The position numbers and the translations under genes are program-made. This document shows, one piece after another, positions 1 to 64,000 of a stretch of 64,000 nucleotides of DNA; positions within the stretch are counted from its first letter, which is position 1, and the number at the start of each line of letters is the position of its first letter. Source of the stretch: Arthrobacter sp. UM1 (GTDB lineage: Bacteria > Actinomycetota > Actinomycetes > Actinomycetales > Micrococcaceae); the NCBI RefSeq assembly GCF_020483305.1, contig NZ_JACWAB010000006.1:62001-126000 (forward strand), written 5' to 3'. The notes beneath the pieces are model-generated. The model made no database searches. It worked only from the letters and a program-made list of their open reading frames with translations, and was not told the DNA's origin.

Positions 1-538
1 TCTCGGGCAGGTCCTCGAAGCGGTCCACGCGGTGCATGCCCTTGCCGCCGCCGCCTGCCGACGGCTTGATGAGGGCCGGGTAGACCATGTCCCGCGCCGC
101 CTCGATGAGCTCGTCGTCCGAGAGGCCTGGCTCCGAGACGCCGCCCACGAGCGGGACCCCGTACTCGGCCACCTGCTGCTTGGCGCGGATCTTGTCCCCC
201 ATAACCTCGAGCGCGTGCTCCCGGGGCCCGATGAACGCGATCCCCTCCCGCTCGCAGGCCCGGGCGAACTCGACGTTCTCCGCGAGGAAGCCGTAGCCGG
301 GGTGGACGGCCTCCGCGCCGGTCTGGCGGGCGGCGTCGAGGATCGCCCCGATGCTGAGGTAGCTCTCCGCGGCCGCAGCAGGGCCGATCCGGACTGCGCG
401 ATCCGCCTCGCGGACGTGGAGGGCCCCGGCGTCGGCGTCTGAGTACACCGCCACCGACTCGATGCCCATGCGGCGGAGGGTCCGGATGACCCGGACCGCG
501 ATCTCGCCGCGATTGGCGATGAGGACTGTGCTGAACAT
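1..538 (-). CDS. mccA: Acyl-CoA carboxylase alpha subunit (biotin carboxylase part), 5' end only
   Basis: N-terminal part of the biotin-carboxylase subunit of an acyl-CoA carboxylase, probably 3-methylcrotonyl-CoA carboxylase of leucine degradation. Translation from the ATG at 538 begins [19 protein letters not shown], the family signature. Further in are [23 protein letters not shown] and the ATP-grasp glycine loop [11 protein letters not shown], after which the gene leaves the window. Biotin-carrier and C-terminal parts are not visible. It follows the carboxyltransferase subunit on the same strand after 8 bases, so the two are co-transcribed. The substrate is inferred from that partner and the acyl-CoA dehydrogenase; the fold assignment is very safe. 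Confidence 0.9.
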
Positions 539-546
539 GGGTGCTC

Positions 547-2154
547 CTACATCCTGAAGAGGCCGAAGCGCGGCTCGGGCAGGGGCTGGAGGGAGACGGC
601 CGCGAGCGCCATCGCGAGGACGCGCCGCGTGTCCTCGGGCTGGATCACACCGTCATCCCAGAGCCGGGCGGTGGAGTAGTACGGGCTTCCCTGGCGCTCG
701 AACTGCTCGCGGACGGGCGCCTCGAACTCCTCCTGCTCCTCAGCGCTCATCTCCTCGCCGGAGGCGGCGAGCTGGTCCTTCTTCACCGTGGACAGCACGG
801 AGGCCGCCTGCGGACCGCCCATGACGGAGATGCGCGCGTTGGGCCACATGAAGAGGAAGCGCGGGGAGTACGCCCGGCCGCACATCGAGTAGTTGCCGGC
901 GCCGAACGACCCGCCGACGACGACGGTGAGCTTGGGGACGCGCGTCGTCGACACCGCCGTCACCATCTTGGCGCCGTTGCGGGCGATGCCGCCGGCCTCC
1001 GCGTCCCGGCCCACCATGAACCCGGTGATGTTCTGGAGGAAGACGAGGGGGATGCCGCGCTGGTCGCACAGCTCGATGAAGTGGGCGCCCTTCTGGGCGG
1101 ACTCGGAGAAGAGGATGCCGTTGTTGGCGACGATGCCCACCGGGTGTCCGTCGATGTGCGCGAACCCCGTGACGAGCGTGGTGCCGTAGTCCTTCTTGAA
1201 CTCGTGGAACTCGCTCGCGTCCACGAGGCGGCCGATGAGCTCGCGGACGTCGTATCCCGCATTGACGTCGCTCGGGATGATCCCCGCGAGGTCCGAGGCC
1301 TCCAGGTCCGGCTCCCGAGCGGCGATGACGTCCCAGGCCGCGGTCTTCTGCTGCGGCAGCGTGTCCACGATGTCCCGGACGATCTCCAGCGCGTGCGCGT
1401 CGTCCTCCGCGAGGTGGTCCGTCACGCCGGAGCGCACGGAGTGCAGCTCGCCGCCGCCCAGCTCCTCGGGGGTGACCACCTCGCCGATGGCCGCCTTCAC
1501 GAGCGGCGGCCCGCCGAGGAAGATGGTGCCCTGGTTGCGGACGATCACCGTTTCATCGCTCATGGCGGGCACGTATGCGCCGCCGGCCGTGCACGAGCCG
1601 AGCACGGCCGAGATCTGCGGGATGCCCTGCGCGGAGAGGTTGGCCTGGTTGAAGAAGATGCGGCCGAAGTGGTCCCGGTCCGGGAAGACCTCGTCCTGCA
1701 TCGGCAGGAAGGCACCGCCGGAGTCCACGAGGTAGACGCACGGCAGACGGTTCTCCGCCGCGATCTCCTGAGCCCGCAGGTGCTTCTTGACCGTCATGGG
1801 GTAGTACGAGCCGCCCTTGACCGTGGCGTCATTGCACACGACCATGCAGAGCCGCCCGCGGATGAGCCCGATTCCGGCGATCACGCCGGCGCCCGGGCAC
1901 ACGTCCCCGTACATGCCGTTGGCCGCGAGCGCCCCGACCTCGAGGAACGGCGAGCCCTCGTCCAGGACCCGCGCGATCCTCTCCCGCGGGAGCAGCTTCC
2001 CGCGCTCCACATGGCGCCGGCGGCTCTTCTCCGGGCCGCCGAGCGCAGCGGTCTCCGTGCGCTCGCGGAGCTCGCTCCACAGGCGCGCGTTGGTCTCCGC
2101 GTTCCGCGCGAACTCGGGCGAGTGCCGGTCCGCCGTCGTCTCCAGGGAAGCCAT
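547..2154 (-). CDS. mccB: Methylcrotonyl-CoA carboxylase beta subunit (carboxyltransferase)
   Basis: About 535 residues, the normal length for this carboxyltransferase, which moves the carboxyl group from biotin to 3-methylcrotonyl-CoA in leucine breakdown. Motifs typical of the methylcrotonyl rather than propionyl branch are [18 protein letters not shown] and [19 protein letters not shown] near residues 120-165, then [16 protein letters not shown] and [20 protein letters not shown] further on. I chose the ATG at 2154, not a TTG six bases upstream, because AAAGG lies at the right distance only from the ATG. It is divergent from a TetR gene across a palindromic operator and precedes the biotin-carboxylase subunit. 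Confidence 0.92.
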
Positions 2155-2172
2155 AGCCAACCTTTCGGTTTC

Positions 2173-2190
2173 AGTTAGCGCCCGCTAACT
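2173..2190. promoter_or_regulatory. Palindromic operator between mccB and the TetR gene
   Basis: AGTTAGCG-CC-CGCTAACT, two perfect 8-base arms around a 2-base centre. It lies 18 bases upstream of the mccB start and 79 upstream of the divergent TetR start, with another GAGTTAGAC half-site-like stretch just to its right. Such palindromes in the shared promoter are the usual binding site of a divergently encoded TetR repressor. The link to this TetR is inferred from position. Confidence 0.7.
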
Positions 2191-2268
2191 GAGTTAGACT
2201 ATAAACACGTTCGAGACCGATGTCCACAGTCCGTCCAGACTGGTCCGGAAGCCGGAGGGGAGGCGCCC

Positions 2269-2892
2269 ATGGAGACCACCGCGCGCGGCCGCGCCAAGGC
2301 CCAGCGGCGCTCGCAGATCCTCGACTCCGCCGCGCAGCTGTTCGCCCGCTACGGCTACGCGCACGTGCCCCTGGACGCCATCGGGGAGAAGGCGGGCATC
2401 TCGGGGCCGGGCGTCTACCGCCACTTCGGCAGCAAGCAGGACATCCTCAAGGAGATGCTCAACGGGGTGTCCACGTTCCTCGTGGACGGCGCCCGGGTCA
2501 TCCGCGCCTCCGCGGACACGCCGCTGGACGCGCTGTTCGAGCTCATCGAGTTCCACGTGGACTTCGCCGTGGCCAACAAGGACGTCATCCGCGTGCATGA
2601 CAGAGACTTCGGCTCCCTGGACAAGCCCCACCGCTCAGAGGTCAGGGAGGCCCAGAGGACGTACGTGGCCGAGTGGCAGGACCTCCTGCGCCACGTGCAC
2701 CCCCATCTTGACGAGGAAGAGCTGGAGACGCGGGCGTTCGGCGTCATCGGGCTCATCAACTCCACCGCCTACTCGCGTCCGCGCACCGGAACCACCACCC
2801 GGCACATCGAGGACGTGCTCACCCAGATGGCGCGCTCCGCCGTGGACGCGCCGGATCCTTCACCCTCACGGCAGAAAGAGGTCGCATCATGA
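2269..2892 (+). CDS. TetR-family regulator of the leucine-degradation locus
   Basis: A 207-residue TetR repressor. Residues about 12-60 form the helix-turn-helix domain (ILDSAAQLFARYGYAHV then GISGPGVYRHFGSKQDIL), and the rest is the variable ligand-binding domain. GGAGG lies just upstream of the ATG. The stop overlaps the acyl-CoA dehydrogenase start in an ATGA, so the pair is one transcript. It is divergent from the carboxylase genes, with an 18-base palindrome between. By analogy with regulators of acyl-CoA catabolism the ligand is probably an acyl-CoA intermediate; this is inference. Confidence 0.88.
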   Translation: METTARGRAKAQRRSQILDSAAQLFARYGYAHVPLDAIGEKAGISGPGVYRHFGSKQDILKEMLNGVSTFLVDGARVIRASADTPLDALFELIEFHVDFAVANKDVIRVHDRDFGSLDKPHRSEVREAQRTYVAEWQDLLRHVHPHLDEEELETRAFGVIGLINSTAYSRPRTGTTTRHIEDVLTQMARSAVDAPDPSPSRQKEVAS

Positions 2893-4064
2893 CGGACGGT
2901 TACTTCAGCGAGGAGCACGAGGAGTTCCGCGAGGTCGCACGGGAGTTCAACGAGCGCGAGGTCGCCCCGCACTACGCCGAGTGGGACGAGAAGCACATGA
3001 TGGACCGCTCCGTGTGGACCGCGGCCGCGGAAGCCGGGCTCGTGGGCCTCGCCATCCCCGAGGAGTTCGGCGGCATGGGCCTCACGGACTACCGCTTCCG
3101 GGCGGTCATGGACGAGGAGTTCGTGCGCGCCGGCCACATGGCGCTCGGCCTCGCGCTGCACCTGCATGACGACTGGGTGCTCCCCCACATCCTCGCCTAC
3201 GGCACGCAGGAGCAGAAGACGCGCTGGCTGCCGGGCATGCTCTCCGGGGAGCTCGTGACGAGCGTGGCGTTCACGGAGCCCGGCGCGGGCAGCGACCTGC
3301 GCGGGGTCCGCGCCAAGGCCGTGAGGAACGGGGACCACTACGTCCTCAACGGGCAGAAGACGTTCATCGGCAACGGCATCTCGGGAGACGCCGCGCTCGT
3401 GCTCGCGCGGACGGACGGCGGCAAGGGCCGCGGCAGCCGGGACAGCTTCAGCCTCTTCCTCGTGGAGAAGAAGGACCACAAGGGCTACACCGCCGGCAAC
3501 CAGCTGGACAAGATGGGCCTCAAGGCCTCGGACACGGCGGAGCTCTTCTTCGACGACGTCGAGGTCCCCGCCGCCAACCTCATCGGCGAGGAGGGCAAAG
3601 GCCTGGACTACGTCGTGGAGCAGCTGCCCCAGGGCCGTCTCGCCATCGCCGTGGCTGCGGTGGCCGTGGGCAAGGGCGTCCTCGCGGAGACCGTGGAGTT
3701 CACGTCCAGCCGCAACGTGTTCGGCGAGCGGGTCCTGGACTTCCAGAACACCCAGTTCGAGCTGGCGGAGCTCTCCGCGGAGCTCGAGGCCTCCGAGGCC
3801 TACGTGCAGCGGGCCATCGAGCGCTTCAACGCGGGCGAGCTGGACGCGGTGGCCGCCTCCAAGGTGAAGCTGCAGGCCGGTTCCATGGCCAAGGACCTCG
3901 TGGACCGCTGCCTCCAGCTCCACGGCGGGTTCGGCTACATCGTGGAGTCCTCCGTGGCGCAGGCCTACATGGCGGTCCGGCTCCTCACGATCTTCGGCGG
4001 CACCAACGAGATCCTCAAGGACACCGTGGGGCGGAGCATTGCGGCGTCGGTGAAGGAAGGCTGA
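2889..4064 (+). CDS. Acyl-CoA dehydrogenase (isovaleryl-CoA-type or related)
   Basis: A 391-residue flavoprotein of the acyl-CoA dehydrogenase family, which makes the alpha-beta double bond in acyl-CoA and passes electrons to ETF. Visible motifs are VAFTEPGAGSDLRGV (FAD/substrate contact), KTFIGNGISGDAALV, DKMGLKASDTAEL, and the C-terminal LQLHGGFGYIVES and FGGTNEILKDTVGR. The catalytic glutamate could be either the Glu in GGTNEI or an isovaleryl-type internal one; I cannot decide by eye. It shares a transcript with TetR (4-base overlap) and ends at a strong hairpin. Beside methylcrotonyl-CoA carboxylase, isovaleryl-CoA or another short branched acyl-CoA is the likely substrate. Confidence 0.9.
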   Translation: MTDGYFSEEHEEFREVAREFNEREVAPHYAEWDEKHMMDRSVWTAAAEAGLVGLAIPEEFGGMGLTDYRFRAVMDEEFVRAGHMALGLALHLHDDWVLPHILAYGTQEQKTRWLPGMLSGELVTSVAFTEPGAGSDLRGVRAKAVRNGDHYVLNGQKTFIGNGISGDAALVLARTDGGKGRGSRDSFSLFLVEKKDHKGYTAGNQLDKMGLKASDTAELFFDDVEVPAANLIGEEGKGLDYVVEQLPQGRLAIAVAAVAVGKGVLAETVEFTSSRNVFGERVLDFQNTQFELAELSAELEASEAYVQRAIERFNAGELDAVAASKVKLQAGSMAKDLVDRCLQLHGGFGYIVESSVAQAYMAVRLLTIFGGTNEILKDTVGRSIAASVKEG

Positions 4065-4075
4065 GACAGACACGT

Positions 4076-4128
4076 CGAGGGGCATTCTCTGCGTCCCAGC
4101 GAGCTCGGGGTCCAGAGAATGCCCCTCG
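4076..4128 (+). terminator. Hairpin terminator after the acyl-CoA dehydrogenase gene
   Basis: CGAGGGGCATTCTCTG at 4076-4091 pairs perfectly with CAGAGAATGCCCCTCG at 4113-4128, a 16-bp stem with a 21-base loop starting 12 bases after the stop. There is no T-run, as is common in high-GC actinobacteria. Confidence 0.75.
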
Positions 4129-4203
4129 GCGTCTTGGCGTCCGTGCACCGTCACGCAAACGACCCGGCTGCAACGTGGGAGCGCCTTCCGGCTCAGCGCC
4201 GGA

Positions 4204-4950
4204 CTACACCTCGCGGAGCCTCGAAGTCTTCTCGAGATCCCGCAGTCCTTCGGGGAGAACTCGCTCCCCCGCCGCGTCGACCACCTTCAGTCCGAGCGTC
4301 TCAAGGACCCTCACCGCCTCAGCAGGGCAATCGCGGATCACGGCCGCGGTCTGGGAACGCCGATATCTGATTCGGCTGTTCACGAGGACCTTGCTCCATT
4401 CGGAGCCGGGCTTGATTCCGAACTCGGTCGAGACCATCTGAAGGACGTCTTCCAGCGCAGGCCGGAACCTCGGCCCTCCCACAGGAAAGTGGAGCGTAGA
4501 CATCCGCCCAGCCGAGGCCGGCTTCTTAAGGGACGCACGAGCCCGGCCCCCATTGAGCCCAGCGATCCCCAAGAGCAGGGACATCTGGTCTCGATGCGCA
4601 TGGACATGCAGATGAGCCGATGGGAGCCCGCCGCTCTTCCCGTCTTCATATTCGTATCGGAAGAGCGGATCTTTTCCGGGCTTCAGAGAGCCGTGCACCT
4701 TGATCGAAGACTCCCGGACGGCCAGAAAGGCCCGTTGCGAGTCCTGCTCGCACTTGTAGACGATCGACACCGACAAGCCGTTGTCATCCCGGATCGGAAG
4801 GGGGACCCCTTGAGCGTCCTCTTCCGTGATGATGAACCGGTCTTCGAGCCGCTTCAGTTCGCAGTTGACCGCTTTGCCCGTAAAGGCCGACAGGGTCGCA
4901 GCGAGCTCATCGGAGAATCTGCGGGCCTGGTCCGCAAAGACAGAGCTCAC
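4204..4950 (-). CDS. Unrecognised 248-residue protein
   Basis: I do not recognise this family. The protein looks soluble, with no signal peptide or membrane segment. It is histidine-rich in the middle (HLHVHAHRDQ near residue 115) and has a charged, Leu-rich C-terminus. Base composition is lower in GC than the neighbours. It overlaps the 61-residue gene upstream by 4 bases (ATGA), so the two form a bicistronic unit that stands alone between a terminator and the acyl-CoA ligase. A small-gene/larger-gene overlapped pair in a compositional islet can be a toxin-antitoxin or other mobile accessory pair, but no motif here proves it. Confidence 0.7.
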   Translation of the reverse strand: MSSVFADQARRFSDELAATLSAFTGKAVNCELKRLEDRFIITEEDAQGVPLPIRDDNGLSVSIVYKCEQDSQRAFLAVRESSIKVHGSLKPGKDPLFRYEYEDGKSGGLPSAHLHVHAHRDQMSLLLGIAGLNGGRARASLKKPASAGRMSTLHFPVGGPRFRPALEDVLQMVSTEFGIKPGSEWSKVLVNSRIRYRRSQTAAVIRDCPAEAVRVLETLGLKVVDAAGERVLPEGLRDLEKTSRLREV

Positions 4951-5132
4951 TGCTTGAGGAGCCAGGCGAGATCATGGATACGCCGATACAGCGAGTACTG
5001 CTCCGGCTCCAGCGCACCCGCGGCGGCAAGCTGTTCAGCCGCCTCCATGGGCATGGCCAGCTCGCCCTTGAGGGCCTCAACCTCTCGGAGCGCCTCAGCT
5101 GCAGTGAATTCGTAGACGATGGTGGTCCCCAT
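4947..5132 (-). CDS. Small unrecognised protein paired with the 248-residue protein
   Basis: 61 residues, Glu/Ala/Leu-rich and predicted helical (REVEALKGELAMPMEAAEQL), ending in DLAWLLKQ. A strong ribosome site, AGGGGAGGGTGAC, sits directly before the ATG at 5132, supporting this start. Its TGA overlaps the next gene's ATG, implying translational coupling. The function is unknown; a small acidic antitoxin-like or adaptor protein is possible. It is the first gene of an islet with lower GC than its surroundings. Confidence 0.65.
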   Translation of the reverse strand: MGTTIVYEFTAAEALREVEALKGELAMPMEAAEQLAAAGALEPEQYSLYRRIHDLAWLLKQ

Positions 5133-5292
5133 GTCACCCTCCCCTCATGCCACCCCGCCTGTGCGTCCGGCGAGCGCGACCAATTCAGGTTAGCCGCTTC
5201 ACCTGGGAAAAGCCACACACTCGTTTTCTCCTGTGCTATCAAGGCCCCCTCCCCTCCGCCGCGCCTCCTGGTCTAGAGTCGGACGAAAGCCG

Positions 5293-5308
5293 TGTGACCT
5301 GACGCACA
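5293..5308. promoter_or_regulatory. CRP-like site upstream of the acyl-CoA ligase
   Basis: TGTGACCTGACGCACA fits the CRP/GlxR-type consensus TGTGA-N6-TCACA with one mismatch. It lies about 100 bases before the ligase start. A related site sits upstream of the ketone-body operon at 17137. Regulator identity is inference. Confidence 0.45.
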
Positions 5309-5405
5309 CAATCGGGCCTGCACGGCGCCGTCCGCCTCAACCGGACGGCGAGCACGACCCGCCCGGCGGCGGCTCCGCCCGCCGGCCTCACCGCAGAGGA
5401 GCCCC

Positions 5406-7124
5406 ATGAGCACCGACCGCCCGGCAGCAGCGGCCGCGCCCGAGCCCGCAGACCGCGCCAAGTCCGCGCAGCGCCCAGCCCCCGCCCTCTCCCACGACAC
5501 CGCTCTCCCCCACGACACCGCCCTCTCCTACGACGCCGGCCCCACCGAGACGCCGCTCCTCGAGCAGACCATCGGCCAGAACCTCCGAGAAACCGCCGAG
5601 CGCTTCCCGGACCAGGACGCCCTCGTGGACGTCCGCGCGGGCCGCCGCTGGACCTACCGCGAGTTCGTGCGGGACGTGCGCTCGCTTGCCACCGGCCTCG
5701 CCCGAGCCGGAGTCAAGACCGGGGACCGCGTGGGCATCTGGGGACCCAACTCGTGGGAATGGGTGCTCGTCCAGTACGCCACCGCGGAGATCGGCGCGAT
5801 CCTCGTCAACATCAACCCCTCCTACCGGCAGCACGAGCTGGACTACGTCCTCAACCAGTCAGGCATCTCCACCGTCATCAGCAGCGCCAAGTTCAAGACG
5901 AGCGACTACCCCGCGATGCTCGAGGCCGCCAGGCCCAATGCTGCGGCGCTGTCCGCCGTCGTCGTCATGGGGACACCCGAGTGGGACGCGCTGTTCGAGG
6001 AGCCGGACGATGCGCTCCTCGCGGAGATCGGGAGCGCGCTCTCGCCGAACGACCCGATCAACATCCAGTACACCTCCGGCACCACCGGCCGCCCGAAGGG
6101 CGCCACGCTCACCCACCGGAACATCCTCAACAACGGGTTCTTCGACGGGGAGCTGGTGCACTACACGGAGAAGGACCGGATCGTCATCGCGCCGCCGCTG
6201 TACCACTGCTTCGGCATGGTGATCGGCTGCCTCGCGGCGACGAGCCACGGGGCGGCGGTCATCCTGCCCTCGCCCGCGTTCTCCCCGGCGGACACGCTGG
6301 ACGCGGTGCAGCGGGAGAAGGCGACGAGCCTCTACGGGGTGCCGACCATGTTCATCGCCGAGCTCGCCCTCCCCGACTTCGAGTCCTACGACCTCTCCAC
6401 CCTCCGCACCGGCGTCATGGCCGGCTCGCCGTGCCCGATGGAGGTCATGAAGAAGGTCATCGACCGCATGAACATGCGCGAGGTGTCCATCTGCTACGGC
6501 ATGACCGAGACCTCGCCCGTCAGCTTCCAGACGCGCACGGACGATTCGCTCGAGCAGCGCGTCGGCACCGTGGGACGCGTGCACCCGCACGTGGAGGTCA
6601 AGATCACGGACCCCGGCACCGGCGAGACCGTCCCGCGCGGGCAGGCCGGCGAGCTCTGCACGCGCGGCTACTCCGTCATGCGCGGCTACTGGGACGACGA
6701 CGCCAAGACCCGCGAGGTCATCGACGACGAAGGCTGGATGCGCACCGGCGACATCGCCGTCATGGACCAGGACGGGTACGCCCAGATCACGGGGCGCATC
6801 AAGGACATGGTCATCCGCGGCGGTGAGAACGTCTATCCGCGCGAGGTGGAGGAGTTCCTCTACACGCACCCGGACATCGTGGACGCGCAGGTCATCGGCG
6901 TGCCGGACGAGAAGTACGGCGAAGAGCTCATGGCGTGGGTCCGCCTGCGCGACGGCGCCGAGCCGCTCACCGCCGAGACCGTGGCCGCGTTCGCGGACGG
7001 GCAGCTCTCGCGGCACAAGATCCCGCGATACATCCACGTGGTCAACGAGTTCCCGATGACCGTGACCGGCAAGGTGCGGAAGGTCGAGATGCGGGAGCGG
7101 GCCATCGAGATCCTGGGGCTGTAG
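5406..7124 (+). CDS. Fatty-acyl-CoA ligase (AMP-binding)
   Basis: A 572-residue ANL-superfamily ligase that activates a carboxylic acid as acyl-adenylate, then acyl-CoA. The phosphate loop is [16 protein letters not shown] near residue 220, followed by YGMTETSP near 365, the hinge region [21 protein letters not shown] near 465, and the catalytic lysine in VTGKVRK near 555. The first 45 residues are a low-complexity Ala/Pro/His-Asp stretch and the recognisable family begins near [13 protein letters not shown], so a later start cannot be excluded. AGAGGAG precedes the chosen ATG. Medium- or long-chain fatty acid is the likely substrate. A CRP-like site lies upstream. Confidence 0.88.
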
Positions 7125-7183
7125 GCGCCTCGGCCTGCGGCGCCGGGGTTGGGCCCTGCGCGCCGGGTTCTGCGGGCGCCCGC

Positions 7184-7420
7184 CTATCCCCCGGTCAGGA
7201 TCCGGAAGCCGACGGCGAGCACCACCGCGTTGTAGAAGAAGCTCAGCGCCGAGTGGACGAGGCCGTGCCAGCGCATGCGCGTCGTCGTCACCGTGACGTC
7301 CGAGGTGGCGAAGCTGGAGCCGAGCGTCATCGCGAAGTAGAGGAAGTCCGCGCCCGTGGGGGCGGGCCGTGCCGGGGAAGTCGAGGCCGCCCGTCGTCGG
7401 CGTGCCGCTGCCAGCACATC
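7184..7420 (-). pseudogene. Remnant of a DUF1345 membrane protein, truncated and frameshifted
   Basis: The minus strand ends in ADFLYFAMTLGSSFATSDV followed by a hydrophobic helix and FRILTGG, which I recognise as the C-terminal third of the DUF1345 membrane family (about 210-230 residues when intact). The preceding family segment, GGLDFPGTARP, is present but in another frame. Removing one C from the CCCCC run at about 7355-7362 would join them. Upstream of about 7420 no family sequence is visible, and a dispersed repeat lies just beyond. A remnant left by decay is the simplest reading; a sequencing error at the C-run would explain only the frameshift, not the missing N-terminus. Confidence 0.7.
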
Positions 7421-7559
7421 GCCGCCGAGTCGGGCGGGCATCTGCGCGGGACACTCGAGGGCCCGAGAGGCCGAGGGGCCGAGGCTGGCGGGAAAGGCGA
7501 TGCGGCGAGCGACGGCGCACCGGCGCGACACTGGCGGCATCGCGGCCCTTGTCTTCTCT

Positions 7560-7645
7560 GCACCCGTCTCCGCCAACGCACCCGGTTTCTGACGCAGACA
7601 CCCGTTTTCGCTCACGATTTTGAGCAGAAACGGGTGTGAACGGCG
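7560..7645. repeat. Dispersed intergenic repeat, copy 1 (hairpin core)
   Basis: ACACCCGTTT at 7598-7607 pairs with AAACGGGTGT at 7628-7637 around a loop containing CGATTTTGAGCAG. The 80 bases are very similar to the copy at 8560-8645. The gap 7421-7738 otherwise holds nothing I can support as coding. Confidence 0.8.
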
Positions 7646-7738
7646 CAAGGAGCCGGGACAGGGGCGCCTACGGAAGCCCCCCCGGGCATGGCTGCGCGGC
7701 GAACGATGAGAGATGACAGCTGAAACCCGCACAACGTC

Positions 7739-7768
7739 TTGTAGACCAGTCACAGTGTCGTCTATAGT
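7739..7768 (+). promoter_or_regulatory. Promoter of the XRE regulator/membrane protein pair
   Basis: TTGTAG at 7739-7744 and TATAGT at 7763-7768 are separated by 18 bases, 24 bases before the GTG start. GTCT-TGT-AGAC overlaps the -35 element and TGTC...GACA flanks the -10, candidate autoregulatory sites for the XRE protein. Confidence 0.5.
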
Positions 7769-7791
7769 TGACATCACACGAAAGGAGCGCC

Positions 7792-7995
7792 GTGCCGAAG
7801 AACCTCCGCATGAAAGCGGCCCGGGCCGGGCTCGGCCTCTCGCAGTCCGAGCTCGCGGCGAGGGTCGGCGTCACCCGCCAGACGATCAGCGCCGTCGAGT
7901 CCGGGGACTACAACCCGACGATCCGCCTGTGCGTGGCCATCTGCCAGGCTCTGGGCCTCACGCTCAACGACCTCTTCTGGGAGGACCCGTCATGA
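7792..7995 (+). CDS. XRE-family transcriptional regulator
   Basis: 67 residues consisting almost wholly of one Cro/C1-type helix-turn-helix domain (LSQSELAARVGVTRQTISAVESGDYNPT), ending in the NDLFWEDPS tail typical of small YozG-like regulators. Start chosen at GTG 7792 because AAAGGAG lies four bases upstream; an upstream TTG at 7768 falls inside the -10 element. It overlaps the membrane-protein gene by four bases (ATGA). Such XRE/small-membrane-protein pairs are frequent in actinobacteria and firmicutes and are usually autoregulated; the signal is unknown. Confidence 0.85.
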   Translation: MPKNLRMKAARAGLGLSQSELAARVGVTRQTISAVESGDYNPTIRLCVAICQALGLTLNDLFWEDPS

Positions 7996-8474
7996 ACATC
8001 GCCAGCCGCACCCCCGACAACGCTTCCAAGAACTTCGACGAGCGCCAGCTTGCCGCCCGGCGCCGAGTCGGGACGTTCAGCTTCTTCCTCCTCGCGATCC
8101 TCGTCCTGGTCAACGGGATCATCACGGACTACACCGGCCCGTGGGCCTCACCGCTGACCCAGGGGCTGGTCCTGTTCTGGGTCAGCGTGGGATTCTTCAC
8201 CGTCATGTCCATCTGGCATGGCGCCTTCCTCACGGGGAAGGGGGACTCTGCTCCCTACCGAATCCTCGCGGCGGTCACAGCTCTGGTCTCCTTCCTCTCA
8301 CTGGCCAAGAAAGCGGTGATAGGTCCGAGCATCGACCTCGGCGGCCCCGGCCACGAGGGGACAGACCTGACCTTCCTCGTCATGGGCCTGTACTTCACCG
8401 CCGTCGTCGTCGCACAGTTCCTCCGGCAGAGGCGGGATCGGCGCGAGGCGTTCGCGGAGGACGACCTCGACTGA
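7992..8474 (+). CDS. Small four-helix membrane protein, partner of the XRE regulator
   Basis: 160 residues with about four membrane segments: FSFFLLAILVLVNGI near 30-45, LVLFWVSVGFFTVMSIW near 62-80, ILAAVTALVSFLSLA near 92-108, and LTFLVMGLYFTAVVVAQF near 125-142. A charged tail follows (RQRRDRREAFAEDDLD). No enzymatic motif is seen. It is translationally coupled to the XRE gene and the two lie between two copies of a dispersed repeat. The role is unknown; membrane proteins of such pairs are often regulated by or antagonise the XRE partner. Confidence 0.78.
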   Translation: MNIASRTPDNASKNFDERQLAARRRVGTFSFFLLAILVLVNGIITDYTGPWASPLTQGLVLFWVSVGFFTVMSIWHGAFLTGKGDSAPYRILAAVTALVSFLSLAKKAVIGPSIDLGGPGHEGTDLTFLVMGLYFTAVVVAQFLRQRRDRREAFAEDDLD

Positions 8475-8555
8475 CGGTTCGCAAGGGCGCGCAGAGCCCC
8501 GACGGTGCAACCTCCCCCTGTAAATCGTGCGGACCCCTGCGGAGGGTGCCGTCTG

Positions 8556-8770
8556 TTCCACACCCGTTTTCGCCACCGCACCCGGTTTCCGGCGTAAACA
8601 CCCGTTTTCGATCACGATTTTGAGCAGAAACGGGTGTGAACCGCGCCAGGTGCACAGAAACGGGTGCGAACGGCACGAGGCGCACGGAACCGGGTGTGTA
8701 CGGACCTGGACGCACAGAAATGGGTGCGGCCAGGGTCCAGGCGGCGCATGCCGAGCGAAAACGGGTGCAG
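8556..8770. repeat. Dispersed intergenic repeat, copy 2, with 30-bp array
   Basis: The hairpin core ACACCCGTTT (8598-8607) / AAACGGGTGT (8628-8637) is followed by GAAACGGGTG-like units starting at 8627, 8657, 8687 and 8717, exactly 30 bases apart, and a fifth degenerate unit with GGGTG at 8763. The bases between unit heads vary. This fills most of the gap 8475-8826; no gene is seen there. Confidence 0.8.
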
Positions 8771-8826
8771 CTGCGCCCGACTCGCGGCGGCTCGGGCAGG
8801 AGCGCGCGAGAGACAGGCGCCCCGCC

Positions 8827-10218
8827 CTACCGCGTCCGCCCTGCGCGGCGGCCCCGGGTCTCGAGGCCTTCGAAGGCGTAGCCCATTTCGTCGTCGAGCG
8901 CGGTGCGGCTGCGGTTCTTCGGGAGGAAGAAGACGTAGACCACGAGCGAGACCGCAATGCACGCCGTGACGTAGAGGAAGAACTCGGTCCGCATGCCGTG
9001 CTTGCTGAGGTATTCGCCGATGAGCGGGGTGGTGCCGCCGAAGAGCGAGTTGGCGATCGCGTACCCGAGGCCCACGCCGAGAGCGCGGATCTTCGCGGGG
9101 AACAGCTCGGCCTTCACGATCGCGGAGATGGACGTGTAGCCCACGGTGATGACGAGGCCGCCCAGCATGAGCAGGAACGCCGCGAACGGGGAGCGCACGC
9201 CGGCGAGGGTGCCGAGAATCGGCCAGGTGAAGAGCACGCCGCCCACGCCGAAGGCGATGAGCACGGTCTTGCGCCCCACCTTGTCCGAGACGAGGCCGGC
9301 GAGCGGCTGGAGCAGCATGAAGATGAACAGGGCCCAGAAGTTGATGACCGAGGTCTGGGTCTTGGGGATCCCGGAGACGTTGTTCATGTAGCTGAGGATG
9401 TACGTGGTGTACGTGTAGAACGCCACGGTGCCGCCGAGCGTCAGCAGCACGCACACGAGCAGCGGCTTCCAGTGCTGGGTGAAGAGGACCTTGAGGGTGC
9501 CCGCGTTCTGCACGTCCTTGCGGTCCGAGGCCACGGCGATCTGCTCGGTCTCGAGGGACTCCTCCATGCTGCGGCGCAGCCAGAGGACCACGAGCGCGGC
9601 CACGGCGCCGATCCAGAACGGGATGCGCCAGCCCCACTCGCCGAGCTGGTCCTGGGTGAGGACGTTCTGCAGGACGATGAGCGTGAGCAGGGCCAGCACC
9701 TGGCCGCCCACGAGCGTCACGTACTGGAAGCTGGAGAAGAAACCGCGGCGGTTCCTCGTCGCGATCTCGGACATGTAGGTGGCCGAGGTGCCGTACTCGC
9801 CGCCGAGCGAGAAGCCCTGGAGCAGCCGCGAGAAGTAGAGGATGATCATGGCCCAGAGGCCGATCGCGTCCTTGCCCGGCAGGAGCGCCAGGATGAGCGA
9901 GCCGGCGGACATGAGCGTGATGGAGAGCGTCAGCGCGGCCTTGCGCCCGTGCCGGTCCGCGTACCGCCCGAAGAACCACGAGCCCACCGGCCGCATGAGG
10001 AACGTCAGGGCGAAGCCGAGGTAGGCGTCGATCTGGCCCTGGACGGGGTCGTGCTTGTCGAAGAAGTGCGCCGCGAAGTAGGAGCTGAACGCGGCGTAGA
10101 TGTAGAGGTCGTACCACTCGATGAGGTTGCCGGCCGAGCCCTTGAGCGTGTTCGCCACGGCCTGGCGCATCTGCTCGGGGGTGGGCTTCGCGGCCGGTGC
10201 GGTGTCCGTGTGCGCCAT
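8827..10218 (-). CDS. MHS-family MFS transporter (alpha-ketoglutarate permease-like)
   Basis: 463 residues, 12 membrane segments, metabolite:H+ symporter family. Family marks are GNLIEWYDLYIYAAFSSYFA in helix 1, GRYADRHGRKAALT after helix 2, SLGGEYGTSATYMSEIA in helix 4-5 and SDKVGRKTVLIAFG in the central loop. Overall resemblance is to alpha-ketoglutarate/dicarboxylate or shikimate permeases; the exact substrate is not readable. GAAGGAG precedes the ATG. It is divergent from the ABC transporter genes, and its 3' side faces the repeat array. Confidence 0.87.
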   Translation of the reverse strand: MAHTDTAPAAKPTPEQMRQAVANTLKGSAGNLIEWYDLYIYAAFSSYFAAHFFDKHDPVQGQIDAYLGFALTFLMRPVGSWFFGRYADRHGRKAALTLSITLMSAGSLILALLPGKDAIGLWAMIILYFSRLLQGFSLGGEYGTSATYMSEIATRNRRGFFSSFQYVTLVGGQVLALLTLIVLQNVLTQDQLGEWGWRIPFWIGAVAALVVLWLRRSMEESLETEQIAVASDRKDVQNAGTLKVLFTQHWKPLLVCVLLTLGGTVAFYTYTTYILSYMNNVSGIPKTQTSVINFWALFIFMLLQPLAGLVSDKVGRKTVLIAFGVGGVLFTWPILGTLAGVRSPFAAFLLMLGGLVITVGYTSISAIVKAELFPAKIRALGVGLGYAIANSLFGGTTPLIGEYLSKHGMRTEFFLYVTACIAVSLVVYVFFLPKNRSRTALDDEMGYAFEGLETRGRRAGRTR

Positions 10219-10387
10219 GGTGCTCCTTCGCTGGTGTGCCGTCGCGTGCGGACGCGGGCTTCCGGGCCGGGCCCGTCACGACGGCGCGCCGACTCGGGGC
10301 CCAGGCTGCGGGCTGCCGCGCCGGCACGCTGAACGCAAGACAGCTTAGGGCACCTGAAAGAACCCTGTGAAACCCAGGTCACACCGA

Positions 10388-10393
10388 TAGGAT
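10388..10393 (+). promoter_or_regulatory. -10 element of a probable leaderless promoter for the ABC ATPase
   Basis: TAGGAT ends six bases before the ATG at 10400, which would put the transcript start at or next to the A of ATG. TGTGAA at 10366-10371 is a weak -35 candidate. No ribosome site precedes the ATG. Confidence 0.45.
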
Positions 10394-10399
10394 CTCCGT

Positions 10400-11110
10400 A
10401 TGGCCAGCCCCGCCCTCTCCCTGCGCGACTGCGGCCTCACCCTGGGCTCCACCGTCTGCGCTCCGCCCACCACCCTCGATGCGCCGGCCGGGACCCTCAC
10501 CGCCCTGACCGGGCCGAACGGCAGCGGCAAGACCACGCTCCTGCGCATCGCCGCGGGCCGCGTCCCCCAGCACGGCGGCTCCGCGAGCGTCTTCGGCAGC
10601 GCGCCGGACTCCCGCTCGGCCGAGTTCCGCCGGACCGTCTGCGACGGCATCGACCCCGTGGACACCGCCTCGGACCTCACGGTCGGCGAGAACATCGTCA
10701 TGGTCAGCCTCGCCTGGAACGGCGTCTCCGACCTCCGCGACCTCCCCACCGCGCCCGTCATGCTCGAGCTCGGCGTGGACGCCTTCCTCGACCGCTTCCC
10801 GCACGAGCTCTCCTCCGGCCAGCGGCAGATGCTCACTCTCTCGATGCTCCTCGCCCGCCCCTCCCGGCTCATGCTCCTCGACGAGCCCGAGCGGCACCTC
10901 GACCACGAGCGCCGCCTCATCCTCGCCCGCGCCCTGCGCTCGCTGGCGGCAGGCGGCCCCGCCGTCGTCGTGAGCACGCACAGCCGCGAGATCCTCGAGG
11001 CGGCGGACCAGACGGTTACCCTCGAGGCGCACCTCCCGCGCGCGGATCCGGATCACGACGACGACGGCCTCGCGCAGCCCGGCAGCGAGACCGGGGACGC
11101 GGCCCCGTGA
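10400..11110 (+). CDS. ABC transporter ATP-binding protein
   Basis: 236 residues. Walker [14 protein letters not shown] near residue 40, signature LSSGQRQ near 138, Walker B RLMLLDEP near 155, and the H-loop STHS near 195 are all intact, so it should be an active ATPase. It overlaps the downstream membrane protein by 4 bases (GTGA). The substrate is unknown; the partner is a large DUF6297-like membrane protein, so export or membrane remodelling is more likely than nutrient uptake (no binding protein). A -10-like hexamer six bases upstream of ATG suggests leaderless translation. Confidence 0.85.
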   Translation: MASPALSLRDCGLTLGSTVCAPPTTLDAPAGTLTALTGPNGSGKTTLLRIAAGRVPQHGGSASVFGSAPDSRSAEFRRTVCDGIDPVDTASDLTVGENIVMVSLAWNGVSDLRDLPTAPVMLELGVDAFLDRFPHELSSGQRQMLTLSMLLARPSRLMLLDEPERHLDHERRLILARALRSLAAGGPAVVVSTHSREILEAADQTVTLEAHLPRADPDHDDDGLAQPGSETGDAAP

Positions 11111-12678
11111 GCGCCGAGCCCGACTGGCCCGAGCCCGCCGGCACGGCCTTCTCCCGCTCCCGGCGCGCGGAGAGGTACCTCGCCGGGGCGAGGCTCGCGC
11201 GGGGCAAGGAGGGCGGCCGCGTGGAGGCGTGGGTCTACACGTACACGGCGGTCATCGTGGGCGCGTACTTCGCCTTCCCCGCGGGCCAGGCGGTCTCCGC
11301 GCTCATCACCGCGGCCCTCGACGCCGCGGCCGGCGCCGTCCCCGACGCGCTCGCCGCGAGCCTTCTCCTCGGCGCGGCCCTCCTCTCCGCGCTGGGGCTC
11401 GGGACCGTGGTGGGCCCCGTCCGGGCGGGCAGCGCCACAGTGCGCCGGCGGCTGCGCCTCCCGATCTCCCGCGTGCTCACCCTCGGCCCCGGCTGGGCGG
11501 GGGTGTCGGCGGCGGTCAACGCCTTCGCGCTCGTCACGGCCTGGATGGGGATGGCGTTCGGCTCGCTGCGGCCGGCCTCCGTCCCGGGCATGCTCGGCTC
11601 GACCCTCCTCGCCGCGGCCGCCGCCCTGACCCTCGCCGCCGTGGGCGAGTGGGGCCGCCGCGTCCCGGTTCTGGCGGGGGCGGCGAGCGTCGTCGTGCTG
11701 GCGGGCACGGGGGTGCTGGCTCCGCTCTTCTTCGAGGCGCTCGCGCGGCCCCTTCCGTGGCTCGCGGCCGCTGTGGGGCTCGGGGCGCTGGACGCGTGGA
11801 TCCTCACGCGGATCCGCGAGGACACGGTGCTCTCGGCGACGGACCGTGTGGACCGCTCGCTCGCGTCCGTCTCGGCGGGCCGTGCCGACGACGGCGCCCG
11901 CGGCCTCGTCCCCGCCCCGCGCGGCCTGCGTCGGACGAGCGCGTGGGATGGGCGCAGTCGCGGGACGGGCTGGGACAGAGGCGGAATGGGCCGGGCCGCC
12001 AGCGGGGCGGGCCGAGCCCAAGGCGGAACCCGCCGAGACGGGAGCGCCCTCGGGAGAATCCCCGAGGCACGCGGCTCCGCGCGTCTCGGCATTGCGCCCG
12101 CCCGGGCCGTGCGCCGAACGCTTGTGGGGCTGCTGCGCCGGCCGGGCTCGGCCGCGATGAGCCTCGGCTGGGTCATCGCGGCGGCCGTGCTGCTGGCGCT
12201 GCCCTCGCGCGAGGACTGGGCTTCGACGGCCTACGCGCTCATCCTCTTCGCGGCCTCCGCTCCCCTGTTCCAGCCCGCACGCGAGCACGCCGCCGTGCTC
12301 TCGCAGGGAACCGTCATGCCGGCGACGCCCCGCGGCCTCGGCACGATGACAGCTCTCCCCGCCCTCGTCACCGTCCTCGCCGGAAGCGCGGCCGGGCTGA
12401 TCGCAGCGGACTCGGCCCGCCCGGCCCTGCAGGCCGTCACGGCCTCCGTGCTGGCCGCGGTCATCCACCTCGTGCGGGTGCGCATGTCCGCGAGCAGGAC
12501 GCCGGACGCGGCCAGGCCGTCCTCCCGCGCCTCCTCGGAGGCCTCCCGGGGCGGCTCCCCCGCCGCTGCCGGCTTCCCGACGACGACGGCCGGCGACGTC
12601 GCCGCGCAGATCGTCCTCCCCGTGGCTGTCTTCACCTTCCTGTTCAACGCCCTCGTCCGGGTGCTTCCGGGGGCGTAG
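11107..12678 (+). CDS. Large membrane protein, permease partner of the ABC ATPase (DUF6297-like)
   Basis: 523 residues from a GTG that overlaps the ATPase stop. Two groups of membrane helices (residues about 40-240 and 340-520) are separated by a Gly/Arg-rich hydrophilic loop, about 245-330, of very low complexity. The arrangement resembles the DUF6297 family found beside single ABC ATPases in actinobacteria; I recognise the context more than the sequence. The C-terminal helix is followed immediately by the stop. Probably the membrane half of an ABC exporter of unknown substrate. Confidence 0.75.
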   Translation: MSAEPDWPEPAGTAFSRSRRAERYLAGARLARGKEGGRVEAWVYTYTAVIVGAYFAFPAGQAVSALITAALDAAAGAVPDALAASLLLGAALLSALGLGTVVGPVRAGSATVRRRLRLPISRVLTLGPGWAGVSAAVNAFALVTAWMGMAFGSLRPASVPGMLGSTLLAAAAALTLAAVGEWGRRVPVLAGAASVVVLAGTGVLAPLFFEALARPLPWLAAAVGLGALDAWILTRIREDTVLSATDRVDRSLASVSAGRADDGARGLVPAPRGLRRTSAWDGRSRGTGWDRGGMGRAASGAGRAQGGTRRDGSALGRIPEARGSARLGIAPARAVRRTLVGLLRRPGSAAMSLGWVIAAAVLLALPSREDWASTAYALILFAASAPLFQPAREHAAVLSQGTVMPATPRGLGTMTALPALVTVLAGSAAGLIAADSARPALQAVTASVLAAVIHLVRVRMSASRTPDAARPSSRASSEASRGGSPAAAGFPTTTAGDVAAQIVLPVAVFTFLFNALVRVLPGA

Positions 12679-12844
12679 GGATCGCGGCTGGTCCAGGGGA
12701 TTTTCGGCAGAGTGACGCCGTTTCAGCACCGGCTCGCCCTGTGACCGGCAGCACGCGAGGGGACTCCGGCGGCGAGGCGCCGATTCGGGGACGCCGGGGA
12801 TCAGGCCTGCAGGGCGGATCCCACTGAGGCGCTATAAACAGTGC

Positions 12845-13105
12845 ATGTGCATCACACCACAGCTGGTCAAGACCTGCGCCTGGGCGCTCTTCGCCGTGGA
12901 CGCCGTGCTCTTCTTCATCCGAGGGTCGGTGTCGATCGCCCCGCTCACCCTGGCGTGGGTCACGATGTTCGCTGCCGGGGACATCATGCAGAGCAGGCAG
13001 GCGGAGCGGGAGGCCGGAACCGCTGACCGGCGCGAGCGGCGCGAGCGGCTCGAACGGCAGGCACGGGCCAGGATCGAGCGGGCCCGAATGGAGAGGGCCG
13101 GCTGA
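12845..13105 (+). CDS. Small membrane protein with a basic coiled-coil tail
   Basis: 86 residues. Two hydrophobic segments (TCAWALFAVDAVLFFI and IAPLTLAWVTMFAAGDI) are followed by an Arg/Glu-rich helical tail from residue 50 (RRERRERLERQARARIERAR). There is no ribosome site, but TATAAA lies seven bases before the ATG, suggesting a leaderless mRNA. Codon third positions are G/C-rich through the helices. Function unknown; likely a small actinobacterial membrane protein. Confidence 0.55.
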   Translation: MCITPQLVKTCAWALFAVDAVLFFIRGSVSIAPLTLAWVTMFAAGDIMQSRQAEREAGTADRRERRERLERQARARIERARMERAG

Positions 13106-13147
13106 GGCTCAGCCCGTCCCCCGCCCCCGCCCCGTCCTTGTCCCGGA

Positions 13148-13203
13148 TTTGTGGCGCGTTTCGTGCAGAATCGGGCCGGATTCCGCACGAAACGCGCCAC
13201 AAA
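13148..13203. repeat. Long near-perfect palindrome, possible bidirectional terminator or REP-like element
   Basis: TTTGTGGCGCGTTTCGTGC at 13148-13166 pairs perfectly with 13185-13203 (19 bp), and pairing continues with mismatches inward and outward. It lies between the convergent small membrane gene and scoB, so it could terminate both. Confidence 0.7.
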
Positions 13204-13258
13204 CCGGAAAAAGGGGGTGGCAGAAGGGGGAAGAGGGCCGGGAGGAGAGAGACGCCCC

Positions 13259-13885
13259 CTACAGGATCCTCGCCTCGGTCTTCGCCCGGACCTCGTCCTC
13301 GGTGACGCCCGGGGCGGTCTCCACGAGCTTGAGGCCGCCCTCGACCACGTCCAGCACCGCCAGGTCCGTGATGATGCGGTCCACCACGGCCGCGCCGGTC
13401 AGCGGCAGCGAGCACTCCTTGAGCACCTTCGCCGAGCCGTCCTTGGCCGTGTGCTCCATGAGCACCACGCGCCGCTTTGCGCCGTGGACCAGGTCCATCG
13501 CGCCGCCCATGCCCTTGACCATCTTGCCGGGGATCATCCAGTTCGCGAGGTCGCCGGTCTCGGACACCTGCATGCCGCCGAGGATCGCCACGTCGATCTT
13601 CCCGCCGCGGATCATCCCGAAGGACATGGCCGAGTCGAAGTAGGACGCCCCCTTGAGGACGGTGACCGTCTCCTTGCCGGCGTTGATGAGATCGGGGTCG
13701 ACGTCGTCGTCCACCGGATACGGGCCCACCCCGAGGATGCCGTTCTCCGACTGGAACATGACGAACCGTGACTCGGGGACGTGGTTGGGCACGAGGGTCG
13801 GGAGGCCGATGCCCAGGTTGACGAACGCCCCGTCCGGGACCTCGGCGGCGGCGCGGGCCGCCATCTCGTCGCGCGAGAATGCCAT
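13259..13885 (-). CDS. scoB: 3-oxoacid (acetoacetyl) CoA-transferase subunit B
   Basis: 208 residues, normal length for subunit B, which carries the catalytic glutamate. Near residue 45 is [13 protein letters not shown], containing the SENG motif with that glutamate, and [13 protein letters not shown] precedes it near residue 22. Moves CoA between acetoacetate and succinyl-CoA or an acyl-CoA. Start at ATG 13885 with AAGGAA upstream. Lies 2 bases after subunit A and is last in the ketone-body operon, ending at the palindrome at 13148-13203. Confidence 0.93.
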
Positions 13886-13887
13886 GG

Positions 13888-14784
13888 CTAGTTCCTTCCT
13901 CCGGGCGTCTCGGGCGCCGGCTCCCCCGCGGGACGGGTGGTGCGCTTCTCGATGGGCTTCTCGATGTCGGGGCCGACGACGAGGATGCGGTCCACGAACG
14001 CGCTCGGCAGGTGGACGGAGTCCGGGTCGATCTCGCCGGGCTCGACGATCTCCTCGACCTGGATCACGCACGTCTTGCCGCTCATGGCCGCGACGGGGTT
14101 GAAGTTCCGGGCGGCCTTGTTGAAGACGAGGTTGCCGTACACGTCCGCCTTCCACGCGTGGACGAGCGACATGTCCGCCACGATGGCCTCCTCGAAGACG
14201 AACTCCGTGTCCTCGCCGCCGTGGCGGATGGTCCGGGTCTCCTTCTTCTGCGAGGCCTTCTCCACGCTGCCGTCCGCGGCGTACTTCTGCGGCAGGCCGC
14301 CCTCGGCCACCTGCGTGCCCACGCCGGCCTGGGTGAAGAAGCCGCCGATGCCGGAGCCGCCCGCGCGCATGCGCTCGGCGAGCGTGCCCTGCGGCATGAG
14401 CTCCACCTCGAGCTCGCCCGCGAGGTACTGCCGCGCGAACTCCTTGTTCTCCCCGACGTAGGAGGACATCATCTTCCGCAGCCGCCCCGCCTCGAGGAGC
14501 ACGGCCAGGCCGATCCCGTCCACGCCGGCGTTGTTGCTCGCCACGGAGAGGTCGTCGGCGCCGGAAGCCAGGACCGCGTCGATGAGGATCTGCGGGATGC
14601 CGTTGAGGCCGAACCCGCCTACGGAGAGCGTCTGCCCGGACGCGATGCCCTGCACCGCCTCCTCCGGCGTGCGGACGATCTTGGAGCCGGGCAGCTGCGC
14701 GAGCCGCTCGACCTTCTCCTGCAGCTCCGGCGAGAGCGCCGGGGGCTGGCCGGACGGGACCGGCGAGTGTGCTTCTGGGGTCAT
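13888..14784 (-). CDS. scoA: 3-oxoacid (acetoacetyl) CoA-transferase subunit A
   Basis: 298 residues, longer than the usual 230-240 because of an N-terminal extension of about 40 residues (Pro/Ser-rich then [16 protein letters not shown]) and a C-terminal Pro/Glu-rich tail. The core shows [48 protein letters not shown] and [13 protein letters not shown]. The ATG at 14784 overlaps the dehydrogenase stop by 4 bases, fixing the start well. Forms the active heteromer with ScoB. Confidence 0.92.
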
Positions 14785-15542
14785 CGGGCGCCCCACCCTC
14801 CATCCATCGGGAACGACGAGCCGGTCACCATGCCGGCGTCCTTGCCAGCGAGCCACATCACGAGCGAGGCGACCTCCTCCGGCTGCACGAGCCGCTTGAT
14901 CGACGCCTCGGCCAGCATGATCTGGCTCACAACATCTTCTTCCCTCATGCTATTCAGCCGAGCCTGATCGCGCACCTGCCCCCGCACGAGCGGCGTCTCC
15001 ACAAAGGCCGGGCCGATGCAGTTGCTCGTCACGCCGTGCTCGCCGGCCTCGAGGGCGATGGTCTTGCTCAGCCCCTCGAGCCCGTGCTTCGCCGCGACGT
15101 AGGCGGACTTGTACGGGGAGGCCTGCAGCCCGTGGACCGAGGACATGTGGATCAGCCGGCCGAAGCCCCGCTCGTACATCCCCGGCAGCACCCACTTCGA
15201 GAGCAGGAACGGCGCCTCCAGCATGATCCGGTGCAGCAGCCGCCAGTCCTCCGCCTTGTACTCGTGGACCGGGTTCATCCGCTGGACGCCTGCGTTGTTG
15301 ACGAGGATGTCGACGTCGGACGGCCGCTCCGCGAGCTCCCGCTCCAGGGCCTCGGTGTCGGAGAAGTCGACCACCCAGGCCTCGCCGCCGATCCGCTCGG
15401 CGACCCGGCGTGCGCCGTCGTCGTCGCGATCCGCCACGGTGACCCGGGCGCCGGCCTCCGCGAGCGCCTCGGCGGCCGCGAGGCCGATCCCCGAGGCTCC
15501 CCCGGTGACGACGGCGTGCTTTCCCTCGAAGAACGAGTCCAT
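14781..15542 (-). CDS. bdhA: 3-hydroxybutyrate dehydrogenase (SDR family)
   Basis: 253 residues, classical short-chain dehydrogenase. NAD-binding [19 protein letters not shown] near residue 14, NNAG near 87, active-site Ser in [10 protein letters not shown] and YVAAKHG (Tyr-x-x-x-Lys) near 152-156, and [13 protein letters not shown] near 185, which is typical of D-3-hydroxybutyrate dehydrogenases. Oxidises 3-hydroxybutyrate to acetoacetate, the substrate of the CoA-transferase genes translationally coupled downstream. GGAGC precedes the ATG. Confidence 0.9.
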
Positions 15543-15589
15543 CAGTGCTCCTGTGCGTTGGTCTGGGGTGGGCTGGGCGGGCGCCCGGT

Positions 15590-17083
15590 CTAGACGGTGC
15601 CCTTCTCGGCGAGGAGGCGCTCGCGGTCCTCGTCGTCGATCTTCTCAAGGTCCGCGCCCCGGGTCTCGCGGAGCACGAGCACCGAGACGAACGTGATGGC
15701 GCACGCGATCGCGAGGTAGATCGAGACGGAGACCGGCGCGCCCGTGCGCTTGAGGAGCTCGAGCGAGATGATCGGCGCGAGCGAGCCCGCCACGATCGAG
15801 GTGACCTGGTAGCCGAGCGAGACGCCCGAGTAGCGCATCCGGGTGGGGAACATCTCCGCCATGAGGGCCGGCTGCGGCGCGTACATGAGGCCGTGGATGA
15901 GCAGGCCGAGGATGATCGCGAGGAGGATGACGAACGGGTTCTTCGTGTCGAACATCGGGAACGCGGCGAAGCCCCACGCCGCCATGAGCACCGCGCCCGC
16001 CGCGTAGACGGGCCTGCGGCCGAAGCGGTCCGAGGCGCGGCCCCACATCGGGACGGTGCAGAAGTGGATGACGTGCGCGATGAGCATCCAGAGCAGAATC
16101 GCCGAGGTGTCCATCTTGAGGAACGTCTTCAGGTAGGTGATCGAGAACGTCACGATGATGTAGTACGCGATGTTCTCCGCGAACCGCAGGCCCATCGCCG
16201 TGAAGACGCCGCGCGGGTAGCGCCGGAACACCTCGCCGACGCCGAAGGACTGGGCCTTGGACTCCTCGACCTCCTCCTGGACCTCCTTGAAGATCGGCGC
16301 GTCCTCCACCTTGGTGCGGATGTAGTAGCCGACGGCGACGATGAGCGCCGAGAGCCAGAAGCCGACGCGCCAGCCCCAGGAGTCGAACTGCCCGGTGGAG
16401 AGGGTCTTGGACAGGATGAGCAGGACGATCGTGGCGAGCAGGTTGCCGAGCGGCACCGCCGACTGCGGCCAGGACGCCCAGAAGCCGCGCTCCCTGTTGG
16501 GCGCGTGCTCGGCCACGAGGAGGACGGCGCCGCCCCACTCGCCGCCGACGGCGAAGCCCTGGAGGAAGCGCAGCGCCACGAGGAGGACCGGCGCGGCGTA
16601 GCCGATCTGGTGGAACGTGGGCAGGCAGCCCATGAGGAACGTGGAGACGCCCACGAGGATGATGGCGATCTGGAGCAGGTGCTTGCGCCCGTGCTTGTCG
16701 CCGAAGTGGCCGAACACGATGCCGCCGAGCGGGCGGGCCACGAAGCCGACGGCGTAGGTGATGAACGCCTTGATGATGCCGTCCGCGTCGCTGCCCGTGT
16801 CCGGGAAGAACTGGTGGCCGAAGACGAGCGTGGCCGCGGTGGCGTAGAGGAAGAACTCGTACCACTCGACGACGGTGCCCGCCATGGACGCGGCCACGAC
16901 CCGGCGCAGGCCCCGGCTCGTGGCGCTGGTGTGGGGGCCGTTGCCGGGGGCGGGGGTGGCGGGGGCGGCGGGGCTCGACGCCGGGCCGCCGTGGCCCGGT
17001 CCTGTCGGGCCACCGTGACCGGGTCCTGTCGGGCGGCCGGCTCCGGGGGCGGCCGAGCCGTTTCCGGGTGCTGCGGTGGACAT
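15590..17083 (-). CDS. MHS-family MFS transporter, probable 3-hydroxybutyrate/acetoacetate permease
   Basis: 497 residues, 12 membrane segments, metabolite:H+ symporter family. The first 58 residues are a low-complexity Gly/Pro/His region with two copies of TGPGHGGP. The core begins VVEWYEFFLYATAATLVFG and includes GHFGDKHGRKHLL, VGGEWGGAVLLVAEHAP and GRASDRFGRRPVY. It is first in a four-gene minus-strand operon with bdhA, scoA and scoB, so ketone-body uptake is the best guess; the family alone would also allow shikimate or proline. AGGAGG lies six bases before ATG. Confidence 0.87.
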   Translation of the reverse strand: MSTAAPGNGSAAPGAGRPTGPGHGGPTGPGHGGPASSPAAPATPAPGNGPHTSATSRGLRRVVAASMAGTVVEWYEFFLYATAATLVFGHQFFPDTGSDADGIIKAFITYAVGFVARPLGGIVFGHFGDKHGRKHLLQIAIILVGVSTFLMGCLPTFHQIGYAAPVLLVALRFLQGFAVGGEWGGAVLLVAEHAPNRERGFWASWPQSAVPLGNLLATIVLLILSKTLSTGQFDSWGWRVGFWLSALIVAVGYYIRTKVEDAPIFKEVQEEVEESKAQSFGVGEVFRRYPRGVFTAMGLRFAENIAYYIIVTFSITYLKTFLKMDTSAILLWMLIAHVIHFCTVPMWGRASDRFGRRPVYAAGAVLMAAWGFAAFPMFDTKNPFVILLAIILGLLIHGLMYAPQPALMAEMFPTRMRYSGVSLGYQVTSIVAGSLAPIISLELLKRTGAPVSVSIYLAIACAITFVSVLVLRETRGADLEKIDDEDRERLLAEKGTV

Positions 17084-17136
17084 GGGTGGCCTCCTGGAGG
17101 TGAGTCAGCCTTGTGGGGGTGAGGTCTGAAAATGAA

Positions 17137-17152
17137 CGTGACTCAGGTCACT
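17137..17152. promoter_or_regulatory. CRP-like site upstream of the ketone-body operon
   Basis: CGTGACTCAGGTCACT: GTGA-N6-TCAC with perfect half-sites, 54 bases upstream of the transporter start. Matches the CRP/GlxR-type consensus and resembles the site at 5293. Confidence 0.5.
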
Positions 17153-17210
17153 ATTTCCGGACAGAGTACCAGTGATCTGCGCACAGATGACAGGAGTTCC
17201 TTGAAGTAGT

Positions 17211-17228
17211 GCGTGCATTTGTGCACGC
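17211..17228. promoter_or_regulatory. Palindrome in the ketone-body operon upstream region
   Basis: GCGTGCA-TTTG-TGCACGC, perfect 7-base arms, about 130 bases upstream of the transporter start. Candidate operator; the regulator is not visible nearby. Confidence 0.4.
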
Positions 17229-17309
17229 GCAGGGTGCAGGGGCGCCCCATTGGCCCCAAAAAACGTCCTCCCCCACTCGTCTCGCCCGTCTTGACCCGCC
17301 CCTCGCCCG

Positions 17310-17490
17310 CACCGCACCCTCTTCCGCTCACCTCCGGCGATCCACACCGCTTTCTGCTCACGCCCCCGCCGGCCCACACCCGCTTCCGCACGCCCCGGCG
17401 ATCCACACCCGTTTCTGCTCAAAAACCCGCTCAGAACCGGGTGTATTCGCCTGAAAGCGGGTGCGAAGGCGAAAACGGGTGTGGCGACGG
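17310..17490. repeat. Dispersed intergenic repeat, copy 3 (inverted orientation)
   Basis: CACACC-headed units at about 17313, 17342, 17374 and 17403 (spacing 29-32) run into the hairpin ACACCCGTTTCTG (17405-17417) / CAGAACCGGGTGT (17432-17444), then CGGGTGCG and CGGGTGTGG units. CTGCTCAAAA matches the core seen at 7610 and 8610 on the other strand. Together with the operators this fills the gap 17084-17576. Confidence 0.75.
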
Positions 17491-17564
17491 GAGTGAGGAC
17501 GGCGTCGAGCCGAGAGAGCGAGGCCGGGAGATATGACCAGGACGGCAGACCTCCAGTCCCCTCC

Positions 17565-17570
17565 TAGACT
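17565..17570 (+). promoter_or_regulatory. -10 element of a probable leaderless promoter for the pirin gene
   Basis: TAGACT followed by six bases and the ATG at 17577, the same spacing as at 10388 and close to that at 12833. No ribosome site is visible. The -35 region is not obvious. Confidence 0.4.
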
Positions 17571-17576
17571 GACGCC

Positions 17577-18974
17577 ATGAGCAACCTGGAGAAGGACCCG
17601 CCGCTCCTCGCCTGCGCGGAGGCCCGAACCGAAGCGACGGCGGCCGCCCGGGGTGAGGCGACGGCGGGCGTCCGGATTGAGGCGACGGCGGCCGCCCAGG
17701 CTGGGGGCACTGCGGAGGACCAGGCCAACGCAGGCGACGGAGTCACCGCGCAGGATGGGCCCGGACCCGCCGCGGAGGACGGGCCCGGCGTCGTCGTCAT
17801 CCGCCCGCGGGACGTTCCGCTCGGCGGACTGCGCGCCATGACCGTGCGGCGGACGCTGCCGGCGAGGGAGCGCTCGCTCATCGGCGCGTGGTGCTTCCTG
17901 GACCACTACGGGCCCGACGACGTCTCCCAGACCGGCGGCATGAACGTCCCGGCGCACCCGCACACCGGGCTGCAGACGGTGTCCTGGCTGTTCACGGGCG
18001 AGATCGACCACCGCGACTCCGCCGGCCACGCCGCCCGCGTCCGCCCCGGCGAGCTCAACCTCATGACCGCCGGCCGCGGCATCAACCACTCCGAGTTCAC
18101 CGCCGCTGGCACCACCGTCCTCCACGGCTGCCAGCTGTGGGTCGCGCTGCCGGACGGCTCGCGCTTCACAGACCCGGGCTTCGAGCACTACGCGCCGGAG
18201 CCCCTTGAGCTTCCGGGGGCCACGGTCCGCGTCTTCCTCGGCAGCCTCCTCGGGGAGACGTCGCCGGTGACGGCATTCTCGCCGCTGCTCGGCGCGGAGA
18301 TCCTGCTCGACGACGGCGCCACCCTGGACCTGCCCCTGAACCCGGGATTCGAGCACGGGGTCCTCGTGGACCAGATGCCGTCGGGCGGCGTCGTCGAGCC
18401 TGCAGGCGAGAGCGGTGCCGTCGAGGGGACGCCCGAGAGCGGCGTCGTCGGGCTTGCCGTGGAGGGCGGGGAGGCCCGGGAGATCCGCCCCTCTGAGCTC
18501 GCGGCCGTGGACGCGGGAGCCACGCGGATGACGCTGAGCGCGCGAGGCGGCCCGGCGCGGTTGCTCCTGCTCGGCGGCGAGCCGTTCGGCGAGGAGATCC
18601 TCATGTGGTGGAACTTCGTGGGCCGCACGCATGACGAGGTGGCGGCCTTCCGCGCCGAGTGGCAGGAAGAGATCGGGGCGCGGCAGGCGGAGATCGGCGC
18701 TGAGACTCCCGGGACCGCTCCCCGTAGCGGCGGCCCGGAGCACGACGACGGAGGCCGACCGCCGCACATCCCGGACACGAGTCGCTACGGCGCGCCGGTC
18801 ACGGAGGAGACGATCCCGGCGCCCGCGCTGCCGAAGGTCAGGCTCCGCACCCGAGGGAACCGGAGGCGGGGCGAGCCAGGGCGCGGAGGGGACCGCAAGA
18901 CGGGGCCGACGGGGGACCACAGCGCAGGGCGCGTTCGGGAGCGCGAGGCGGGGCAGAACGGGGACCGCTCGTGA
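17577..18974 (+). CDS. Pirin-family cupin protein with low-complexity extensions
   Basis: 465 residues against about 290-330 for usual bacterial pirins. Residues about 72-400 hold the bicupin: RTLPARERSLIGAWCFLDHY, then HPHTGLQTVSWLFTGEIDH with the metal-binding histidines, AGRGINHSE, and a C-terminal cupin ending in EEILMWWNFVGRTHDEV. The N-terminus contains three imperfect copies of an EATAxxR octamer repeat (17632-17703), and a Gly/Glu-rich insert and a basic Arg/Gly tail add further length. Pirins act as quercetinases or redox-sensing co-regulators; the role here is unknown. It overlaps the phosphopantetheinyl transferase by 4 bases. Confidence 0.82.
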   Translation: MSNLEKDPPLLACAEARTEATAAARGEATAGVRIEATAAAQAGGTAEDQANAGDGVTAQDGPGPAAEDGPGVVVIRPRDVPLGGLRAMTVRRTLPARERSLIGAWCFLDHYGPDDVSQTGGMNVPAHPHTGLQTVSWLFTGEIDHRDSAGHAARVRPGELNLMTAGRGINHSEFTAAGTTVLHGCQLWVALPDGSRFTDPGFEHYAPEPLELPGATVRVFLGSLLGETSPVTAFSPLLGAEILLDDGATLDLPLNPGFEHGVLVDQMPSGGVVEPAGESGAVEGTPESGVVGLAVEGGEAREIRPSELAAVDAGATRMTLSARGGPARLLLLGGEPFGEEILMWWNFVGRTHDEVAAFRAEWQEEIGARQAEIGAETPGTAPRSGGPEHDDGGRPPHIPDTSRYGAPVTEETIPAPALPKVRLRTRGNRRRGEPGRGGDRKTGPTGDHSAGRVREREAGQNGDRS

Positions 18975-19744
18975 CCCCGGGACAGGACCGCCCGCCCCGG
19001 CATTCGGGCTTCGCGGCCCTGCTGCCGCACGGCGTGGAGGTCTCCGAGACGGGGATTGACTTCCCGCCCGCGCGGCCCAACGCCCAGGAGGAGGCGCTGG
19101 TGCGGGAGGCCGTCGGGAAGCGACGCAGGGAGTTCGCCGAGGGACGCGAGTACGCCCACGCCGCCCTCCTGCGCCTCGGCCGCCCGGCGAATGCGATCCT
19201 CCGCGGGGAGCGGGGAGAGCCGCTGTGGCCGGAGGGCGTAGTCGGGAGCATCACGCACTGCGAGGGGCACCGGGCGGCCGCCGTCGGGCTCGAGGGAGAC
19301 GTGCGCTCCCTCGGGATCGACGTCGAGCAGAACGAGCCGCTGCCGGAGGGGGTGCTGGAGATCGTGCTCGCGGCGGACGAGTCGCGGGAGGAGCTCGCGG
19401 CGCTCGGAGAGGCGGCGCGTCGGCGGACCGGGCACCCGGTCAGCGCGGAGCGGCTGCTGTTCAGCGCCAAGGAGTCCGTCTACAAGGCGTGGTTCCCGCT
19501 GACGGGCCTGTGGCTCGACTTCCACGAGGTGACGGTCCGCTTCGGCGAGGACGGGACGTTCGCCGCGCGGATCCGCCGTGACGCGGGGCCGATTCCCGAG
19601 GGCGTCCCGGGGCAGATGCGGGGCGCCTGGAGCGCGGAGGCGGGGCTGCTGAGGACGGCGGTGGCGGTCGGGGCTCAGGACTGGGACGGCGCGAGCTCTC
19701 GGCCCAGCCAGCTCACTAGAGATGCAAGGTTCTTCCACAGGTAG
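18971..19744 (+). CDS. 4'-phosphopantetheinyl transferase, Sfp/EntD type
   Basis: 257 residues. Moves phosphopantetheine from CoA onto the active serine of carrier (T) domains. Motifs: REYAHAALLRLG near 58, WPEGVVGSITHCEG near 85, GIDVEQNEPL near 115 (Mg-binding Asp/Glu) and FSAKESVYKAWFPL near 168 (Glu/Lys). EntD-like SITH and HCEG order suggest the actinobacterial PPTase group. It shares a transcript with the pirin gene. Its C-terminus overlaps the convergent type II thioesterase by 70 bases, so the last 23 or so residues are encoded over foreign-looking DNA. Proximity suggests it activates the six NRPS carrier domains, though such enzymes often serve the whole cell. Confidence 0.92.
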   Translation: MTPGQDRPPRHSGFAALLPHGVEVSETGIDFPPARPNAQEEALVREAVGKRRREFAEGREYAHAALLRLGRPANAILRGERGEPLWPEGVVGSITHCEGHRAAAVGLEGDVRSLGIDVEQNEPLPEGVLEIVLAADESREELAALGEAARRRTGHPVSAERLLFSAKESVYKAWFPLTGLWLDFHEVTVRFGEDGTFAARIRRDAGPIPEGVPGQMRGAWSAEAGLLRTAVAVGAQDWDGASSRPSQLTRDARFFHR

Positions 19745-20433
19745 AAGTGATCCCCTTCGAAGACTTTGACTGTAACAGTGCCTCTGGTCAGCCGACTCCA
19801 CCCCATGAGGGAACTCACCTCAAGATCCTCGTCGGCGCTCCCGCCTGCCAACAGCAAGTTAGCGGACACCGAGACGCCATCGTCTGGCCTGTAGTCAGAA
19901 AGAATCCGGCAATCAGCGCGCAACGGCTTAAGAAGAAAGTCCCGAGTCGCATCTCCCTCAAGAGCGCCGCTTGGAAGATCGGCGAGCTGCTCGAGAGCCC
20001 TCACAGACGCCAAGTCATCGAGATGCCGGGCTACCCGTTCTCCGGCCATCTGAGGCGGCGCACTGGCAGATGCTACAAGGCTAGCCACGCCAAAACCCCT
20101 CAACTCCGCCATACGGGTTGCCTCAAAAGCCACCACGGCCCCCATGCTGTGACCGAAGAAGGAGACCGGACGGGAATCAGACCAGTCGACAGCGTCAACG
20201 ACTTCCCGAGCAAGGGCAGCCACCGACTCCGGCAGAGTGTCATCCCACCTGTCAAGACGCCCTGGATACTGGACGACCCACACATCATATTCTTCAGCCA
20301 GCAGTTCTGAGAACCTGAAGAACGATGACGCATTCCCCCCGGCAAAGGGAAACAGAACAATGCGATTTCCATCGCGCGGCCCCTCATGAAACCTGCGAAG
20401 ACATGAGCTTGCTGGTTCAAAGTGATCAGTCAT
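19675..20433 (-). CDS. Type II thioesterase of the NRPS cluster
   Basis: 252 residues, alpha/beta hydrolase of the editing thioesterase family that removes wrong acyl groups from carrier domains. LFPFAGGNASSFFRFSELL near 27-45, nucleophile serine in FFGHSMGAVVAFE at residue 96, LAGGSADEDL near 200 and the catalytic histidine in FEGDHFYLWKN near 225. ATG at 20433 is preceded by AGGAAG, so I reject a longer form starting 36 bases upstream. Last gene of the minus-strand cluster, 8 bases after the permease stop, convergent with the PPTase. Confidence 0.92.
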   Translation of the reverse strand: MTDHFEPASSCLRRFHEGPRDGNRIVLFPFAGGNASSFFRFSELLAEEYDVWVVQYPGRLDRWDDTLPESVAALAREVVDAVDWSDSRPVSFFGHSMGAVVAFEATRMAELRGFGVASLVASASAPPQMAGERVARHLDDLASVRALEQLADLPSGALEGDATRDFLLKPLRADCRILSDYRPDDGVSVSANLLLAGGSADEDLEVSSLMGWSRLTRGTVTVKVFEGDHFYLWKNLASLVSWLGRELAPSQS

Positions 20434-20441
20434 CGTGCTTC

Positions 20442-22529
20442 CTAACCGCGGTTCTCGTTTGCAGGCCATGAGCGTCCGGCAGGGAGCGGAACGCCGTCCT
20501 CAGCGCGAGTCCCGACGCTCCGGCGCGCCCTGACGGGCGGTTCATCCGGCTCCGCGCAACGCGGCTTCTGAAAGGGCGCTTCGCTGCCCTCTCTGAGCTT
20601 CGGAGCAACCACCAAAATAGGCACGATGGCACTCACCAGCATGAGAGCGATTATCACCAGCAAGGCGCCGAATGGGAAAGAGCCGAGGTGGGCTACAGGG
20701 CTTTTGAACAGTCCTATCCGGACGACCAGGTCCGTCCCCCAGACGATGAGACTGCCTACCGCGCACCCCGCCCCAGTCACGATCCCGGCCCACCAGAGCA
20801 GAGCAGAGCGTCGCTGACCGCTTGTCATTCCAATGCGAGCCAGAGCTTCGATTTCACCCCTGCGGGTGGAATACCACATGAGGACTGCGTTCGTGACGGC
20901 GAGCATCGAGAAGACACCGGCCGGCAGCAGCACTACCGCCACACCCTTGACGCTGTTGGCCGCATAAGCTCGCGCAGAGTCATCAGCCCAAGCATCGACC
21001 CCCTGAGCTTGTCCCACAGCGCCGCTCTTTTCTAGACGTTCAGCCAGTCCCTCGGGGTCGTGGCTTGTGAAATAGGCTCGCTCCACCGTCCCCCCAGGCA
21101 TATGCTTCGCAGCCCATTCCCGTCCAAGCATGACCTGAGGAATTAGATCCGAGCTCCCGCCGACAATCGCAACGATCGGAAGCGAATGCCGCTTACGATC
21201 CGGTGTCACGAACGTAAGAGTCTGCCCTACTCGATAACCGTCGTCAGCAGCCTCTTGGCGACTTAGCGCAACGCCGCCGCTACGAATTCGACTGAGGTCG
21301 CCTGCAACCACGACGCCGCCTCGTGTCTTGGCCATCGCTTCCGGATCGATTCCTTCAGCATTCAGCTCAAGGGCAGTATCTCGATCCGTAGCGACAACAA
21401 CCTGCCTAAGTGGAGCGTCAACGGCCCCGGCTCCCAGCCTCTGCGCGCCTTCCGGCGAGAAGTTCGGATGGATGGCAGTAGCCACAACATCGGCCTTCAC
21501 CTCGGCTCGAGTAGCTGCATTTGTTGCATATGCATCCGAGGCGAGCGTTGCTGTCACAGCCCCGGCGATGCCGACAAAAAGCACCGCGGGCAACGCGACG
21601 ACGGGGACAGCGTCGCGACTCGAACGCGCAGTCTCTGCGCCAAAATGGGCGACGGCGCTTGGGCGAACAGCCTTGACCACACCTGCAATCATATTTACCA
21701 CTGCTGGAATAAGGACGGGCGCAAGAAGAGCGACACAGAGGCCCATGGCCATCGGCAGAAGGAGTCCAAGCCCGACTGCACCATCGCCAGGAGAGCCCGA
21801 CGCAAGAAGTCCAAAGCCGCCGATGCCCATGAGTCCGAGCAGCGCGAACAGCCAGCGGCGTCTCGATATCCGGCGGGCAGGGATGATGTCGCGGCTGGCC
21901 AAAATAGGCGTGACGTCCAAAGCCCTTCGGGAACCCCGACGCGCGCCGAGGACCGAGACTCCCACGGTCACGAGAACCGTCAAGACAATCCCCAGAAGTG
22001 AAGGGGAATGCCTGAAGTCCGCTGACACGTACCCAGCTGCCCTGAGCGCCGAAAGAACCGGCGGAGCGAGGAACACGGAAATGATCGAACCGGCCAGAGA
22101 AGCGACAAGAGCCAGCGCCGCCACCTCGGCGCTCAACACCTTCCTCAGGACCCCTGAGGTAGCACCGAGCAAACGCAGAGCGCCAAGCTCTTTCACACGT
22201 GCGACCACGAGATACCCCACAGTCATCGAGAGCGTGGCTGCGGTGAGAAACAAGCAGACGACACCGACGGTGCCTGCGACGGAGAGCAGGTCCTCACGTC
22301 CTGAGCCCATCGGCGAATAGTGCTCCGTCGCCGCTCCTAGATTCCCATCGTTGTCCAGAGTCCCGCTTCCCGTGATGAGGACATCGAACCCGCCGTCGGG
22401 CGTCGAGAACGCAGTGATGAGGAGTTGCATGCAGGCACCAACGATCGATGATCCCACGAGAAGGGTGACTAAACTACCCAGAAAAAGAAGCCAGTGCTTA
22501 CGGACAGTTGCAAAGACCCAGGTCAGCAT
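20442..22529 (-). CDS. ABC transporter permease, FtsX/MacB-like
   Basis: 695 residues with two FtsX-type halves, each with about four helices and an extracellular loop: N-terminal helix VRKHWLLFLGSLVTLLVG, helices around residues 85-180, 225-290, and a C-terminal set near 520-650. Start ATG at 22529 has GGAG eight bases upstream and follows the ATPase stop by 4 bases; an upstream GTG would overlap the ATPase by 26. With the ATPase and two-component system it resembles peptide-resistance or envelope-stress exporters, so self-protection is the likely role. Confidence 0.86.
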   Translation of the reverse strand: MLTWVFATVRKHWLLFLGSLVTLLVGSSIVGACMQLLITAFSTPDGGFDVLITGSGTLDNDGNLGAATEHYSPMGSGREDLLSVAGTVGVVCLFLTAATLSMTVGYLVVARVKELGALRLLGATSGVLRKVLSAEVAALALVASLAGSIISVFLAPPVLSALRAAGYVSADFRHSPSLLGIVLTVLVTVGVSVLGARRGSRRALDVTPILASRDIIPARRISRRRWLFALLGLMGIGGFGLLASGSPGDGAVGLGLLLPMAMGLCVALLAPVLIPAVVNMIAGVVKAVRPSAVAHFGAETARSSRDAVPVVALPAVLFVGIAGAVTATLASDAYATNAATRAEVKADVVATAIHPNFSPEGAQRLGAGAVDAPLRQVVVATDRDTALELNAEGIDPEAMAKTRGGVVVAGDLSRIRSGGVALSRQEAADDGYRVGQTLTFVTPDRKRHSLPIVAIVGGSSDLIPQVMLGREWAAKHMPGGTVERAYFTSHDPEGLAERLEKSGAVGQAQGVDAWADDSARAYAANSVKGVAVVLLPAGVFSMLAVTNAVLMWYSTRRGEIEALARIGMTSGQRRSALLWWAGIVTGAGCAVGSLIVWGTDLVVRIGLFKSPVAHLGSFPFGALLVIIALMLVSAIVPILVVAPKLREGSEAPFQKPRCAEPDEPPVRARRSVGTRAEDGVPLPAGRSWPANENRG

Positions 22530-22533
22530 CCCC

Positions 22534-23277
22534 TCAACTCCAGATATGATTGACCGCACGCGAGATTTGATCAGGATCTCCGCCTCTCACGACGTCAGCA
22601 ATCGAGCCATCCGACATCACCACGACATCATCCGCCCAAGCAGCTGCCACCGCGTCATGAGTCACCATGATGGTGGTGGATCCGAGTTCTGATGCGGACT
22701 GACGCATGAGGGCCAAAACATCACGGGCTGTCCGACTGTCCAAAGCACCCGTCGGCTCGTCTGCGAAGATCGTGCCAGGTCGGCTGGCGAGTGCACGGGC
22801 AATAGCCACCCGCTGCCGCTGACCTCCGGAAAGCGTTCCGATTGGAGAACGCGCCTTATCAGCGAGTCCCACACGCTCCAAAGCGCCGCGAATGTCTGAG
22901 GTGCTCAATGGGCGTCCGGCAAGGCGCTGAGGGAGCGCCACGTTGCCATGAACGTCGAGGGCTTCAAACAAGTTGTAATCCTGGAAGATGAAGCCACAGG
23001 TGTCTCGCCTGACCAGGGCCCTATCGTCTTCGTCCAGCCCCGTCAGCGAATGCCCATCCAAGGAAACTGATCCGGAGTCCGGGACATCCAACCCGCAGAG
23101 ACAGTTGAGAAGTGTCGTCTTCCCTGACCCAGACGGCCCCATGATCGCCGTAAATGATCCGGGGCGAAAAGCATACGTCACGCCCCGCAAAACGGCCTCT
23201 GACGACCTATCTCCGTACGATTTAACGACACCCTGTGCGGATGTCACTCCTCTGGACTGAAGGTGGTAAATGCTCAT
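22534..23277 (-). CDS. ABC transporter ATP-binding protein, LolD/MacB-like
   Basis: 247 residues. Walker [19 protein letters not shown] near 50, Q-loop [14 protein letters not shown] near 95, signature [17 protein letters not shown] near 145, Walker [15 protein letters not shown] near 168, and H-loop VTHD near 203. The sequence is typical of ATPases partnering FtsX-like permeases. I use ATG 23277 (GATGGAG upstream, short spacing); a TTG 21 bases earlier is possible. It follows the response regulator after 69 bases, the largest gap in the lower cluster apart from MbtH-NRPS, so a local promoter is possible there. Confidence 0.88.
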
Positions 23278-23346
23278 GACTCCATCAAATCGGCCCAAGC
23301 TGTTTTAGTCATTAGCCTCAGGGCCCGATCGCGGGTAGCGCTGACG

Positions 23347-24075
23347 CTACCCTCCCCCCTCTTCATCGGAACGGCTTCGAAGATACGTGAGGACTGCCGA
23401 GACGCGACGATCCACCTTCTCCTTCATCGGCAGCTTGGCGAAGATGCTGCCGACGTGCTTGCGCACAGCTGCTTCCGAAACCCAAAGCCGTTCAGCGATC
23501 GCGCCATTTGTCTGGCCCTGTGCCATCAGCTCCAGCACCTCTAGTTCCCGAGGGCTCAGGGCCGACAACCCAGCATATTGACGAGAGCGCCGCATCAAAG
23601 CGTGGACGATGTCGGGATCGATGATGGTCGCTCCCGCCAGCACGCCTTCAATCGCTGAGATGAAAGTCGCCACGTGCCCCACCCGTTCTTTCAGGAGGTA
23701 GCCGAGGCCACCGCTTGCATCCTGGTCCAAGATCTCCGGCAGGTACGCCACGGAAGCATATTGGGAGAGAATTAGCACAGGCATCTCAGGATGCTCACGG
23801 CGCAGGCAACGAACCGCCCGCAGCCCCTCGTCAGAGAAGTCAGGCGGCATCCTAACATCCGTGACAACAAGGTCTACGTCCGCTTGTTCAAGACCTGAGT
23901 GAAGGTCCTCCGCGTTGCCCACAGACAACGCGATCTCACACCCAGCCCTAGCCATTACAGCTGAAATTCCCTCTCGCAACAGGGGAAGATCTTCCGCCAG
24001 CGCCACTCTCACAAGCTCTCCTGTCGGTGTGCGCAGTTGTGGCACCCGACCGCCCGCCTCTTCGACAGAACTCAA
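23347..24075 (-). CDS. Response regulator, NarL/LuxR family
   Basis: 242 residues. Receiver domain from about 22: acidic pair AEDLP near 27-31, phospho-acceptor Asp73 in LVVTDVRMPP, conserved Lys in GYLLKERVG. The C-terminal LuxR helix-turn-helix is LSPRELEVLELMAQGQTN through WVSEAAVRKHVGSIFAKL. Starts at a TTG (24075) that overlaps the kinase stop and has a strong GGGGAGG six bases upstream. Partner of the histidine kinase; probably controls the ABC exporter or the cluster. Confidence 0.88.
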   Translation of the reverse strand: MSSVEEAGGRVPQLRTPTGELVRVALAEDLPLLREGISAVMARAGCEIALSVGNAEDLHSGLEQADVDLVVTDVRMPPDFSDEGLRAVRCLRREHPEMPVLILSQYASVAYLPEILDQDASGGLGYLLKERVGHVATFISAIEGVLAGATIIDPDIVHALMRRSRQYAGLSALSPRELEVLELMAQGQTNGAIAERLWVSEAAVRKHVGSIFAKLPMKEKVDRRVSAVLTYLRSRSDEEGGG

Positions 24076-25415
24076 TCCATGCCTCCCCTTGGGACATCCG
24101 AATCAAATTCATGAACAGCAACTTCTCTGGGGCTGCTCGCCTCCAGCGGGCAAGACATCACCACGGAAGTACCACCACCCTGCCTCGGGCCGATCCGGAG
24201 ACTTCCACCCAACGCCGACGCTCGAAGTTTCAATCCTTCCAGACCACCTCCCGGCCGCGACCTCGCTCCACCGACCCCATCGTCGTCGATCCTCAGCAAC
24301 CATTCTCCTCCCTTCACTTCGCCGACTACTTCTGTACGGGAAGCCTCTGCATGCTTCATCACGTTGGCCAAGGCTTCACTCACCACAAAATAGCTGACCT
24401 GCTCCACCCGTCGCGGGAGTCGAGAACTCGTTGGAAGATCGACACAAACATCACCCGGAAAGTCGGCTATGAGATCCTGGACGGCGGGCGTCAGCCCGCG
24501 TTCCGTGAGAGCCCTTGGCAGGATGCCTCGGATCGTCTGTCTCAACTCGGCTAATGCTTCGTCGGCTTGTCTATGCGCATGGGAAAGCATCTGTCTCACT
24601 GTCTCGTTTTCGGCATTCGTCTCTGCAAGCCCCAGGCTCATCGCGAGGGCAACCAGCCTGTGTTGAACACCGTCATGCAACATTCCTTCAATACGACGCC
24701 GCTCCGTGTCGAACGCGTCCAGAAGGAGATCCCGCGAAGCTCGAAGCTCCAAGGCCTCGGCCTCCGCATCCTCAAGCCGAGAAACAGTCAGGGACCTGTA
24801 AAAGCCCACTTGGACAAGAGCGAGTCCCGTCGCTGCGTAGAGGAACCCTGCAGCGGCGGCGATCGAGAGGAAACAGAGAAGATAAGCCTCACCATCACTC
24901 CTCACCACCCAGTCGAAAATGCTGATCGAGTCCCAGCGAATGAGGAGAGGTGCGAGTGCTAGGCCTGCGACAGTCACCGACGCTAAGAGGAGAAAGGCGA
25001 CGCTAACGGGGGCAAAGAGGAGTCCTGCTGCGATCGCGACTCCCACGACTGTCCTGCCGTCGCCTTCCCCATACCCTCGACGCAGCCTGCAGGCCAGGAC
25101 TGGATCTACCAGATCAGTCTGCAAGGCCAAGAGACGCGACGCGGCCCGGGCTAGCGGCCCAGACCCCACCCCAGACGCCAAGAGGACGGCAATCGGAAAC
25201 GTGGATATCAGGATGAACGGGCCCGCGACAGCAGTCGCCAGGACAAAGAGCAATGCCCTCCACGGCGACGATCCACGGAAAAAGACATGGGGCAGAGCCA
25301 ACCGGATCGGTGGCCGCGATCCGCACGAGCCGCGCAAACCAGCGCCTGGCTTGTTCAGCCAAGGGTCACTCGAGTGCGAGTCCACCAACCAACGTCTCGG
25401 CATAATCGAAGACAT
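24072..25415 (-). CDS. Sensor histidine kinase (HisKA_3/NarX type), start uncertain
   Basis: About 447 residues in this model. N-terminal membrane sensor with helices near FFRGSSPWRALLFVLATAVAGPF, VVGVAIAAGLLFAPVSVAFLLL and LLCFLSIAAAAGFLYAATGLAL. Then a coiled linker, the H-box ERRRIEGMLHDGVQHRLVAL with the phospho-histidine, N-box YFVVSEALANVMKHAEAS and G-boxes IDDDGVGGARSRPGGGLEGL. Ends overlapping the response regulator. The first 17 codons overlap the mppR-like gene and look unlike a kinase; a neighbouring frame reading ARRWFARLVRIAATDP looks more like coding sequence there (see findings). Confidence 0.82.
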   Translation of the reverse strand: MSSIMPRRWLVDSHSSDPWLNKPGAGLRGSCGSRPPIRLALPHVFFRGSSPWRALLFVLATAVAGPFILISTFPIAVLLASGVGSGPLARAASRLLALQTDLVDPVLACRLRRGYGEGDGRTVVGVAIAAGLLFAPVSVAFLLLASVTVAGLALAPLLIRWDSISIFDWVVRSDGEAYLLCFLSIAAAAGFLYAATGLALVQVGFYRSLTVSRLEDAEAEALELRASRDLLLDAFDTERRRIEGMLHDGVQHRLVALAMSLGLAETNAENETVRQMLSHAHRQADEALAELRQTIRGILPRALTERGLTPAVQDLIADFPGDVCVDLPTSSRLPRRVEQVSYFVVSEALANVMKHAEASRTEVVGEVKGGEWLLRIDDDGVGGARSRPGGGLEGLKLRASALGGSLRIGPRQGGGTSVVMSCPLEASSPREVAVHEFDSDVPRGGMD

Positions 25416-26193
25416 ATCCCTTTCCGATCTCGATGGGCTCAAGGGAAGCGAAGTCCGGGTCCAGGACGTCCTGGAATGTAACGTGTGCATCCCCAGCCAG
25501 GATCTCGGAGAACTCCACCCCCTCCACGTGGGAAGTCATCAATGGCCAGTCCTTCCGGCCCTGCTTCTCGTTGAGCTCTGACATCACCCACGGCGGCTGG
25601 ACTCTGCTGTGCACAAGAGGAACATCGTGCAGAAGCGGCCTCTCTCTGACCGGCGAAGCCGCTTCGACAGAGAGGTCGATGACCCTACGGCCTTCCACTG
25701 ACAGAGTCCCGGTATAGTTCCCAGACCCTCCGGGGCGAGGGCCGGTGCGGCCCACACGCTTCGGCCGCGTGGTACCAATTTCGCCAAACTGCTTGGGCAT
25801 ACCCTGCAACCAACCACGCATCATGGGGACGGCACTGTCTACCCAAGCATAGGGACATCTCGCCAACGCCCGACCGTTGTACTCACATCGAAGGAGGACG
25901 AGAAACTCGCCGAATTGGGACGATCGGGGTTCCCGAAGCTCGCGCCCGCTTGTCGAACACCATGCCCAGTCCGCAAAGACGAAAGCGGCGGCCCCAGGGT
26001 CAGCTCCCAAGTCAAGTTCAGCAGGAAGGAACGAGCGGGCCGCATCCGGGTCGACTCGTAGCTCCACCATAGTGACCTCGCCCGCGAAATGCCAGGGCGG
26101 CGGCGTCAACATGGACGAGACGCCTGAAGGCGAAAGAGGAAGACTGTACCCCCGCGGGCTATCCACGGCTTTGCTGTTCTGCCTCGTTTTCAT
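25366..26193 (-). CDS. mppR: MppR-like cyclase (acetoacetate-decarboxylase fold), enduracididine pathway
   Basis: 275 residues of the acetoacetate decarboxylase superfamily. I recognise the MppR-like subgroup from LPLSPSGVSS, TPPPWHFAGEVTMVELRVDP, the Schiff-base lysine in QGMPKQFGEIGTTRPKRVGR (residue 134), VPLVHSRVQPPW and the C-terminal PIEIGKGYVFDYAETLVGG. Known role of MppR: it cyclises 4-hydroxy-2-ketoarginine to the keto form of enduracididine. ATG at 26193 follows AGGTGG. Sits directly after the MppP-like gene (47-base gap), matching the paired genes of mannopeptimycin and enduracidin clusters. Assignment is by motif memory, not a search. Confidence 0.78.
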   Translation of the reverse strand: MKTRQNSKAVDSPRGYSLPLSPSGVSSMLTPPPWHFAGEVTMVELRVDPDAARSFLPAELDLGADPGAAAFVFADWAWCSTSGRELREPRSSQFGEFLVLLRCEYNGRALARCPYAWVDSAVPMMRGWLQGMPKQFGEIGTTRPKRVGRTGPRPGGSGNYTGTLSVEGRRVIDLSVEAASPVRERPLLHDVPLVHSRVQPPWVMSELNEKQGRKDWPLMTSHVEGVEFSEILAGDAHVTFQDVLDPDFASLEPIEIGKGYVFDYAETLVGGLALE

Positions 26194-26240
26194 GGTCTCC
26201 ACCTAGTCTCTTCGGTTGCGGACTCTCACAAACGTCACGT

Positions 26241-27422
26241 TCATCCCCGCTCCAGCACCTCCCGGATCCGGCGGACGCTGAGCGCCAGGTTCTCCGGATC
26301 ACGTGCGAGGGCAATCCTCAAAGACGTGTCCCCTTCCTCCGGTCGGGCCCAGTGAAACTTGTGGCAAGGGAGAACATAGACACCGGAGTCGGCCAGCTCA
26401 GACCACACATCAGAGGACGACCGGCGCTCCATGAAGACCCGCTCAACACTTCCGTAGACCTCATCGCCCTCATGGGTAACTCCGTCGAGCCCTCTCAGCC
26501 CCTCGCGGACGATCTCGCGGTTTTCGGCGATGAATTTCTGCAGCTCTACGAGACCCCCAGCGGTTCCGTCTTCGGCGAACCGGCGGACGAGCGTGAGAAT
26601 CATGGGCGAGACTCCGAGGAGAATATCCGAGTAAACCTTCCCGACAGGGAGATTAAGGTTCGCGGATGTAACCAGCCAGCCGACCTTGAGATCAAGCGTC
26701 GGCCACAGTTTGCCTGTGTCTTCAACGACGGCCCATCGGCAACCGCTGTTCTCGAGAATCGAGTAGTGATCGTACTGCGCACGTGGGTCGAATCCTCTGA
26801 ATGAGGTGTCGAGGCACAAGACAGCGTCAGAAGCGGCACAAATTTCAGCCAGCATGCGCAATCGCTTCTCCCCGAGGACTCGACCGGTGGGGTTGTTCGG
26901 AGTCGTGATAAACACAGCACCGACGCTCTGGACAAGGTCCTCAACCCGCGATCGCTCCCCTCCATGCAGCAGCTCTTCCTCGAATGGAACAAGATTGATA
27001 TGCATCCCCTTGAGAATGTCCGGGATGTTGTCGAACGTCGGGTGTACCAGTGCGAGCGAGGACACCTCCGTCGCCAGTGCTCTAGCAAGGATCTCCATGG
27101 CGACGGACGACGCATAACAAGCGAAAATCCGGTCCTTGTGTTCGGCCGGGTATCCCGTCTGGCCGAGCATGCCGAAAAAGGCACGGTGCGCCCTGTACTC
27201 CAGCTCGTCGACAGGCGTCCGCTCAGATTCGCGGAAGACAGCGGGAAGATCGTCGATGATCGCCGCCTGAGAGCGTGTCTGCTTCTGCCTGGCGTGGCCG
27301 TCGGCCACATTCGTAACGTGACAGTTGATGGCGGCATACTCGAACTCAGTCAAGTTGGCCTCTTCTACGTCAACCGTTCCCGACTTGATGTTCACAATGA
27401 GACGTGAGTTCTCAACAGTCAT
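26241..27422 (-). CDS. mppP: MppP-like PLP-dependent L-arginine oxidase/hydroxylase
   Basis: 393 residues, type I aminotransferase fold. It closely follows the MppP/RohP arginine-oxidase family: NVADGHARQ near 38, VHPTFDNIPDILKG near 126, TTPNNPTGRVL near 173, DTSFRGFDPRAQYDHY near 205, the PLP lysine 238 in VVEDTGKLWPTLDLK, KVYSDILLGVSPMIL and LPCHKFHWA. MppP uses O2 without other cofactors to turn L-arginine into 4-hydroxy-2-ketoarginine, the first step to L-enduracididine. There are about 20 additional N-terminal residues. It starts within the transporter stop (ATGA). Confidence 0.85.
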   Translation of the reverse strand: MTVENSRLIVNIKSGTVDVEEANLTEFEYAAINCHVTNVADGHARQKQTRSQAAIIDDLPAVFRESERTPVDELEYRAHRAFFGMLGQTGYPAEHKDRIFACYASSVAMEILARALATEVSSLALVHPTFDNIPDILKGMHINLVPFEEELLHGGERSRVEDLVQSVGAVFITTPNNPTGRVLGEKRLRMLAEICAASDAVLCLDTSFRGFDPRAQYDHYSILENSGCRWAVVEDTGKLWPTLDLKVGWLVTSANLNLPVGKVYSDILLGVSPMILTLVRRFAEDGTAGGLVELQKFIAENREIVREGLRGLDGVTHEGDEVYGSVERVFMERRSSSDVWSELADSGVYVLPCHKFHWARPEEGDTSLRIALARDPENLALSVRRIREVLERG

Positions 27423-28732
27423 GGCCTCTCCATATCTTTCGTAGTTCCGTTGTGGGTCTCAGCCACTGCACCGGTCGTGGTCGGCTGGTGAGCAGTGAGC
27501 TTGGAAATCCTCCGGATGGTCGGAGAAACTGTTGATGCAACGGCGACGATAGCCAGCCCCCCGGCCGCCGCTGCGAACGGGCTGACGACACCTCGCGTCG
27601 AGACCAGCACCGCCCCAAGGAGGGGCCCAGCGGTGGTGGCGAGACCTGTCGCCACACCTGTGAGGCCGCTCAGTCGCCCCCTCAACTCGTCTGGAGTGAC
27701 GAGAAGCTGGTAACCCATGACGGTCGTGAAAGCAGTCGGGACAAAGAAGGCGACAAGCCCGAGTAGTATCCCGAGGAAGATGTCGGCAGGCACCAGCGTC
27801 ATCGCTGCCACAAGCGTCACCAAAAGCCAAGAGAACCCGATGATGACCACCGAAGGCCTCATCAGTCTGTGAAGTCGCTCAGCGGCTAACGACCCAAGCA
27901 GTCCACCCGCTCCATAGAAGGTCATCATGATGCCGATTCCTCCGGCAGAGGTGTTGTTCTCACCGGCCTGGCTGAGCACGACGACCACGAGCCCAGTCGT
28001 GAGCAGCTGAGAAGAGCCAATCCACAAGATCGTGGCCCTCAAGCCAGAGTGCTTCAGAACCCACGTGATCCCCGACCAAGAGGACCCTTCCCTGCTCAGG
28101 TCCGACCCATCGTCTTTCGTCATAGCCGACTCTGACCGACCATTGGACGGAAGACGGAGAAGCGCAAGGGCAAAGAGGCTGAGCCCGATCACCCCTGTGT
28201 CAACGACGAACGGGAGCGCTGTATGAACGGCAAACAGGACGCCACAGACGGCCGGTCCCAGGAGGGCGGCAAGATAGGTCCGCGAGGTATTCCGAGCCAG
28301 CGCGGCGACGAGCTGAGACTTCCCCACAACGCTTGGCAAGGCGGCGTCTTCCGCCGGCGCAAAGGCCGAGGCGAGCGCTCCCTCCAGCGCTGCCACGAGG
28401 ATCAGGACAGGGAAGGAGTAGCCACCGATCACTAGCACCATCGCAAAGGACCCGAGGACAGCAAAGCGAAGTAGTTCGGTGAGGAGCATGATCACCTTGC
28501 GTGAAAGCGTATCTGCAAGAAGCCCTGCCGGGATCACCCCGAGAATCTGCGCTGCCCCGTGCACTGAGGCCACTGCACCCAGCTCCCACGGAGACCCTGT
28601 CGTGCTGAGGATGATCAGCGGGAAAGCCAGATAGGCAATCTCCGCCGCGACCTCCGAAACGAAGCGGGAGGACCACAGAATTGTGTAGTTCCGATTCCGA
28701 CTAAGCGGAAGAGCCTGCTCTTCTTCAGTCAT
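27419..28732 (-). CDS. MFS transporter, probable peptide exporter
   Basis: 437 residues, 12 membrane segments, of the MFS_3/enterobactin-exporter-like type common in NRPS clusters. RNRNYTILWSSRFVSEVAAE at the first helix, GLLADTLSRKVIMLLTELLR in loop 2-3, FAPAEDAALPSVV near helix 5, and PDELRGRLSGLTGVATG near helix 11. Start ATG 28732 overlaps the serine-hydrolase stop by 4 bases and its own stop overlaps the mppP-like start, so it is translationally embedded in the biosynthetic operon. Export of the peptide is inferred from context. Confidence 0.86.
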   Translation of the reverse strand: MTEEEQALPLSRNRNYTILWSSRFVSEVAAEIAYLAFPLIILSTTGSPWELGAVASVHGAAQILGVIPAGLLADTLSRKVIMLLTELLRFAVLGSFAMVLVIGGYSFPVLILVAALEGALASAFAPAEDAALPSVVGKSQLVAALARNTSRTYLAALLGPAVCGVLFAVHTALPFVVDTGVIGLSLFALALLRLPSNGRSESAMTKDDGSDLSREGSSWSGITWVLKHSGLRATILWIGSSQLLTTGLVVVVLSQAGENNTSAGGIGIMMTFYGAGGLLGSLAAERLHRLMRPSVVIIGFSWLLVTLVAAMTLVPADIFLGILLGLVAFFVPTAFTTVMGYQLLVTPDELRGRLSGLTGVATGLATTAGPLLGAVLVSTRGVVSPFAAAAGGLAIVAVASTVSPTIRRISKLTAHQPTTTGAVAETHNGTTKDMERP

Positions 28733-30060
28733 CGGCTTTCCCTCCGATGGGCGGTGCGGCCGCTGAACTGGAACAGGTCCCACTCCCCGCCCGGATTGCT
28801 CTGGAGGAAACTGCCCCAGGCAAAGGGATTGTCGACACGCTCGCTGAGAATCCGAAACCGTCCCCCGCCCTCGTGACGAGCCTGTGCAGGAGTCTCACCG
28901 GCGAATCCGAACGACAGGCCACTCTCCCTCACAGTGACATGCACCTCGTCCGTGCCGTTGCGGAACACTCCGCCGAGCTCTTCAGGGAGCGTACTCTCCG
29001 GTGCGCTCGGCCCTAAGACGGGCTGCGCATCGGGGCAGAGCACGGCGGCGGTGTCGAGCCACGCATCAAGTCCCTGGGAAGAGTTCACGGTCAGCGCTAC
29101 ACCTCTGCCAGTTGCGGGATGGAAGCGCACATGCGCCCAGGCCCCGTCCGCCGTGCCGTCGTGGCCAAACCATTCGAGCCCCGGGCCGAAGCGGGCCCAT
29201 CCCAGCCCCCAGTCGTCCGCAATGCCGAACGGACGGCTTGATGGACTTGCCGTCCCGACATGAGAGCCAACCTCACTTGGCCCCTGAGCGAATGCCTTCT
29301 GTGCGAATTCAAGAAGTCCCGCGGCACTGACCGTCAAGGCCCCGGCTCCCTGCTCTGCCCGATCGAGGGACTGAGTAACGGCTCTGGGGGCACCGGCGGG
29401 GCCGAGGACGTGGCCAACCGCAACCGGGCCCGGAACACCTGTCCCGCCTGCCAACCATCCTGTGTGAATACCCATCGGCTCGAAAAGCATCTCGGCTGAA
29501 CACTGGCCCCAGGGCAGACCATAGAGCTCCTCAACGATGCAGCCAAGAACCGAATAGCCGAGATTGGAGTACGAGAAGACCTCCCCAGGGGCGTAGACTA
29601 GACCGCCCTCACGAACACACGATCGGGCAAGGCCTGAGAGGTTTCCGTGTCGCCCTTGCTCAGCAGTAGTGTTCGAGGCGAACCCTCCTCGATGGCTGAG
29701 CACCTCTGCGAACGTCGGCCAACGGCTCTGTCCCGAATCCAGCCCCCTGAAAATGGGCATGACTTTGTCGACCCTGTCTTCCAGGCTCAACTCACCGTCT
29801 TCGGCAAGCAGAAACAGGAGAGCCGCCGTGGCAGTCTTCGAGACGGATCCTGCGGGAAACAGGGTGTCCCCCGCTACAGGCATCCCGCACCCCGATTCGA
29901 GCTCTCCGAAGACGGCATTGCGCAAATCGCCATTTTCGCCGATGACACTCAACTGCGCACCTGGGATTCGATATCGCCGACAAACCTCTTCGAGAAAAGT
30001 TTCAAGTTCGCCGACATCGGGGACGCCATTGGGTAGCGGCGCCCCAGCAAAGCTGCTCAT
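28729..30060 (-). CDS. Penicillin-binding-protein-type thioesterase (SurE-like trans-acting macrocyclase)
   Basis: 443 residues, class-C beta-lactamase/PBP fold. Catalytic set: Ser72-Val-Ser-Lys75 in PAGSVSKTATA, Tyr164-Ser-Asn166, and His300-Asp-Gly302 in WFGHDG, followed by a C-terminal lipocalin-like extension. No signal peptide, so it is cytoplasmic, unlike true PBPs. Its ATG overlaps the NRPS B stop by one base. NRPS B ends in an epimerase and lacks a thioesterase. Stand-alone PBP-type thioesterases such as SurE of surugamide release and cyclise peptides ending in a D-residue from exactly such lines. A resistance beta-lactamase is less likely given size, location and lack of export signal. 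Confidence 0.85.
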   Translation of the reverse strand: MSSFAGAPLPNGVPDVGELETFLEEVCRRYRIPGAQLSVIGENGDLRNAVFGELESGCGMPVAGDTLFPAGSVSKTATAALLFLLAEDGELSLEDRVDKVMPIFRGLDSGQSRWPTFAEVLSHRGGFASNTTAEQGRHGNLSGLARSCVREGGLVYAPGEVFSYSNLGYSVLGCIVEELYGLPWGQCSAEMLFEPMGIHTGWLAGGTGVPGPVAVGHVLGPAGAPRAVTQSLDRAEQGAGALTVSAAGLLEFAQKAFAQGPSEVGSHVGTASPSSRPFGIADDWGLGWARFGPGLEWFGHDGTADGAWAHVRFHPATGRGVALTVNSSQGLDAWLDTAAVLCPDAQPVLGPSAPESTLPEELGGVFRNGTDEVHVTVRESGLSFGFAGETPAQARHEGGGRFRILSERVDNPFAWGSFLQSNPGGEWDLFQFSGRTAHRRESR

Positions 30061-33000
30061 TAGCTGTTCCCCCTGTCCTCGGCTTCTGCCGTGAGCGCAG
30101 CTGCCGCTCCTGAAATTGCCGCTGCTAACTGGTCAGATAGGTCCTGCAGTGCCCCACGGCTGACAGCGCTAGCGTCACCGCGGAGCTCCCAACACAGAGC
30201 GCCGTCCTCGACAGCGGCAATCAATTCCAATGAGTGGCTCGGACCGTGTACGGGATGCATGGGCTCACCAATTCCTTGCAGAATCCGCACGACCCTCCCG
30301 CCCTCGCTCTTACCCACGTCTCCCTTTGAAGTCCGCTGTCCGTGGAAGTTGAACAACACAGTCGAAGCCGTCGGATCCACGATGGCGACATCGGCTACCG
30401 CCGAGTTGCGTGCGAGGACGCCGAAGCCGACTCCTCCTGCCGGCACTGCGCGCAGAGCACGTCTGGCGGTCCTCAGTCTTTGAAGCCACGTGTCGTGGTC
30501 GTCGTCACAGCGGAAGGTGACCGGGTAGATCACTGTGAACCAGCCCATGGAGCGAGAGAGGTCAGCTCCAGCCATGAGATCCTCTCGGCCATGAGACTCA
30601 ATGTCGATGTCAAATGTGTCTGCCCCGCTCCAAGTGTGAAGCGCCCAAGCGAAACACGAAAGAACCGCATCATTGACTCGCATGCGCAGCCGCCGAATAG
30701 ATCCGGCCGTGAGCATGCGAGTCCGCTCTGCCGAAACGGCTCCGGTAACTGTGACCTCTCCCGCTGCATCTGAGGGCAGGGCAGCGCGACCGGGAAGCGG
30801 AACAGGCCTTCGAGAACCGGCCCAGTACTCTCTCTCGTGTTCGAACTCACCGGACTCAGCAGCCTCATTGAGGAACTGCGCCCACACGCCGAAAGACGCG
30901 GGAAGCACGTCACCAGTTCTTGGCGGCCCGTCTGGGCCCCCACTCAGCTCCTCCAACAGCACTGTCCACGAGACAGTATCGATAACGAGATGATGGACGG
31001 AGAGGTAGAGCAACGGACGGTTTCGGGTGAAAATCCACAAAGCGGCAAGTGGCCCGTCGCCGAATGCACTCTCCCTATCCAGCCCCCGAGCCAACTGTTC
31101 AGCCTGACAAATGAGCGGGCTCTGCAGGTCATCGGGGTCACCCTCGAACTCGGACAGATCAGCCGTCACCCACCGAACGGGAACCGGTACCTCCGGAATA
31201 CGCTGACGAAGCAGCCCGGAGTCCTCGTAGACTTCGACTCCCAGGATGGGATGCTTCCGCTGAATCTCTTCGATCACGCCAAGCACTTCGGAGGGTTTTG
31301 CCCCCGCGTCAAGCTCAAGAAGGACGGACTGCCGATACTGCGCTAGATTCGGCCGGGCCGACTCGACCAGACTTCTCTGCATCGGGGTCCACGGAATCTC
31401 GCCCATGCCGTCTCCGTAGGCTTCCCCACTGTCGGTAGAAGCAGAGGCGCGGAGGGCCTCGGCGATTCCCGCAACAGTCTGGTGGACAAAGATGTCTTTT
31501 GCGGTGAGCGCGTACCCGGCTTCCCTGGCCTTGAACACGAGCTGGATGGCGAGGATCGAGTCTCCGCCCAGATCGAAGAACCCGCTGTGGGCATCGATAT
31601 GGGAATGGGGCACGCCAAGGACGTTCGAGAAGAGGCCCACGACCACTTCTTCCCGCGGCCCCAGCGGTGCGGACTCCCCTTCGGCGGGCTCTATTCGGAT
31701 CTCAGGCAGCAGCCGTCGATCGACTTTTCCGCTCCTGTTGAGAGGCAGTGCATCGAGCACAGTCACCACCGCAGGGACAGCTTGGGCAGGAAGCTGACGA
31801 GCAGCCTCCTTCTTCACTTGAGCGCCCGTCAACGCGGAATCCCGTTCGACGACCACGTATCCGCACAGCATCTGACCACGTGCGGGATCGGAACGGACCA
31901 ATGCTGCAGAGGCGACGACGCCCGGCACGGCCCGCAACCCGGCTTCCACCTGTCCAAGCTCGATCCGGTGGCCTCGGACCTTCACCATGTCGTCAGCCCG
32001 CCCTAGGAAATGGAGCAGACCGTCACCAGACCGGCGAACAACGTCAGCCGTCGCGTAGACCATTGGCGTACCACGGCCTTCCGACTTTCTTCGAGAGGCG
32101 TCGGCGTCTGTCCATCGGTCCGGCTGGAAAGCGAGACGGCTCTCCTCCGCTCGGTTCGCGTAGGCTCGGGCCACGCCTTGCCCCCCGATAAGCATCGTGC
32201 CGGGTACCCCGTCAGGAACAATCCGGCCTCGCTCATCGACAATGTAGACGGGTGTTCCCGGTGCCGGCCGCCCGATGGACACCAGACCGCCTGCACCGTA
32301 AGCGGATTCCCCTTCAGCTCGGATATCGCACAAAGTCGCGTCAACCGTGTTTTCAGTCGCACCGTAGGCGTTCACGACTCGAGTTTCAGGCCCGATCCAG
32401 GCAAGCAGGGACCGGCAATCTGCCGATTTCCAGCCCTCCGACCCCACGGCCAGAATTCGCAGGCTGTCAAGGCGCTGCCGCCGCCAGGCGAGCTCTTGGC
32501 CGATGAGAGTCGCTAATGACGGAACAGTGACAAGCAGGTCGGCTCCGCTCCGCTCCAGAGCGTCGACCAGCCGACTCGCGTCAAGGGCGTCCTCACGCGA
32601 GCAGACGACCATCCGTCCTCCCATAAGGGTTGACCAGATCAAGTCTCCGATGAACAGATCGACCGTGAACCCGGATACACACAGCGCTGTCGGCGAAGTC
32701 CCCTCGAGACCGTAGTACTGGTCCCAAAGGCGTGCCAGGTGCGCCAGGCTTCGGTGAGAGACGACAACGCCTTTGGGCCTTCCCGTCGAGCCAGAGGTGT
32801 ACATGATGTAGGCGACGTCGTCGCTCGCCGGTCCGGGGCAGGAGGACGCAACGAGTCCGGTGCCGGAGACCGCCCCGCCAAGCCTCACGACCTCCGTTGT
32901 TTCCGGGAGAGCCACTTTCGCTCGCCCCTCAGTTTCGTCATCGACGATCACGAGAAGCGCTCCAGCATCAGACACCATGAAGGCAAGCTCACTGTCTGGA

Positions 33001-36000
33001 ATCCCATCGCCTAGAGGCAAGAACCCTGCCCCAGCGCGCATGACGCCCAACATCGAGGCGACGCTGTACTTGCTTCGCCGTATCCAAATTCCGACGATGT
33101 CCCCACGGCCCACGCCTCGGGAGGAGAGCGCCGCAGCAACAGCCTCCGACTCTGCCACGAGATCGCTGAAGGTCCACGACCCGTCATCGTCTGTAACTGC
33201 CGCCGAGGCAGGTGATTCCTCGGCCCAGCGGTGAAGACGCATGAGGAGCGTCTCGTCCAAACTCTCAGGCTCGAAGGCCTTCGGCACCCGGCTCACAGCC
33301 AGATGCTCTTCGTCCGCGCCGAGCAGGGGAAGAGTCCCCAGTTCATTTTCGGGCGCTTGAGAGACCTGATCAGCCACCAGCCGGATGTGCCGTGCCATCT
33401 TCTCCACAGTCGACTTGTCGAACAGCGCCGTGCTGTAGCCAATCCGGCAGCTAATGCCCGCTGACCCAGCATCCGTGAAATCGAACGCAAGGTCGTCTGA
33501 GACTTCCGCCCCTTCGAGGTCGACAGGGGCCACCTCAATTCCCGCGTCGAGGAGGGCTCTCGGAGTATTCTCAAGAGTCACCATCACATCAACGAGAGGG
33601 TTGCGGCTCGGGTCCCTGTCGACATCCATGAGGTCAACGAGCTCGTCGAAAGAAATCCTGTGCTCGACAACGTCCAGGAATGCTTCCCGCGCCTTTCGAA
33701 CAAGAGTTCGGAAGTCGACATCCTCATTGCAGTCCAGCCTCAGAACCGCAGTGTCCACGAAGAAACCGACACGATTTTGGGCCCCCGCCCCCTCTCTATT
33801 CGCCAGAACTGTCCCCACCGTGACGTCCTGCTGCCCGCAGAACCTGGCGAGCATGAGCGTCGTCACAGCGACTAGCGAAGGAAATAGTCCGCTGTTCACG
33901 TCGGAAGCGACGCGGCGCAGACCTTCCGCCGTTTCTGCGGGGATTTGGAACCTGACCTCACGCCCAAGAGAGCTTCGCAGCTCAGGGCGAGGGCGATCGA
34001 CAGGGAGGCGGAGCGGAGTCATCCCCTCGAGACGAGCCTCCCAATAGGCTCTGGCCTCTTCGTGTGCGGCCTCTGAAGCGGCCTGAGCAAGAAGGGCGCA
34101 GGGCCGCTCAGCGGACTCGGACGACTCTGGCGCCCAAGCGTGCATCTCGGTCTGCGCTGCATACGCTCTCGAGAAGTCGCGGGCGATGATCCCCATCGAC
34201 CATCCGTCCGTCACGATGTGATGGACGACAAGTACGAGGTGGTCTGTGCCTCCGGCGGGAGCACGGAGGAGGAGACACCGCAACGGCGGTCCAGCTCCAA
34301 GATCGAAAGGCTCGGCCTGAGCCTCTCCCGTAGCTGTCGCAAGCGACACAGTCTGAAGACTACGTTCTTCGATTTTCGGCGCCCAGGAACCTGCTGGCAG
34401 TTGGCGCAAGACAGGACGGCCGCTCGACTCCTCAACTAACGTGCGCAGTGCCGGATGCCTATCGACGACGCTTGCCAAGGCAGCAGAGACTGCACCGAAT
34501 TCGAAACCGTCCGCGCGCCTGAGAGTAAGAACGGTGTTGTACTCGGCAGACTTGGGCGAAAGTTGCTGGTGGAACCAGAGCCTCCTTTGCGCAGCCGTGA
34601 GCTCAGGCTCACTGGCTACCGAATCGGACACTGCCGTTCCACAGTCGACGGATTTTCCGGAAGCAAGATCGGCTTTCTTCGCTGCCGCGTCCAAAAGACG
34701 GGCGAACGAGGCAGCGGACGGCGAATCAAAAACCTGGCGCGGGCTGAACCGATGTCCGGTTCTGCGTTCGACCTCGGTGACGAACCGCAATGCATCGATC
34801 GAGTTTCCTCCTTGCGAGAAGAAATCGGCGTTCGCTTCCAGTTCGCCTTCTGACATGCCCAGAACATCCGTCCAGGCACGGGCAGCGATCTCCTCCCATT
34901 TGCCTGACGGGAGGCGTCCGGTAACCTCTCTCATCTCGGCGTACGATGTCTTGTCGTCATCGGCGGCCAACGCCTCAAGCGCCGAGAAGTCCAGCTTGCC
35001 ATTCGGGGTAAGCGGCCAGGACTCCACCATGACTACTTCGTCCGGAACTTCGTACGCCGGGAGGATCGCTTCTGCTCGTTCCCGCAAGTTCCGTGAACTG
35101 CTCTCCTCCCCCTTCGTTTCTGGACGGACGAACGCCACAAGTTGGCGTCCGTCGCCCCCGGCATCCTTCCCGGATCTTCCCCGCACTCGGACAACAGCCG
35201 CCTGCACCCCATCAAGAGACTCGAGAGCCTTCTCGATCTCGCCCGGCTCTATTCGGAATCCTCGCAGCTTAATCTGATCATCAACACGGCCGTGGTAGGC
35301 GATCTCGCCATCGCTGTTCCACGCAGCCCTGTCGCCAGTCCGATACAAGCGCTCACCGGTCCGGAACGGTGACGCAATGAATCGTTCCGCCGTTTGATCT
35401 GGTTGCCCAACGTAGCCGAGCGCCAACTGAGGACCACCCACGTAGAGGTCGCCTACAACCCCTGCGGAAACAGGCTGGAGAACGGAGTCAAGCACATACA
35501 CTTGAGTCGCAGACATCGGGCTGCCGATCGGCACAGCGTCTGGAACAGCCTCCCCCGGGAGAAACCTACGGCTCGCGGCGAAAGTCGTCGTCTCAGTCGG
35601 ACCGTAGCCGTTGACCAAGGTGAGCTCAGGAACCGCTGCACGCAACTGCCGCAAGACAGTGCTCTGCGCCGCCTCTCCACCGGTCCACAGCTCCTCAAGG
35701 CCTGTGAACGCGTCAACTGCATCTGCGACAAGCGCACGCAAGAGTGAAGTCGTCATGAATGTGAGCCTGACCCCTTGGTGCTGCACTGCATGCCGCAGCG
35801 CAGTGGGGGTCATCTCTCCCTCAAGCAGGACAGCACACCCTCCTGTGAGAATTGGAACCCACAGCTCGAGATTACTTGCGTCAAAGGCCAGAGGGGAGTG
35901 AACGAGCGTCCGCTTGGCCTGTGGTGTGGCGAAAAGGGGATCTGCGACGAACGATGAAAGTGCGCGGTGTGAGACTGCTACCCCCTTGGGCCGCCCTGTT

Positions 36001-39000
36001 GACCCCGAAGTGTGCATGATGTAGGCAGGTGCGTCCGCCGTCCGTACTGAACGTGTCGCCAACGCCGTGCTAGGCCCAACGAGTAGGGCAAGGCTGTCAT
36101 CCAGCCCCCCTGACCCCTGCAGCTCCCATTCCTCACCGGTCAGTGAAACCGCTTCGTCTGCTCTCCCAGCGCTTGGCTGGTCAGTGACGATGGCTCTGAC
36201 GCCTGAATCCCGAATGATTCCCGCGATCAAATTGGGAGGAGCCGACTCGTGAAGCGGCACCCACGCGCCGCCGACGCGGAGGATGCCGAGCAGCGCAGCC
36301 ACCACTGGGCAGGAACGTCCTGCCAACACAGCCACACGGTCTCCTGCACCGATTCCGTACGCTCGAAGAGCATCCGCGCACTGCCGAGACGCGGTGTCAA
36401 GATCCCGATAGGTCCAGGTCTCATCTCCATGTACCAGAGCAGGCTCGGAACGATGAGAGGCCGCGACGCGCGCAAACCTCTCGTGAACGGCCTCCGCGCT
36501 CTCCGAGTCCCCTCCCTCGCCGAGTGCGGTCAGCTCACGAAGTTTCTGCTGACCAAAAACTGTCCGCCGACGGAAGCCATCATCACTCTGCCCCCACTCA
36601 CGCAGCGTCTCCGTGAGATCGCTCAACAGTTCTTCGGCGACGCAAGACGGGATCAACTCGGGGTCAAAGCCCATAGTCACCCCCAGGCGTTCTCCGCCCC
36701 CGGCCGTCAGCGACAGTGCGAAGGAGGTGTCCTCTTCACCTCTCAGATCCACAACTCTCGGACCGGCCTCGGAACCTTCGGTCACCGGGTAGTTCTCGAA
36801 GACTGCGAGAGTGTTGAACAACTGCTCCCCCGCGCGACAGCCTGCTGCCCGGTTGATCTCATGCAGTGGCACGAACTGATGAGCTTCCGCCTCCATCTGA
36901 CGCATTTGGAGGGTCCGCAGCCATTCTCCCGTCTCCGTGCCCTGGGTGACATTGACCCGTACAGGCACAGTATTGATGAACAGGCCCACCATCTCCTCGC
37001 TCCCCGGTACATCAGGGGTCCGACCAGACATCGTGGTACCAAAGACGACCTCACTACGCCCCGTGTGGGCTGCGAGCACGCGCCCCCATGCGGCCAGAAA
37101 TACGGTGCTCATCGTGACTCGCTCACGACGTGCCCTCTCGATGAGGCTGTCAGTGTGTTCGCGGGATAACGCAGCCTCTGCCCTCGCAGAGCTTCGTCCC
37201 TCAGCGCCAGGCAACAGAGTTCCGGGCAGCGGCGTTGCCCCATCAATGCCTGCGAGGGCCTCGGTCCAATAAGCTATGTCAGAGGCGGTGTCCCTGCACC
37301 TGACCCAATTGGAGTACTCGCCAGTCCCCTCACGGCGCCTCGCACTTCCCGGCTCGCGATACTCGTCCAATACGTCGCCTAGAACCTTGGCAAAACTCCA
37401 GCCGTCAACCAGCAAATGATGGCAACCCCAAAGAATCTGCACTTCGGAGTCACTCAGCCGGACTATCGCCAGCCGGGCCAGAGGCCCCTGGGAGAGATCA
37501 CCAGGGACTGAGCACCTGTTACGTGCCGCCAAGACCGAGGCGATTGCCTCTTCAGCCCCTCGTTCACGTAGGTCAAGCTGCTCCACCGGAAGCTCTAGCT
37601 CCGAGCGGACAACCTGCACCGGCGCGGTGAAGCCCGCCCAATGAAAAGTCGCCCGAAGGGCAGGTGTCTTCTCAAAAACCGTCTTCCACGCCTGCGCCAA
37701 GCGCTCAGGCTCGTCGATTCCCTCAAGACGTGCCTCCATGACGCTCATGTAGACGTCATCTTCTTCATCGTCCCGCCGGGACCCCACGGAGTGGAACAGC
37801 ATCCCTTCCTGCATGGGCGTGAGCGCAGCGACCTCTTCGGCATCCGAGACGAGTTTGAACAGCTCCTCGACTTCAGTTTTTGGCAACCCGGAGCCAGGGA
37901 CACCCGACGGCTCCTTAGCCCAGTGCCCGAGGATACGCACAATTGCAGACATCAGGGGCTCCGACCCAGCTGCCTCTTCGGCATCACCCGCAACAAGTCC
38001 GATGCGCAGACGACCCTCATGGAGTGCCACAGTGACATCCAATCCCATCCCTGTGGGTCGAGTCTCGGGATCTGTATCGGCATGTCCGAGAATGAGGGAT
38101 CCCTTTGACCGATGCGCATCGATCCGCCCCAGATAATTGAAAGAAATACTCGGCTCCGTAGCTTCTGCCAGCACCTTCTCTCTCGCGATGTATCGGAGCG
38201 CGCCGTACCCAAGCCCGTGGCTGGGCACTCCCCCAAGCGTTGTAGCGACCGCCTGCGCCTTCTCCTCAGGACCGCCCCCAGAGAGAGGCTCAAGCACCAC
38301 TGGATAGAGCACAGTGAACCACCCCACTGTTCTCGAGAGGTCTGCTCCCACGGGCCAGCCGAGCTCAGAGTCCAACTCCGTCTCACGGCCGTGCCCCTCC
38401 ATCAGAACAGGCACAGCGGAAACGGAACGGACCTCGCAATAAGCCTCAGCAAAAGCCGCGAGAAGCAACGCTTCCACCCCCGCACCAGACTGAGCGGCAA
38501 TGTCGAAGAGCCTGCGAGACTCCGCAACGCCCAGATCGTGCTCAGCTGCGCAGGGCGACACTTGCTCGACCGGCCTCCGAGAATCCTCGACTTGGGAGGA
38601 GATCTGCCTCCAATACGAGGCCTCTCCGTCGAAGCCCCCTCTACGAGTCACGTCTTCCAGCGTCTCGGCCCAGGCCGCCGCACTCGTAGTTCGTGCATCG
38701 AACTCGGGTATTTCACCACGCGTGGCGGCGAAATAGGCTCTTTCGAGATCTTCCAACAGGATCTGCCACGAAACTGCGTCGACGACCCAATGATGGGCGG
38801 CGATAGCAAGCAAGCCTGGGAAACTGCCGAAACGGACCAGCTCAGCGCTGAAGAGAGGGCCTCTTTCGAGGGAAAACGGCCCCCGGCTCCTGGACACTGC
38901 GTCCCTTTCAACTGATTTCGCGTCCGAACCGCGGAGTTCGCCCGCCTCGACAACCGTCAGCAACCTTCCGCCCATTTGATTTCCGAAAGGCTGGATCTCA

Positions 39001-42000
39001 GGAACGGGTTCTCCGTCTCTCCCATGGCCCACCACGGTCCTCAGCGCCTCGTGACGCTCGAGAAGACAGTCCAGAGCCTGTCCCAGGGCTACAGGATCGG
39101 TATCGGAGCGTACCCGCAGGGCTAGACTCTGGTGCGCCGTCTCCGGCATTCCCCCGCCCCCTTGCAGAAGATCATGCTGAACAGGCAAAAGGGGCGGATG
39201 GCATCCAGTCGAGTCCGCGCTGCCAAAAATCGGTTCCTCTGCCGCGAAACCGCTCATCGAGGCTAGAGCCGCAATCGTCTGGAACCTGAATACGTCACGG
39301 GAAGAGATGTGAATTCCATGTCGCCGGGCGCGTGTGACCACCTGAAGACTCAGGATGGAGTCCCCCCCGTAGTCGAAGAAGTTGTCCTCGACACTGATCT
39401 CCGATTCGGGCCGGCCGAGCACGTCTGCCCATACCGCCCGCAAAGCCTTCTCTGCAGGGGTCTTCGGCTGTGCTGATCGCATGGGCGACCTTTCCGGTCT
39501 CCCGGCAAGCAAAGTCTTTCGATCGGCCTTTCCGCTGGGCAGACGCGGGACAGCGCCCTCTACCGGCCACACGTCTGCAGGGACCGCGTGAGCAGGGAGA
39601 ATCAGACGCAGGCGCCTCAGGATCTCTTCAGGAGACGGGCCGTCCGGGCTGAGACGCACGAACCCAATGAGCCGGGCTCTCCCTTCATCGGAGGCGTCAA
39701 GCGCTGCCACTGCCTCGACGACACCGTCCACCTCAGAAAGAGCATGTTCGACATTCCCCAACTCCACTCGGAACCCGCGGACCTTTACCTGGTCGTCTGA
39801 ACGGCCCAGAAACTCAATCGTCCCGTCCTCCCTGCGACGAGCAATGTCTCCAGTCCGGTACAGTCGTGCTCCGGCCTCCTCCGAAAATGGATCCGGTACG
39901 AAGGACCGCTCAGTCCTCTCTTTGTCTCCCACATAGCCTCGCGCCACTTGACGGCCACCGAGACAGAGCTCACCCGCCACACCTTGCGGTACCGGCTTGA
40001 GGTCGTGCCCCAGGACCTGAGCCTGAACCCCTGGAAGGGGGAAACCGAGAGGAAGATAGCCCCGCTCTCCCTTCAGCGAGTCTTCCGTGACATCCCACGC
40101 GAGAGAATCGACTGCAGCCTCGGTCACACCATAGGCGTTCACCACCTTGCAATCAGAGGGAAGCACCTTAAGCAGGAGCTCCGCCTCATCTGCCCGCCAT
40201 CCTTCCGAGCCGACAGCCATCACCCGAAGACTTTCGGCATGCAGGCTCTCTTCATGGAGTTCTTCGGACAACACCCTTGCTATTCCTGGGACCGTTGCGA
40301 GGAAAGTGGGCTGCTGCTCGAGCACGAGACGTCGGAGGCGAGCCGGATCTTCGAGATCCTCTGCCTCCGCCACGACAAGCGACCCCCCGAACGAGACTCC
40401 GATCATGATGTCCCCGAAATAGAGATCCACGCTCGGCGAGGACACACTCAGCACCCGAGGCGGCTTCTCCGAGAAGCCGTAGCGCAGGTTCCAGGCCGCA
40501 AGCGTAGCGAAAGCCTGACTGTGCTCTACGACGACGCCCTTCGGTTCACCTGTACTTCCAGACGTGAAGAGAATGTAAGCAGGCGAGCTCGGGTCGACAG
40601 CTTCCGGGCTCTCCCAGCGAACGGACGAGGAACGTACATCATCCACTGTGACCCTAAGTCGCGCTCCTGAAACGCGATCGACGTGACGGCGTCGGCCTTC
40701 AGGCTCATCCGGAAGAAGGGGCACTGCAACACCCCCAGCGGCCCAGACACCCAGGACTGCTGCCACGGTCTCGGGGGTGCGCACCGCGTCGACGACGACG
40801 CTCTCCCCTACCGCAAGTCCACGGTCTCGAAGAAAACCCGCCACCGCCCGGGCCCGCTCTGCGAGATGGGCGCGGGACCACGTCTGATTCGCGCCAGACA
40901 AAACCTCGGCGTCAGGCTCCTGCTCTGCCAGGCGGAAAAAAGCTTCATGCAGTCCCTCGACGCATGCTGAGACCTTCACACCGTCAGTCCCGGCCGAAAC
41001 CGCGGCGGCAGCCTCATCTTCGCTGAGCAAAGAAATCGATCTGATCGCAACCGAAGGATCGGCCGACGCGGCCTCAATCACCCGTTCTAGCTGCTGGGCC
41101 ATGCGCTCTGCGTCAGAGGCGTCATACAAGTCTGCACTGTACTCCACGGAGATCGACAGCCCCCGGGACGTCTGAGCGATGTCGAACACGAGATCAAGAT
41201 CCGTGGCCGTCGACGGAAGCGCAACGCGCTGTACAGCAAACCCCGCAAAATCTTCCCCGCCAGCGCCCAAGTCCGCATTCACCATCACCTGGGCTAGGGG
41301 CGGAACTGCAGGATCCCGAACCGGGTTAACACCCTCTACAACGTTCTGGAACGGTGCGTCTTCGTGGCGGAATGCTTCAAGGACATCCTGTGTGACGACT
41401 TCGAGCGCATCAATGAAAGACTCCACTTGAGGCAAGGGCGAACGCAGGGCTACTGTGTTTGCAAAGAAGCCGACTGATCGCTCCAGTTCAGGCTGTCTTC
41501 GTCCAGATGCGACCGTGGCAACTGCAAAATCTTCCTGTCCACTCAGTTTGGAGAACAGGACGAACCCAGCTGTCAGGACGCCCATGAACAGCGTCGCTCG
41601 ACGCTCTCGGCACATGCTGGCAAATACCTCAGCTGTCGCGGGGGAAATTTCACGTCGAATGGACCCCGCGCGAGTTGTGCGCTCTGCAGGACGAGACCTC
41701 CGCACGGGCAAGTCCAGTACCGGGACACCCTGCAAGTGATCCGTCCACCATGCGATGTCTGACTCCCTCTCCCCAGCCACGCCTTTCGATGCCTGCCACA
41801 CCGCGTGGTCGACTGCATCGACGGACGGAGCACTCGGTTCCTTCCCCAGGTACAGGGCGGAGAGGTCCTCTTGAAGGACCTTTGCGGACCACCCGTCAGA
41901 GATGATGTGGTGCATTCCCAAGACGACAAGAGAATCCTCGTCCCCAAGACAGTGCACAGATGGGCGAAAAAGCGGCCCAGTCTCGAGATCGTATATGTGT

Positions 42001-42554
42001 TCGAGCTCTTCTCTCCCAATGCGGTAGACCGCTTCTTCCGGTCGCTCCCCCTCTGCCTCCGGATAATGCCACTCGACGTGGATGTCCTCGACCTTTCCGG
42101 GCAGCTGAACACACGAATATTCTGAGTGCTCTAAGTCCGGCTCTTCTCTTGAGAAAGTAGTAGTCAGGACCGGATGGAGGCGGACCAGATCTCGAACGGC
42201 ACGCTCGAATCGCTCAGGGTCGAGTATTCCTCGGATTCTCAGCAGCAGCGGCGCGTTGTACTGCCGGTCTTCCGGATTGCTCTGGTGCGCAAACCATAGG
42301 CGCTCCTGAGTTGGAGCCGCAGGAATCGGCGATGGCCTCTCGCTCTCGGGAACGGGTACCAGTCGGGTTGCCGTACCCGCCGATTCCTCGTCCTCGCCTA
42401 GTCTAAGGTCTACCGCCCCACCTGCCGACCGCTCAAGAAACTTCTCTCGCAAATGAGCCGGGAGAGCTGCAATACGTTGTTCGAGTGAATTCTCCACGAT
42501 CCCAGTCCGTTCGTTGTGATGCAAATTTCCTGCAGATTTTTCTCTTCTATTCAT
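30060..42554 (-). CDS. NRPS B, three modules: C-A-T-E, C-A-T, C-A-T-E
   Basis: 4164 residues, modules 4-6. Module 4: C with HHIISDG near 216, A with FTSGSTG near 665, T with GGDS near 1062, E with HHWVVD near 1255. Module 5: C with HHLLVDG near 1714, A with HTSGSTG near 2183, T with GGNS near 2582. Module 6: C with HHIVTDG near 2780, A with YTSGSTG near 3255, T with GGDS near 3664, E with HHLVID near 3857; the protein ends after E, with no thioesterase. Specificity residues as I align them: A4 DLGAAGAVDK, A5 DALFWGGTFK (valine-like), A6 DLGVAGAVDK; A4 and A6 look like the same cationic substrate. The N-terminus starts with a docking-type helix (EQRIAALPAHLREKFLER). Overlaps NRPS A by 8 bases. 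Confidence 0.95.
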   Translation of the reverse strand: MNRREKSAGNLHHNERTGIVENSLEQRIAALPAHLREKFLERSAGGAVDLRLGEDEESAGTATRLVPVPESERPSPIPAAPTQERLWFAHQSNPEDRQYNAPLLLRIRGILDPERFERAVRDLVRLHPVLTTTFSREEPDLEHSEYSCVQLPGKVEDIHVEWHYPEAEGERPEEAVYRIGREELEHIYDLETGPLFRPSVHCLGDEDSLVVLGMHHIISDGWSAKVLQEDLSALYLGKEPSAPSVDAVDHAVWQASKGVAGERESDIAWWTDHLQGVPVLDLPVRRSRPAERTTRAGSIRREISPATAEVFASMCRERRATLFMGVLTAGFVLFSKLSGQEDFAVATVASGRRQPELERSVGFFANTVALRSPLPQVESFIDALEVVTQDVLEAFRHEDAPFQNVVEGVNPVRDPAVPPLAQVMVNADLGAGGEDFAGFAVQRVALPSTATDLDLVFDIAQTSRGLSISVEYSADLYDASDAERMAQQLERVIEAASADPSVAIRSISLLSEDEAAAAVSAGTDGVKVSACVEGLHEAFFRLAEQEPDAEVLSGANQTWSRAHLAERARAVAGFLRDRGLAVGESVVVDAVRTPETVAAVLGVWAAGGVAVPLLPDEPEGRRRHVDRVSGARLRVTVDDVRSSSVRWESPEAVDPSSPAYILFTSGSTGEPKGVVVEHSQAFATLAAWNLRYGFSEKPPRVLSVSSPSVDLYFGDIMIGVSFGGSLVVAEAEDLEDPARLRRLVLEQQPTFLATVPGIARVLSEELHEESLHAESLRVMAVGSEGWRADEAELLLKVLPSDCKVVNAYGVTEAAVDSLAWDVTEDSLKGERGYLPLGFPLPGVQAQVLGHDLKPVPQGVAGELCLGGRQVARGYVGDKERTERSFVPDPFSEEAGARLYRTGDIARRREDGTIEFLGRSDDQVKVRGFRVELGNVEHALSEVDGVVEAVAALDASDEGRARLIGFVRLSPDGPSPEEILRRLRLILPAHAVPADVWPVEGAVPRLPSGKADRKTLLAGRPERSPMRSAQPKTPAEKALRAVWADVLGRPESEISVEDNFFDYGGDSILSLQVVTRARRHGIHISSRDVFRFQTIAALASMSGFAAEEPIFGSADSTGCHPPLLPVQHDLLQGGGGMPETAHQSLALRVRSDTDPVALGQALDCLLERHEALRTVVGHGRDGEPVPEIQPFGNQMGGRLLTVVEAGELRGSDAKSVERDAVSRSRGPFSLERGPLFSAELVRFGSFPGLLAIAAHHWVVDAVSWQILLEDLERAYFAATRGEIPEFDARTTSAAAWAETLEDVTRRGGFDGEASYWRQISSQVEDSRRPVEQVSPCAAEHDLGVAESRRLFDIAAQSGAGVEALLLAAFAEAYCEVRSVSAVPVLMEGHGRETELDSELGWPVGADLSRTVGWFTVLYPVVLEPLSGGGPEEKAQAVATTLGGVPSHGLGYGALRYIAREKVLAEATEPSISFNYLGRIDAHRSKGSLILGHADTDPETRPTGMGLDVTVALHEGRLRIGLVAGDAEEAAGSEPLMSAIVRILGHWAKEPSGVPGSGLPKTEVEELFKLVSDAEEVAALTPMQEGMLFHSVGSRRDDEEDDVYMSVMEARLEGIDEPERLAQAWKTVFEKTPALRATFHWAGFTAPVQVVRSELELPVEQLDLRERGAEEAIASVLAARNRCSVPGDLSQGPLARLAIVRLSDSEVQILWGCHHLLVDGWSFAKVLGDVLDEYREPGSARRREGTGEYSNWVRCRDTASDIAYWTEALAGIDGATPLPGTLLPGAEGRSSARAEAALSREHTDSLIERARRERVTMSTVFLAAWGRVLAAHTGRSEVVFGTTMSGRTPDVPGSEEMVGLFINTVPVRVNVTQGTETGEWLRTLQMRQMEAEAHQFVPLHEINRAAGCRAGEQLFNTLAVFENYPVTEGSEAGPRVVDLRGEEDTSFALSLTAGGGERLGVTMGFDPELIPSCVAEELLSDLTETLREWGQSDDGFRRRTVFGQQKLRELTALGEGGDSESAEAVHERFARVAASHRSEPALVHGDETWTYRDLDTASRQCADALRAYGIGAGDRVAVLAGRSCPVVAALLGILRVGGAWVPLHESAPPNLIAGIIRDSGVRAIVTDQPSAGRADEAVSLTGEEWELQGSGGLDDSLALLVGPSTALATRSVRTADAPAYIMHTSGSTGRPKGVAVSHRALSSFVADPLFATPQAKRTLVHSPLAFDASNLELWVPILTGGCAVLLEGEMTPTALRHAVQHQGVRLTFMTTSLLRALVADAVDAFTGLEELWTGGEAAQSTVLRQLRAAVPELTLVNGYGPTETTTFAASRRFLPGEAVPDAVPIGSPMSATQVYVLDSVLQPVSAGVVGDLYVGGPQLALGYVGQPDQTAERFIASPFRTGERLYRTGDRAAWNSDGEIAYHGRVDDQIKLRGFRIEPGEIEKALESLDGVQAAVVRVRGRSGKDAGGDGRQLVAFVRPETKGEESSSRNLRERAEAILPAYEVPDEVVMVESWPLTPNGKLDFSALEALAADDDKTSYAEMREVTGRLPSGKWEEIAARAWTDVLGMSEGELEANADFFSQGGNSIDALRFVTEVERRTGHRFSPRQVFDSPSAASFARLLDAAAKKADLASGKSVDCGTAVSDSVASEPELTAAQRRLWFHQQLSPKSAEYNTVLTLRRADGFEFGAVSAALASVVDRHPALRTLVEESSGRPVLRQLPAGSWAPKIEERSLQTVSLATATGEAQAEPFDLGAGPPLRCLLLRAPAGGTDHLVLVVHHIVTDGWSMGIIARDFSRAYAAQTEMHAWAPESSESAERPCALLAQAASEAAHEEARAYWEARLEGMTPLRLPVDRPRPELRSSLGREVRFQIPAETAEGLRRVASDVNSGLFPSLVAVTTLMLARFCGQQDVTVGTVLANREGAGAQNRVGFFVDTAVLRLDCNEDVDFRTLVRKAREAFLDVVEHRISFDELVDLMDVDRDPSRNPLVDVMVTLENTPRALLDAGIEVAPVDLEGAEVSDDLAFDFTDAGSAGISCRIGYSTALFDKSTVEKMARHIRLVADQVSQAPENELGTLPLLGADEEHLAVSRVPKAFEPESLDETLLMRLHRWAEESPASAAVTDDDGSWTFSDLVAESEAVAAALSSRGVGRGDIVGIWIRRSKYSVASMLGVMRAGAGFLPLGDGIPDSELAFMVSDAGALLVIVDDETEGRAKVALPETTEVVRLGGAVSGTGLVASSCPGPASDDVAYIMYTSGSTGRPKGVVVSHRSLAHLARLWDQYYGLEGTSPTALCVSGFTVDLFIGDLIWSTLMGGRMVVCSREDALDASRLVDALERSGADLLVTVPSLATLIGQELAWRRQRLDSLRILAVGSEGWKSADCRSLLAWIGPETRVVNAYGATENTVDATLCDIRAEGESAYGAGGLVSIGRPAPGTPVYIVDERGRIVPDGVPGTMLIGGQGVARAYANRAEESRLAFQPDRWTDADASRRKSEGRGTPMVYATADVVRRSGDGLLHFLGRADDMVKVRGHRIELGQVEAGLRAVPGVVASAALVRSDPARGQMLCGYVVVERDSALTGAQVKKEAARQLPAQAVPAVVTVLDALPLNRSGKVDRRLLPEIRIEPAEGESAPLGPREEVVVGLFSNVLGVPHSHIDAHSGFFDLGGDSILAIQLVFKAREAGYALTAKDIFVHQTVAGIAEALRASASTDSGEAYGDGMGEIPWTPMQRSLVESARPNLAQYRQSVLLELDAGAKPSEVLGVIEEIQRKHPILGVEVYEDSGLLRQRIPEVPVPVRWVTADLSEFEGDPDDLQSPLICQAEQLARGLDRESAFGDGPLAALWIFTRNRPLLYLSVHHLVIDTVSWTVLLEELSGGPDGPPRTGDVLPASFGVWAQFLNEAAESGEFEHEREYWAGSRRPVPLPGRAALPSDAAGEVTVTGAVSAERTRMLTAGSIRRLRMRVNDAVLSCFAWALHTWSGADTFDIDIESHGREDLMAGADLSRSMGWFTVIYPVTFRCDDDHDTWLQRLRTARRALRAVPAGGVGFGVLARNSAVADVAIVDPTASTVLFNFHGQRTSKGDVGKSEGGRVVRILQGIGEPMHPVHGPSHSLELIAAVEDGALCWELRGDASAVSRGALQDLSDQLAAAISGAAAALTAEAEDRGNS

Positions 42555-45500
42555 CGCTCGCCGCCTCGAGCTGCTGAAGGATAAGATCGAGAACCGTATC
42601 TGCCAGCTTCGCTACAGTCGGATTTTGAAACACATCCCTCGGCGCAATCTCTACACCAAAGGCTTGAGTCAGTCTCGGCAACAGCCTGAGAGTGGACAGC
42701 GAGTCCGCGCCAAGAGCGAAAACGTCGTCATCAACTCCCATATCTGAAATCCCAAGAACGTCCTTCCAGGCCGTCAAAACTGCTTCCTCCGTCGGGTTAG
42801 AAGGAGATCTAAAGGCCGAGGCCACGCGGTGACGCCTTTCAACAGGAGGAAGAGCAGACCGGTCAACTTTTCGGTTGCTGTTTAGGGGGAACTCCCCAAG
42901 CATGACGAACGCTGCTGGAACCAAATACTCCGGCAGTGACTCCGCAAGCTGCTCCCGCAACTCGCCTGGAGTAGGCGCAGGCGCCCCTGGAGCCGCAATA
43001 CAGTAGGCCGCGAGTTCGCGAACTCCTCCTGTCTCAGACGGGACGACTAGAGCGTCCTCGATTCCAGAAAGTGCCCGAAGGGCACTTTCCACCTCCCCCA
43101 TCTCCACTCGAAATCCGCGGACTTTAACTTGCTGATCGACCCGCCCCACGAATTCGAGGTCGCCGTCAGGAAGCCAACGGACAAGATCCCCAGTGCGATA
43201 CATCCGGGACCCTGGTGGACCGTAGGGGTCGGCGACAAACCGCTCTGCGGTCTGCGCCGGCGCACCTGCATAACCGAGAGCTACTCCCGCTCCTGCGATG
43301 TACAATTCGCCCGTGCCACCCCGGGGGAGCAGTGCCAGATCAGCCCCCAAGACACGGCAGCGGACGCCCGAAACCGGCCGCCCGATAGGCACGCCTTTTC
43401 CGGAGGGCCAGGCTCCGATCCTCTTCGTGGTTGCAAGAATGGTCGCCTCGCTGGGGCCGTACAGGTTCACGAGGTCCCATGTGCGAGGTCGGGAGGCAAT
43501 CTCACCGGTAAGCGCTTCACCGCCAGAACCGACTGCCTTCAGACTCGGGAATTCTCCAGAGAGCTCTGCAGCCAGTGAGGTGGGTAGAGAGACGAAGTCG
43601 ATTTGGAACCTGCGCAGCTGCTCATGCAGCGACGAGGAACCTGCGAGAGCATTGTTCCCTGCGAGAACGAGAGTCCCCCCTGCGCCCAACACTCCGAACA
43701 GGTCCTGAAGTCCTCCGTCAAAGGCGAGAGAACAAACGAGCAGCACCCGCGTGCCCGAGCCGACCCCGTAGAGTCGCGCCGCAGCGCTCGTCGTCACACG
43801 GGCCCCGGAATGAGAGACAACGACGCCCTTCGGCTTGCCCGTGGTGCCAGACGTGAAAACCATGTAGGCCGGAGCGCTCGGGGAGTTTCTCTCAGGAAGA
43901 GTCTCCTCGTGAGCTGGAGCCCGACTAAGATCGGAGACGGTTTCGACGCCGTCCAAGACTGGGTCGGAGTGAGCTGCGCCGGCTTCAGCGTCGACAAGAA
44001 CCCATTGTGCGCCCACTGTTTCAGCCATGGAGCGAACCCGCGCAATGGGGGTTCCCACCTCCAATGGAATAACCACCCCTCCTGCACGCAGAACGGCGAA
44101 CAAGGCGACAACCGCTTCCGCGCCCCGCGGCATGAGGATCAAAGCTCGGTCACCAGGAGAGAATCGCCGAGCGATCAGCCCGCGTGCACACTGCAGGACC
44201 TTTTCCCACAGGGCCTTGTAACTCCAACTCTGCCCGTCAGTGTCAACTAGGGCCACAGCCTCTGGATTCTCTTCTGCGTTTCGGGCAAGCGGCTCCCAGA
44301 GAAGCTCAAATCGATCAGTGGACTCGCCCCCGTCGCCGAGAGCCACAAGTTCGGCCTGCTCAGAACCGGTCGTCAAACGAATTGATCCCAACGTCTTTGC
44401 CCTGGTTAATCCCAGTAAAGCAATACGCAGAAGCCGCGCCAAGGACCGGACTCCGCATTCCGAAATCCGCCGGTCGTCGAAAGTCAGAAGCAGTGAGAAC
44501 TCGTCGCCAGGGTACGCAACAATATTGAGGGGGAAGTTGGTTCCGCTGTAACCTTGCATTCCGCTTATGCTCAACCCATACGGAGCGTACTCCGCTGCAA
44601 TAGAGGGATAATTCTCATAGACAATGACGGAGCTAAACAGTGACTCACCAGGCTTCAATCCGACCAGGCTCCGCAATGCCGACTGGCTTACATTCTCTAC
44701 CGCACGCAAGGCGCTGGCTTCTTCTTGTAGGTGACGCAGGAATGCACCGGGGCTCCTGCCCCTCTCATAGTCGACACGGACGGGAAGCGTGTTGATGAAC
44801 ATCCCTAGAATGTCCTCCGCCCCAGCCACTTCGGACGGGCGTCCGGCAACGGTCGCGCCGAAGGTCACCGTATCCTCTTGGGTCAGGCGTGAGAGCACTA
44901 GACCCCACGCGCCCTGCAGGACCGTATTAACGGTCACACGCTCACGGCGCGCAAATCTCTCTAGGAGCTCCGTTTCCGATGTGGTGAGATTGAATCTAAT
45001 CGATGAGTCTGCCACGACCTCTCCGTCGTCCGCGCCTGGACGGGAGAAGGGCAGTGGAGTCGACCCTTCAATGCCTTCCAGATAGCGTTTCCAGTCGCCC
45101 AACAGGCCGTCCTGCGACTGAGAGCGCACCCAGTCCACATAGGACCGAAACGACGGTCGAGGTCGGGCCGCTCTCTCCCGGTCCCCCGCGAAGCGAAGTA
45201 GGACCTCTGCAATAAGCTGAGCACCGCTCCAGCCATCCAAAAGTGCATGAGGAAAGGTCCAGATGACTCGAGCTGTGCTCGCGCCGGTTTGCGCGACCAT
45301 AACTCTCATCACTGGCAATCTATCCAGGCGAAGGCCCCTGGCAGCGTCTTGGCGAACATATTCAGCCGTTTTCTCGCGAATATCGGACTCGCTGAAGTCC
45401 CGCCAGTCGCAAACCGAAACGGTTACACCCTCTGAGTCCTCATGAACGCGCTGAACCCCGCCGTCTGCTCCGTCGAGGTGAAGGGTCGTCCGCATGACCG

Positions 45501-48500
45501 GCCGCGAACGTGCCGTTTCCTTCCAGGCTTCTGCCAGGCGCTCCGGATCGTCAGTGCCATGGATGTCGAAACTGATCTGCTCAAGGTAAGCAGCCGCGCG
45601 CTTCCCCTCGTGTGGTCCCCCTCCGGCCCTCTGAACTCCCCCACGCCCCAGACTGTGGACCAATAAGCCCTTTTGCATCTCAGTCAGCGGAAACGGGCCC
45701 GTCTCTTCCTCGTCGCCGAGAGCCGAGAGCAGTTGCCGGATCCGGGTTCCGATAACATCAGCCAGCTCTGCAAGACGAGGACTCTGAGCGGAACGCCCCC
45801 CGCAGACGGCGGTGAATTCCAGTCGCCCACCCGAAACGTGGAACAGAAGATCAAGACCATGGAGTCGAGGAGCATCCGGTGAGGTAGCCAAGACAATGCC
45901 AGAAACAGACTCTGCCACTGCCGACTCGGTTTCAGTAAAACGGCCGAGATAATTAAACGAGATTGCCGGACGACCTCCGCTCTTTCCGATCTCGGCTCCA
46001 GCCTCGAGCAGCCCGAACCCAACAGGATTGGGAATCCTTTCCGCCTGGCGGCGGATCTCCTCGATACTCCCCAGTAGGTCCGTGCTTGAATACGCTCGGC
46101 CTGAGGCTGCCGCTGGACGAATGACTCTGAATGGGTGATAGCTCGTGAACCAGCCAACGGTACGGCTCAAGTCACATCCCTGGAACAGGTCTTCGTCTCT
46201 GCCGTGTCCTTCAATACCGACGGTAATCTCGTCATCGCCGAGCCAATCCATCACGGCCACAGAAGCCACCCCCAGGAGGACGTCCTTCATGCTGCCCCGG
46301 TGAGCTAGTCTCAAAAGCTCTTCGAGACGCGATGTCTCTGCCTGAGAGAATCTTGCCGTCACTGTGACTGCTTCCGATTCCCGGCCGGGCTCTAACCCAG
46401 GTGGTGGAGACAAGAGACCCCGCATGTGCTCAGCCCACTTCTCCCGGTCCCCCTCAAAGCGAGCCCGCTGACTATTTAGCGCAGTGGCCCATGCTCGCAG
46501 TCCCGTGCCCTCTGGCAAGATCCCGTTGCCTCCAGTTCTCAAATCGGCCCAAGCCTGTTCGAGATCTGACAAAATGATGCGCCACGAGACCCCATCGATG
46601 ACAAGGTGATGGGCCACAAGAACCAGCTTTCGCTCGCCGCCAGCGCTGAGCACGACAGCGCGAAAAAGTGATGGTTCTCGAGCAGGCAGGGGTTCGCTTT
46701 GGATTTCGCTGATGACCTCATGGAGAGACTGGGTACGGGGAAGCGTCCTAACCTCTACATTGGGCTCCACCGCTTGTAGGGTCTCAATCGGTCCTCCCGG
46801 CCCAGTCTGCACCTGCAATCCGAGTCCAGGGTGCGCCTTGACGACCCTCCGCACTGCATCGATGATTTCGGCGTCTTCTACCTCCGTCCGAAGTCCCAGC
46901 ACTACTGACTGATTAAAGGCGGCCCCTCCAGGCACCCCCTCGAAGTAGAGCCTATGGACGGGAAGCAAGGGCAACTCTCCCCACGGCTCGGTCTGGATGA
47001 TTCCGGACTCCAACGAGGCCGTCTGCCCAGCAGCAAGGCCCTGGACTGTCTGTTCGCGAAACACCGCCTGAGCATTGAAGGTGAAACCCCTCCTGCGCGC
47101 AGCAGACACGAGCTGGAGAGCAAGGATCGAATCGCCGCCTGCTGCGAAAAAGCTCTCATTCCGAGAAGCCGGCGGAAGGCCGAGAACCTCTTCCCAGGCC
47201 TCAGCCAGCGCCTGTTCGCCGACACTCAAAGGCTCAGCATTTTCGACCGACGTCCTACCCTCACCCCAGGCGGGGAGCGGAAGCGCGCCTTCGTCGAGTT
47301 TCCCCCGAGAAGTCATTGGCCACTTATCTATCCAAAGGAACTCCGGTTGCATGTAGCCTGGCAGCATTCGGCTCGCGGCGGCGAGAACGGAGGCGGAGAG
47401 CGCCTCTCGAGCCACCATGTCCGGCCCCTCGGAAGAACAGAGTGCATATGCCACGAGCCTGGTGTGGCCACGGGCATCTTGTCGGGCCAGCACTCGAGTC
47501 CCGCTCGGCGCACCAGATTCTGCAAGAACTTGCTCCACTTCGCCGAGCTCGATCCGATGTCCGCGAATCTTCACCTGCGAATCGTTCCTGCCGATGAACT
47601 GAATCTCGCCAGTCCGGGTCCACCGGACTGTGTCTCCAGTCCGATAGACGCGGCCGAAGCACTCTGAGTTGAAGAACCTCTCCGTGGTCAGGCCCTCTTG
47701 ACCGAGGTACCCCACGGCAAGACCTACCCCGCGCAGCCAAAGCTCACCTGGAATGCCTGGGGGAAGAAGCCGGCCTTCGTCGTCCACGATGAGAGCATCC
47801 ATGTTGGGAATCGCCTGACCGATGCTCGGAGATTCCGGCATGCGTGGACTCTCAGGAGCAACGAGGCCCACTGTTGCGAGGACAGTCGCCTCAGTCGGCC
47901 CGTACGCGTTGTAGACCCGAAAGCGCCACGATTGTTCCGGTCGCCGCCGGAGCCTCTCGCCTCCGACGATAAGGGCATCCAGAGCTAGTCCGCTGGGTGT
48001 CCCCTCGCGATCGGCCCGCTCCAGCAACAAACTGATCTCATCGAACACGGAGTCAACTCGTGAAGTCACGACGATGGCATGCGTTACTTCCTCTTCTGCC
48101 AGCCAGCGAACTAGTTCGGGCGGATCACCCAGGACCCGATTTTCAGGCACCGTCAGCGTAGCTCCCGAAGCGAGGGTGCCCCATACTTCCAGCATGACGG
48201 GATCGAACCCCAGGCTGACCAGCTGAGCCATTCTTTTCCCAGGTCGGAGACCAAGTTCGCGACGAGCCCAGTGGCAAAGCCCGGCCAGCTGCCTGTGCGC
48301 CACGACGACGCCCTTGGGTCGCCCCGTCGTGCCCGAGGTGTAAATGACGTACGCAGGGTGGTCCTGGTCCGCTTGGAAAACCGCCCGTTCACCTTGATCC
48401 GCAAGGAGCCTCGACATGTCCACAACGCGTGGGCCCACAGGCACCGTTGTAGACGCGTTCGCTACGACTACCTGGGCGCGGGTGTCGCGGACAACGTAGT

Positions 48501-51500
48501 CAAACCGCGCGCGCGGTGTTTCCGGGGCCAACGGCGTGGGCGCCGCACCACAAAATCCGAGCGCCAGAAGGGCAACGACGAAATCAACCCCTGGCGGAAG
48601 AGCCACGGGAACGATATCGCCCGGAACTACCCCTGCCTCGCGAAGCCGATTTGCTCCGGCATGCGCCAGCTGCTCGAGTCTTCCATATGAAACAGAGCAA
48701 CCTAGTTCTCTTAATGCAAGCTTCTGCGGATCCGCCTGAACCTGATGCAAAAACTGAAGGTGAACCGGCGATTCGTCAAAGGCTTCATGGCGCCCGTTCC
48801 ACCCCTGGAGGATCCGCTGCTCCTCATGAGGCGACACGATTGGAAGGTTGCGTATCGCGAGAGTCTTAGAGCCTCCGCGCGCGTTCCCTACAGACATCTC
48901 CAGCAACGAGCCAAAGCGTTCCAAGAGGGCGCGAACAGTCTCTCTGTCGAAGATCTCTGCGTCGTACTCCAGCGAGACGTCCATGGAGTTCTGTGTCTTT
49001 GTGAACTCAAAGGCCAAGTCAAAGATGGCGGCATGCCTCGGAAGACAGACCGCTTCAACCTCCGCTCCGTCAAGCATGAGAGACGAATCCTGCTCGTCCT
49101 GTAAGACCGCGGACACACTAATCTCAGCGTAGCTTTCCCCCGGCCCCAGCTCATTCCAGGCTGCGAGGATGTCACCAACTGCCAGATCTCCTGCAGCGAA
49201 CGCCTCCATCATTGAATCCCGGCTGTTCGCGACGACGCCACTAAAGTTCTCATCGGGATCCAGGGACCCCGTGATGGGAAGAGTGTTGACGAACGGCCCC
49301 ACTGTTTCGTCTTCACGCGAATCGGTTCGTCCAGATACGACTACGCCGAGAGTGGGGTTCATCTGACCGGAATGCTGAGCTAAAAGGATCCTCAGAGCTG
49401 CCACTAGAACAGAGAAGACGGACGCGTGTTCCTCGGAGGCGAACAGCTGGCACCGCTCAAGAAGCTCGGGCGCGATCTTGGATGTCACCCGGTCTCCCGC
49501 TCTGGATCGGGTGAGAGGCCTCGGGCGATCCGTCGGCAATCGAAGAGGCTCTACTTCGCATAGTCTTTCCCCCCACCACTGCCGCTGATTTTCAAGCCGC
49601 GCCAAGTGAGAATCTTCGCCCCGACGGCGTGCAGCCTCTGAGTAGGATTCCCCAGGCGGCGCTGCGCTTGCTCGCCCGGCGCACTTGTCCGAATAGAGTT
49701 CGTTCAGACGACGATTAAGCAGACCCTGCGACCACCCGTCTGTGACGATGTGATGTACGTCGAGGAAGAGAACGAATTCGTCCTCTGCAAGCGAAATCAA
49801 CGCACCGCGGAGAACCGGCCCGCTCTCGAGAGCGAACGGCTGTGCACAGTACGCCTCAAGCAACGCGTTCAGCTGTGCTTCGCGTTCTTCCGGGACCTGC
49901 CCTGTCAGGTCGACTACATCTAGGATCCTCCTCACCCTGGGATGTTCATGCACCCATAGAACTCCATCTACGTCTTCCGAGAAGGTTGAGCGAAGCAACC
50001 CGGTCTCATCAACCAGGGCGTCGACGGAGTCAATTAAACACTCAGTTTGTATGCCCCCTCGAAGCCTAAACGCCTGCGGGCAGTTGTATTGAACGGAGGC
50101 TGGAGCAGCGCAGTGTGCCCGCCAGAACTGCTGCTGTGCCGGGGCCGCCCGGTACTGGATCGCCCCTTGCCCCGTCGTCTGCTCGCTGGAAGAGGAGGCA
50201 AAATCCGGGGCTTGCCGCTGAGGCCCGCCTTTTCCAGAATTGGAGACAAACGTCCCTCCTCTCTCTTTTGCCTCGCTCACTGCAGCCGCGATTCCCGCCG
50301 GCGTGGGATCTGAGAATACAGTCTCGGCGGCGAGACAAACGCCGTATTGACGCTCGACGGCCGCAATTAGACGCATAAGCGAAAGGGAGTCACCACCGCC
50401 GCTTGTCAGGAGATTTGTTCTAAGTCCGGTTTGCGCTCGCACGGCCTGAGAAGACAAGCGGAGCACTTCCTGCTCGAGCTCCGATCCACTCTCGATTCTG
50501 TTCTGCTCAAGGCCGAACGCTTCAGCTGATTCCGGAAAAGGCAACGCTCGCCTGTCAGTCTTCCCATTCGGCGTTAGAGGAAAATCACGGACAGCGATGA
50601 AAAGCTGCGGGACCATTGAATCCGGGAGCGAATTTCCTACTGTCTCCCGCAACTCGATCTGGACGCCGGGGGGTAGGAGCCCTCCAGCGGGAGTGGACTC
50701 GCCCGACTCCACAACATATGCAATGAGACGCGGAGGGTCTTCATGACTTAAGACGGCGCAACAGTCCCGTATCCCTGGAGCCTGGAGAACGGCGTTCTGT
50801 ATCTCACCGAGGCTGGCTCGATGCCCTCGGATTTTTACTTGGTCATCCTCTCTTCCACAAAATTCAAGCTCACCATCTGCACGCAGTCTTACAAAATCTC
50901 CCGTCTTGAACCACCGCTCGCCATTTTCATCAAATGTGAAACGTGTTGAATTATGGTGATCAGAATTGAGATACCCAGGAGACAGCCGAGCGCCCCCGAC
51001 CCACAGTTCCCCAAGAAAACCAGGGGCTACTTCTTGATATTCAGAATCGACGATTCGTGTTCTTGTCGCTCCTACCGGAGTGCCAATAGGAAGCGGAGAC
51101 CCTAAATCCTCCCCTTCGGGATTACCTTCGTAAACTGTCGAGAAAATTGTGTTTTCAGTTGGCCCGTAACAATTGAAAAGCTCAATGGCTGGAAACTTCT
51201 GCCGAACTCGCGCAAAGTGCCTTGTCGAGACGACATCCCCGCCTGTCATCAGTCGGCGGAGTCCCCTGAAAACCTCCACGTCAGCTCTGACGATTTCATG
51301 GAAGAGCCCCGCCGTCAGCCACAGAACCGACACTCTGTTGCGCCAGAGAAAATCCCCGAGGCTGGATACAGACATGACGTCCTGAGAAGCACCAACCACC
51401 AGAGAAGCGCCATTGGTCAGCGCCAGCCAAACTTCGAGGAGCATCGCGTCGAACGCCGGGGATGCGAGCATCGCTACTCGATCTTCCGAGCCAACAGCCA

Positions 51501-52098
51501 CACGGCTATCATGTGAAAGCAGATCAACAATGCCTTGAGAACCGAGCCGCACCCCTTTGGGCCGGCCTGTCGTGCCTGACGTGTAGAGCACGTAAGCGGT
51601 TTCCCGGTCCCGAGCCAGAAGACGCCCCGGCGCCCTAGGGGCCTTTCGGAGGCTGAGTTTCTGACAGGCGGCGCCAGTTCCATCCGCCAGAGGCACCCGC
51701 TCTGGCCATTCATCCGGGCCATATTCGAGATCATCGAACCCCCCGTCTTCTATGAGGAGTCCGCAGCCTGAATCCTCAATAGCGGAGCGCGACCTACGAG
51801 CAGGGTGCCCCCTGTCTAGCGGCAAGACGATGGATCCCAGCTGAGCCAAGGCAACTAGAGCCGCGACTAACCCGGGGCCTCGATTGCAGTGGAGGGCAAC
51901 GACCGTCCCCTGCCCCACGCCTTCGCCCTGCAACTGCTCCGCGAACGCGCCAGCCCATCTGAGTAGTTGTCCATACGTCCATTGGCCACTCTCGGCGACC
52001 AGTGCCACTCGTTCCGGTTCAATGCGAGCGACATTGAAAAATCGAGTAAAGACAGGGTGCTCCTCGATGGGAGCAAGGTCTGCGACCCCACGACGCAT
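42547..52098 (-). CDS. NRPS A, three modules: A-T, C-A-T-E, C-A-T
   Basis: 3183 residues, modules 1-3, the start of the assembly line because it opens with A and has no starter C domain. A1 with YTSGTTG near 173, T1 GGDS near 568; C2 HHIVTDG near 784, A2 near 1256, T2 GGDS near 1654, E2 HHLVIDG near 1830; C3 with an altered PHALLDG near 2284, A3 near 2750, T3 GADS near 3129. Pocket residues as aligned by eye: A1 DALWMGCIFK (hydrophobic), A2 DPLIIGAVLK, A3 DGQSGGLILK; the last two match nothing I know. Start at ATG 52098, with GGAG five bases upstream, rather than the GTG 36 bases earlier. Product of this protein: L-D-L tripeptide passed to NRPS B. Confidence 0.95.
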   Translation of the reverse strand: MRRGVADLAPIEEHPVFTRFFNVARIEPERVALVAESGQWTYGQLLRWAGAFAEQLQGEGVGQGTVVALHCNRGPGLVAALVALAQLGSIVLPLDRGHPARRSRSAIEDSGCGLLIEDGGFDDLEYGPDEWPERVPLADGTGAACQKLSLRKAPRAPGRLLARDRETAYVLYTSGTTGRPKGVRLGSQGIVDLLSHDSRVAVGSEDRVAMLASPAFDAMLLEVWLALTNGASLVVGASQDVMSVSSLGDFLWRNRVSVLWLTAGLFHEIVRADVEVFRGLRRLMTGGDVVSTRHFARVRQKFPAIELFNCYGPTENTIFSTVYEGNPEGEDLGSPLPIGTPVGATRTRIVDSEYQEVAPGFLGELWVGGARLSPGYLNSDHHNSTRFTFDENGERWFKTGDFVRLRADGELEFCGREDDQVKIRGHRASLGEIQNAVLQAPGIRDCCAVLSHEDPPRLIAYVVESGESTPAGGLLPPGVQIELRETVGNSLPDSMVPQLFIAVRDFPLTPNGKTDRRALPFPESAEAFGLEQNRIESGSELEQEVLRLSSQAVRAQTGLRTNLLTSGGGDSLSLMRLIAAVERQYGVCLAAETVFSDPTPAGIAAAVSEAKERGGTFVSNSGKGGPQRQAPDFASSSSEQTTGQGAIQYRAAPAQQQFWRAHCAAPASVQYNCPQAFRLRGGIQTECLIDSVDALVDETGLLRSTFSEDVDGVLWVHEHPRVRRILDVVDLTGQVPEEREAQLNALLEAYCAQPFALESGPVLRGALISLAEDEFVLFLDVHHIVTDGWSQGLLNRRLNELYSDKCAGRASAAPPGESYSEAARRRGEDSHLARLENQRQWWGERLCEVEPLRLPTDRPRPLTRSRAGDRVTSKIAPELLERCQLFASEEHASVFSVLVAALRILLAQHSGQMNPTLGVVVSGRTDSREDETVGPFVNTLPITGSLDPDENFSGVVANSRDSMMEAFAAGDLAVGDILAAWNELGPGESYAEISVSAVLQDEQDSSLMLDGAEVEAVCLPRHAAIFDLAFEFTKTQNSMDVSLEYDAEIFDRETVRALLERFGSLLEMSVGNARGGSKTLAIRNLPIVSPHEEQRILQGWNGRHEAFDESPVHLQFLHQVQADPQKLALRELGCSVSYGRLEQLAHAGANRLREAGVVPGDIVPVALPPGVDFVVALLALGFCGAAPTPLAPETPRARFDYVVRDTRAQVVVANASTTVPVGPRVVDMSRLLADQGERAVFQADQDHPAYVIYTSGTTGRPKGVVVAHRQLAGLCHWARRELGLRPGKRMAQLVSLGFDPVMLEVWGTLASGATLTVPENRVLGDPPELVRWLAEEEVTHAIVVTSRVDSVFDEISLLLERADREGTPSGLALDALIVGGERLRRRPEQSWRFRVYNAYGPTEATVLATVGLVAPESPRMPESPSIGQAIPNMDALIVDDEGRLLPPGIPGELWLRGVGLAVGYLGQEGLTTERFFNSECFGRVYRTGDTVRWTRTGEIQFIGRNDSQVKIRGHRIELGEVEQVLAESGAPSGTRVLARQDARGHTRLVAYALCSSEGPDMVAREALSASVLAAASRMLPGYMQPEFLWIDKWPMTSRGKLDEGALPLPAWGEGRTSVENAEPLSVGEQALAEAWEEVLGLPPASRNESFFAAGGDSILALQLVSAARRRGFTFNAQAVFREQTVQGLAAGQTASLESGIIQTEPWGELPLLPVHRLYFEGVPGGAAFNQSVVLGLRTEVEDAEIIDAVRRVVKAHPGLGLQVQTGPGGPIETLQAVEPNVEVRTLPRTQSLHEVISEIQSEPLPAREPSLFRAVVLSAGGERKLVLVAHHLVIDGVSWRIILSDLEQAWADLRTGGNGILPEGTGLRAWATALNSQRARFEGDREKWAEHMRGLLSPPPGLEPGRESEAVTVTARFSQAETSRLEELLRLAHRGSMKDVLLGVASVAVMDWLGDDEITVGIEGHGRDEDLFQGCDLSRTVGWFTSYHPFRVIRPAAASGRAYSSTDLLGSIEEIRRQAERIPNPVGFGLLEAGAEIGKSGGRPAISFNYLGRFTETESAVAESVSGIVLATSPDAPRLHGLDLLFHVSGGRLEFTAVCGGRSAQSPRLAELADVIGTRIRQLLSALGDEEETGPFPLTEMQKGLLVHSLGRGGVQRAGGGPHEGKRAAAYLEQISFDIHGTDDPERLAEAWKETARSRPVMRTTLHLDGADGGVQRVHEDSEGVTVSVCDWRDFSESDIREKTAEYVRQDAARGLRLDRLPVMRVMVAQTGASTARVIWTFPHALLDGWSGAQLIAEVLLRFAGDRERAARPRPSFRSYVDWVRSQSQDGLLGDWKRYLEGIEGSTPLPFSRPGADDGEVVADSSIRFNLTTSETELLERFARRERVTVNTVLQGAWGLVLSRLTQEDTVTFGATVAGRPSEVAGAEDILGMFINTLPVRVDYERGRSPGAFLRHLQEEASALRAVENVSQSALRSLVGLKPGESLFSSVIVYENYPSIAAEYAPYGLSISGMQGYSGTNFPLNIVAYPGDEFSLLLTFDDRRISECGVRSLARLLRIALLGLTRAKTLGSIRLTTGSEQAELVALGDGGESTDRFELLWEPLARNAEENPEAVALVDTDGQSWSYKALWEKVLQCARGLIARRFSPGDRALILMPRGAEAVVALFAVLRAGGVVIPLEVGTPIARVRSMAETVGAQWVLVDAEAGAAHSDPVLDGVETVSDLSRAPAHEETLPERNSPSAPAYMVFTSGTTGKPKGVVVSHSGARVTTSAAARLYGVGSGTRVLLVCSLAFDGGLQDLFGVLGAGGTLVLAGNNALAGSSSLHEQLRRFQIDFVSLPTSLAAELSGEFPSLKAVGSGGEALTGEIASRPRTWDLVNLYGPSEATILATTKRIGAWPSGKGVPIGRPVSGVRCRVLGADLALLPRGGTGELYIAGAGVALGYAGAPAQTAERFVADPYGPPGSRMYRTGDLVRWLPDGDLEFVGRVDQQVKVRGFRVEMGEVESALRALSGIEDALVVPSETGGVRELAAYCIAAPGAPAPTPGELREQLAESLPEYLVPAAFVMLGEFPLNSNRKVDRSALPPVERRHRVASAFRSPSNPTEEAVLTAWKDVLGISDMGVDDDVFALGADSLSTLRLLPRLTQAFGVEIAPRDVFQNPTVAKLADTVLDLILQQLEAASDE

Positions 52099-52186
52099 TG
52101 ACACTCCAAAGATCAGGAAATTGGATTGCAGCACATAGATTTCTACGTCCCGTCATCCTGAGACAGGACACGACTAGGCAGGCCTC

Positions 52187-52372
52187 TCAAAACTGTCGTT
52201 CTACCCAGGAGTTTTCGATGTACGAGAGCACATCGCCCCGACTGGAGGGCCCGAACTCAGCCGACCAGCCCGCAGGCACCTCAAGCCAGGAAGGCCACAG
52301 CGAGTACTGGCCTGCGACATTTCTCAACGCAAGAAACTCGGATTGTTCGCTTTCGAACAGGGAGACTGTCAT
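52187..52372 (-). CDS. MbtH-like protein
   Basis: 61 residues. MbtH-family chaperone that binds NRPS adenylation domains and is often essential for their activity. Conserved pattern NVAGQYSLWPSWLEVPAGW, GPSSRGD and SYIENSW, with the diagnostic tryptophans. It lacks the usual DMRP ending (here WVERQF) and the cysteine of RxxCL, so it is a slightly short, divergent member. AAGGAGG stands eight bases before ATG. First gene of the cluster, 88 bases upstream of NRPS A. Confidence 0.92.
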   Translation of the reverse strand: MTVSLFESEQSEFLALRNVAGQYSLWPSWLEVPAGWSAEFGPSSRGDVLSYIENSWVERQF

Positions 52373-52397
52373 ACCCGTCCCTCCTTCGTGGGCAAGC

Positions 52398-52412
52398 CTC
52401 TTGAGACAAGAG
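52398..52412. promoter_or_regulatory. Inverted repeat in the leader of the peptide cluster
   Basis: CTCTTG-AGA-CAAGAG, a perfect 6-base-arm repeat 26-40 bases upstream of the mbtH-like start, between the A/T-rich promoter region (52430-52470, with TAATAC-like hexamers on the minus strand) and the ribosome site. Candidate operator for the cluster. Confidence 0.45.
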
Positions 52413-52505
52413 CCTAGGAGTGATCTGAGTCAAAGTAAAGAGTATTAATCGATTCGGAACAACTAGTTCATCCGGGCCACAGCTTCTTCGGCCTACGTTA
52501 ACTTG

Positions 52506-52544
52506 GGGGAACAACTCTTCCCCTCCCCGTGTTAAGGGAACACG
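52506..52544. promoter_or_regulatory. Two inverted repeats upstream of the ahpD-like operon
   Basis: GGGGAA-CAACTC-TTCCCC (52506-52523) and CGTGTT-AAGGG-AACACG (52528-52544) lie about 110-150 bases before the ahpD-like start. They also mark the return to high GC at the right edge of the peptide cluster. Either could be an operator; the first could act as a terminator. Confidence 0.4.
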
Positions 52545-52654
52545 TCGTCGAGTTGCTGGCGCCACAGGGCCGACCATCAGCTCGGAACGCTCAAAGCCCG
52601 CGCAGGACGCGCCCCTGGTGCTCCCGCCCCCGCAACAGACCGAAAGGACCGAAC

Positions 52655-53176
52655 ATGACCCTCACCGACGGCACCGTGGCCGGAGACCCCAGCGTGAGCC
52701 CGTTCGACGGCAGGGCGGCCCGCCGGCCCTTCCTCGACAAGGTCCACCCGGGCGTCTACAAGGCGATGGGCGGCGTGCACACCGCGCTCGCGCAGGCTGC
52801 GAAGGACGCGGGCGTGGGCGCGGACCTCATCGAGCTGGTCAACCTGCGCGCCTCGCAGATCAACGGCTGCGCCTACTGCCTCAGCACGCACGCGCCGAAG
52901 GCCCTCAAGGCCGGCGTGACGCAGCAGCAGATCGACATCCTCCCGGCCTGGCGGGACGCGGATCTCTACTCCCCCGAGCAGCGAGCGGCCCTCGCGGTCT
53001 CCGAGGCCGTCACGCGGATCGTGCCGGACGAGGAGATGGAGGCGCTCGTCCTCGACGCCGTCGAGTTCCTCGGCGAGGAGAAGTACGGCGTCCTCGCCTG
53101 GGCTGCCACGGTCATCAACGCCTTCAACCGGATGTCGATCGTCTCCCGCTACCCCGTCCGAAAGGAACAGGCATGA
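52655..53176 (+). CDS. AhpD-like carboxymuconolactone decarboxylase-family protein
   Basis: 173 residues. Alkylhydroperoxidase AhpD core motif ELVNLRASQINGCAYCLSTHA with the two redox cysteines (Cys-x-x-Cys) and following histidine, then the helical ALAVSEAVTRI and NAFNRMSIVSRYP. Start ATG 52655 has GAAAGGA upstream; longer forms in the same frame run through the inverted repeats and are unlikely. Translationally coupled (ATGA) to a small GNAT. Probable role in peroxide reduction. Confidence 0.86.
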   Translation: MTLTDGTVAGDPSVSPFDGRAARRPFLDKVHPGVYKAMGGVHTALAQAAKDAGVGADLIELVNLRASQINGCAYCLSTHAPKALKAGVTQQQIDILPAWRDADLYSPEQRAALAVSEAVTRIVPDEEMEALVLDAVEFLGEEKYGVLAWAATVINAFNRMSIVSRYPVRKEQA

Positions 53177-53478
53177 ACACCGACCTCACCTTCAGCGTCG
53201 CCTCCCGCGAGGACAACCCCGCTTTCGAGGCGCGCACGGCGGACGGCAAGCTCGCGGCCGAGCTCGTCTTCCACCAGCGCGGCAGCACCTACGTCTTCCT
53301 CCACACGGGCGTCGAGGACGACTACCAGGGCCACGGCCTCGCCGGAGAGATCGCCCAGTACGGATTCGAGTACGTCCAGGAGCAGGGCGGCAGGGTCAAG
53401 CCCAACTGCCCGTTCATCCGGGACACGTTCCTCCCCGAGCACCCGGAGTGGCAGGAGCTCGCGGTCGAGTCCGCCTGA
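53173..53478 (+). CDS. Small GNAT-like N-acetyltransferase (NATD1/YidJ type)
   Basis: 101 residues, the short N-acetyltransferase family: LAAELVFHQRGSTYVFLHTGVED, then the acetyl-CoA loop YQGHGLAGEIAQYGFEYVQEQ, and the C-terminal KPNCPFIRDTFLPEHPEW with the conserved Cys-Pro-Phe. Matches the usual length of about 95-110. Overlaps the ahpD-like stop by 4 bases. Substrate unknown. Confidence 0.87.
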   Translation: MNTDLTFSVASREDNPAFEARTADGKLAAELVFHQRGSTYVFLHTGVEDDYQGHGLAGEIAQYGFEYVQEQGGRVKPNCPFIRDTFLPEHPEWQELAVESA

Positions 53479-53499
53479 GCGGGCGCGGGCTCCCCGCCC

Positions 53500-54381
53500 C
53501 TACATCCCCGCCAGCGCGGGCCGCTCGGCCTCGGGCGTCTCGCCGGGTGCCGGATCGTCCTTGTCCAGGCGGACGGACGCCCCGGCGCAGTACTCGCGGA
53601 CCTTCTCCGTGTCCCACACCTGCGCGGGGACGGCGCTTCCGCGGAGGACCTTGGCGAGCTGGGCGTCCGGCTGGATGGGCTCGTCCGCGGCCATGAGCAC
53701 GAAGTTCCCGGACCGCCGGCCCTTGAACATGGCCGGGTCCGCGATGACGGCGACGTGCTCGAACACCTCGAGCGCCGTCGCCATCTCCTGCTTGGAGTCC
53801 TTGAGCTCCGCGCGGTCCCCGATGTTGGAGAGGTAGAGGCCGCCCGGGCGCAGGATGCGCTGGACGCCCTCCATGAACTCCTGGGTGGTGCAGCTCCAGT
53901 CCGTCTTGTCCGTGGAGAAGACGTCGCGGATGACCACGTCCCGGGTGTTCGCCTTCATGCCGTCCACAGCCTTGCGGGCGTCCTCGTCCCGGATGCGCAG
54001 CTTCGGGGCGCGCGGGAGGTCGAACACCTCGCGGACCTTCTCGGAGAGGGCCGCGTCCACCTCGATGACGAGGCTGCGGGACTCCGGATACACGGCCAGG
54101 GACCAGCGCGGCAGGGAGCACGCGCCGCCGCCGAGGTGCAGGAAGTTCAGCTTGGCCTCGCGGTCTGTGAACCGGTGCTCGATTCCGGCCGCGATCCACT
54201 GCATGTACTCGAACTCGAGGCGCGCCGGGTCCTCCGCGATGTGGGAGGACTGCACTCCGTTGACCCAGAGCACCCAGCCGCCGTCGCTGTAGGGGTCCGG
54301 CTCGATCCGGGCGAGGCCCGTCTCGATCCGGAAGGACTGGGCCATGGGCTGCAGGTCGTCGTCGTTCTTCTTGCGGGGCAT
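53500..54381 (-). CDS. Spermidine-synthase-like methyltransferase-fold protein
   Basis: 293 residues. SAM/decarboxylated-SAM-binding Rossmann core: LNFLHLGGGACSLPRW near 90, LVIEVDAALSEKVREVF near 113, and DVVIRDVFSTD near 150, as in spermidine-synthase-like proteins of actinobacteria, without the N-terminal beta-barrel of true SpeE. WVNGVQSSHI near 45 is typical of this group. Whether it makes polyamines is unclear. Start ATG 54381 follows AGACCTTTCC, a weak site. Convergent with the ahpD-GNAT operon, 21 bases apart. Confidence 0.83.
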   Translation of the reverse strand: MPRKKNDDDLQPMAQSFRIETGLARIEPDPYSDGGWVLWVNGVQSSHIAEDPARLEFEYMQWIAAGIEHRFTDREAKLNFLHLGGGACSLPRWSLAVYPESRSLVIEVDAALSEKVREVFDLPRAPKLRIRDEDARKAVDGMKANTRDVVIRDVFSTDKTDWSCTTQEFMEGVQRILRPGGLYLSNIGDRAELKDSKQEMATALEVFEHVAVIADPAMFKGRRSGNFVLMAADEPIQPDAQLAKVLRGSAVPAQVWDTEKVREYCAGASVRLDKDDPAPGETPEAERPALAGM

Positions 54382-54473
54382 GGAAAGGTCTCCGTGAAGG
54401 TCGAGGTCGGTGGAGCGGACAGGACAGCGGGGGCGGAACAGGGGGTGCGGAACGGGGCGGACGGGACGCGGCG

Positions 54474-54992
54474 TCAGGCGCCTTCGGCGGAGCCCTGGCG
54501 GAGCATCCGCAGCTCGAACCGGTTGTCCCAGGTCTCGTCGAGCTGTTCGCGCTCGCCGGTCCGGCGGAAGCCGTGCTTCTCGTAGAACGCGATGGCGCGG
54601 TCGTTGCCCTCGAGCACCCAGAGGTAGGCGGGCAGGCGGCCGACGGCGGCGGCGAGGAGCAGGTCGGCGGTGCCGCGGCCCCGGTAGTCCTCGTGGAGGT
54701 AGAGCACCTGCAGCTCGGTCTCGGCCAGGGGCGCGGACTCGCCCTCCTCGGCCTGGCCCGGGCGCGCGCCGGACATGCCGACCACCCGATCCCCGTCCAG
54801 CGCCACGTGGAAGCGCATCCCGAGCTCCATGCCGGCCTCCCAGAACATGACGTCCTTGGGGATGCCGCGCTCGACGAGTGAGAAGACCTCCTCGCCCCGG
54901 AACGGGTAGCACTCGCGGTGGATCTCGAGCTTGGCCCGCAGGGTGGCCTCGATGTCCTCTCGGGTGCCCTCGCGGATGATGATCTGTGGCAT
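54474..54992 (-). CDS. GNAT-family N-acetyltransferase
   Basis: 172 residues. REGTREDIEATLRAKLEIH at the start, the acetyl-CoA signature LQVLYLHEDYRGRGTADLLL near 100, and LWVLEGNDRAIAFYEKHGF near 130, all standard. No clear ribosome site precedes the ATG at 54992, so the start is less certain. Substrate unknown. It follows the thiamine-binding protein gene by 71 bases on the same strand. Confidence 0.85.
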   Translation of the reverse strand: MPQIIIREGTREDIEATLRAKLEIHRECYPFRGEEVFSLVERGIPKDVMFWEAGMELGMRFHVALDGDRVVGMSGARPGQAEEGESAPLAETELQVLYLHEDYRGRGTADLLLAAAVGRLPAYLWVLEGNDRAIAFYEKHGFRRTGEREQLDETWDNRFELRMLRQGSAEGA

Positions 54993-55063
54993 GCGTGCGT
55001 CAGCGCGGGCTCTCGGGCCGGGCGCCGCTCCTCCTCGACGTGCTCGCTCTCGGGATTCTCGCT

Positions 55064-55408
55064 CTAGACGTTCTCGCTGGCCCCGATGGCGTCCTCGAGA
55101 CGCTCCAGCTTGCCCTCGAGCTCGCCCGTGTACCCGGGGCGGATGTCCGCCTTGAGCACGAGCGAGACGCGGGACCCGTACCGGCCCACGGCCTCGGCGG
55201 CCCGCTTGACCACGTCCATGACCTCGTCCCACTCGCCCTCGACCTCGGTGAACATCGAGCTGGTGCGGTTGGGCAGGCCGGACTCGCGGACCACGCGGAC
55301 GGCGGCGGCCACGGCCTCGTGGACCGAGGCGTCGTCGTGCTCGCCGCGGCCGGCCAGCGAGGGGTCGGACGGCTTTCCGGAGGGTGCAACGGAGAAGGCT
55401 GCGATCAT
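55064..55408 (-). CDS. MTH1187-family thiamine-binding protein
   Basis: 114 residues, the Thiamine_BP/YkoF-like ferredoxin-like fold. MIAAFSVAPSGKP at the start, VHEAVAAAVRVVRESGL, the TSSMFTEVEGEWDEVMDVVKRA segment and VLKADIRPGYTGELEGKLERL near the end are family hallmarks. Usually a small cytoplasmic thiamine-binding oligomer of uncertain role. The next gene upstream is a sugar transporter whose stop lies 9 bases away. Confidence 0.87.
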   Translation of the reverse strand: MIAAFSVAPSGKPSDPSLAGRGEHDDASVHEAVAAAVRVVRESGLPNRTSSMFTEVEGEWDEVMDVVKRAAEAVGRYGSRVSLVLKADIRPGYTGELEGKLERLEDAIGASENV

Positions 55409-55417
55409 GCCTCCACC

Positions 55418-56875
55418 CTATCCCCGTGCCCCGTGGCCGTGCACCGGCGCGTGACGGCCGTCGTCGTCGTGCTCCCGCGCGAAGAGCTCGCCGCTCGAGA
55501 CGCCGTCCTCCACCTCCTCGAGGCTCCGGCCGCGCGTCTCCGGCAGGAAGCGCCACATGACGAGCGCCGCGAGGACGTTGACCGCGGCGAAGGAGAAGAA
55601 GGAGCCGGTGAGGCCGATCGCCGCGAGGAGGCTCGGGAAGGTGAGGGTGATGAGGGCGTTGGCGATCCACATGCAGAACACCGACACGCCCATGCCCACG
55701 GCCCGCATGTGCAGCGGAAAGATCTCGCTGAGCAGCACCCACGTGGCCACATTGAGGAACGTCTGCATGGATCCGACGAACGCCACGATGAGCACGAGCA
55801 TGATGTACGGCTTGACCGGCCCCGCCGGCACGAGCACGGACGCGAGGCCGATGAGCACGTGGCAGAGCGCCGTGAGCGTGTACCCCGTGATCATCGTGGT
55901 CCGGCGGTTGATCCGCTCCATCATCCAGAGCGCGATGAACGCGCCGACAACGGCGATGAGCGCCGGCGCGATGTTCGCCACAAGGGCCGCGTTCTCCGCG
56001 AAGCCCGCGTCCCGCAGCACCACCTGGCCGTAGTACATGATCGAGTTGATGCCGGTGAGCTGCTGGAACACGCCGATCGCGATGCCCACGAGCAGGATCC
56101 GCAGCAGCCACTTCTGCCCGAGCACGGCCCCGAGCCCGGTCTTCTCCTCGTGCTCCTCGTGGACGAGCTCGCGGATCTCCCGGACCTCGGCCTCGGCGCG
56201 CTCCTCGGTCCGGACGGTCTTGAGGACGGCGAGCGCCTCCTCGAACCGCCCCTGGGCCATGAGCCAGCGCGGCGACTCCGGCATGCGGAGCATCCCGAAG
56301 AAGAGCGCGACGGCGGGCAGCGCCGCCACCGAGAGCATGATCCTCCAGACCCCCTCGAGGTGGCCCAGCGTGGTGCCGATGACCGCGTTGACCACGAGCG
56401 CGGCGAGCTGGCCGACCACGATCATGAGCTCGTTCCGCCCCGAGAGCGAGCCGCGGATCTCGTACGGCGCGAGCTCCGCGAGGAAGACGGGGACGACGGC
56501 GGACGCGCCGCCCACCGCGAGGCCGAGGAGGACGCGGCCCACGATGAGGAGGGCGACGTTCGGCGTCGCCGCGCACAGGACCGCCCCGAGGAAGAAGACG
56601 ACCGCGAGGCCGATGATCGTGGGCCGCCGGCCGAGCGCGTCCGAGACGCGGCCCGCCGTGACCGCGCCCGCGGCGGCTCCGAAGAGCAGGGAGCTCGTGA
56701 CGACGCCCTGGGTGACCTCCGTCAGGCCGAGCTCCCGCGACATGGGCAGGAGGGCGCCGTTGATGACGCCGGTGTCATATCCGAAGAGCAGGCCGCCCAG
56801 CGTGGCGACGAGGGCGATGAGCCCCAGGCGGCGCGAGGGCGCGCCGGAGACCGGGGCTGAGGGGGACTGGCTCAT
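55418..56875 (-). CDS. MFS sugar transporter (sugar porter family)
   Basis: 485 residues, 12 membrane segments. Sugar-porter signatures are all present: GGLLFGYDTGVINGAL in helix 1, GRVSDALGRRPTI in loop 2-3, GRVLLGLAVGGASAVVPVFLAELAP in helix 4-5, PESPRWLMAQGR after helix 6, QQLTGINSIMYYG in helix 7, and PETRGRSLEEVE at the end. Resembles myo-inositol or xylose permeases. I take ATG 56875 because AAAGGAG lies six bases before it; a TTG just upstream is less likely. A His/Asp-rich tail is unusual. Confidence 0.9.
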   Translation of the reverse strand: MSQSPSAPVSGAPSRRLGLIALVATLGGLLFGYDTGVINGALLPMSRELGLTEVTQGVVTSSLLFGAAAGAVTAGRVSDALGRRPTIIGLAVVFFLGAVLCAATPNVALLIVGRVLLGLAVGGASAVVPVFLAELAPYEIRGSLSGRNELMIVVGQLAALVVNAVIGTTLGHLEGVWRIMLSVAALPAVALFFGMLRMPESPRWLMAQGRFEEALAVLKTVRTEERAEAEVREIRELVHEEHEEKTGLGAVLGQKWLLRILLVGIAIGVFQQLTGINSIMYYGQVVLRDAGFAENAALVANIAPALIAVVGAFIALWMMERINRRTTMITGYTLTALCHVLIGLASVLVPAGPVKPYIMLVLIVAFVGSMQTFLNVATWVLLSEIFPLHMRAVGMGVSVFCMWIANALITLTFPSLLAAIGLTGSFFSFAAVNVLAALVMWRFLPETRGRSLEEVEDGVSSGELFAREHDDDGRHAPVHGHGARG

Positions 56876-56994
56876 CAATGTCTCCTTTGACTGCTGACCT
56901 GCTGAACAGTATCCCTCAGCCTCGGCCGGGCGGCGGCGTGGGCGCGGTGTGCGTCAGCGCGCGTCTGCGCGGCGCCGGCCCGGCTGTCAGCGCG

Positions 56995-58626
56995 TCAGCG
57001 CGGCTCGAGGCCCGCCTTGCGCACGGCGTCGAGGAGGCCGCCCGCGGCGATGAACTGCTCGGCGCCCTCGATGTCCGGGGCCATGAAGCGGTCCTGGCCG
57101 GGGCCGGGGACGCTCGCGCGGAGGCCCTCGATGACGGACGCGGCCACGGGGCCGGGCTTCGCCGTCGGGAGCTCCTTCCCGTCCACGCCCGCCGGGCTGC
57201 CGCTCTGCGGGAGACGGTCGGAGCCGTCGCGGGCGGCGCCGGCGTCGATCCCGCGGAAGTCGATGGCGCGGGCTGCGGCGAGGAGCTCGATCGCGAGGAC
57301 GCGGCGCAGGTTCTGCACGCTCGTGCGGAGCTTGCGGGCCGCGTGCCAGCCGAGGGAGACGTGGTCCTCCTGCATGGCCGAGCTCGGGATGGAGTCCACG
57401 GACGCGGGCGCCGCGAGGCGCTTCATCTCCGCCACGAGGCCGGCCTGCGTGTACTGGGCGATCATGAGGCCCGAGTCCGTGCCCGGGTCCTCCGCGAGGA
57501 ACGGCGGCAGGCCGTGGGAGCGGGCCGGGTCGAGGAGGCGGTCCGTGCGGCGCTCGGACATCGAGGCGAGGTCCGCCACCGGGATCGCGAGGAAGTCGAG
57601 GACGTAGGCCACGGGCGCGCCGTGGAAGTTGCCGTTGGAGCGGACCTGGCCGTCCTCGAGCACCACGGGGTTGTCCACGGCGGCGGCGAGCTCGTGGGCG
57701 GCCACCTGGGCCACGTAGGCCATCGTGTCGCGGAGGCCGCCGGCCACCTGCGGGGCGCAGCGCAGCGAGTAGGCGTCCTGGACGCGGCCGAACGCCTTCT
57801 TGTGCGAGGCGACGAGCTCCGAGCCCTGGAGGATCGCGTACATGTTCGCGGCGGCGTCCGCCTGGCCCGGGTGCGGGCGCAGCGGGAGGTGGAGCTCCGG
57901 CGCGAACGGCCCGTCCGTGCCGCGGAGGGCCTCGACGACGAGCGCCGCCGTCACGTCCGCCGCCTTGACGAGCTCCTGGAGGTCCGCGAGGGCGAGCACG
58001 AGCTGCCCGAGCATCCCGTCCGTGCCGTTGATGAGGGCGAGGCCCTCCTTCTCCTTGAGCACGAGCGGCTCGATGCCGGCCTCCTTGAGCAGCTCCGGGA
58101 CCGGGCGCTCGTTGCCCTCGCGGTCCTCGGCGCGGCCCTCGCCCATGAGGACGAGCGCGCAGTGGGACAGCGGGGCGAGGTCGCCCGAGCAGCCGAGCGA
58201 GCCGTACTCGTGGACGATCGGCGTGATGCCCGCGTTGAGCAGCGCCGTGTACGCCTCGACCGTCTCCGGGCGGACGCCCGTGTGGCCCGAGGCGAGGGTC
58301 TTGAGGCGCAGGAACATGAGGGCGCGGATGACCTCGCGCTCCACGCGGGGGCCCGTGCCCGCGGCGTGCGAGCGGATGAGGGACTTCTGCAGCTGCGCGC
58401 GCTTCTCCACGGGGATGGAGGTGTTGGCGAGGGCGCCGAAGCCCGTGGAGATGCCGTACGCCGGGGTGTCCGAGGCGGCCAGGGTGTCGATGTGCTCGCG
58501 GACCTGCGCGATCTTCTCGCGGGCCTCCTTGGCGAGCGTGATCTTCGCGTCGTAGCGGGCGACGGCGACGACGTCGCCGGCCGAGACGCCCGACGTCGAG
58601 AGGGTGACGGAGGTGGGGTAGGTCAT
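56995..58626 (-). CDS. hutH: Histidine ammonia-lyase
   Basis: 543 residues. First enzyme of histidine breakdown, releasing ammonia to give urocanate. The electrophilic MIO group forms from a tripeptide that here reads Cys-Ser-Gly, in EYGSLGCSGDLAPLSH near residue 150, instead of the common Ala-Ser-Gly. Other marks: YGISTGFGALAN near 58, MQEDHVSLGWHAARKL near 420 and QYTQAGLVAEMKRLA near 400. AAGG precedes the ATG. Last of the minus-strand hut genes here, 116 bases after hutI. Confidence 0.93.
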   Translation of the reverse strand: MTYPTSVTLSTSGVSAGDVVAVARYDAKITLAKEAREKIAQVREHIDTLAASDTPAYGISTGFGALANTSIPVEKRAQLQKSLIRSHAAGTGPRVEREVIRALMFLRLKTLASGHTGVRPETVEAYTALLNAGITPIVHEYGSLGCSGDLAPLSHCALVLMGEGRAEDREGNERPVPELLKEAGIEPLVLKEKEGLALINGTDGMLGQLVLALADLQELVKAADVTAALVVEALRGTDGPFAPELHLPLRPHPGQADAAANMYAILQGSELVASHKKAFGRVQDAYSLRCAPQVAGGLRDTMAYVAQVAAHELAAAVDNPVVLEDGQVRSNGNFHGAPVAYVLDFLAIPVADLASMSERRTDRLLDPARSHGLPPFLAEDPGTDSGLMIAQYTQAGLVAEMKRLAAPASVDSIPSSAMQEDHVSLGWHAARKLRTSVQNLRRVLAIELLAAARAIDFRGIDAGAARDGSDRLPQSGSPAGVDGKELPTAKPGPVAASVIEGLRASVPGPGQDRFMAPDIEGAEQFIAAGGLLDAVRKAGLEPR

Positions 58627-58742
58627 GGCGGGGCCTTTCGTGCTCAGGGTCGGGGCGTGTTCGGGTGTCGGGCGTTTTCGGGGGGGGGCGGATCGGGGGC
58701 GGGGCGCGCCCGGGATCAGGGCGGGAGCGGCTCAGGGCCCGC

Positions 58743-60113
58743 TCATGCGACCCGCCTGCCCTTGCGGACCGTGCCCCACGTCATCGGCATGCCGGGACGG
58801 TAGGCGAGGTGGATCGCGGCGGGCGCGTTGAGGATGTGCAGGTCGGCGCGGGCGCCGGGGACCACGCGGCCCACGTCGGTGCGGCGCAGGGCGGTGGCGC
58901 CGCCGAGCGTGGCCGCCTCGAGGGCCTCCTCGAGCGAGAGGTGCTGCTGGAGCACGGCGGTGCCCACGCAGAAGCTCATGCTGGAGGTGTAGCTCGTGCC
59001 CGGGTTGCAGTTCGAGGCCAGGGCGACGACGGCACCCGCGTCCCACAGCTCCCGTGCGGGGGTGAGGGGCGCGCGGGTGGAGAGGTCGCACGCGGGCAGC
59101 GCCGTCGCCACCGTGGGCCAGGGGACGTCTTCCGCGGAGGTGCCGACCGCCGGAAGGCCGCCCGCCTCGCGGAACGCGCGGCCCGAGGCGCCGAGCCCCT
59201 CGATGTCCGCGCTGCTCAGGAAGTTGAGGTGGTCCACGCTCGCGGCCTTGAGCTCGAGGGCGAGCTGGGCGCCGCCGGTCTCGCCGAGCTGGTTGCCGTG
59301 CAGGCGCGGGGTGAGCCCCTTGGCCATGGCCGCCTCGAGGACGCGGCGGGACTGCTCGGGGGTGAAGGCGCCCTTGTCGCAGAAGGCGTCCACGAAGCGG
59401 AGCTTCTCCTTCGGCGCGGCCTCGAGGACGGCGTCCAGCATCGGCCCGCAGACGAGCTCGATGTACGCCTCCGGGTCCTCCTTGTACTCCGCGGGGACGA
59501 GGTGGGCGCCGAGGAACGTGACGTCGTCCACGAGCTCCGCGGCGATCCGGGCCGAGCGGGCCTCGTCCTCCACGTTGAGGCCGTACCCGGTCTTGGTCTC
59601 GAGGGTGGTGGTGCCTCCGCGGAAGGAGTCCTCGACGCGGCCGGCCACGAGGGCGCGGAGGGTCTCGTCGCTGGCCTCGCGCGTGGCCCCGGTAGTCACG
59701 CCGATGCCTCCGGCGGAATATGACTCGCCGGCCATGCGCGCCTGGAACTCCTTGGAGCGATCCCCGGCGAAGACGAGGTGCGAATGCGAGTCCACCCAGC
59801 CGGGCAGGACCGCGCGGCCCTCGACGTCGAGGCGCTCGTCCGCGTCCGGGGCCTTCGAGGCGGGGCCGACCCAGGCGATCGTCTCGCCCTCGATGAGCAC
59901 GGCCGCGTTCTCGACGACGCTCCGCTCTTCGTCCATCGTCCAGAGCTCGGAGATGCCCGTGACGAGGAGGCTGGCGGGGGCGGCCGGGTTCGAAGCGCCG
60001 CCGCCTGCACCGGCTCCCGGGTTCGAAGCGGGGGTGGCCGGGGCCGGAGATGCGTCGTCGCCCTTAGGGGCGGATACGGCGTTCGGGGCGGCGGATGCGG
60101 CCTGGTCGGTCAT
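58743..60113 (-). CDS. hutI: Imidazolonepropionase
   Basis: 456 residues against about 400-420 normally; the excess is an Ala/Pro/Gly-rich N-terminal segment of about 45 residues. Metal-binding DSHSHLVFAGDR near 105, KTGYGLNVEDEARS near 185, LHGNQLGETGGAQLA near 270, and ALASNCNPGTSYTSSM near 355 are typical of this amidohydrolase, which hydrolyses imidazolonepropionate to formiminoglutamate. Start ATG 60113 with AGGAGG four bases upstream. Confidence 0.93.
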   Translation of the reverse strand: MTDQAASAAPNAVSAPKGDDASPAPATPASNPGAGAGGGASNPAAPASLLVTGISELWTMDEERSVVENAAVLIEGETIAWVGPASKAPDADERLDVEGRAVLPGWVDSHSHLVFAGDRSKEFQARMAGESYSAGGIGVTTGATREASDETLRALVAGRVEDSFRGGTTTLETKTGYGLNVEDEARSARIAAELVDDVTFLGAHLVPAEYKEDPEAYIELVCGPMLDAVLEAAPKEKLRFVDAFCDKGAFTPEQSRRVLEAAMAKGLTPRLHGNQLGETGGAQLALELKAASVDHLNFLSSADIEGLGASGRAFREAGGLPAVGTSAEDVPWPTVATALPACDLSTRAPLTPARELWDAGAVVALASNCNPGTSYTSSMSFCVGTAVLQQHLSLEEALEAATLGGATALRRTDVGRVVPGARADLHILNAPAAIHLAYRPGMPMTWGTVRKGRRVA

Positions 60114-60339
60114 GTGCCCTCCTGCTGCTCGATGCTTCGCTGCGCTGCCGGAACCGCGGGGACCGGCCGGTCCTTCTGCGGGGGCGCATGGCGGAGGGGC
60201 TCGTGACCCCTCCCGTGGACCAGCTCTGAGTGCGGATCCCTTCCCAGTATGGTGCGGATCTCCGCTCAGGTGAACGCCCGGCCCCCTCGGGTTGTCCGAA
60301 ATACCGGACCAGAACTGTCGGGACCCGCTCCCCCGCCGA

Positions 60340-60570
60340 GCCCTGCCCACTCACACCGGGAAACGCTCACCCCGGCCCGTTCACACCCGGAAACGCCCCC
60401 TCCCCCGTCCGCTCACACGCGCTCACACCCGAAAGCGCTCAGCCCCCGCCCCGTTCACACCCGGAAACGCTCCCTCCCTCCGTTCACACCCGGAATCGAC
60501 GAAAACACCCATAAACGAACGCGATTTTGAGCGGAAAAGGGGTGCGGTGACGGAAACGGGTGTAGGGCGC
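60340..60570. repeat. Dispersed intergenic repeat, copy 4
   Basis: CACAC-headed units start near 60352, 60382, 60414, 60424, 60456 and 60485, mostly 29-32 bases apart, each followed by CGGAAACGC-like sequence. They end in the hairpin-type core AAAACACCC...CGATTTTGAGCGGAAAAGGGGTG. Upstream, 60114-60339, is the hutI leader with nothing else recognisable. Confidence 0.75.
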
Positions 60571-60599
60571 GCGAGCGGGAGACGGCCGCAGCCGGCATG

Positions 60600-60700
60600 C
60601 CGTGCTCAGAGTGAGCTGCGGCTCCGCGATGCCCGACTTCGCAGTGACAGAACCGGCTGAGGCGGAGTCGGGAGATGCGGAGCATCTCAACAACTGCTCT
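60600..60700. other. Structured non-coding stretch between two repeat arrays
   Basis: Contains GAGATGC-GGA-GCATCTC (60672-60688), a perfect 7-bp stem with a 3-base loop, and CCCGACT (60632-60638) pairing with AGTCGGG (60666-60672); CTCCGC (60622) could alternatively pair with GCGGAG (60662). No convincing coding sequence on either strand. Could be a structured RNA or old element remnant. Confidence 0.35.
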
Positions 60701-60819
60701 GCCTTCAAGCTCCGCCGTTTCACGCAGCACGCGTCGTCGTCGTTCAACCGCGCACACATCGCGCAGACGCACCGGACCAGAGCCCATCCCTGCCCCCCCC
60801 CGGGGAAACGCACACCTCC

Positions 60820-61060
60820 GCCGGTTCGCACCCGGAATCGCTCACCCCGCTCGTTCACACCCGGAACCGACGAAAACACCCATAATCGCACATGATTTTG
60901 AGCGGAAAAGGGGTGTCGTGGCGGGAAGGGGTGTGATCGCGGGGCCGAAGCGAGCAGGAACGGGTGCGACGGCGAAAAGGGGTGTGGGCGCGGGCGAGGG
61001 CCCGGGCGAGCATGGGGCAGGCGGGGCGGGTACCTGACCGCGGCGGAAACGGGTGCGGCC
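60820..61060. repeat. Dispersed intergenic repeat, copy 5
   Basis: The core CGACGAAAACACCCATAA...GATTTTGAGCGGAAAAGGGG near 60860-60912 repeats the core of copy 4 almost exactly, followed by degenerate GAANGGGTG units (GGGTG at 60911, 60929, 60962, 60980 and near 61053). With copies 4 and the structured stretch it fills the 1.1-kb hutI-hutU gap. Confidence 0.75.
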
Positions 61061-61205
61061 CCGACAGCGGGAAGACCGCTGACGGGGCCGCGAGGCGATG
61101 TGCCGACACCCGGGGCCGCGAGGCCGTGTTGACGGGGAGAACCTGGGGGCCGACACCCGGAGCCGGCACCGGGGCCGACGCCCAGCACCGGTGCCGCAGC
61201 CGGGG

Positions 61206-62903
61206 CTAGCCCTGGCCGCCGAACTCCTGCATCGGAACGCGGACGCCGCGCTCCTGGGCCACATCCGAGGCGCGCTCGTAGCCGGCGTCGACGTGGCGGA
61301 TGACGCCCATGGCCGGGTCGTTCGTGAGGAGGCGGGTCAGCTTCTCCTCGGCGAGGTCGGTGCCGTCCGCGACGCCCACCTGGCCCGCGTGGATGGAGCG
61401 GCCGATGCCGACGCCGCCGCCGTGGTGGATAGAGACCCACGTGGCGCCCGAGGACGTGTTGACGAGGGCGTTGAGGAGCGGCCAGTCGGCGATGGCGTCC
61501 GAGCCATCCTTCATGGCCTCCGTCTCGCGGTACGGCGAGGCCACGGAGCCCGAGTCGAGGTGGTCGCGGCCGATGACGATCGGCGCCTTGACCTTGCCCT
61601 CGCGCACGAGGTCGTTGAAGAGCTTGCCCGCCTTGGCCCGCTCGCCGTAGCCGAGCCAGCAGATGCGCGCCGGGAGTCCCTCGAACTCGACGAACTCGCC
61701 GGCGGCGTCGATCCAGCGGTGCAGGTGCTCGTTCTCCGGGAAGAGCTCCTTGATGGCCTCGTCCGTGACCTTGATGTCCTCCGGGTCGCCCGAGAGCGCC
61801 ACCCAGCGGAACGGGCCGAGGCCCTCGCAGAAGAGCGGGCGGATGTACGCGGGGACGAAGCCCGGGAACTCGAACGCGCGCTCGTAGCCGGCGTGGCGGG
61901 CCTCGTCGCGGATCGAGTTGCCGTAGTCGAACACCTCGGCGCCCGCGTCCTGGAACTCCACCATCGCCTGGACGTGGCGGGCCATCGCGTTCTGCGACTT
62001 CTTGGTGAAGCCGGTCTCGTCCGCCGCGGCCTCCTGCTGCCACTCCTCCACGGTGTACTCGGTCGGCAGGTAGGAGAGCGGGTCGTGCGCCGAGGTCTGG
62101 TCGGTCACGACGTCGATCTCGATCTCGCCCTTCTTGTGGCGCTCGAGCAGCTCCGGGAAGACCTCGGCGGCGTTGCCCACCACGCCGATGGACAGCGGCT
62201 TCCGTGCCTTCTTGGCCTCGTTGGCCTGCTTCACGGCGTCGTCGAGATCCTGGGCCACGGTGTCCAGGTACCGCTTGCCCACGCGGCGCTCGAGGCGCGA
62301 GCGGTCCACGTCCACGATGATGCAGACGCCGTCGTTGAGCGTGACGGCGAGCGGCTGCGCGCCGCCCATGCCGCCGCAGCCGCCGGTGAGCGTGATGGTG
62401 CCGGCGAGCGTGCCGTTGAAGCGCTTCTTGGCCACGGCCGCGAACGTCTCGAACGTGCCCTGGAGGATGCCCTGCGTGGCGATGTAGATCCACGATCCGG
62501 CCGTCATCTGGCCGTACATCATGAGGCCCTCGGCCTCGAGGCGGCGGAACTCCGGCCAGGTGGCCCAGTCCCCCACGAGGTTCGAGTTGGCGATGAGCAC
62601 GCGCGGCGCCCACTCGTGCGTCCGGAGGATGCCCACGGGCTTGCCCGACTGCACGAGCAGCGTCTCGTCCTTCTCCAGGTCCTTGAGCGAGGCCGTGATC
62701 GCGTCGAACGCCTCCCAGCTGCGGGCAGCGCGGCCCGTGCCGCCGTAGACCACGAGGTCATCGGGACGCTCCGCCACCTCCGGATCGAGGTTGTTCATGA
62801 GCATGCGCAGCGGCGCCTCGGTCTGCCAGGACTTGGCGCTGATCTCCGTGCCGCGGTCGGCCTTGACCGGGCGGGGTCCGCTCTTCTTCGGGTTCTGCGT
62901 CAT
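61206..62903 (-). CDS. hutU: Urocanate hydratase
   Basis: 565 residues, normal length. Converts urocanate to imidazolonepropionate with a tightly bound NAD. Motifs: [19 protein letters not shown] near 30, [11 protein letters not shown] near 58, [20 protein letters not shown] near 130, [15 protein letters not shown] near 170, and [10 protein letters not shown] near 340; C-terminal [15 protein letters not shown]. Start ATG 62903 with GAAGGAG seven bases upstream. It is the first hut structural gene, but hutI lies 1.1 kb downstream across repeats. Confidence 0.95.
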
Positions 62904-63026
62904 GGCGCACTCCTTCACTCGGGTCTCTGCGGCGGGCGGCCAGGGGTGCCGTCTCGGAACGACGACGACGCGTCCCGCATCACACCCCAGTGTCGCGGAG
63001 AACACAGCGCTCGGGGAGAAGCCGAC

Positions 63027-63062
63027 CGGAGGAGGTGTCCGACATCCCGGACACCCCCTCCG
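63027..63062. terminator. Inverted repeat, possible terminator or operator upstream of hutU
   Basis: CGGAGG-A-GGTGTCCG at 63027-63041 pairs with CGGACACC-C-CCTCCG at 63048-63062, 15-base arms with one mismatch and a 6-base loop. It lies about 57 bases after the stop of the small minus-strand gene at 63119 and about 125 bases upstream of hutU, so it may terminate the former or regulate the latter. Confidence 0.55.
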
Positions 63063-63118
63063 CGTTCCCCGCCATGACGGGCAGGACCGCGGCAGAACCG
63101 CACCCCAGAGGGAAGGCG

Positions 63119-63256
63119 CTACGGCTGCTCCCCGCCGATGACGGACGCCTCCACGGTGATCCTCGATTCAGCGTTGGCGAGGGCGCGACCCGCCAGGGCG
63201 GTCACGACCCTGGCCGCACGCTCCTTGACCTCCGGGTCCACGGGCTCGTCCGCCAT
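63119..63256 (-). CDS. Very short protein or 3' remnant of a larger gene
   Basis: 45 residues, [19 protein letters not shown] through [16 protein letters not shown]. Third codon positions are strongly G/C as in real genes here, and in the same frame coding character continues a few codons upstream (RRFEVRF) until a TGA, beyond which base composition drops. It may therefore be the C-terminal remnant of a longer gene whose front was replaced. No family recognised. Confidence 0.4.
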
Positions 63257-63427
63257 GAACCGGACCTCGAAGCGCCGCTGAGGACTGATGCAGATGTGAA
63301 AACAGAGTCATCCATGGCGATATATTGGCACAATCGTTTGTCCCGCGAGCGCTTCCGGATCTCGATGTGGACAACTCATGACAAACCGCATGGGCGCGCC
63401 CGCCCGCCGAGCACAAGGATGGGAACC

Positions 63428-63640
63428 ATGGAACGCAGACACCTCATCTTCATCGCCCTCGTCATCAGCATCCTCTACGGCGTGCTCGTCCCGGTCTTCC
63501 GGGACACGCAGGCGTTCGTCGCGGTCGGCGCCGCCGTCGTCGCCATCGCCTGGGTGGCCGTGGGACTGCTCGCCAAGCGCTCGGACGAGCGGTGCGAGCG
63601 CCGCCGCAACCGGGACCGCAATCGGGACCGGATCGCCTGA
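63428..63640 (+). CDS. Small two-helix membrane protein
   Basis: 70 residues: MERRHLIFIALVISILYGVL forms the first hydrophobic helix, AFVAVGAAVVAIAWVAVGLL the second, followed by a basic Arg/Asn/Asp tail (RRRNRDRNRDRIA) that contains a short RNRD repeat. AAGGA lies eight bases before this ATG; another ATG nine bases upstream is possible. No family recognised. It stands alone between the small minus-strand gene and the IclR gene. Confidence 0.55.
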   Translation: MERRHLIFIALVISILYGVLVPVFRDTQAFVAVGAAVVAIAWVAVGLLAKRSDERCERRRNRDRNRDRIA

Positions 63641-63731
63641 CCGCCCGCCGCCAAGACGGCGGCCGGCCGAGCGGCCCTCCCGCCATCACGGCCGCCGCCA
63701 CCACGGCGGCCAGCCGGGCGCAGAGGCCCCT

Positions 63732-64000
63732 TTAGCGCAGACGCCGCTCGAGCTCGGCTGCCGCCTCCTGCAGGCGCTCGGCGATGCCGCGGCGGGCGTC
63801 GTCGTCGTGTCGGTGCGCCAGGAACGTCAGGGTGAAGGAGGCCATGGGCATCCCCACCCGGTCGCGGGCCGCGACCGCCACAGACGCGAAGTCCTCCGTG
63901 ACCTCGCCCTGCTCCACGGCGAAGCCGCGCTCGGCGTCCTCCGCGAGCTGCTCGCGCAGGGCCTTGAGGCTCTCGGGCCCGGCGCCGGAGACGCGCGGCT
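63732..64000 (-). CDS. IclR-family regulator, C-terminal part only
   Basis: The visible 89 residues are the end of an IclR effector-binding domain: LKALREQLAEDAERGFAVE, GEVTEDFASVAVAARDR and MASFTLTF, then a helical C-terminus ending AAELERRLR. The usual full length is about 250, so the N-terminal helix-turn-helix lies beyond the right edge. It is on the same strand as, and upstream of, the hut genes; IclR-type repressors commonly control hut operons in actinobacteria, so this is a good candidate hut regulator. Confidence 0.8.
   Translation of the reverse strand, partial: PRVSGAGPESLKALREQLAEDAERGFAVEQGEVTEDFASVAVAARDRVGMPMASFTLTFLAHRHDDDARRGIAERLQEAAAELERRLR

Follow-up and report, generated by a model that had tools for sequence, protein, structure and literature searches.

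A regularly spaced repeat array in Arthrobacter sp. UM1 as one arm of a putative BIME- or REPIN-like interspersed element

Interspersed palindromic repeats and the element of Arthrobacter sp. UM1

BIMEs are mosaics built from REP sequences, in which palindromic heads in alternating orientation are separated by linkers of fixed length; they are intergenic, clustered, and present at many loci. The repeat array described here lies in a stretch of 64,000 nucleotides from the genome of Arthrobacter sp. UM1 (hereafter the window), and it belongs to an element that resembles BIMEs in having heads in both orientations, linkers in fixed classes (18, 20, 28, and 29–31), an intergenic location, and many loci with clusters of several units. 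It differs from BIMEs in that it has in addition successive heads of like direction, spaced 18, 20, and about 30 bp apart, in that it lacks the GTAG tag, and in that it was found in one genome only. To our knowledge, its sequence is unrelated to that of BIMEs.

In the RAYT system, the dispersed unit (REPIN) is an extragenic inverted doublet of short repeats, according to excerpts of PMC3116915. The element is likewise an extragenic inverted doublet with a conserved spacing (28 bp in 36 of 42 cases) and at least 46 copies; however, extra same-direction heads form part of its unit, and the pairing of the doublet is weakly kept. A genome-wide search for transposases, made with the Y1 (RAYT) family PF01797 only, gave no match in the UM1 genome (99.2% complete), and the control search matched five of 14 named genomes. 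The GTAG tag was found in none of 38 copies, and its complement in two of 38, within 16-base end stretches, and a tag farther out would escape this count since the right end is variable. Because the RAYT transposase and the GTAG tag were tested and absent, the element is not classed as a REP or REPIN. Untagged REP-like families are noted in M. tuberculosis and D. radiodurans in excerpts of PMC3733652, and the CGTC-tagged or untagged REP-like repeats that these excerpts describe are, like the element, palindromic interspersed repeats without a dedicated transposase; the element differs from them in being larger and multi-headed. The CGTC tag lies near the ends in five of 38 copies (complement in three of 38) and is absent from the consensus.

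MITEs are non-autonomous DNA transposons. The element shares with them its dispersed copies and its want of coding capacity. Its outward heads, which stand at both ends, resemble terminal inverted repeats, but the loose end varies in head number; no target-site duplication was read, and no parent transposon was found in the genome-wide search with PF01797. CRISPR arrays have longer, identical repeats in one orientation, unique spacers, and Cas genes nearby. This type of array was rejected for the present locus, where the conserved part spans about 10–14 bp, the spacings range from 18 to 33, the orientation flips within a single locus, and no Rfam match was obtained in the window.

Anatomy, copies, and surroundings of the element

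The initial annotation had placed the starts of four heads at 8627, 8657, 8687, and 8717 of the window, and these starts, with their spacings of 30, 30, and 30, were confirmed. The heads at 8627 and 8657 are exact copies of GAAACGGGTG, and Tandem Repeats Finder reported a period of 30 with 3.4 copies at 8625–8726. When one mismatch at most was allowed, the window contained 27 instances of the head word RAAACGGGTG, whereas 100 shuffles gave 6.04 on average and never more than 14; in its exact form, the word occurs 61 + 62 times in the whole genome against 1 + 1 with the reversed control. Therefore, the array is not a product of chance. It forms one arm of a larger unit, an element of about 80–110 bp. 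In the middle of this element is a 38-bp imperfect palindrome (core), whose two outward heads start 28 bp from each other; on one side, a rigid arm carries more heads, the first at 20 bp and the next 18 bp beyond it, and on the other side is a loose arm in which heads recur mostly every 29–31 bp and vary in number. The head consensus is about C-G/A-NWWN-CGGGTG, with a conserved part of about 10–14 bp per head. Half of the element, namely three heads on the minus strand (8561, 8579, and 8599) together with the palindrome at 8599–8636, was missing from the initial annotation (Table 1).

Table 1. Features of the element in the window and junctions compared with the same-genus genome G001
Feature	Position	Strand	Basis or value
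Rigid-arm head B3, 18 bp beyond B2; usual left end of the shared unit	8561–8570	-	
Rigid-arm head B2, 20 bp from core head	8579–8588	-	
Core (38 bp), an imperfect palindrome whose two heads face outward	8599–8636	+	core pattern, alignment, profile
Loose-arm head, 30 bp from core head at 8627	8657–8666	+	
Loose-arm head GAACCGGGTG (one mismatch), 30 bp on from 8657	8687–8696	+	
Loose-arm head GAAATGGGTG (one mismatch), 30 bp on from 8687	8717–8726	+	
Last loose-arm head (fifth of the array), 41 bp on from 8717	8758–8767	+	
Second copy: B3 7561, B2 7579, core 7599–7636	7561–7636	+	profile match
Third locus: core 17406–17443, rigid arm 17454–17481, loose arm 17315–17405	17315–17481	-	
Diverged copy	60473–60547	+	profile match
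Diverged copy, orientation as 60473 copy	60848–60922	+	profile match
Junction C13:18k			distance between aligned blocks, own/G001: 336/150
Junction C13:98k			distance between aligned blocks, own/G001: 599/166
Junction C10:81k			distance between aligned blocks, own/G001: 874/44
Junction C15:64k			distance between aligned blocks, own/G001: 815/164

The linkers of 20 bases had been said to differ, which is true of the fourth (20–35% identical to the others), whereas the first three are mutually 60–70% identical. Over the whole array, the mean identity of the linkers is 0.47, compared with 0.29 for random letters of equal composition, and the heads are 80–100% identical, a figure inflated by the way in which heads are found. 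The second copy of the element lies in the same orientation exactly 1000 bp before the copy at 8599, is 88% identical to it over 93 bases, and is situated between codirectional genes; no loose-arm head was found beyond its core. At 7792–8474, between these two copies, there are a small gene of the HTH_3 family and a protein whose match to DUF6773 is below the cut-off. When the loci were compared in pairs, the similarity ended about 40 bp from the core on the left in 709 of 1064 ordered comparisons; on the right, it reached no further than the core edge in 380 and some 30 bp beyond it in 385. Since the right end is bimodal and the BLAST ends are variable, the element has no single right border.

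A profile built from 38 copies matched at least 46 distinct copies (E <= 1.1e-9) at 28 loci of the 2.39-Mb genome, loci being counted after merging of copies within about 1.1 kb. Eight of the 46 matches are outside the training set, and the number is a lower bound because 150 of 826 candidates were scored; the 25 weaker matches listed are mostly the opposite strand of palindromes already counted. The alignments comprise 38 of the 46 copies. With at most three mismatches, the core pattern itself gave 34 copies, against none with the reversed control. The spread is uneven: contig C9 (763 kb, 32% of the genome) holds one of the 28 loci. Since contigs tend to break at repeats, a repeat-poor contig is expected to be long, which does not account for the scarcity on C9 itself. 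Copies lie at or near the ends of five contigs (C3, C11, C14, C15, and C16); the assembly is probably interrupted by the repeats, and the actual number of copies may exceed the count given here. A site confined to the terminus was rejected, as dnaA is at 55 kb on C13 with loci about 37 kb and 43 kb to either side. DNA uptake sequences are short words scattered singly over the whole genome, genes included. Unlike these, the head word was away from element loci at only four of 100 listed places (of 123).

The arrays are intergenic in the stretches scored with gene calls from a codon-score script, and three overlap only a predicted gene start; for one of these, the homology of the called gene begins about 190 bp away. 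Of 28 array stretches, nine are between convergent, 11 between codirectional, and four between divergent genes, and four are at contig ends; these are not identical to the 28 profile loci, as two window loci were split and C9:317k and C15:1 omitted. The gaps of at least 60 bp in the same regions, element gaps included, number 21 convergent, 44 codirectional, and 14 divergent. Nine flanking proteins were scanned; a Pfam match above the cut-off was obtained for six of them, each to a different family. The protein at 8827–10218, which we take to be a putative transporter, has its best named relatives in Arthrobacter, Tersicoccus, and their kin (64–68% identity). Elsewhere, three long proteins of about 1200 residues with similar first 60 residues (L047:4142-7747, L048:2-3643, which runs off the contig start, and L048:4075-7647) have elements in the gaps beside them, and the one that was scanned has an SdrD_B domain; it is possible that the three are surface proteins.

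Occurrence in relatives and arrangement of paired copies

Among the relatives searched, the element was not recovered. The profile matched one of 295 genomes of the family, namely its own (among the best 14 candidates per genome, a less sensitive scan by which only 14 copies were recovered in UM1). The exact core pattern, which fits at most 15 of 34 cores in UM1, gave no match in a genome collection from which this genome may have been left out, or in viral contigs, and no match was obtained in plasmid and phage records. With up to three mismatches, the pattern gave one to four matches in 19 of 58 relatives, a result equal to that of the reversed control and with unrelated middles, and none in the two genomes of the same genus; with up to two mismatches, eight of 296 genomes of the order, besides UM1, have one match each. 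A viral origin was rejected, for the exact core was absent from viral contigs and the only contig found with the tandem-head pattern carries an unrelated coding DGETG repeat. Among the literature matches listed, no title or abstract describes the sequence of the element or such a family in Micrococcaceae.

One of the same-genus genomes, a single contig (G001), keeps the gene order at four loci where the element was detected neither on inspection of the sequences nor with the core pattern (junctions in Table 1). No target-site duplication was read, and these four sites in G001 are too diverged for the junctions to be read. G001 is rearranged in the vicinity of the window array, where it carries a 37-bp tandem repeat in the element's stead (L075:9364-9462); it may have a repeat family of its own. 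On the comparison of these two genomes, gain in Arthrobacter sp. UM1 would be a simpler reading than loss in G001.

At 15 multi-copy loci, all 18 adjacent pairs of copies have the same orientation, and 13 of the 18 are 244–317 bp apart. Three of these loci are plain tandem duplications of the whole unit. At nine others, the paired copies are 75–93% identical, and the DNA between them shows no clear resemblance to either flank (z <= 1.8); two further pairs gave z of 2.0 and 2.4. Either the constancy of the element results from selection or conversion, or new insertions occurred near old copies in one orientation. At L059:4163-5563, a 586-bp unit that includes the element forms a tandem array of three, with 97–99% identity between neighbours, and this triplication is a recent amplification.

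Spacing, head recognition, and the origin of the 30-bp period

Spacings and heads were counted in the window and 22 fetched stretches. Among 177 spacings between adjacent same-direction heads, the common values are 18 (43), 20 (35), 29 (20), 30 (28), and 31 (9), the rest being scattered, so that the 29–31 class makes up 57 of the total. Of 42 divergent pairs, 36 have a spacing of 28 and four a spacing of 29; seven pairs are convergent. These counts bear out that the spacing is non-random in the other copies as well. The statement that other arrays keep 29–32 bases, on the other hand, holds for one arm only, as spacings of 18, 20, and 28 are found elsewhere. The 30-spaced arm is in fact the loosest part of the element (28–33 bp), and the rigid spacings are those of 18, 20, and 28 bp. 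Since 28 of 66 gaps in the range of 28–33 bp are exactly 30, three such gaps in a row are unremarkable, and a second array (L065) likewise has 30, 30, and 30. A coding repeat was rejected, as a reading frame would not be kept across spacings of 29 and 31.

The initial annotation had read the exact 30-bp period as phased protein binding. At 10.5 bp per turn, 18 bp corresponds to 1.7 turns and 30 bp to 2.86 turns, and same-direction sites are not at whole helical turns across copies (18 bp in 43 of 177; loose arm 28–33). For periods of 10, 10.5, and 11, the mean phase of the spacings is -17, -62, and -103 degrees and the Rayleigh R is 0.64, 0.72, and 0.74, a high R being expected from three spacing classes alone. 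The uneven phases are in favour of some phasing and are no proof of it, and the data give no specific support to helical phasing with a 30-bp period. Two parts of that reading are supported, in that the spacing in other copies is far from random and the heads vary as would be expected if double-stranded DNA were read; a special role for a period of exactly 30 bp is not. In 285 GGGTG sites within clusters, the head centre is AA in 193, TT in 39, and AT or TA in four, the last against 67.8 expected under independence among the 236 sites with A or T at both positions. The switch between AA and TT is found in the rigid arm (four and five copies) and in both core heads (13 and two), and therefore more than one event is likely. 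This pattern, part of which shared descent could explain, suggests that duplex DNA is recognised, probably by its A-tract shape, and the heads are probably binding sites of a protein.

Overall, it appears that the array belongs to a non-coding interspersed element, specific to its lineage, which behaves like a BIME or REPIN and was spread by copying, a reading to which we give a probability of about 0.58. By this scheme, the unit would have been copied round the chromosome, probably with the help of an enzyme or other protein that acts in trans and binds the double-stranded heads. Duplication of units of about 30 bp may then have made the loose arm grow and shrink, which would explain its period near 30; the whole element was also duplicated in tandem at the three loci mentioned. 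Since the first three linkers of the array are alike, unit duplication made part of its 30-base periodicity, and the exact period here reflects mainly such duplication together with conservation of the heads and is no proof of helical phasing. Several observations go against the scheme: no mobilising enzyme was found in the search with PF01797, no target-site duplication was read, the constant orientation of adjacent copies and their usual distance of 244–317 bp argue against free transposition, the right border is not a single one, and the fourth linker is near random in its identity to the others. The element may also have been lost in G001. A plain minisatellite, in which a 30-bp unit slips with neither dispersal nor function, could account for the related first linkers and the variable number of loose-arm heads; however, slippage cannot disperse a unit, and this one recurs with its 18-, 20-, and 28-bp spacings at 28 loci, so that such an origin is hardly credible. 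The element might instead be a functional platform for a host DNA-binding protein with a nucleoid, silencing, or regulatory role, its fixed spacings setting the geometry of a multi-protein complex. The rigid spacings kept in dozens of copies, the near absence of AT and TA centres (4 vs 68), the uneven helix phases (R 0.64–0.74), and the nine loci at which paired copies remain alike while the DNA between them shows no clear likeness to the flanks are in keeping with this, but there is no clear preference in gene orientation (9/11/4 vs 21/44/14), the six flanking proteins with a family are of unrelated families, the sister genome G001 manages without the element, and no protein can be named. Such a platform is the most serious alternative and still an unlikely one.

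The palindromic core could also form a functional hairpin, either in RNA or in single-stranded DNA, and serve as a terminator, mRNA stabiliser, or cruciform. Six pieces fold as single-stranded DNA better than their shuffles (z -2.1 to -4.5); the core pairs in 83.8% of cells, compared with 81.9% when shuffled, and has a covariation score of 0.087, compared with 0.062, each value being reached by four of 500 shuffles and lying above all slid versions. Stem pairs 1–4 and 12 never vary, and pairs 5–6 hardly do so. However, kinship alone can push pairing and covariation above shuffles, and the structure tested was derived from the consensus. Pairs 7–11 are unpaired in 9–19 of 34 distinct cores, with double-sided changes in two rows at four of these pairs and in none at one; at pairs 8 and 9, two rows are compensated against 11 unpaired. 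The two most diverged cores reach a z of only -2.1 and -2.2, no terminator-like site was found in 7100–8900, and no Rfam family reached the gathering threshold in the window. The hairpin or terminator reading has weak support at best, and a role of this kind is improbable. A bolder and rather doubtful proposal is a lineage-specific nucleoprotein system of about 46 sites with several heads each, many of them in pairs of like orientation at a distance of about 270 bp. A dedicated protein would read an A-tract on either strand beside CGGGTG and bridge the pairs, and this protein might itself be responsible for dispersing the element.

The element of the preferred, copying scheme would add to an actinobacterial lineage an interspersed mosaic repeat without a known mobiliser and with an unusually regular multi-head anatomy. 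Since G001 lacks it and synteny is kept at four loci, it is possible to trace how such elements are gained, grow, and decay, and the nearly all-or-none switching between AA and TT offers a concrete hint as to how the heads are recognised.

Follow-up and report, generated by a model that had tools for sequence, protein, structure and literature searches.

The protein of 443 amino acids encoded at 28729-30060 of the window, the whole 64,000-nucleotide stretch of Arthrobacter sp. UM1 DNA analysed here, is very probably the trans-acting macrocyclase of a nonribosomal peptide synthetase (NRPS) made up of two proteins and six modules. The gene cluster comprises the following features (End, enduracididine; TE, thioesterase).

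42547-52134, minus strand: NRPS A, 3195 amino acids, A1-PCP / C-A2-PCP-E2 / C-A3-PCP by domain mapping
30060-42554, minus strand: NRPS B, 4164 amino acids, C-A4-PCP-E4 / C-A5-PCP / C-A6-PCP-E6 by domain mapping, with no cis thioesterase
39504-40940, minus strand: A4 domain, adenylation code DLGAAGAVDK, enduracididine type
37875-39194, minus strand: E4 epimerase domain (EGHGRE, HHWVVDA), end approximate
34950-36476, minus strand: A5 domain, adenylation code DALFWGGTFK, hydrophobic residue (uncertain)
31719-33236, minus strand: A6 domain, adenylation code DLGVAGAVDK, enduracididine type
31461-31658, minus strand: PCP6 (GGDSI) by domain mapping, carrier of the finished hexapeptidyl thioester
about 30063-31394, minus strand: terminal epimerase domain E6 (NRPS B residues about 3721-4164), with HHLVIDT (HHxxxD) and ESHGRE
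28729-30060, minus strand: stand-alone PBP-type thioesterase (SurE/MppK type), from PF00144, SurE and Ulm16 matches, predicted fold and catalytic residues
27419-28783, minus strand: MFS exporter whose gene overlaps that of the TE; its position resembles that of MppL, and its identity to the Rhodococcus homologue is 47%
26241-27422, minus strand: MppP-type L-arginine hydroxylase/oxidase for the opening step of enduracididine synthesis (TIGR04462, 1.2e-127, 425 bits, slightly below the NCBIfam cut-off of 450 bits)
25366-26202, minus strand: MppR-type cyclase/dehydratase, second step (TIGR04460, 6.8e-112, 373 bits, slightly below the NCBIfam cut-off of 380 bits)
24072-25490, minus strand: histidine kinase
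23347-24075, minus strand: LuxR-type response regulator
22534-23298, minus strand: ABC ATPase, by inference for export or self-protection together with the permease below
20442-22559, minus strand: FtsX-like permease
19675-20469, minus strand: type II (editing) thioesterase, alpha/beta hydrolase (PF00975, 1.2e-36)

The TE open reading frame begins with ATG and shares a single base with the stop codon of NRPS B (TAATG), an overlap that the preliminary description had reported correctly, along with the motifs Ser72-Val-Ser-Lys75, Tyr164-Ser-Asn166 and His300-Asp-Gly302. On alignment, Ser72, Lys75, Tyr164, Asn166 and His300 correspond to Ser63, Lys66, Tyr154, Asn156 and His305 in SurE numbering, and the same alignment pairs Gly240 with the SurE pocket residue Gly235 and Arg435 with SurE Arg446. 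PF00144 (beta-lactamase, 5.9e-44) is the sole Pfam domain, and a sequence search of the PDB returned SurE first (6KSU, 2.6e-45), followed by Ulm16 (4.9e-30) and the esterase IS11 (4e-26), with DD-peptidases and class C beta-lactamases ranked lower; the matches to PF00144 and 6KSU lie far beyond anything that chance could produce. Inspection of the N-terminus, MSSFAGAPLPNGVPDVGELETFLEEV..., by eye reveals neither a signal peptide nor a hydrophobic stretch, in agreement with the earlier claim, and the export signal of an exported DD-carboxypeptidase or beta-lactamase is likewise not seen by eye in MSSFAGAPLPNGVPDVGEL. A stand-alone protein, cytosolic by its N-terminus and adjoining an NRPS that has no cis thioesterase, fits the SurE family.

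Among solved structures, the peptide cyclases SurE and Ulm16 come closest to the TE, a cytosolic serine hydrolase of two domains. An AlphaFold model built with 48 homologues (mean pLDDT 87.5, pTM 0.90) predicts a hydrolase domain and, C-terminal to it, a second domain rich in strands (364-439), and VIA alignment of the model over residues 10-440 gives Z scores of 43.1 with Ulm16 and 42.0 with SurE, the predicted C-terminal part matching their lipocalin-like eight-strand domain. Most ordinary S12 enzymes align to the model only up to about residue 344, that is, over the first domain, the main exception being the esterase IS11, which aligns over both domains with a Z score of 37.2. A two-domain build, a stand-alone position and closure of L-first/D-last chains define the PBP-type TEs (Matsuda review, PMC11735501).

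A domain search found no thioesterase domain after E6 of NRPS B, confirming the preliminary description, which had this protein ending in an epimerase domain without a cis thioesterase; the feature range given there, 28729-31100, holds for the gene and falls short at its end, as the E domain extends as far as about 31394. NRPS A and B are expected to form a hexamodular line whose domains would give a chain of L-D-L-D-L-D configuration. With module 1 lacking an E domain, module 6 carrying an intact E6 and NRPS B ending in PCP-E without a TE, such a chain would fit the L-first/D-last rule of the PBP-type TEs (PMC11735501). In the C3 domain of NRPS A (residue 2295, about 45245-45265), PHALLDG replaces HHxxxDG; a dead C3 was considered and set aside, and the domain is treated as active because its second, catalytic histidine is retained.

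Adenylation codes were numbered with a GrsA fragment as the ruler and read DALWMGCIFK for A1, DPLIIGAVLK for A2 and DGQSGGLILK for A3. The A4 and A6 codes are of the type found in the beta-hydroxyenduracididine module of mannopeptimycin (DL-V-GAVD), a type whose fourth position moves with the alignment. From these codes and the neighbouring MppP and MppR genes, D-enduracididine is expected as the last residue of the chain at release.

The MFS exporter, MppP, MppR and an End-type A domain together reproduce the surroundings typical of the MppK branch. Of the full MppP, MppQ and MppR set of the mannopeptimycin-type enduracididine pathway, only mppP and mppR are present; mppQ, the gene for the final transaminase, is absent from the window cluster. 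In the other fully read clusters, the Rhodococcus sister included, mppQ lies between mppP and mppR, which are here separated by only 38 bases (26203-26240), and elsewhere in the genome the best homologue is a class I/II aminotransferase at only 33% (G000:C1:14445-15506). Enduracididine supply would therefore depend on another transaminase, a need that lends some weight to the alternative in which arginine is the substrate of modules 4 and 6 and the ring is closed by the cyclase at D-Arg, as does the Asp at code position 331, which shows only that a basic side chain is likely. This alternative is nevertheless unlikely, for mppP and mppR are kept intact and the code type occurs once in every MppPQR cluster with a readable NRPS, including that of mannopeptimycin, whose enduracididine content is established.

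With enduracididine as the substrate of modules 4 and 6, the assembly line would deliver L-X1, D-X2, L-X3, D-End4, L-X5, D-End6, the last residue being epimerised on PCP6 by E6. Ser72, activated by Lys75 and Tyr164, would accept the chain from PCP6 to form an acyl enzyme. The side chain of D-End would occupy the pocket around Gly240, Arg435 would hold the chain carbonyl, and the L-X1 amino group would attack to yield a head-to-tail cyclohexapeptide. A search around SurE Gly235 for a pocket residue marking cationic C-terminal specificity found none that splits enduracididine clusters from the others. There is a slim chance that hydrolysis is instead the only or main way in which the TE releases the chain, the product then being a linear hexapeptide with D-enduracididine as its last residue: PBP-type TEs can hydrolyse poor substrates, as in the case of the PenA tetrapeptide with a cyclisation to hydrolysis ratio of 1:2.7, and the C-terminal residue would be cationic, a kind disfavoured by SurE (PMC11735501). 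Yet a chain that is L-first and D-last accords with the rule for cyclisation, the catalytic and Arg446-equivalent residues are conserved, and the product of MppK-type clusters built in the same way, mannopeptimycin, is cyclic.

MppK of mannopeptimycin is a SurE cyclase (PMC7459860). In the mannopeptimycin cluster of S. lydicus 103 (7,791,219-7,850,756; PMC5357945), MppB reads C-A-PCP-E, C-A-PCP, C-PCP-E and is followed by MppK, an MFS gene, MppP, MppQ and MppR. The code of MppB module 5, DLSVMGAVDT, is of the same type as those of A4 and A6 in the window, module 6 is without an A domain (the C-PCP spacing is 53-66 amino acids in three such clusters), and MppA module 1 carries a Ser/Thr-like code. 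Taken with the ring order L-betahEnd, D-betahEnd, Ser (PMC5238550), these module readings lead us to infer that MppK closes the mannopeptimycin ring at D-beta-hydroxyenduracididine, and the window TE, with its predicted closure at D-enduracididine, would thus do the same kind of job. The two systems have in common two NRPSs with six modules, an NRPS B with an E end, a PBP-type TE followed by an MFS gene, MppP and MppR, an End-type A domain and a closing residue that is probably of D-enduracididine type. They differ in that MppB has its End code in module 5 and an A-less module 6, whereas modules 4 and 6 of the window have End-type A domains of their own; hydroxylation and mannosylation genes were not found in the window cluster, which also lacks mppQ. 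MppP, MppQ and MppR occur together with an E-terminal NRPS and a PBP-type TE in Amycolatopsis xylanica, Streptosporangium saharense, Microbispora siamensis, a Streptomyces (G677) and Actinokineospora terrae as well, and the three complete six-module clusters (A. xylanica, S. saharense and G677) have the domain order of the window, the A6 region of S. saharense being not cleanly readable.

SurE of surugamide biosynthesis shares with the window TE the catalytic residues, the Gly235 pocket position, Arg446, the two-domain fold and the stand-alone location after a terminal E domain, at an identity of about 31-37%, and differs in its substrates of 8 and 10 residues. SurE prefers neutral D C-terminal residues and disfavours cationic ones (PMC11735501), so the window TE would have to differ from it; WolJ, unlike SurE, accepts D-Orn and D-Arg ends (PMC11735501), making tolerance of a cationic D-end plausible. 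Both Ulm16 (ulleungmycin; about 28-34% identity to the window TE and its top fold match) and WolJ (wollamide) are PBP-type TEs of hexapeptides, with no enduracididine. The window TE, whose highest identity is 36%, is a distant natural homologue with predicted ring closure at a charged D-residue, which SurE handles badly.

In a site-heterogeneous (mixture-model) tree, the window TE pairs with the TE of Rhodococcus sp. EPR-157 (support 96/96), the two together fall on the MppK side of the PBP-type TEs (93/90), and the PBP-type TE family splits from the ordinary S12 hydrolases of related genomes at 100/99. In this free tree, which corresponds to the phylogenetic check against SurE and MppK proposed earlier, the TE lies with the PBP-type TEs, but an AU test with the TE constrained among ordinary hydrolases did not reject that grouping (p 0.175), an outcome put down to the great length of the TE branch, 1.46 where the median is 0.32. 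With the Rhodococcus sequence left out, the place of the TE within the family is unstable, the MppK side not being rejected (AU test, p 0.154). FastTree placed the window TE basal to all PBP-type TEs, a position that was set aside as an artefact of its long branch, since under the site-heterogeneous model the TE moved beside Rhodococcus and MppK. Given this unstable placement, fold, residues and context carry more weight in the assignment than the tree does. That the TE is an S12 esterase, DD-carboxypeptidase or beta-lactamase serving self-protection or another role, with release by the type II thioesterase, is very unlikely, for although the PF00144 superfamily is shared, IS11 also aligns over both domains and the AU test did not reject a grouping with S12 hydrolases, the one-base overlap with a TE-less NRPS, the N-terminus with no export signal seen by eye, the top ranking of SurE and Ulm16 by sequence and fold, and the same gene position in MppK-type clusters and Rhodococcus argue against it. 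An exported carboxypeptidase or beta-lactamase in particular is not favoured by the signal-free N-terminus, the context and the fold ranking.

The nearest relative is an uncharacterised cluster of Rhodococcus sp. EPR-157, fragmented over four contigs (425-428; L191, L192, L193, L194, L175), with the gene order NRPS A, NRPS B, TE, MFS, MppP, MppQ, MppR, kinase, regulator, ABC, FtsX, syntenic with the window and differing from it in having retained mppQ. Identities to the window are 47% for the MFS exporter, 66% for MppP, 64% for MppR, 58% for the regulator, 63% for the ABC ATPase and 44% for the FtsX-like permease, compared with about 33-35% for the TE and about 36% for the NRPSs, indicating that the tailoring genes have changed far more slowly than those of the NRPSs and TE. 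The six module codes match those of the window in order and are near-identical, module 3 letter for letter; the core peptides of the two clusters are therefore probably identical or nearly so, despite the low NRPS identity. Among the strains found, the predicted peptide appears common only to the window strain and this one Rhodococcus strain. A search of the literature collection used here for enduracididine and Rhodococcus nonribosomal peptides found no paper.

The SurE-type arrangement, the D-configured C-terminal residue and the enduracididine-type peptide proposed in the preliminary description are supported by fold, sequence, residues and context. Its further proposal, that the potential substrates of PBP-type TEs are thereby extended to an enduracididine-type peptide, is not supported, because the enduracididine peptide mannopeptimycin is already closed by the SurE-type MppK (PMC7459860); the S. 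lydicus 103 synthetase ends in an epimerase module, with a residue that is probably D-beta-hydroxyenduracididine, and other MppPQR clusters with a PBP-type TE exist. Since the arrangement was known, the understanding of these cyclases is unchanged. The new elements are modest: a predicted family of bis-D-enduracididine cyclohexapeptides in Micrococcaceae and Rhodococcus that is apparently undescribed, a divergent TE in an unusual host, and the missing mppQ. We consider it an even bet that the clusters make cyclohexapeptides of a so far undescribed family, in which L and D residues alternate strictly and two are D-enduracididine, shared by a small-genome member of the Micrococcaceae and Rhodococcus, with a cyclase specialised for the cationic D-enduracididine end and, in the window, a pathway without a dedicated MppQ. 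The cluster offers a lead to an antibiotic-like peptide family, probably undescribed, from outside Streptomyces, and the loss of mppQ makes the final step of enduracididine synthesis testable.

The host genome comprises 2.39 Mb in 17 contigs and is 99.2% complete; its 16S rRNA is 94-96% identical to Arthrobacter records, placing the host in the Micrococcaceae. No comparable TE occurs in any of 59 related genomes, two of the same genus included, and no close TE relative was found among plasmid records. The cluster (19675-52134) has a GC content of 60.6%, against 70-71.5% in its flanks; at third codon positions its GC is about 0.60-0.70, compared with 0.9-0.98 for the genes of the host. This foreign base composition of the whole cluster points to horizontal acquisition by a 2.4-Mb Micrococcaceae genome as the simplest reading. 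A 4'-phosphopantetheinyl transferase gene of host-like composition (18971-19744) directly adjoins the cluster and may serve it. The right flank holds histidine utilisation genes, an aromatic amino acid lyase and a urocanase (56995-58626 and 61206-63005), which are ordinary host genes.
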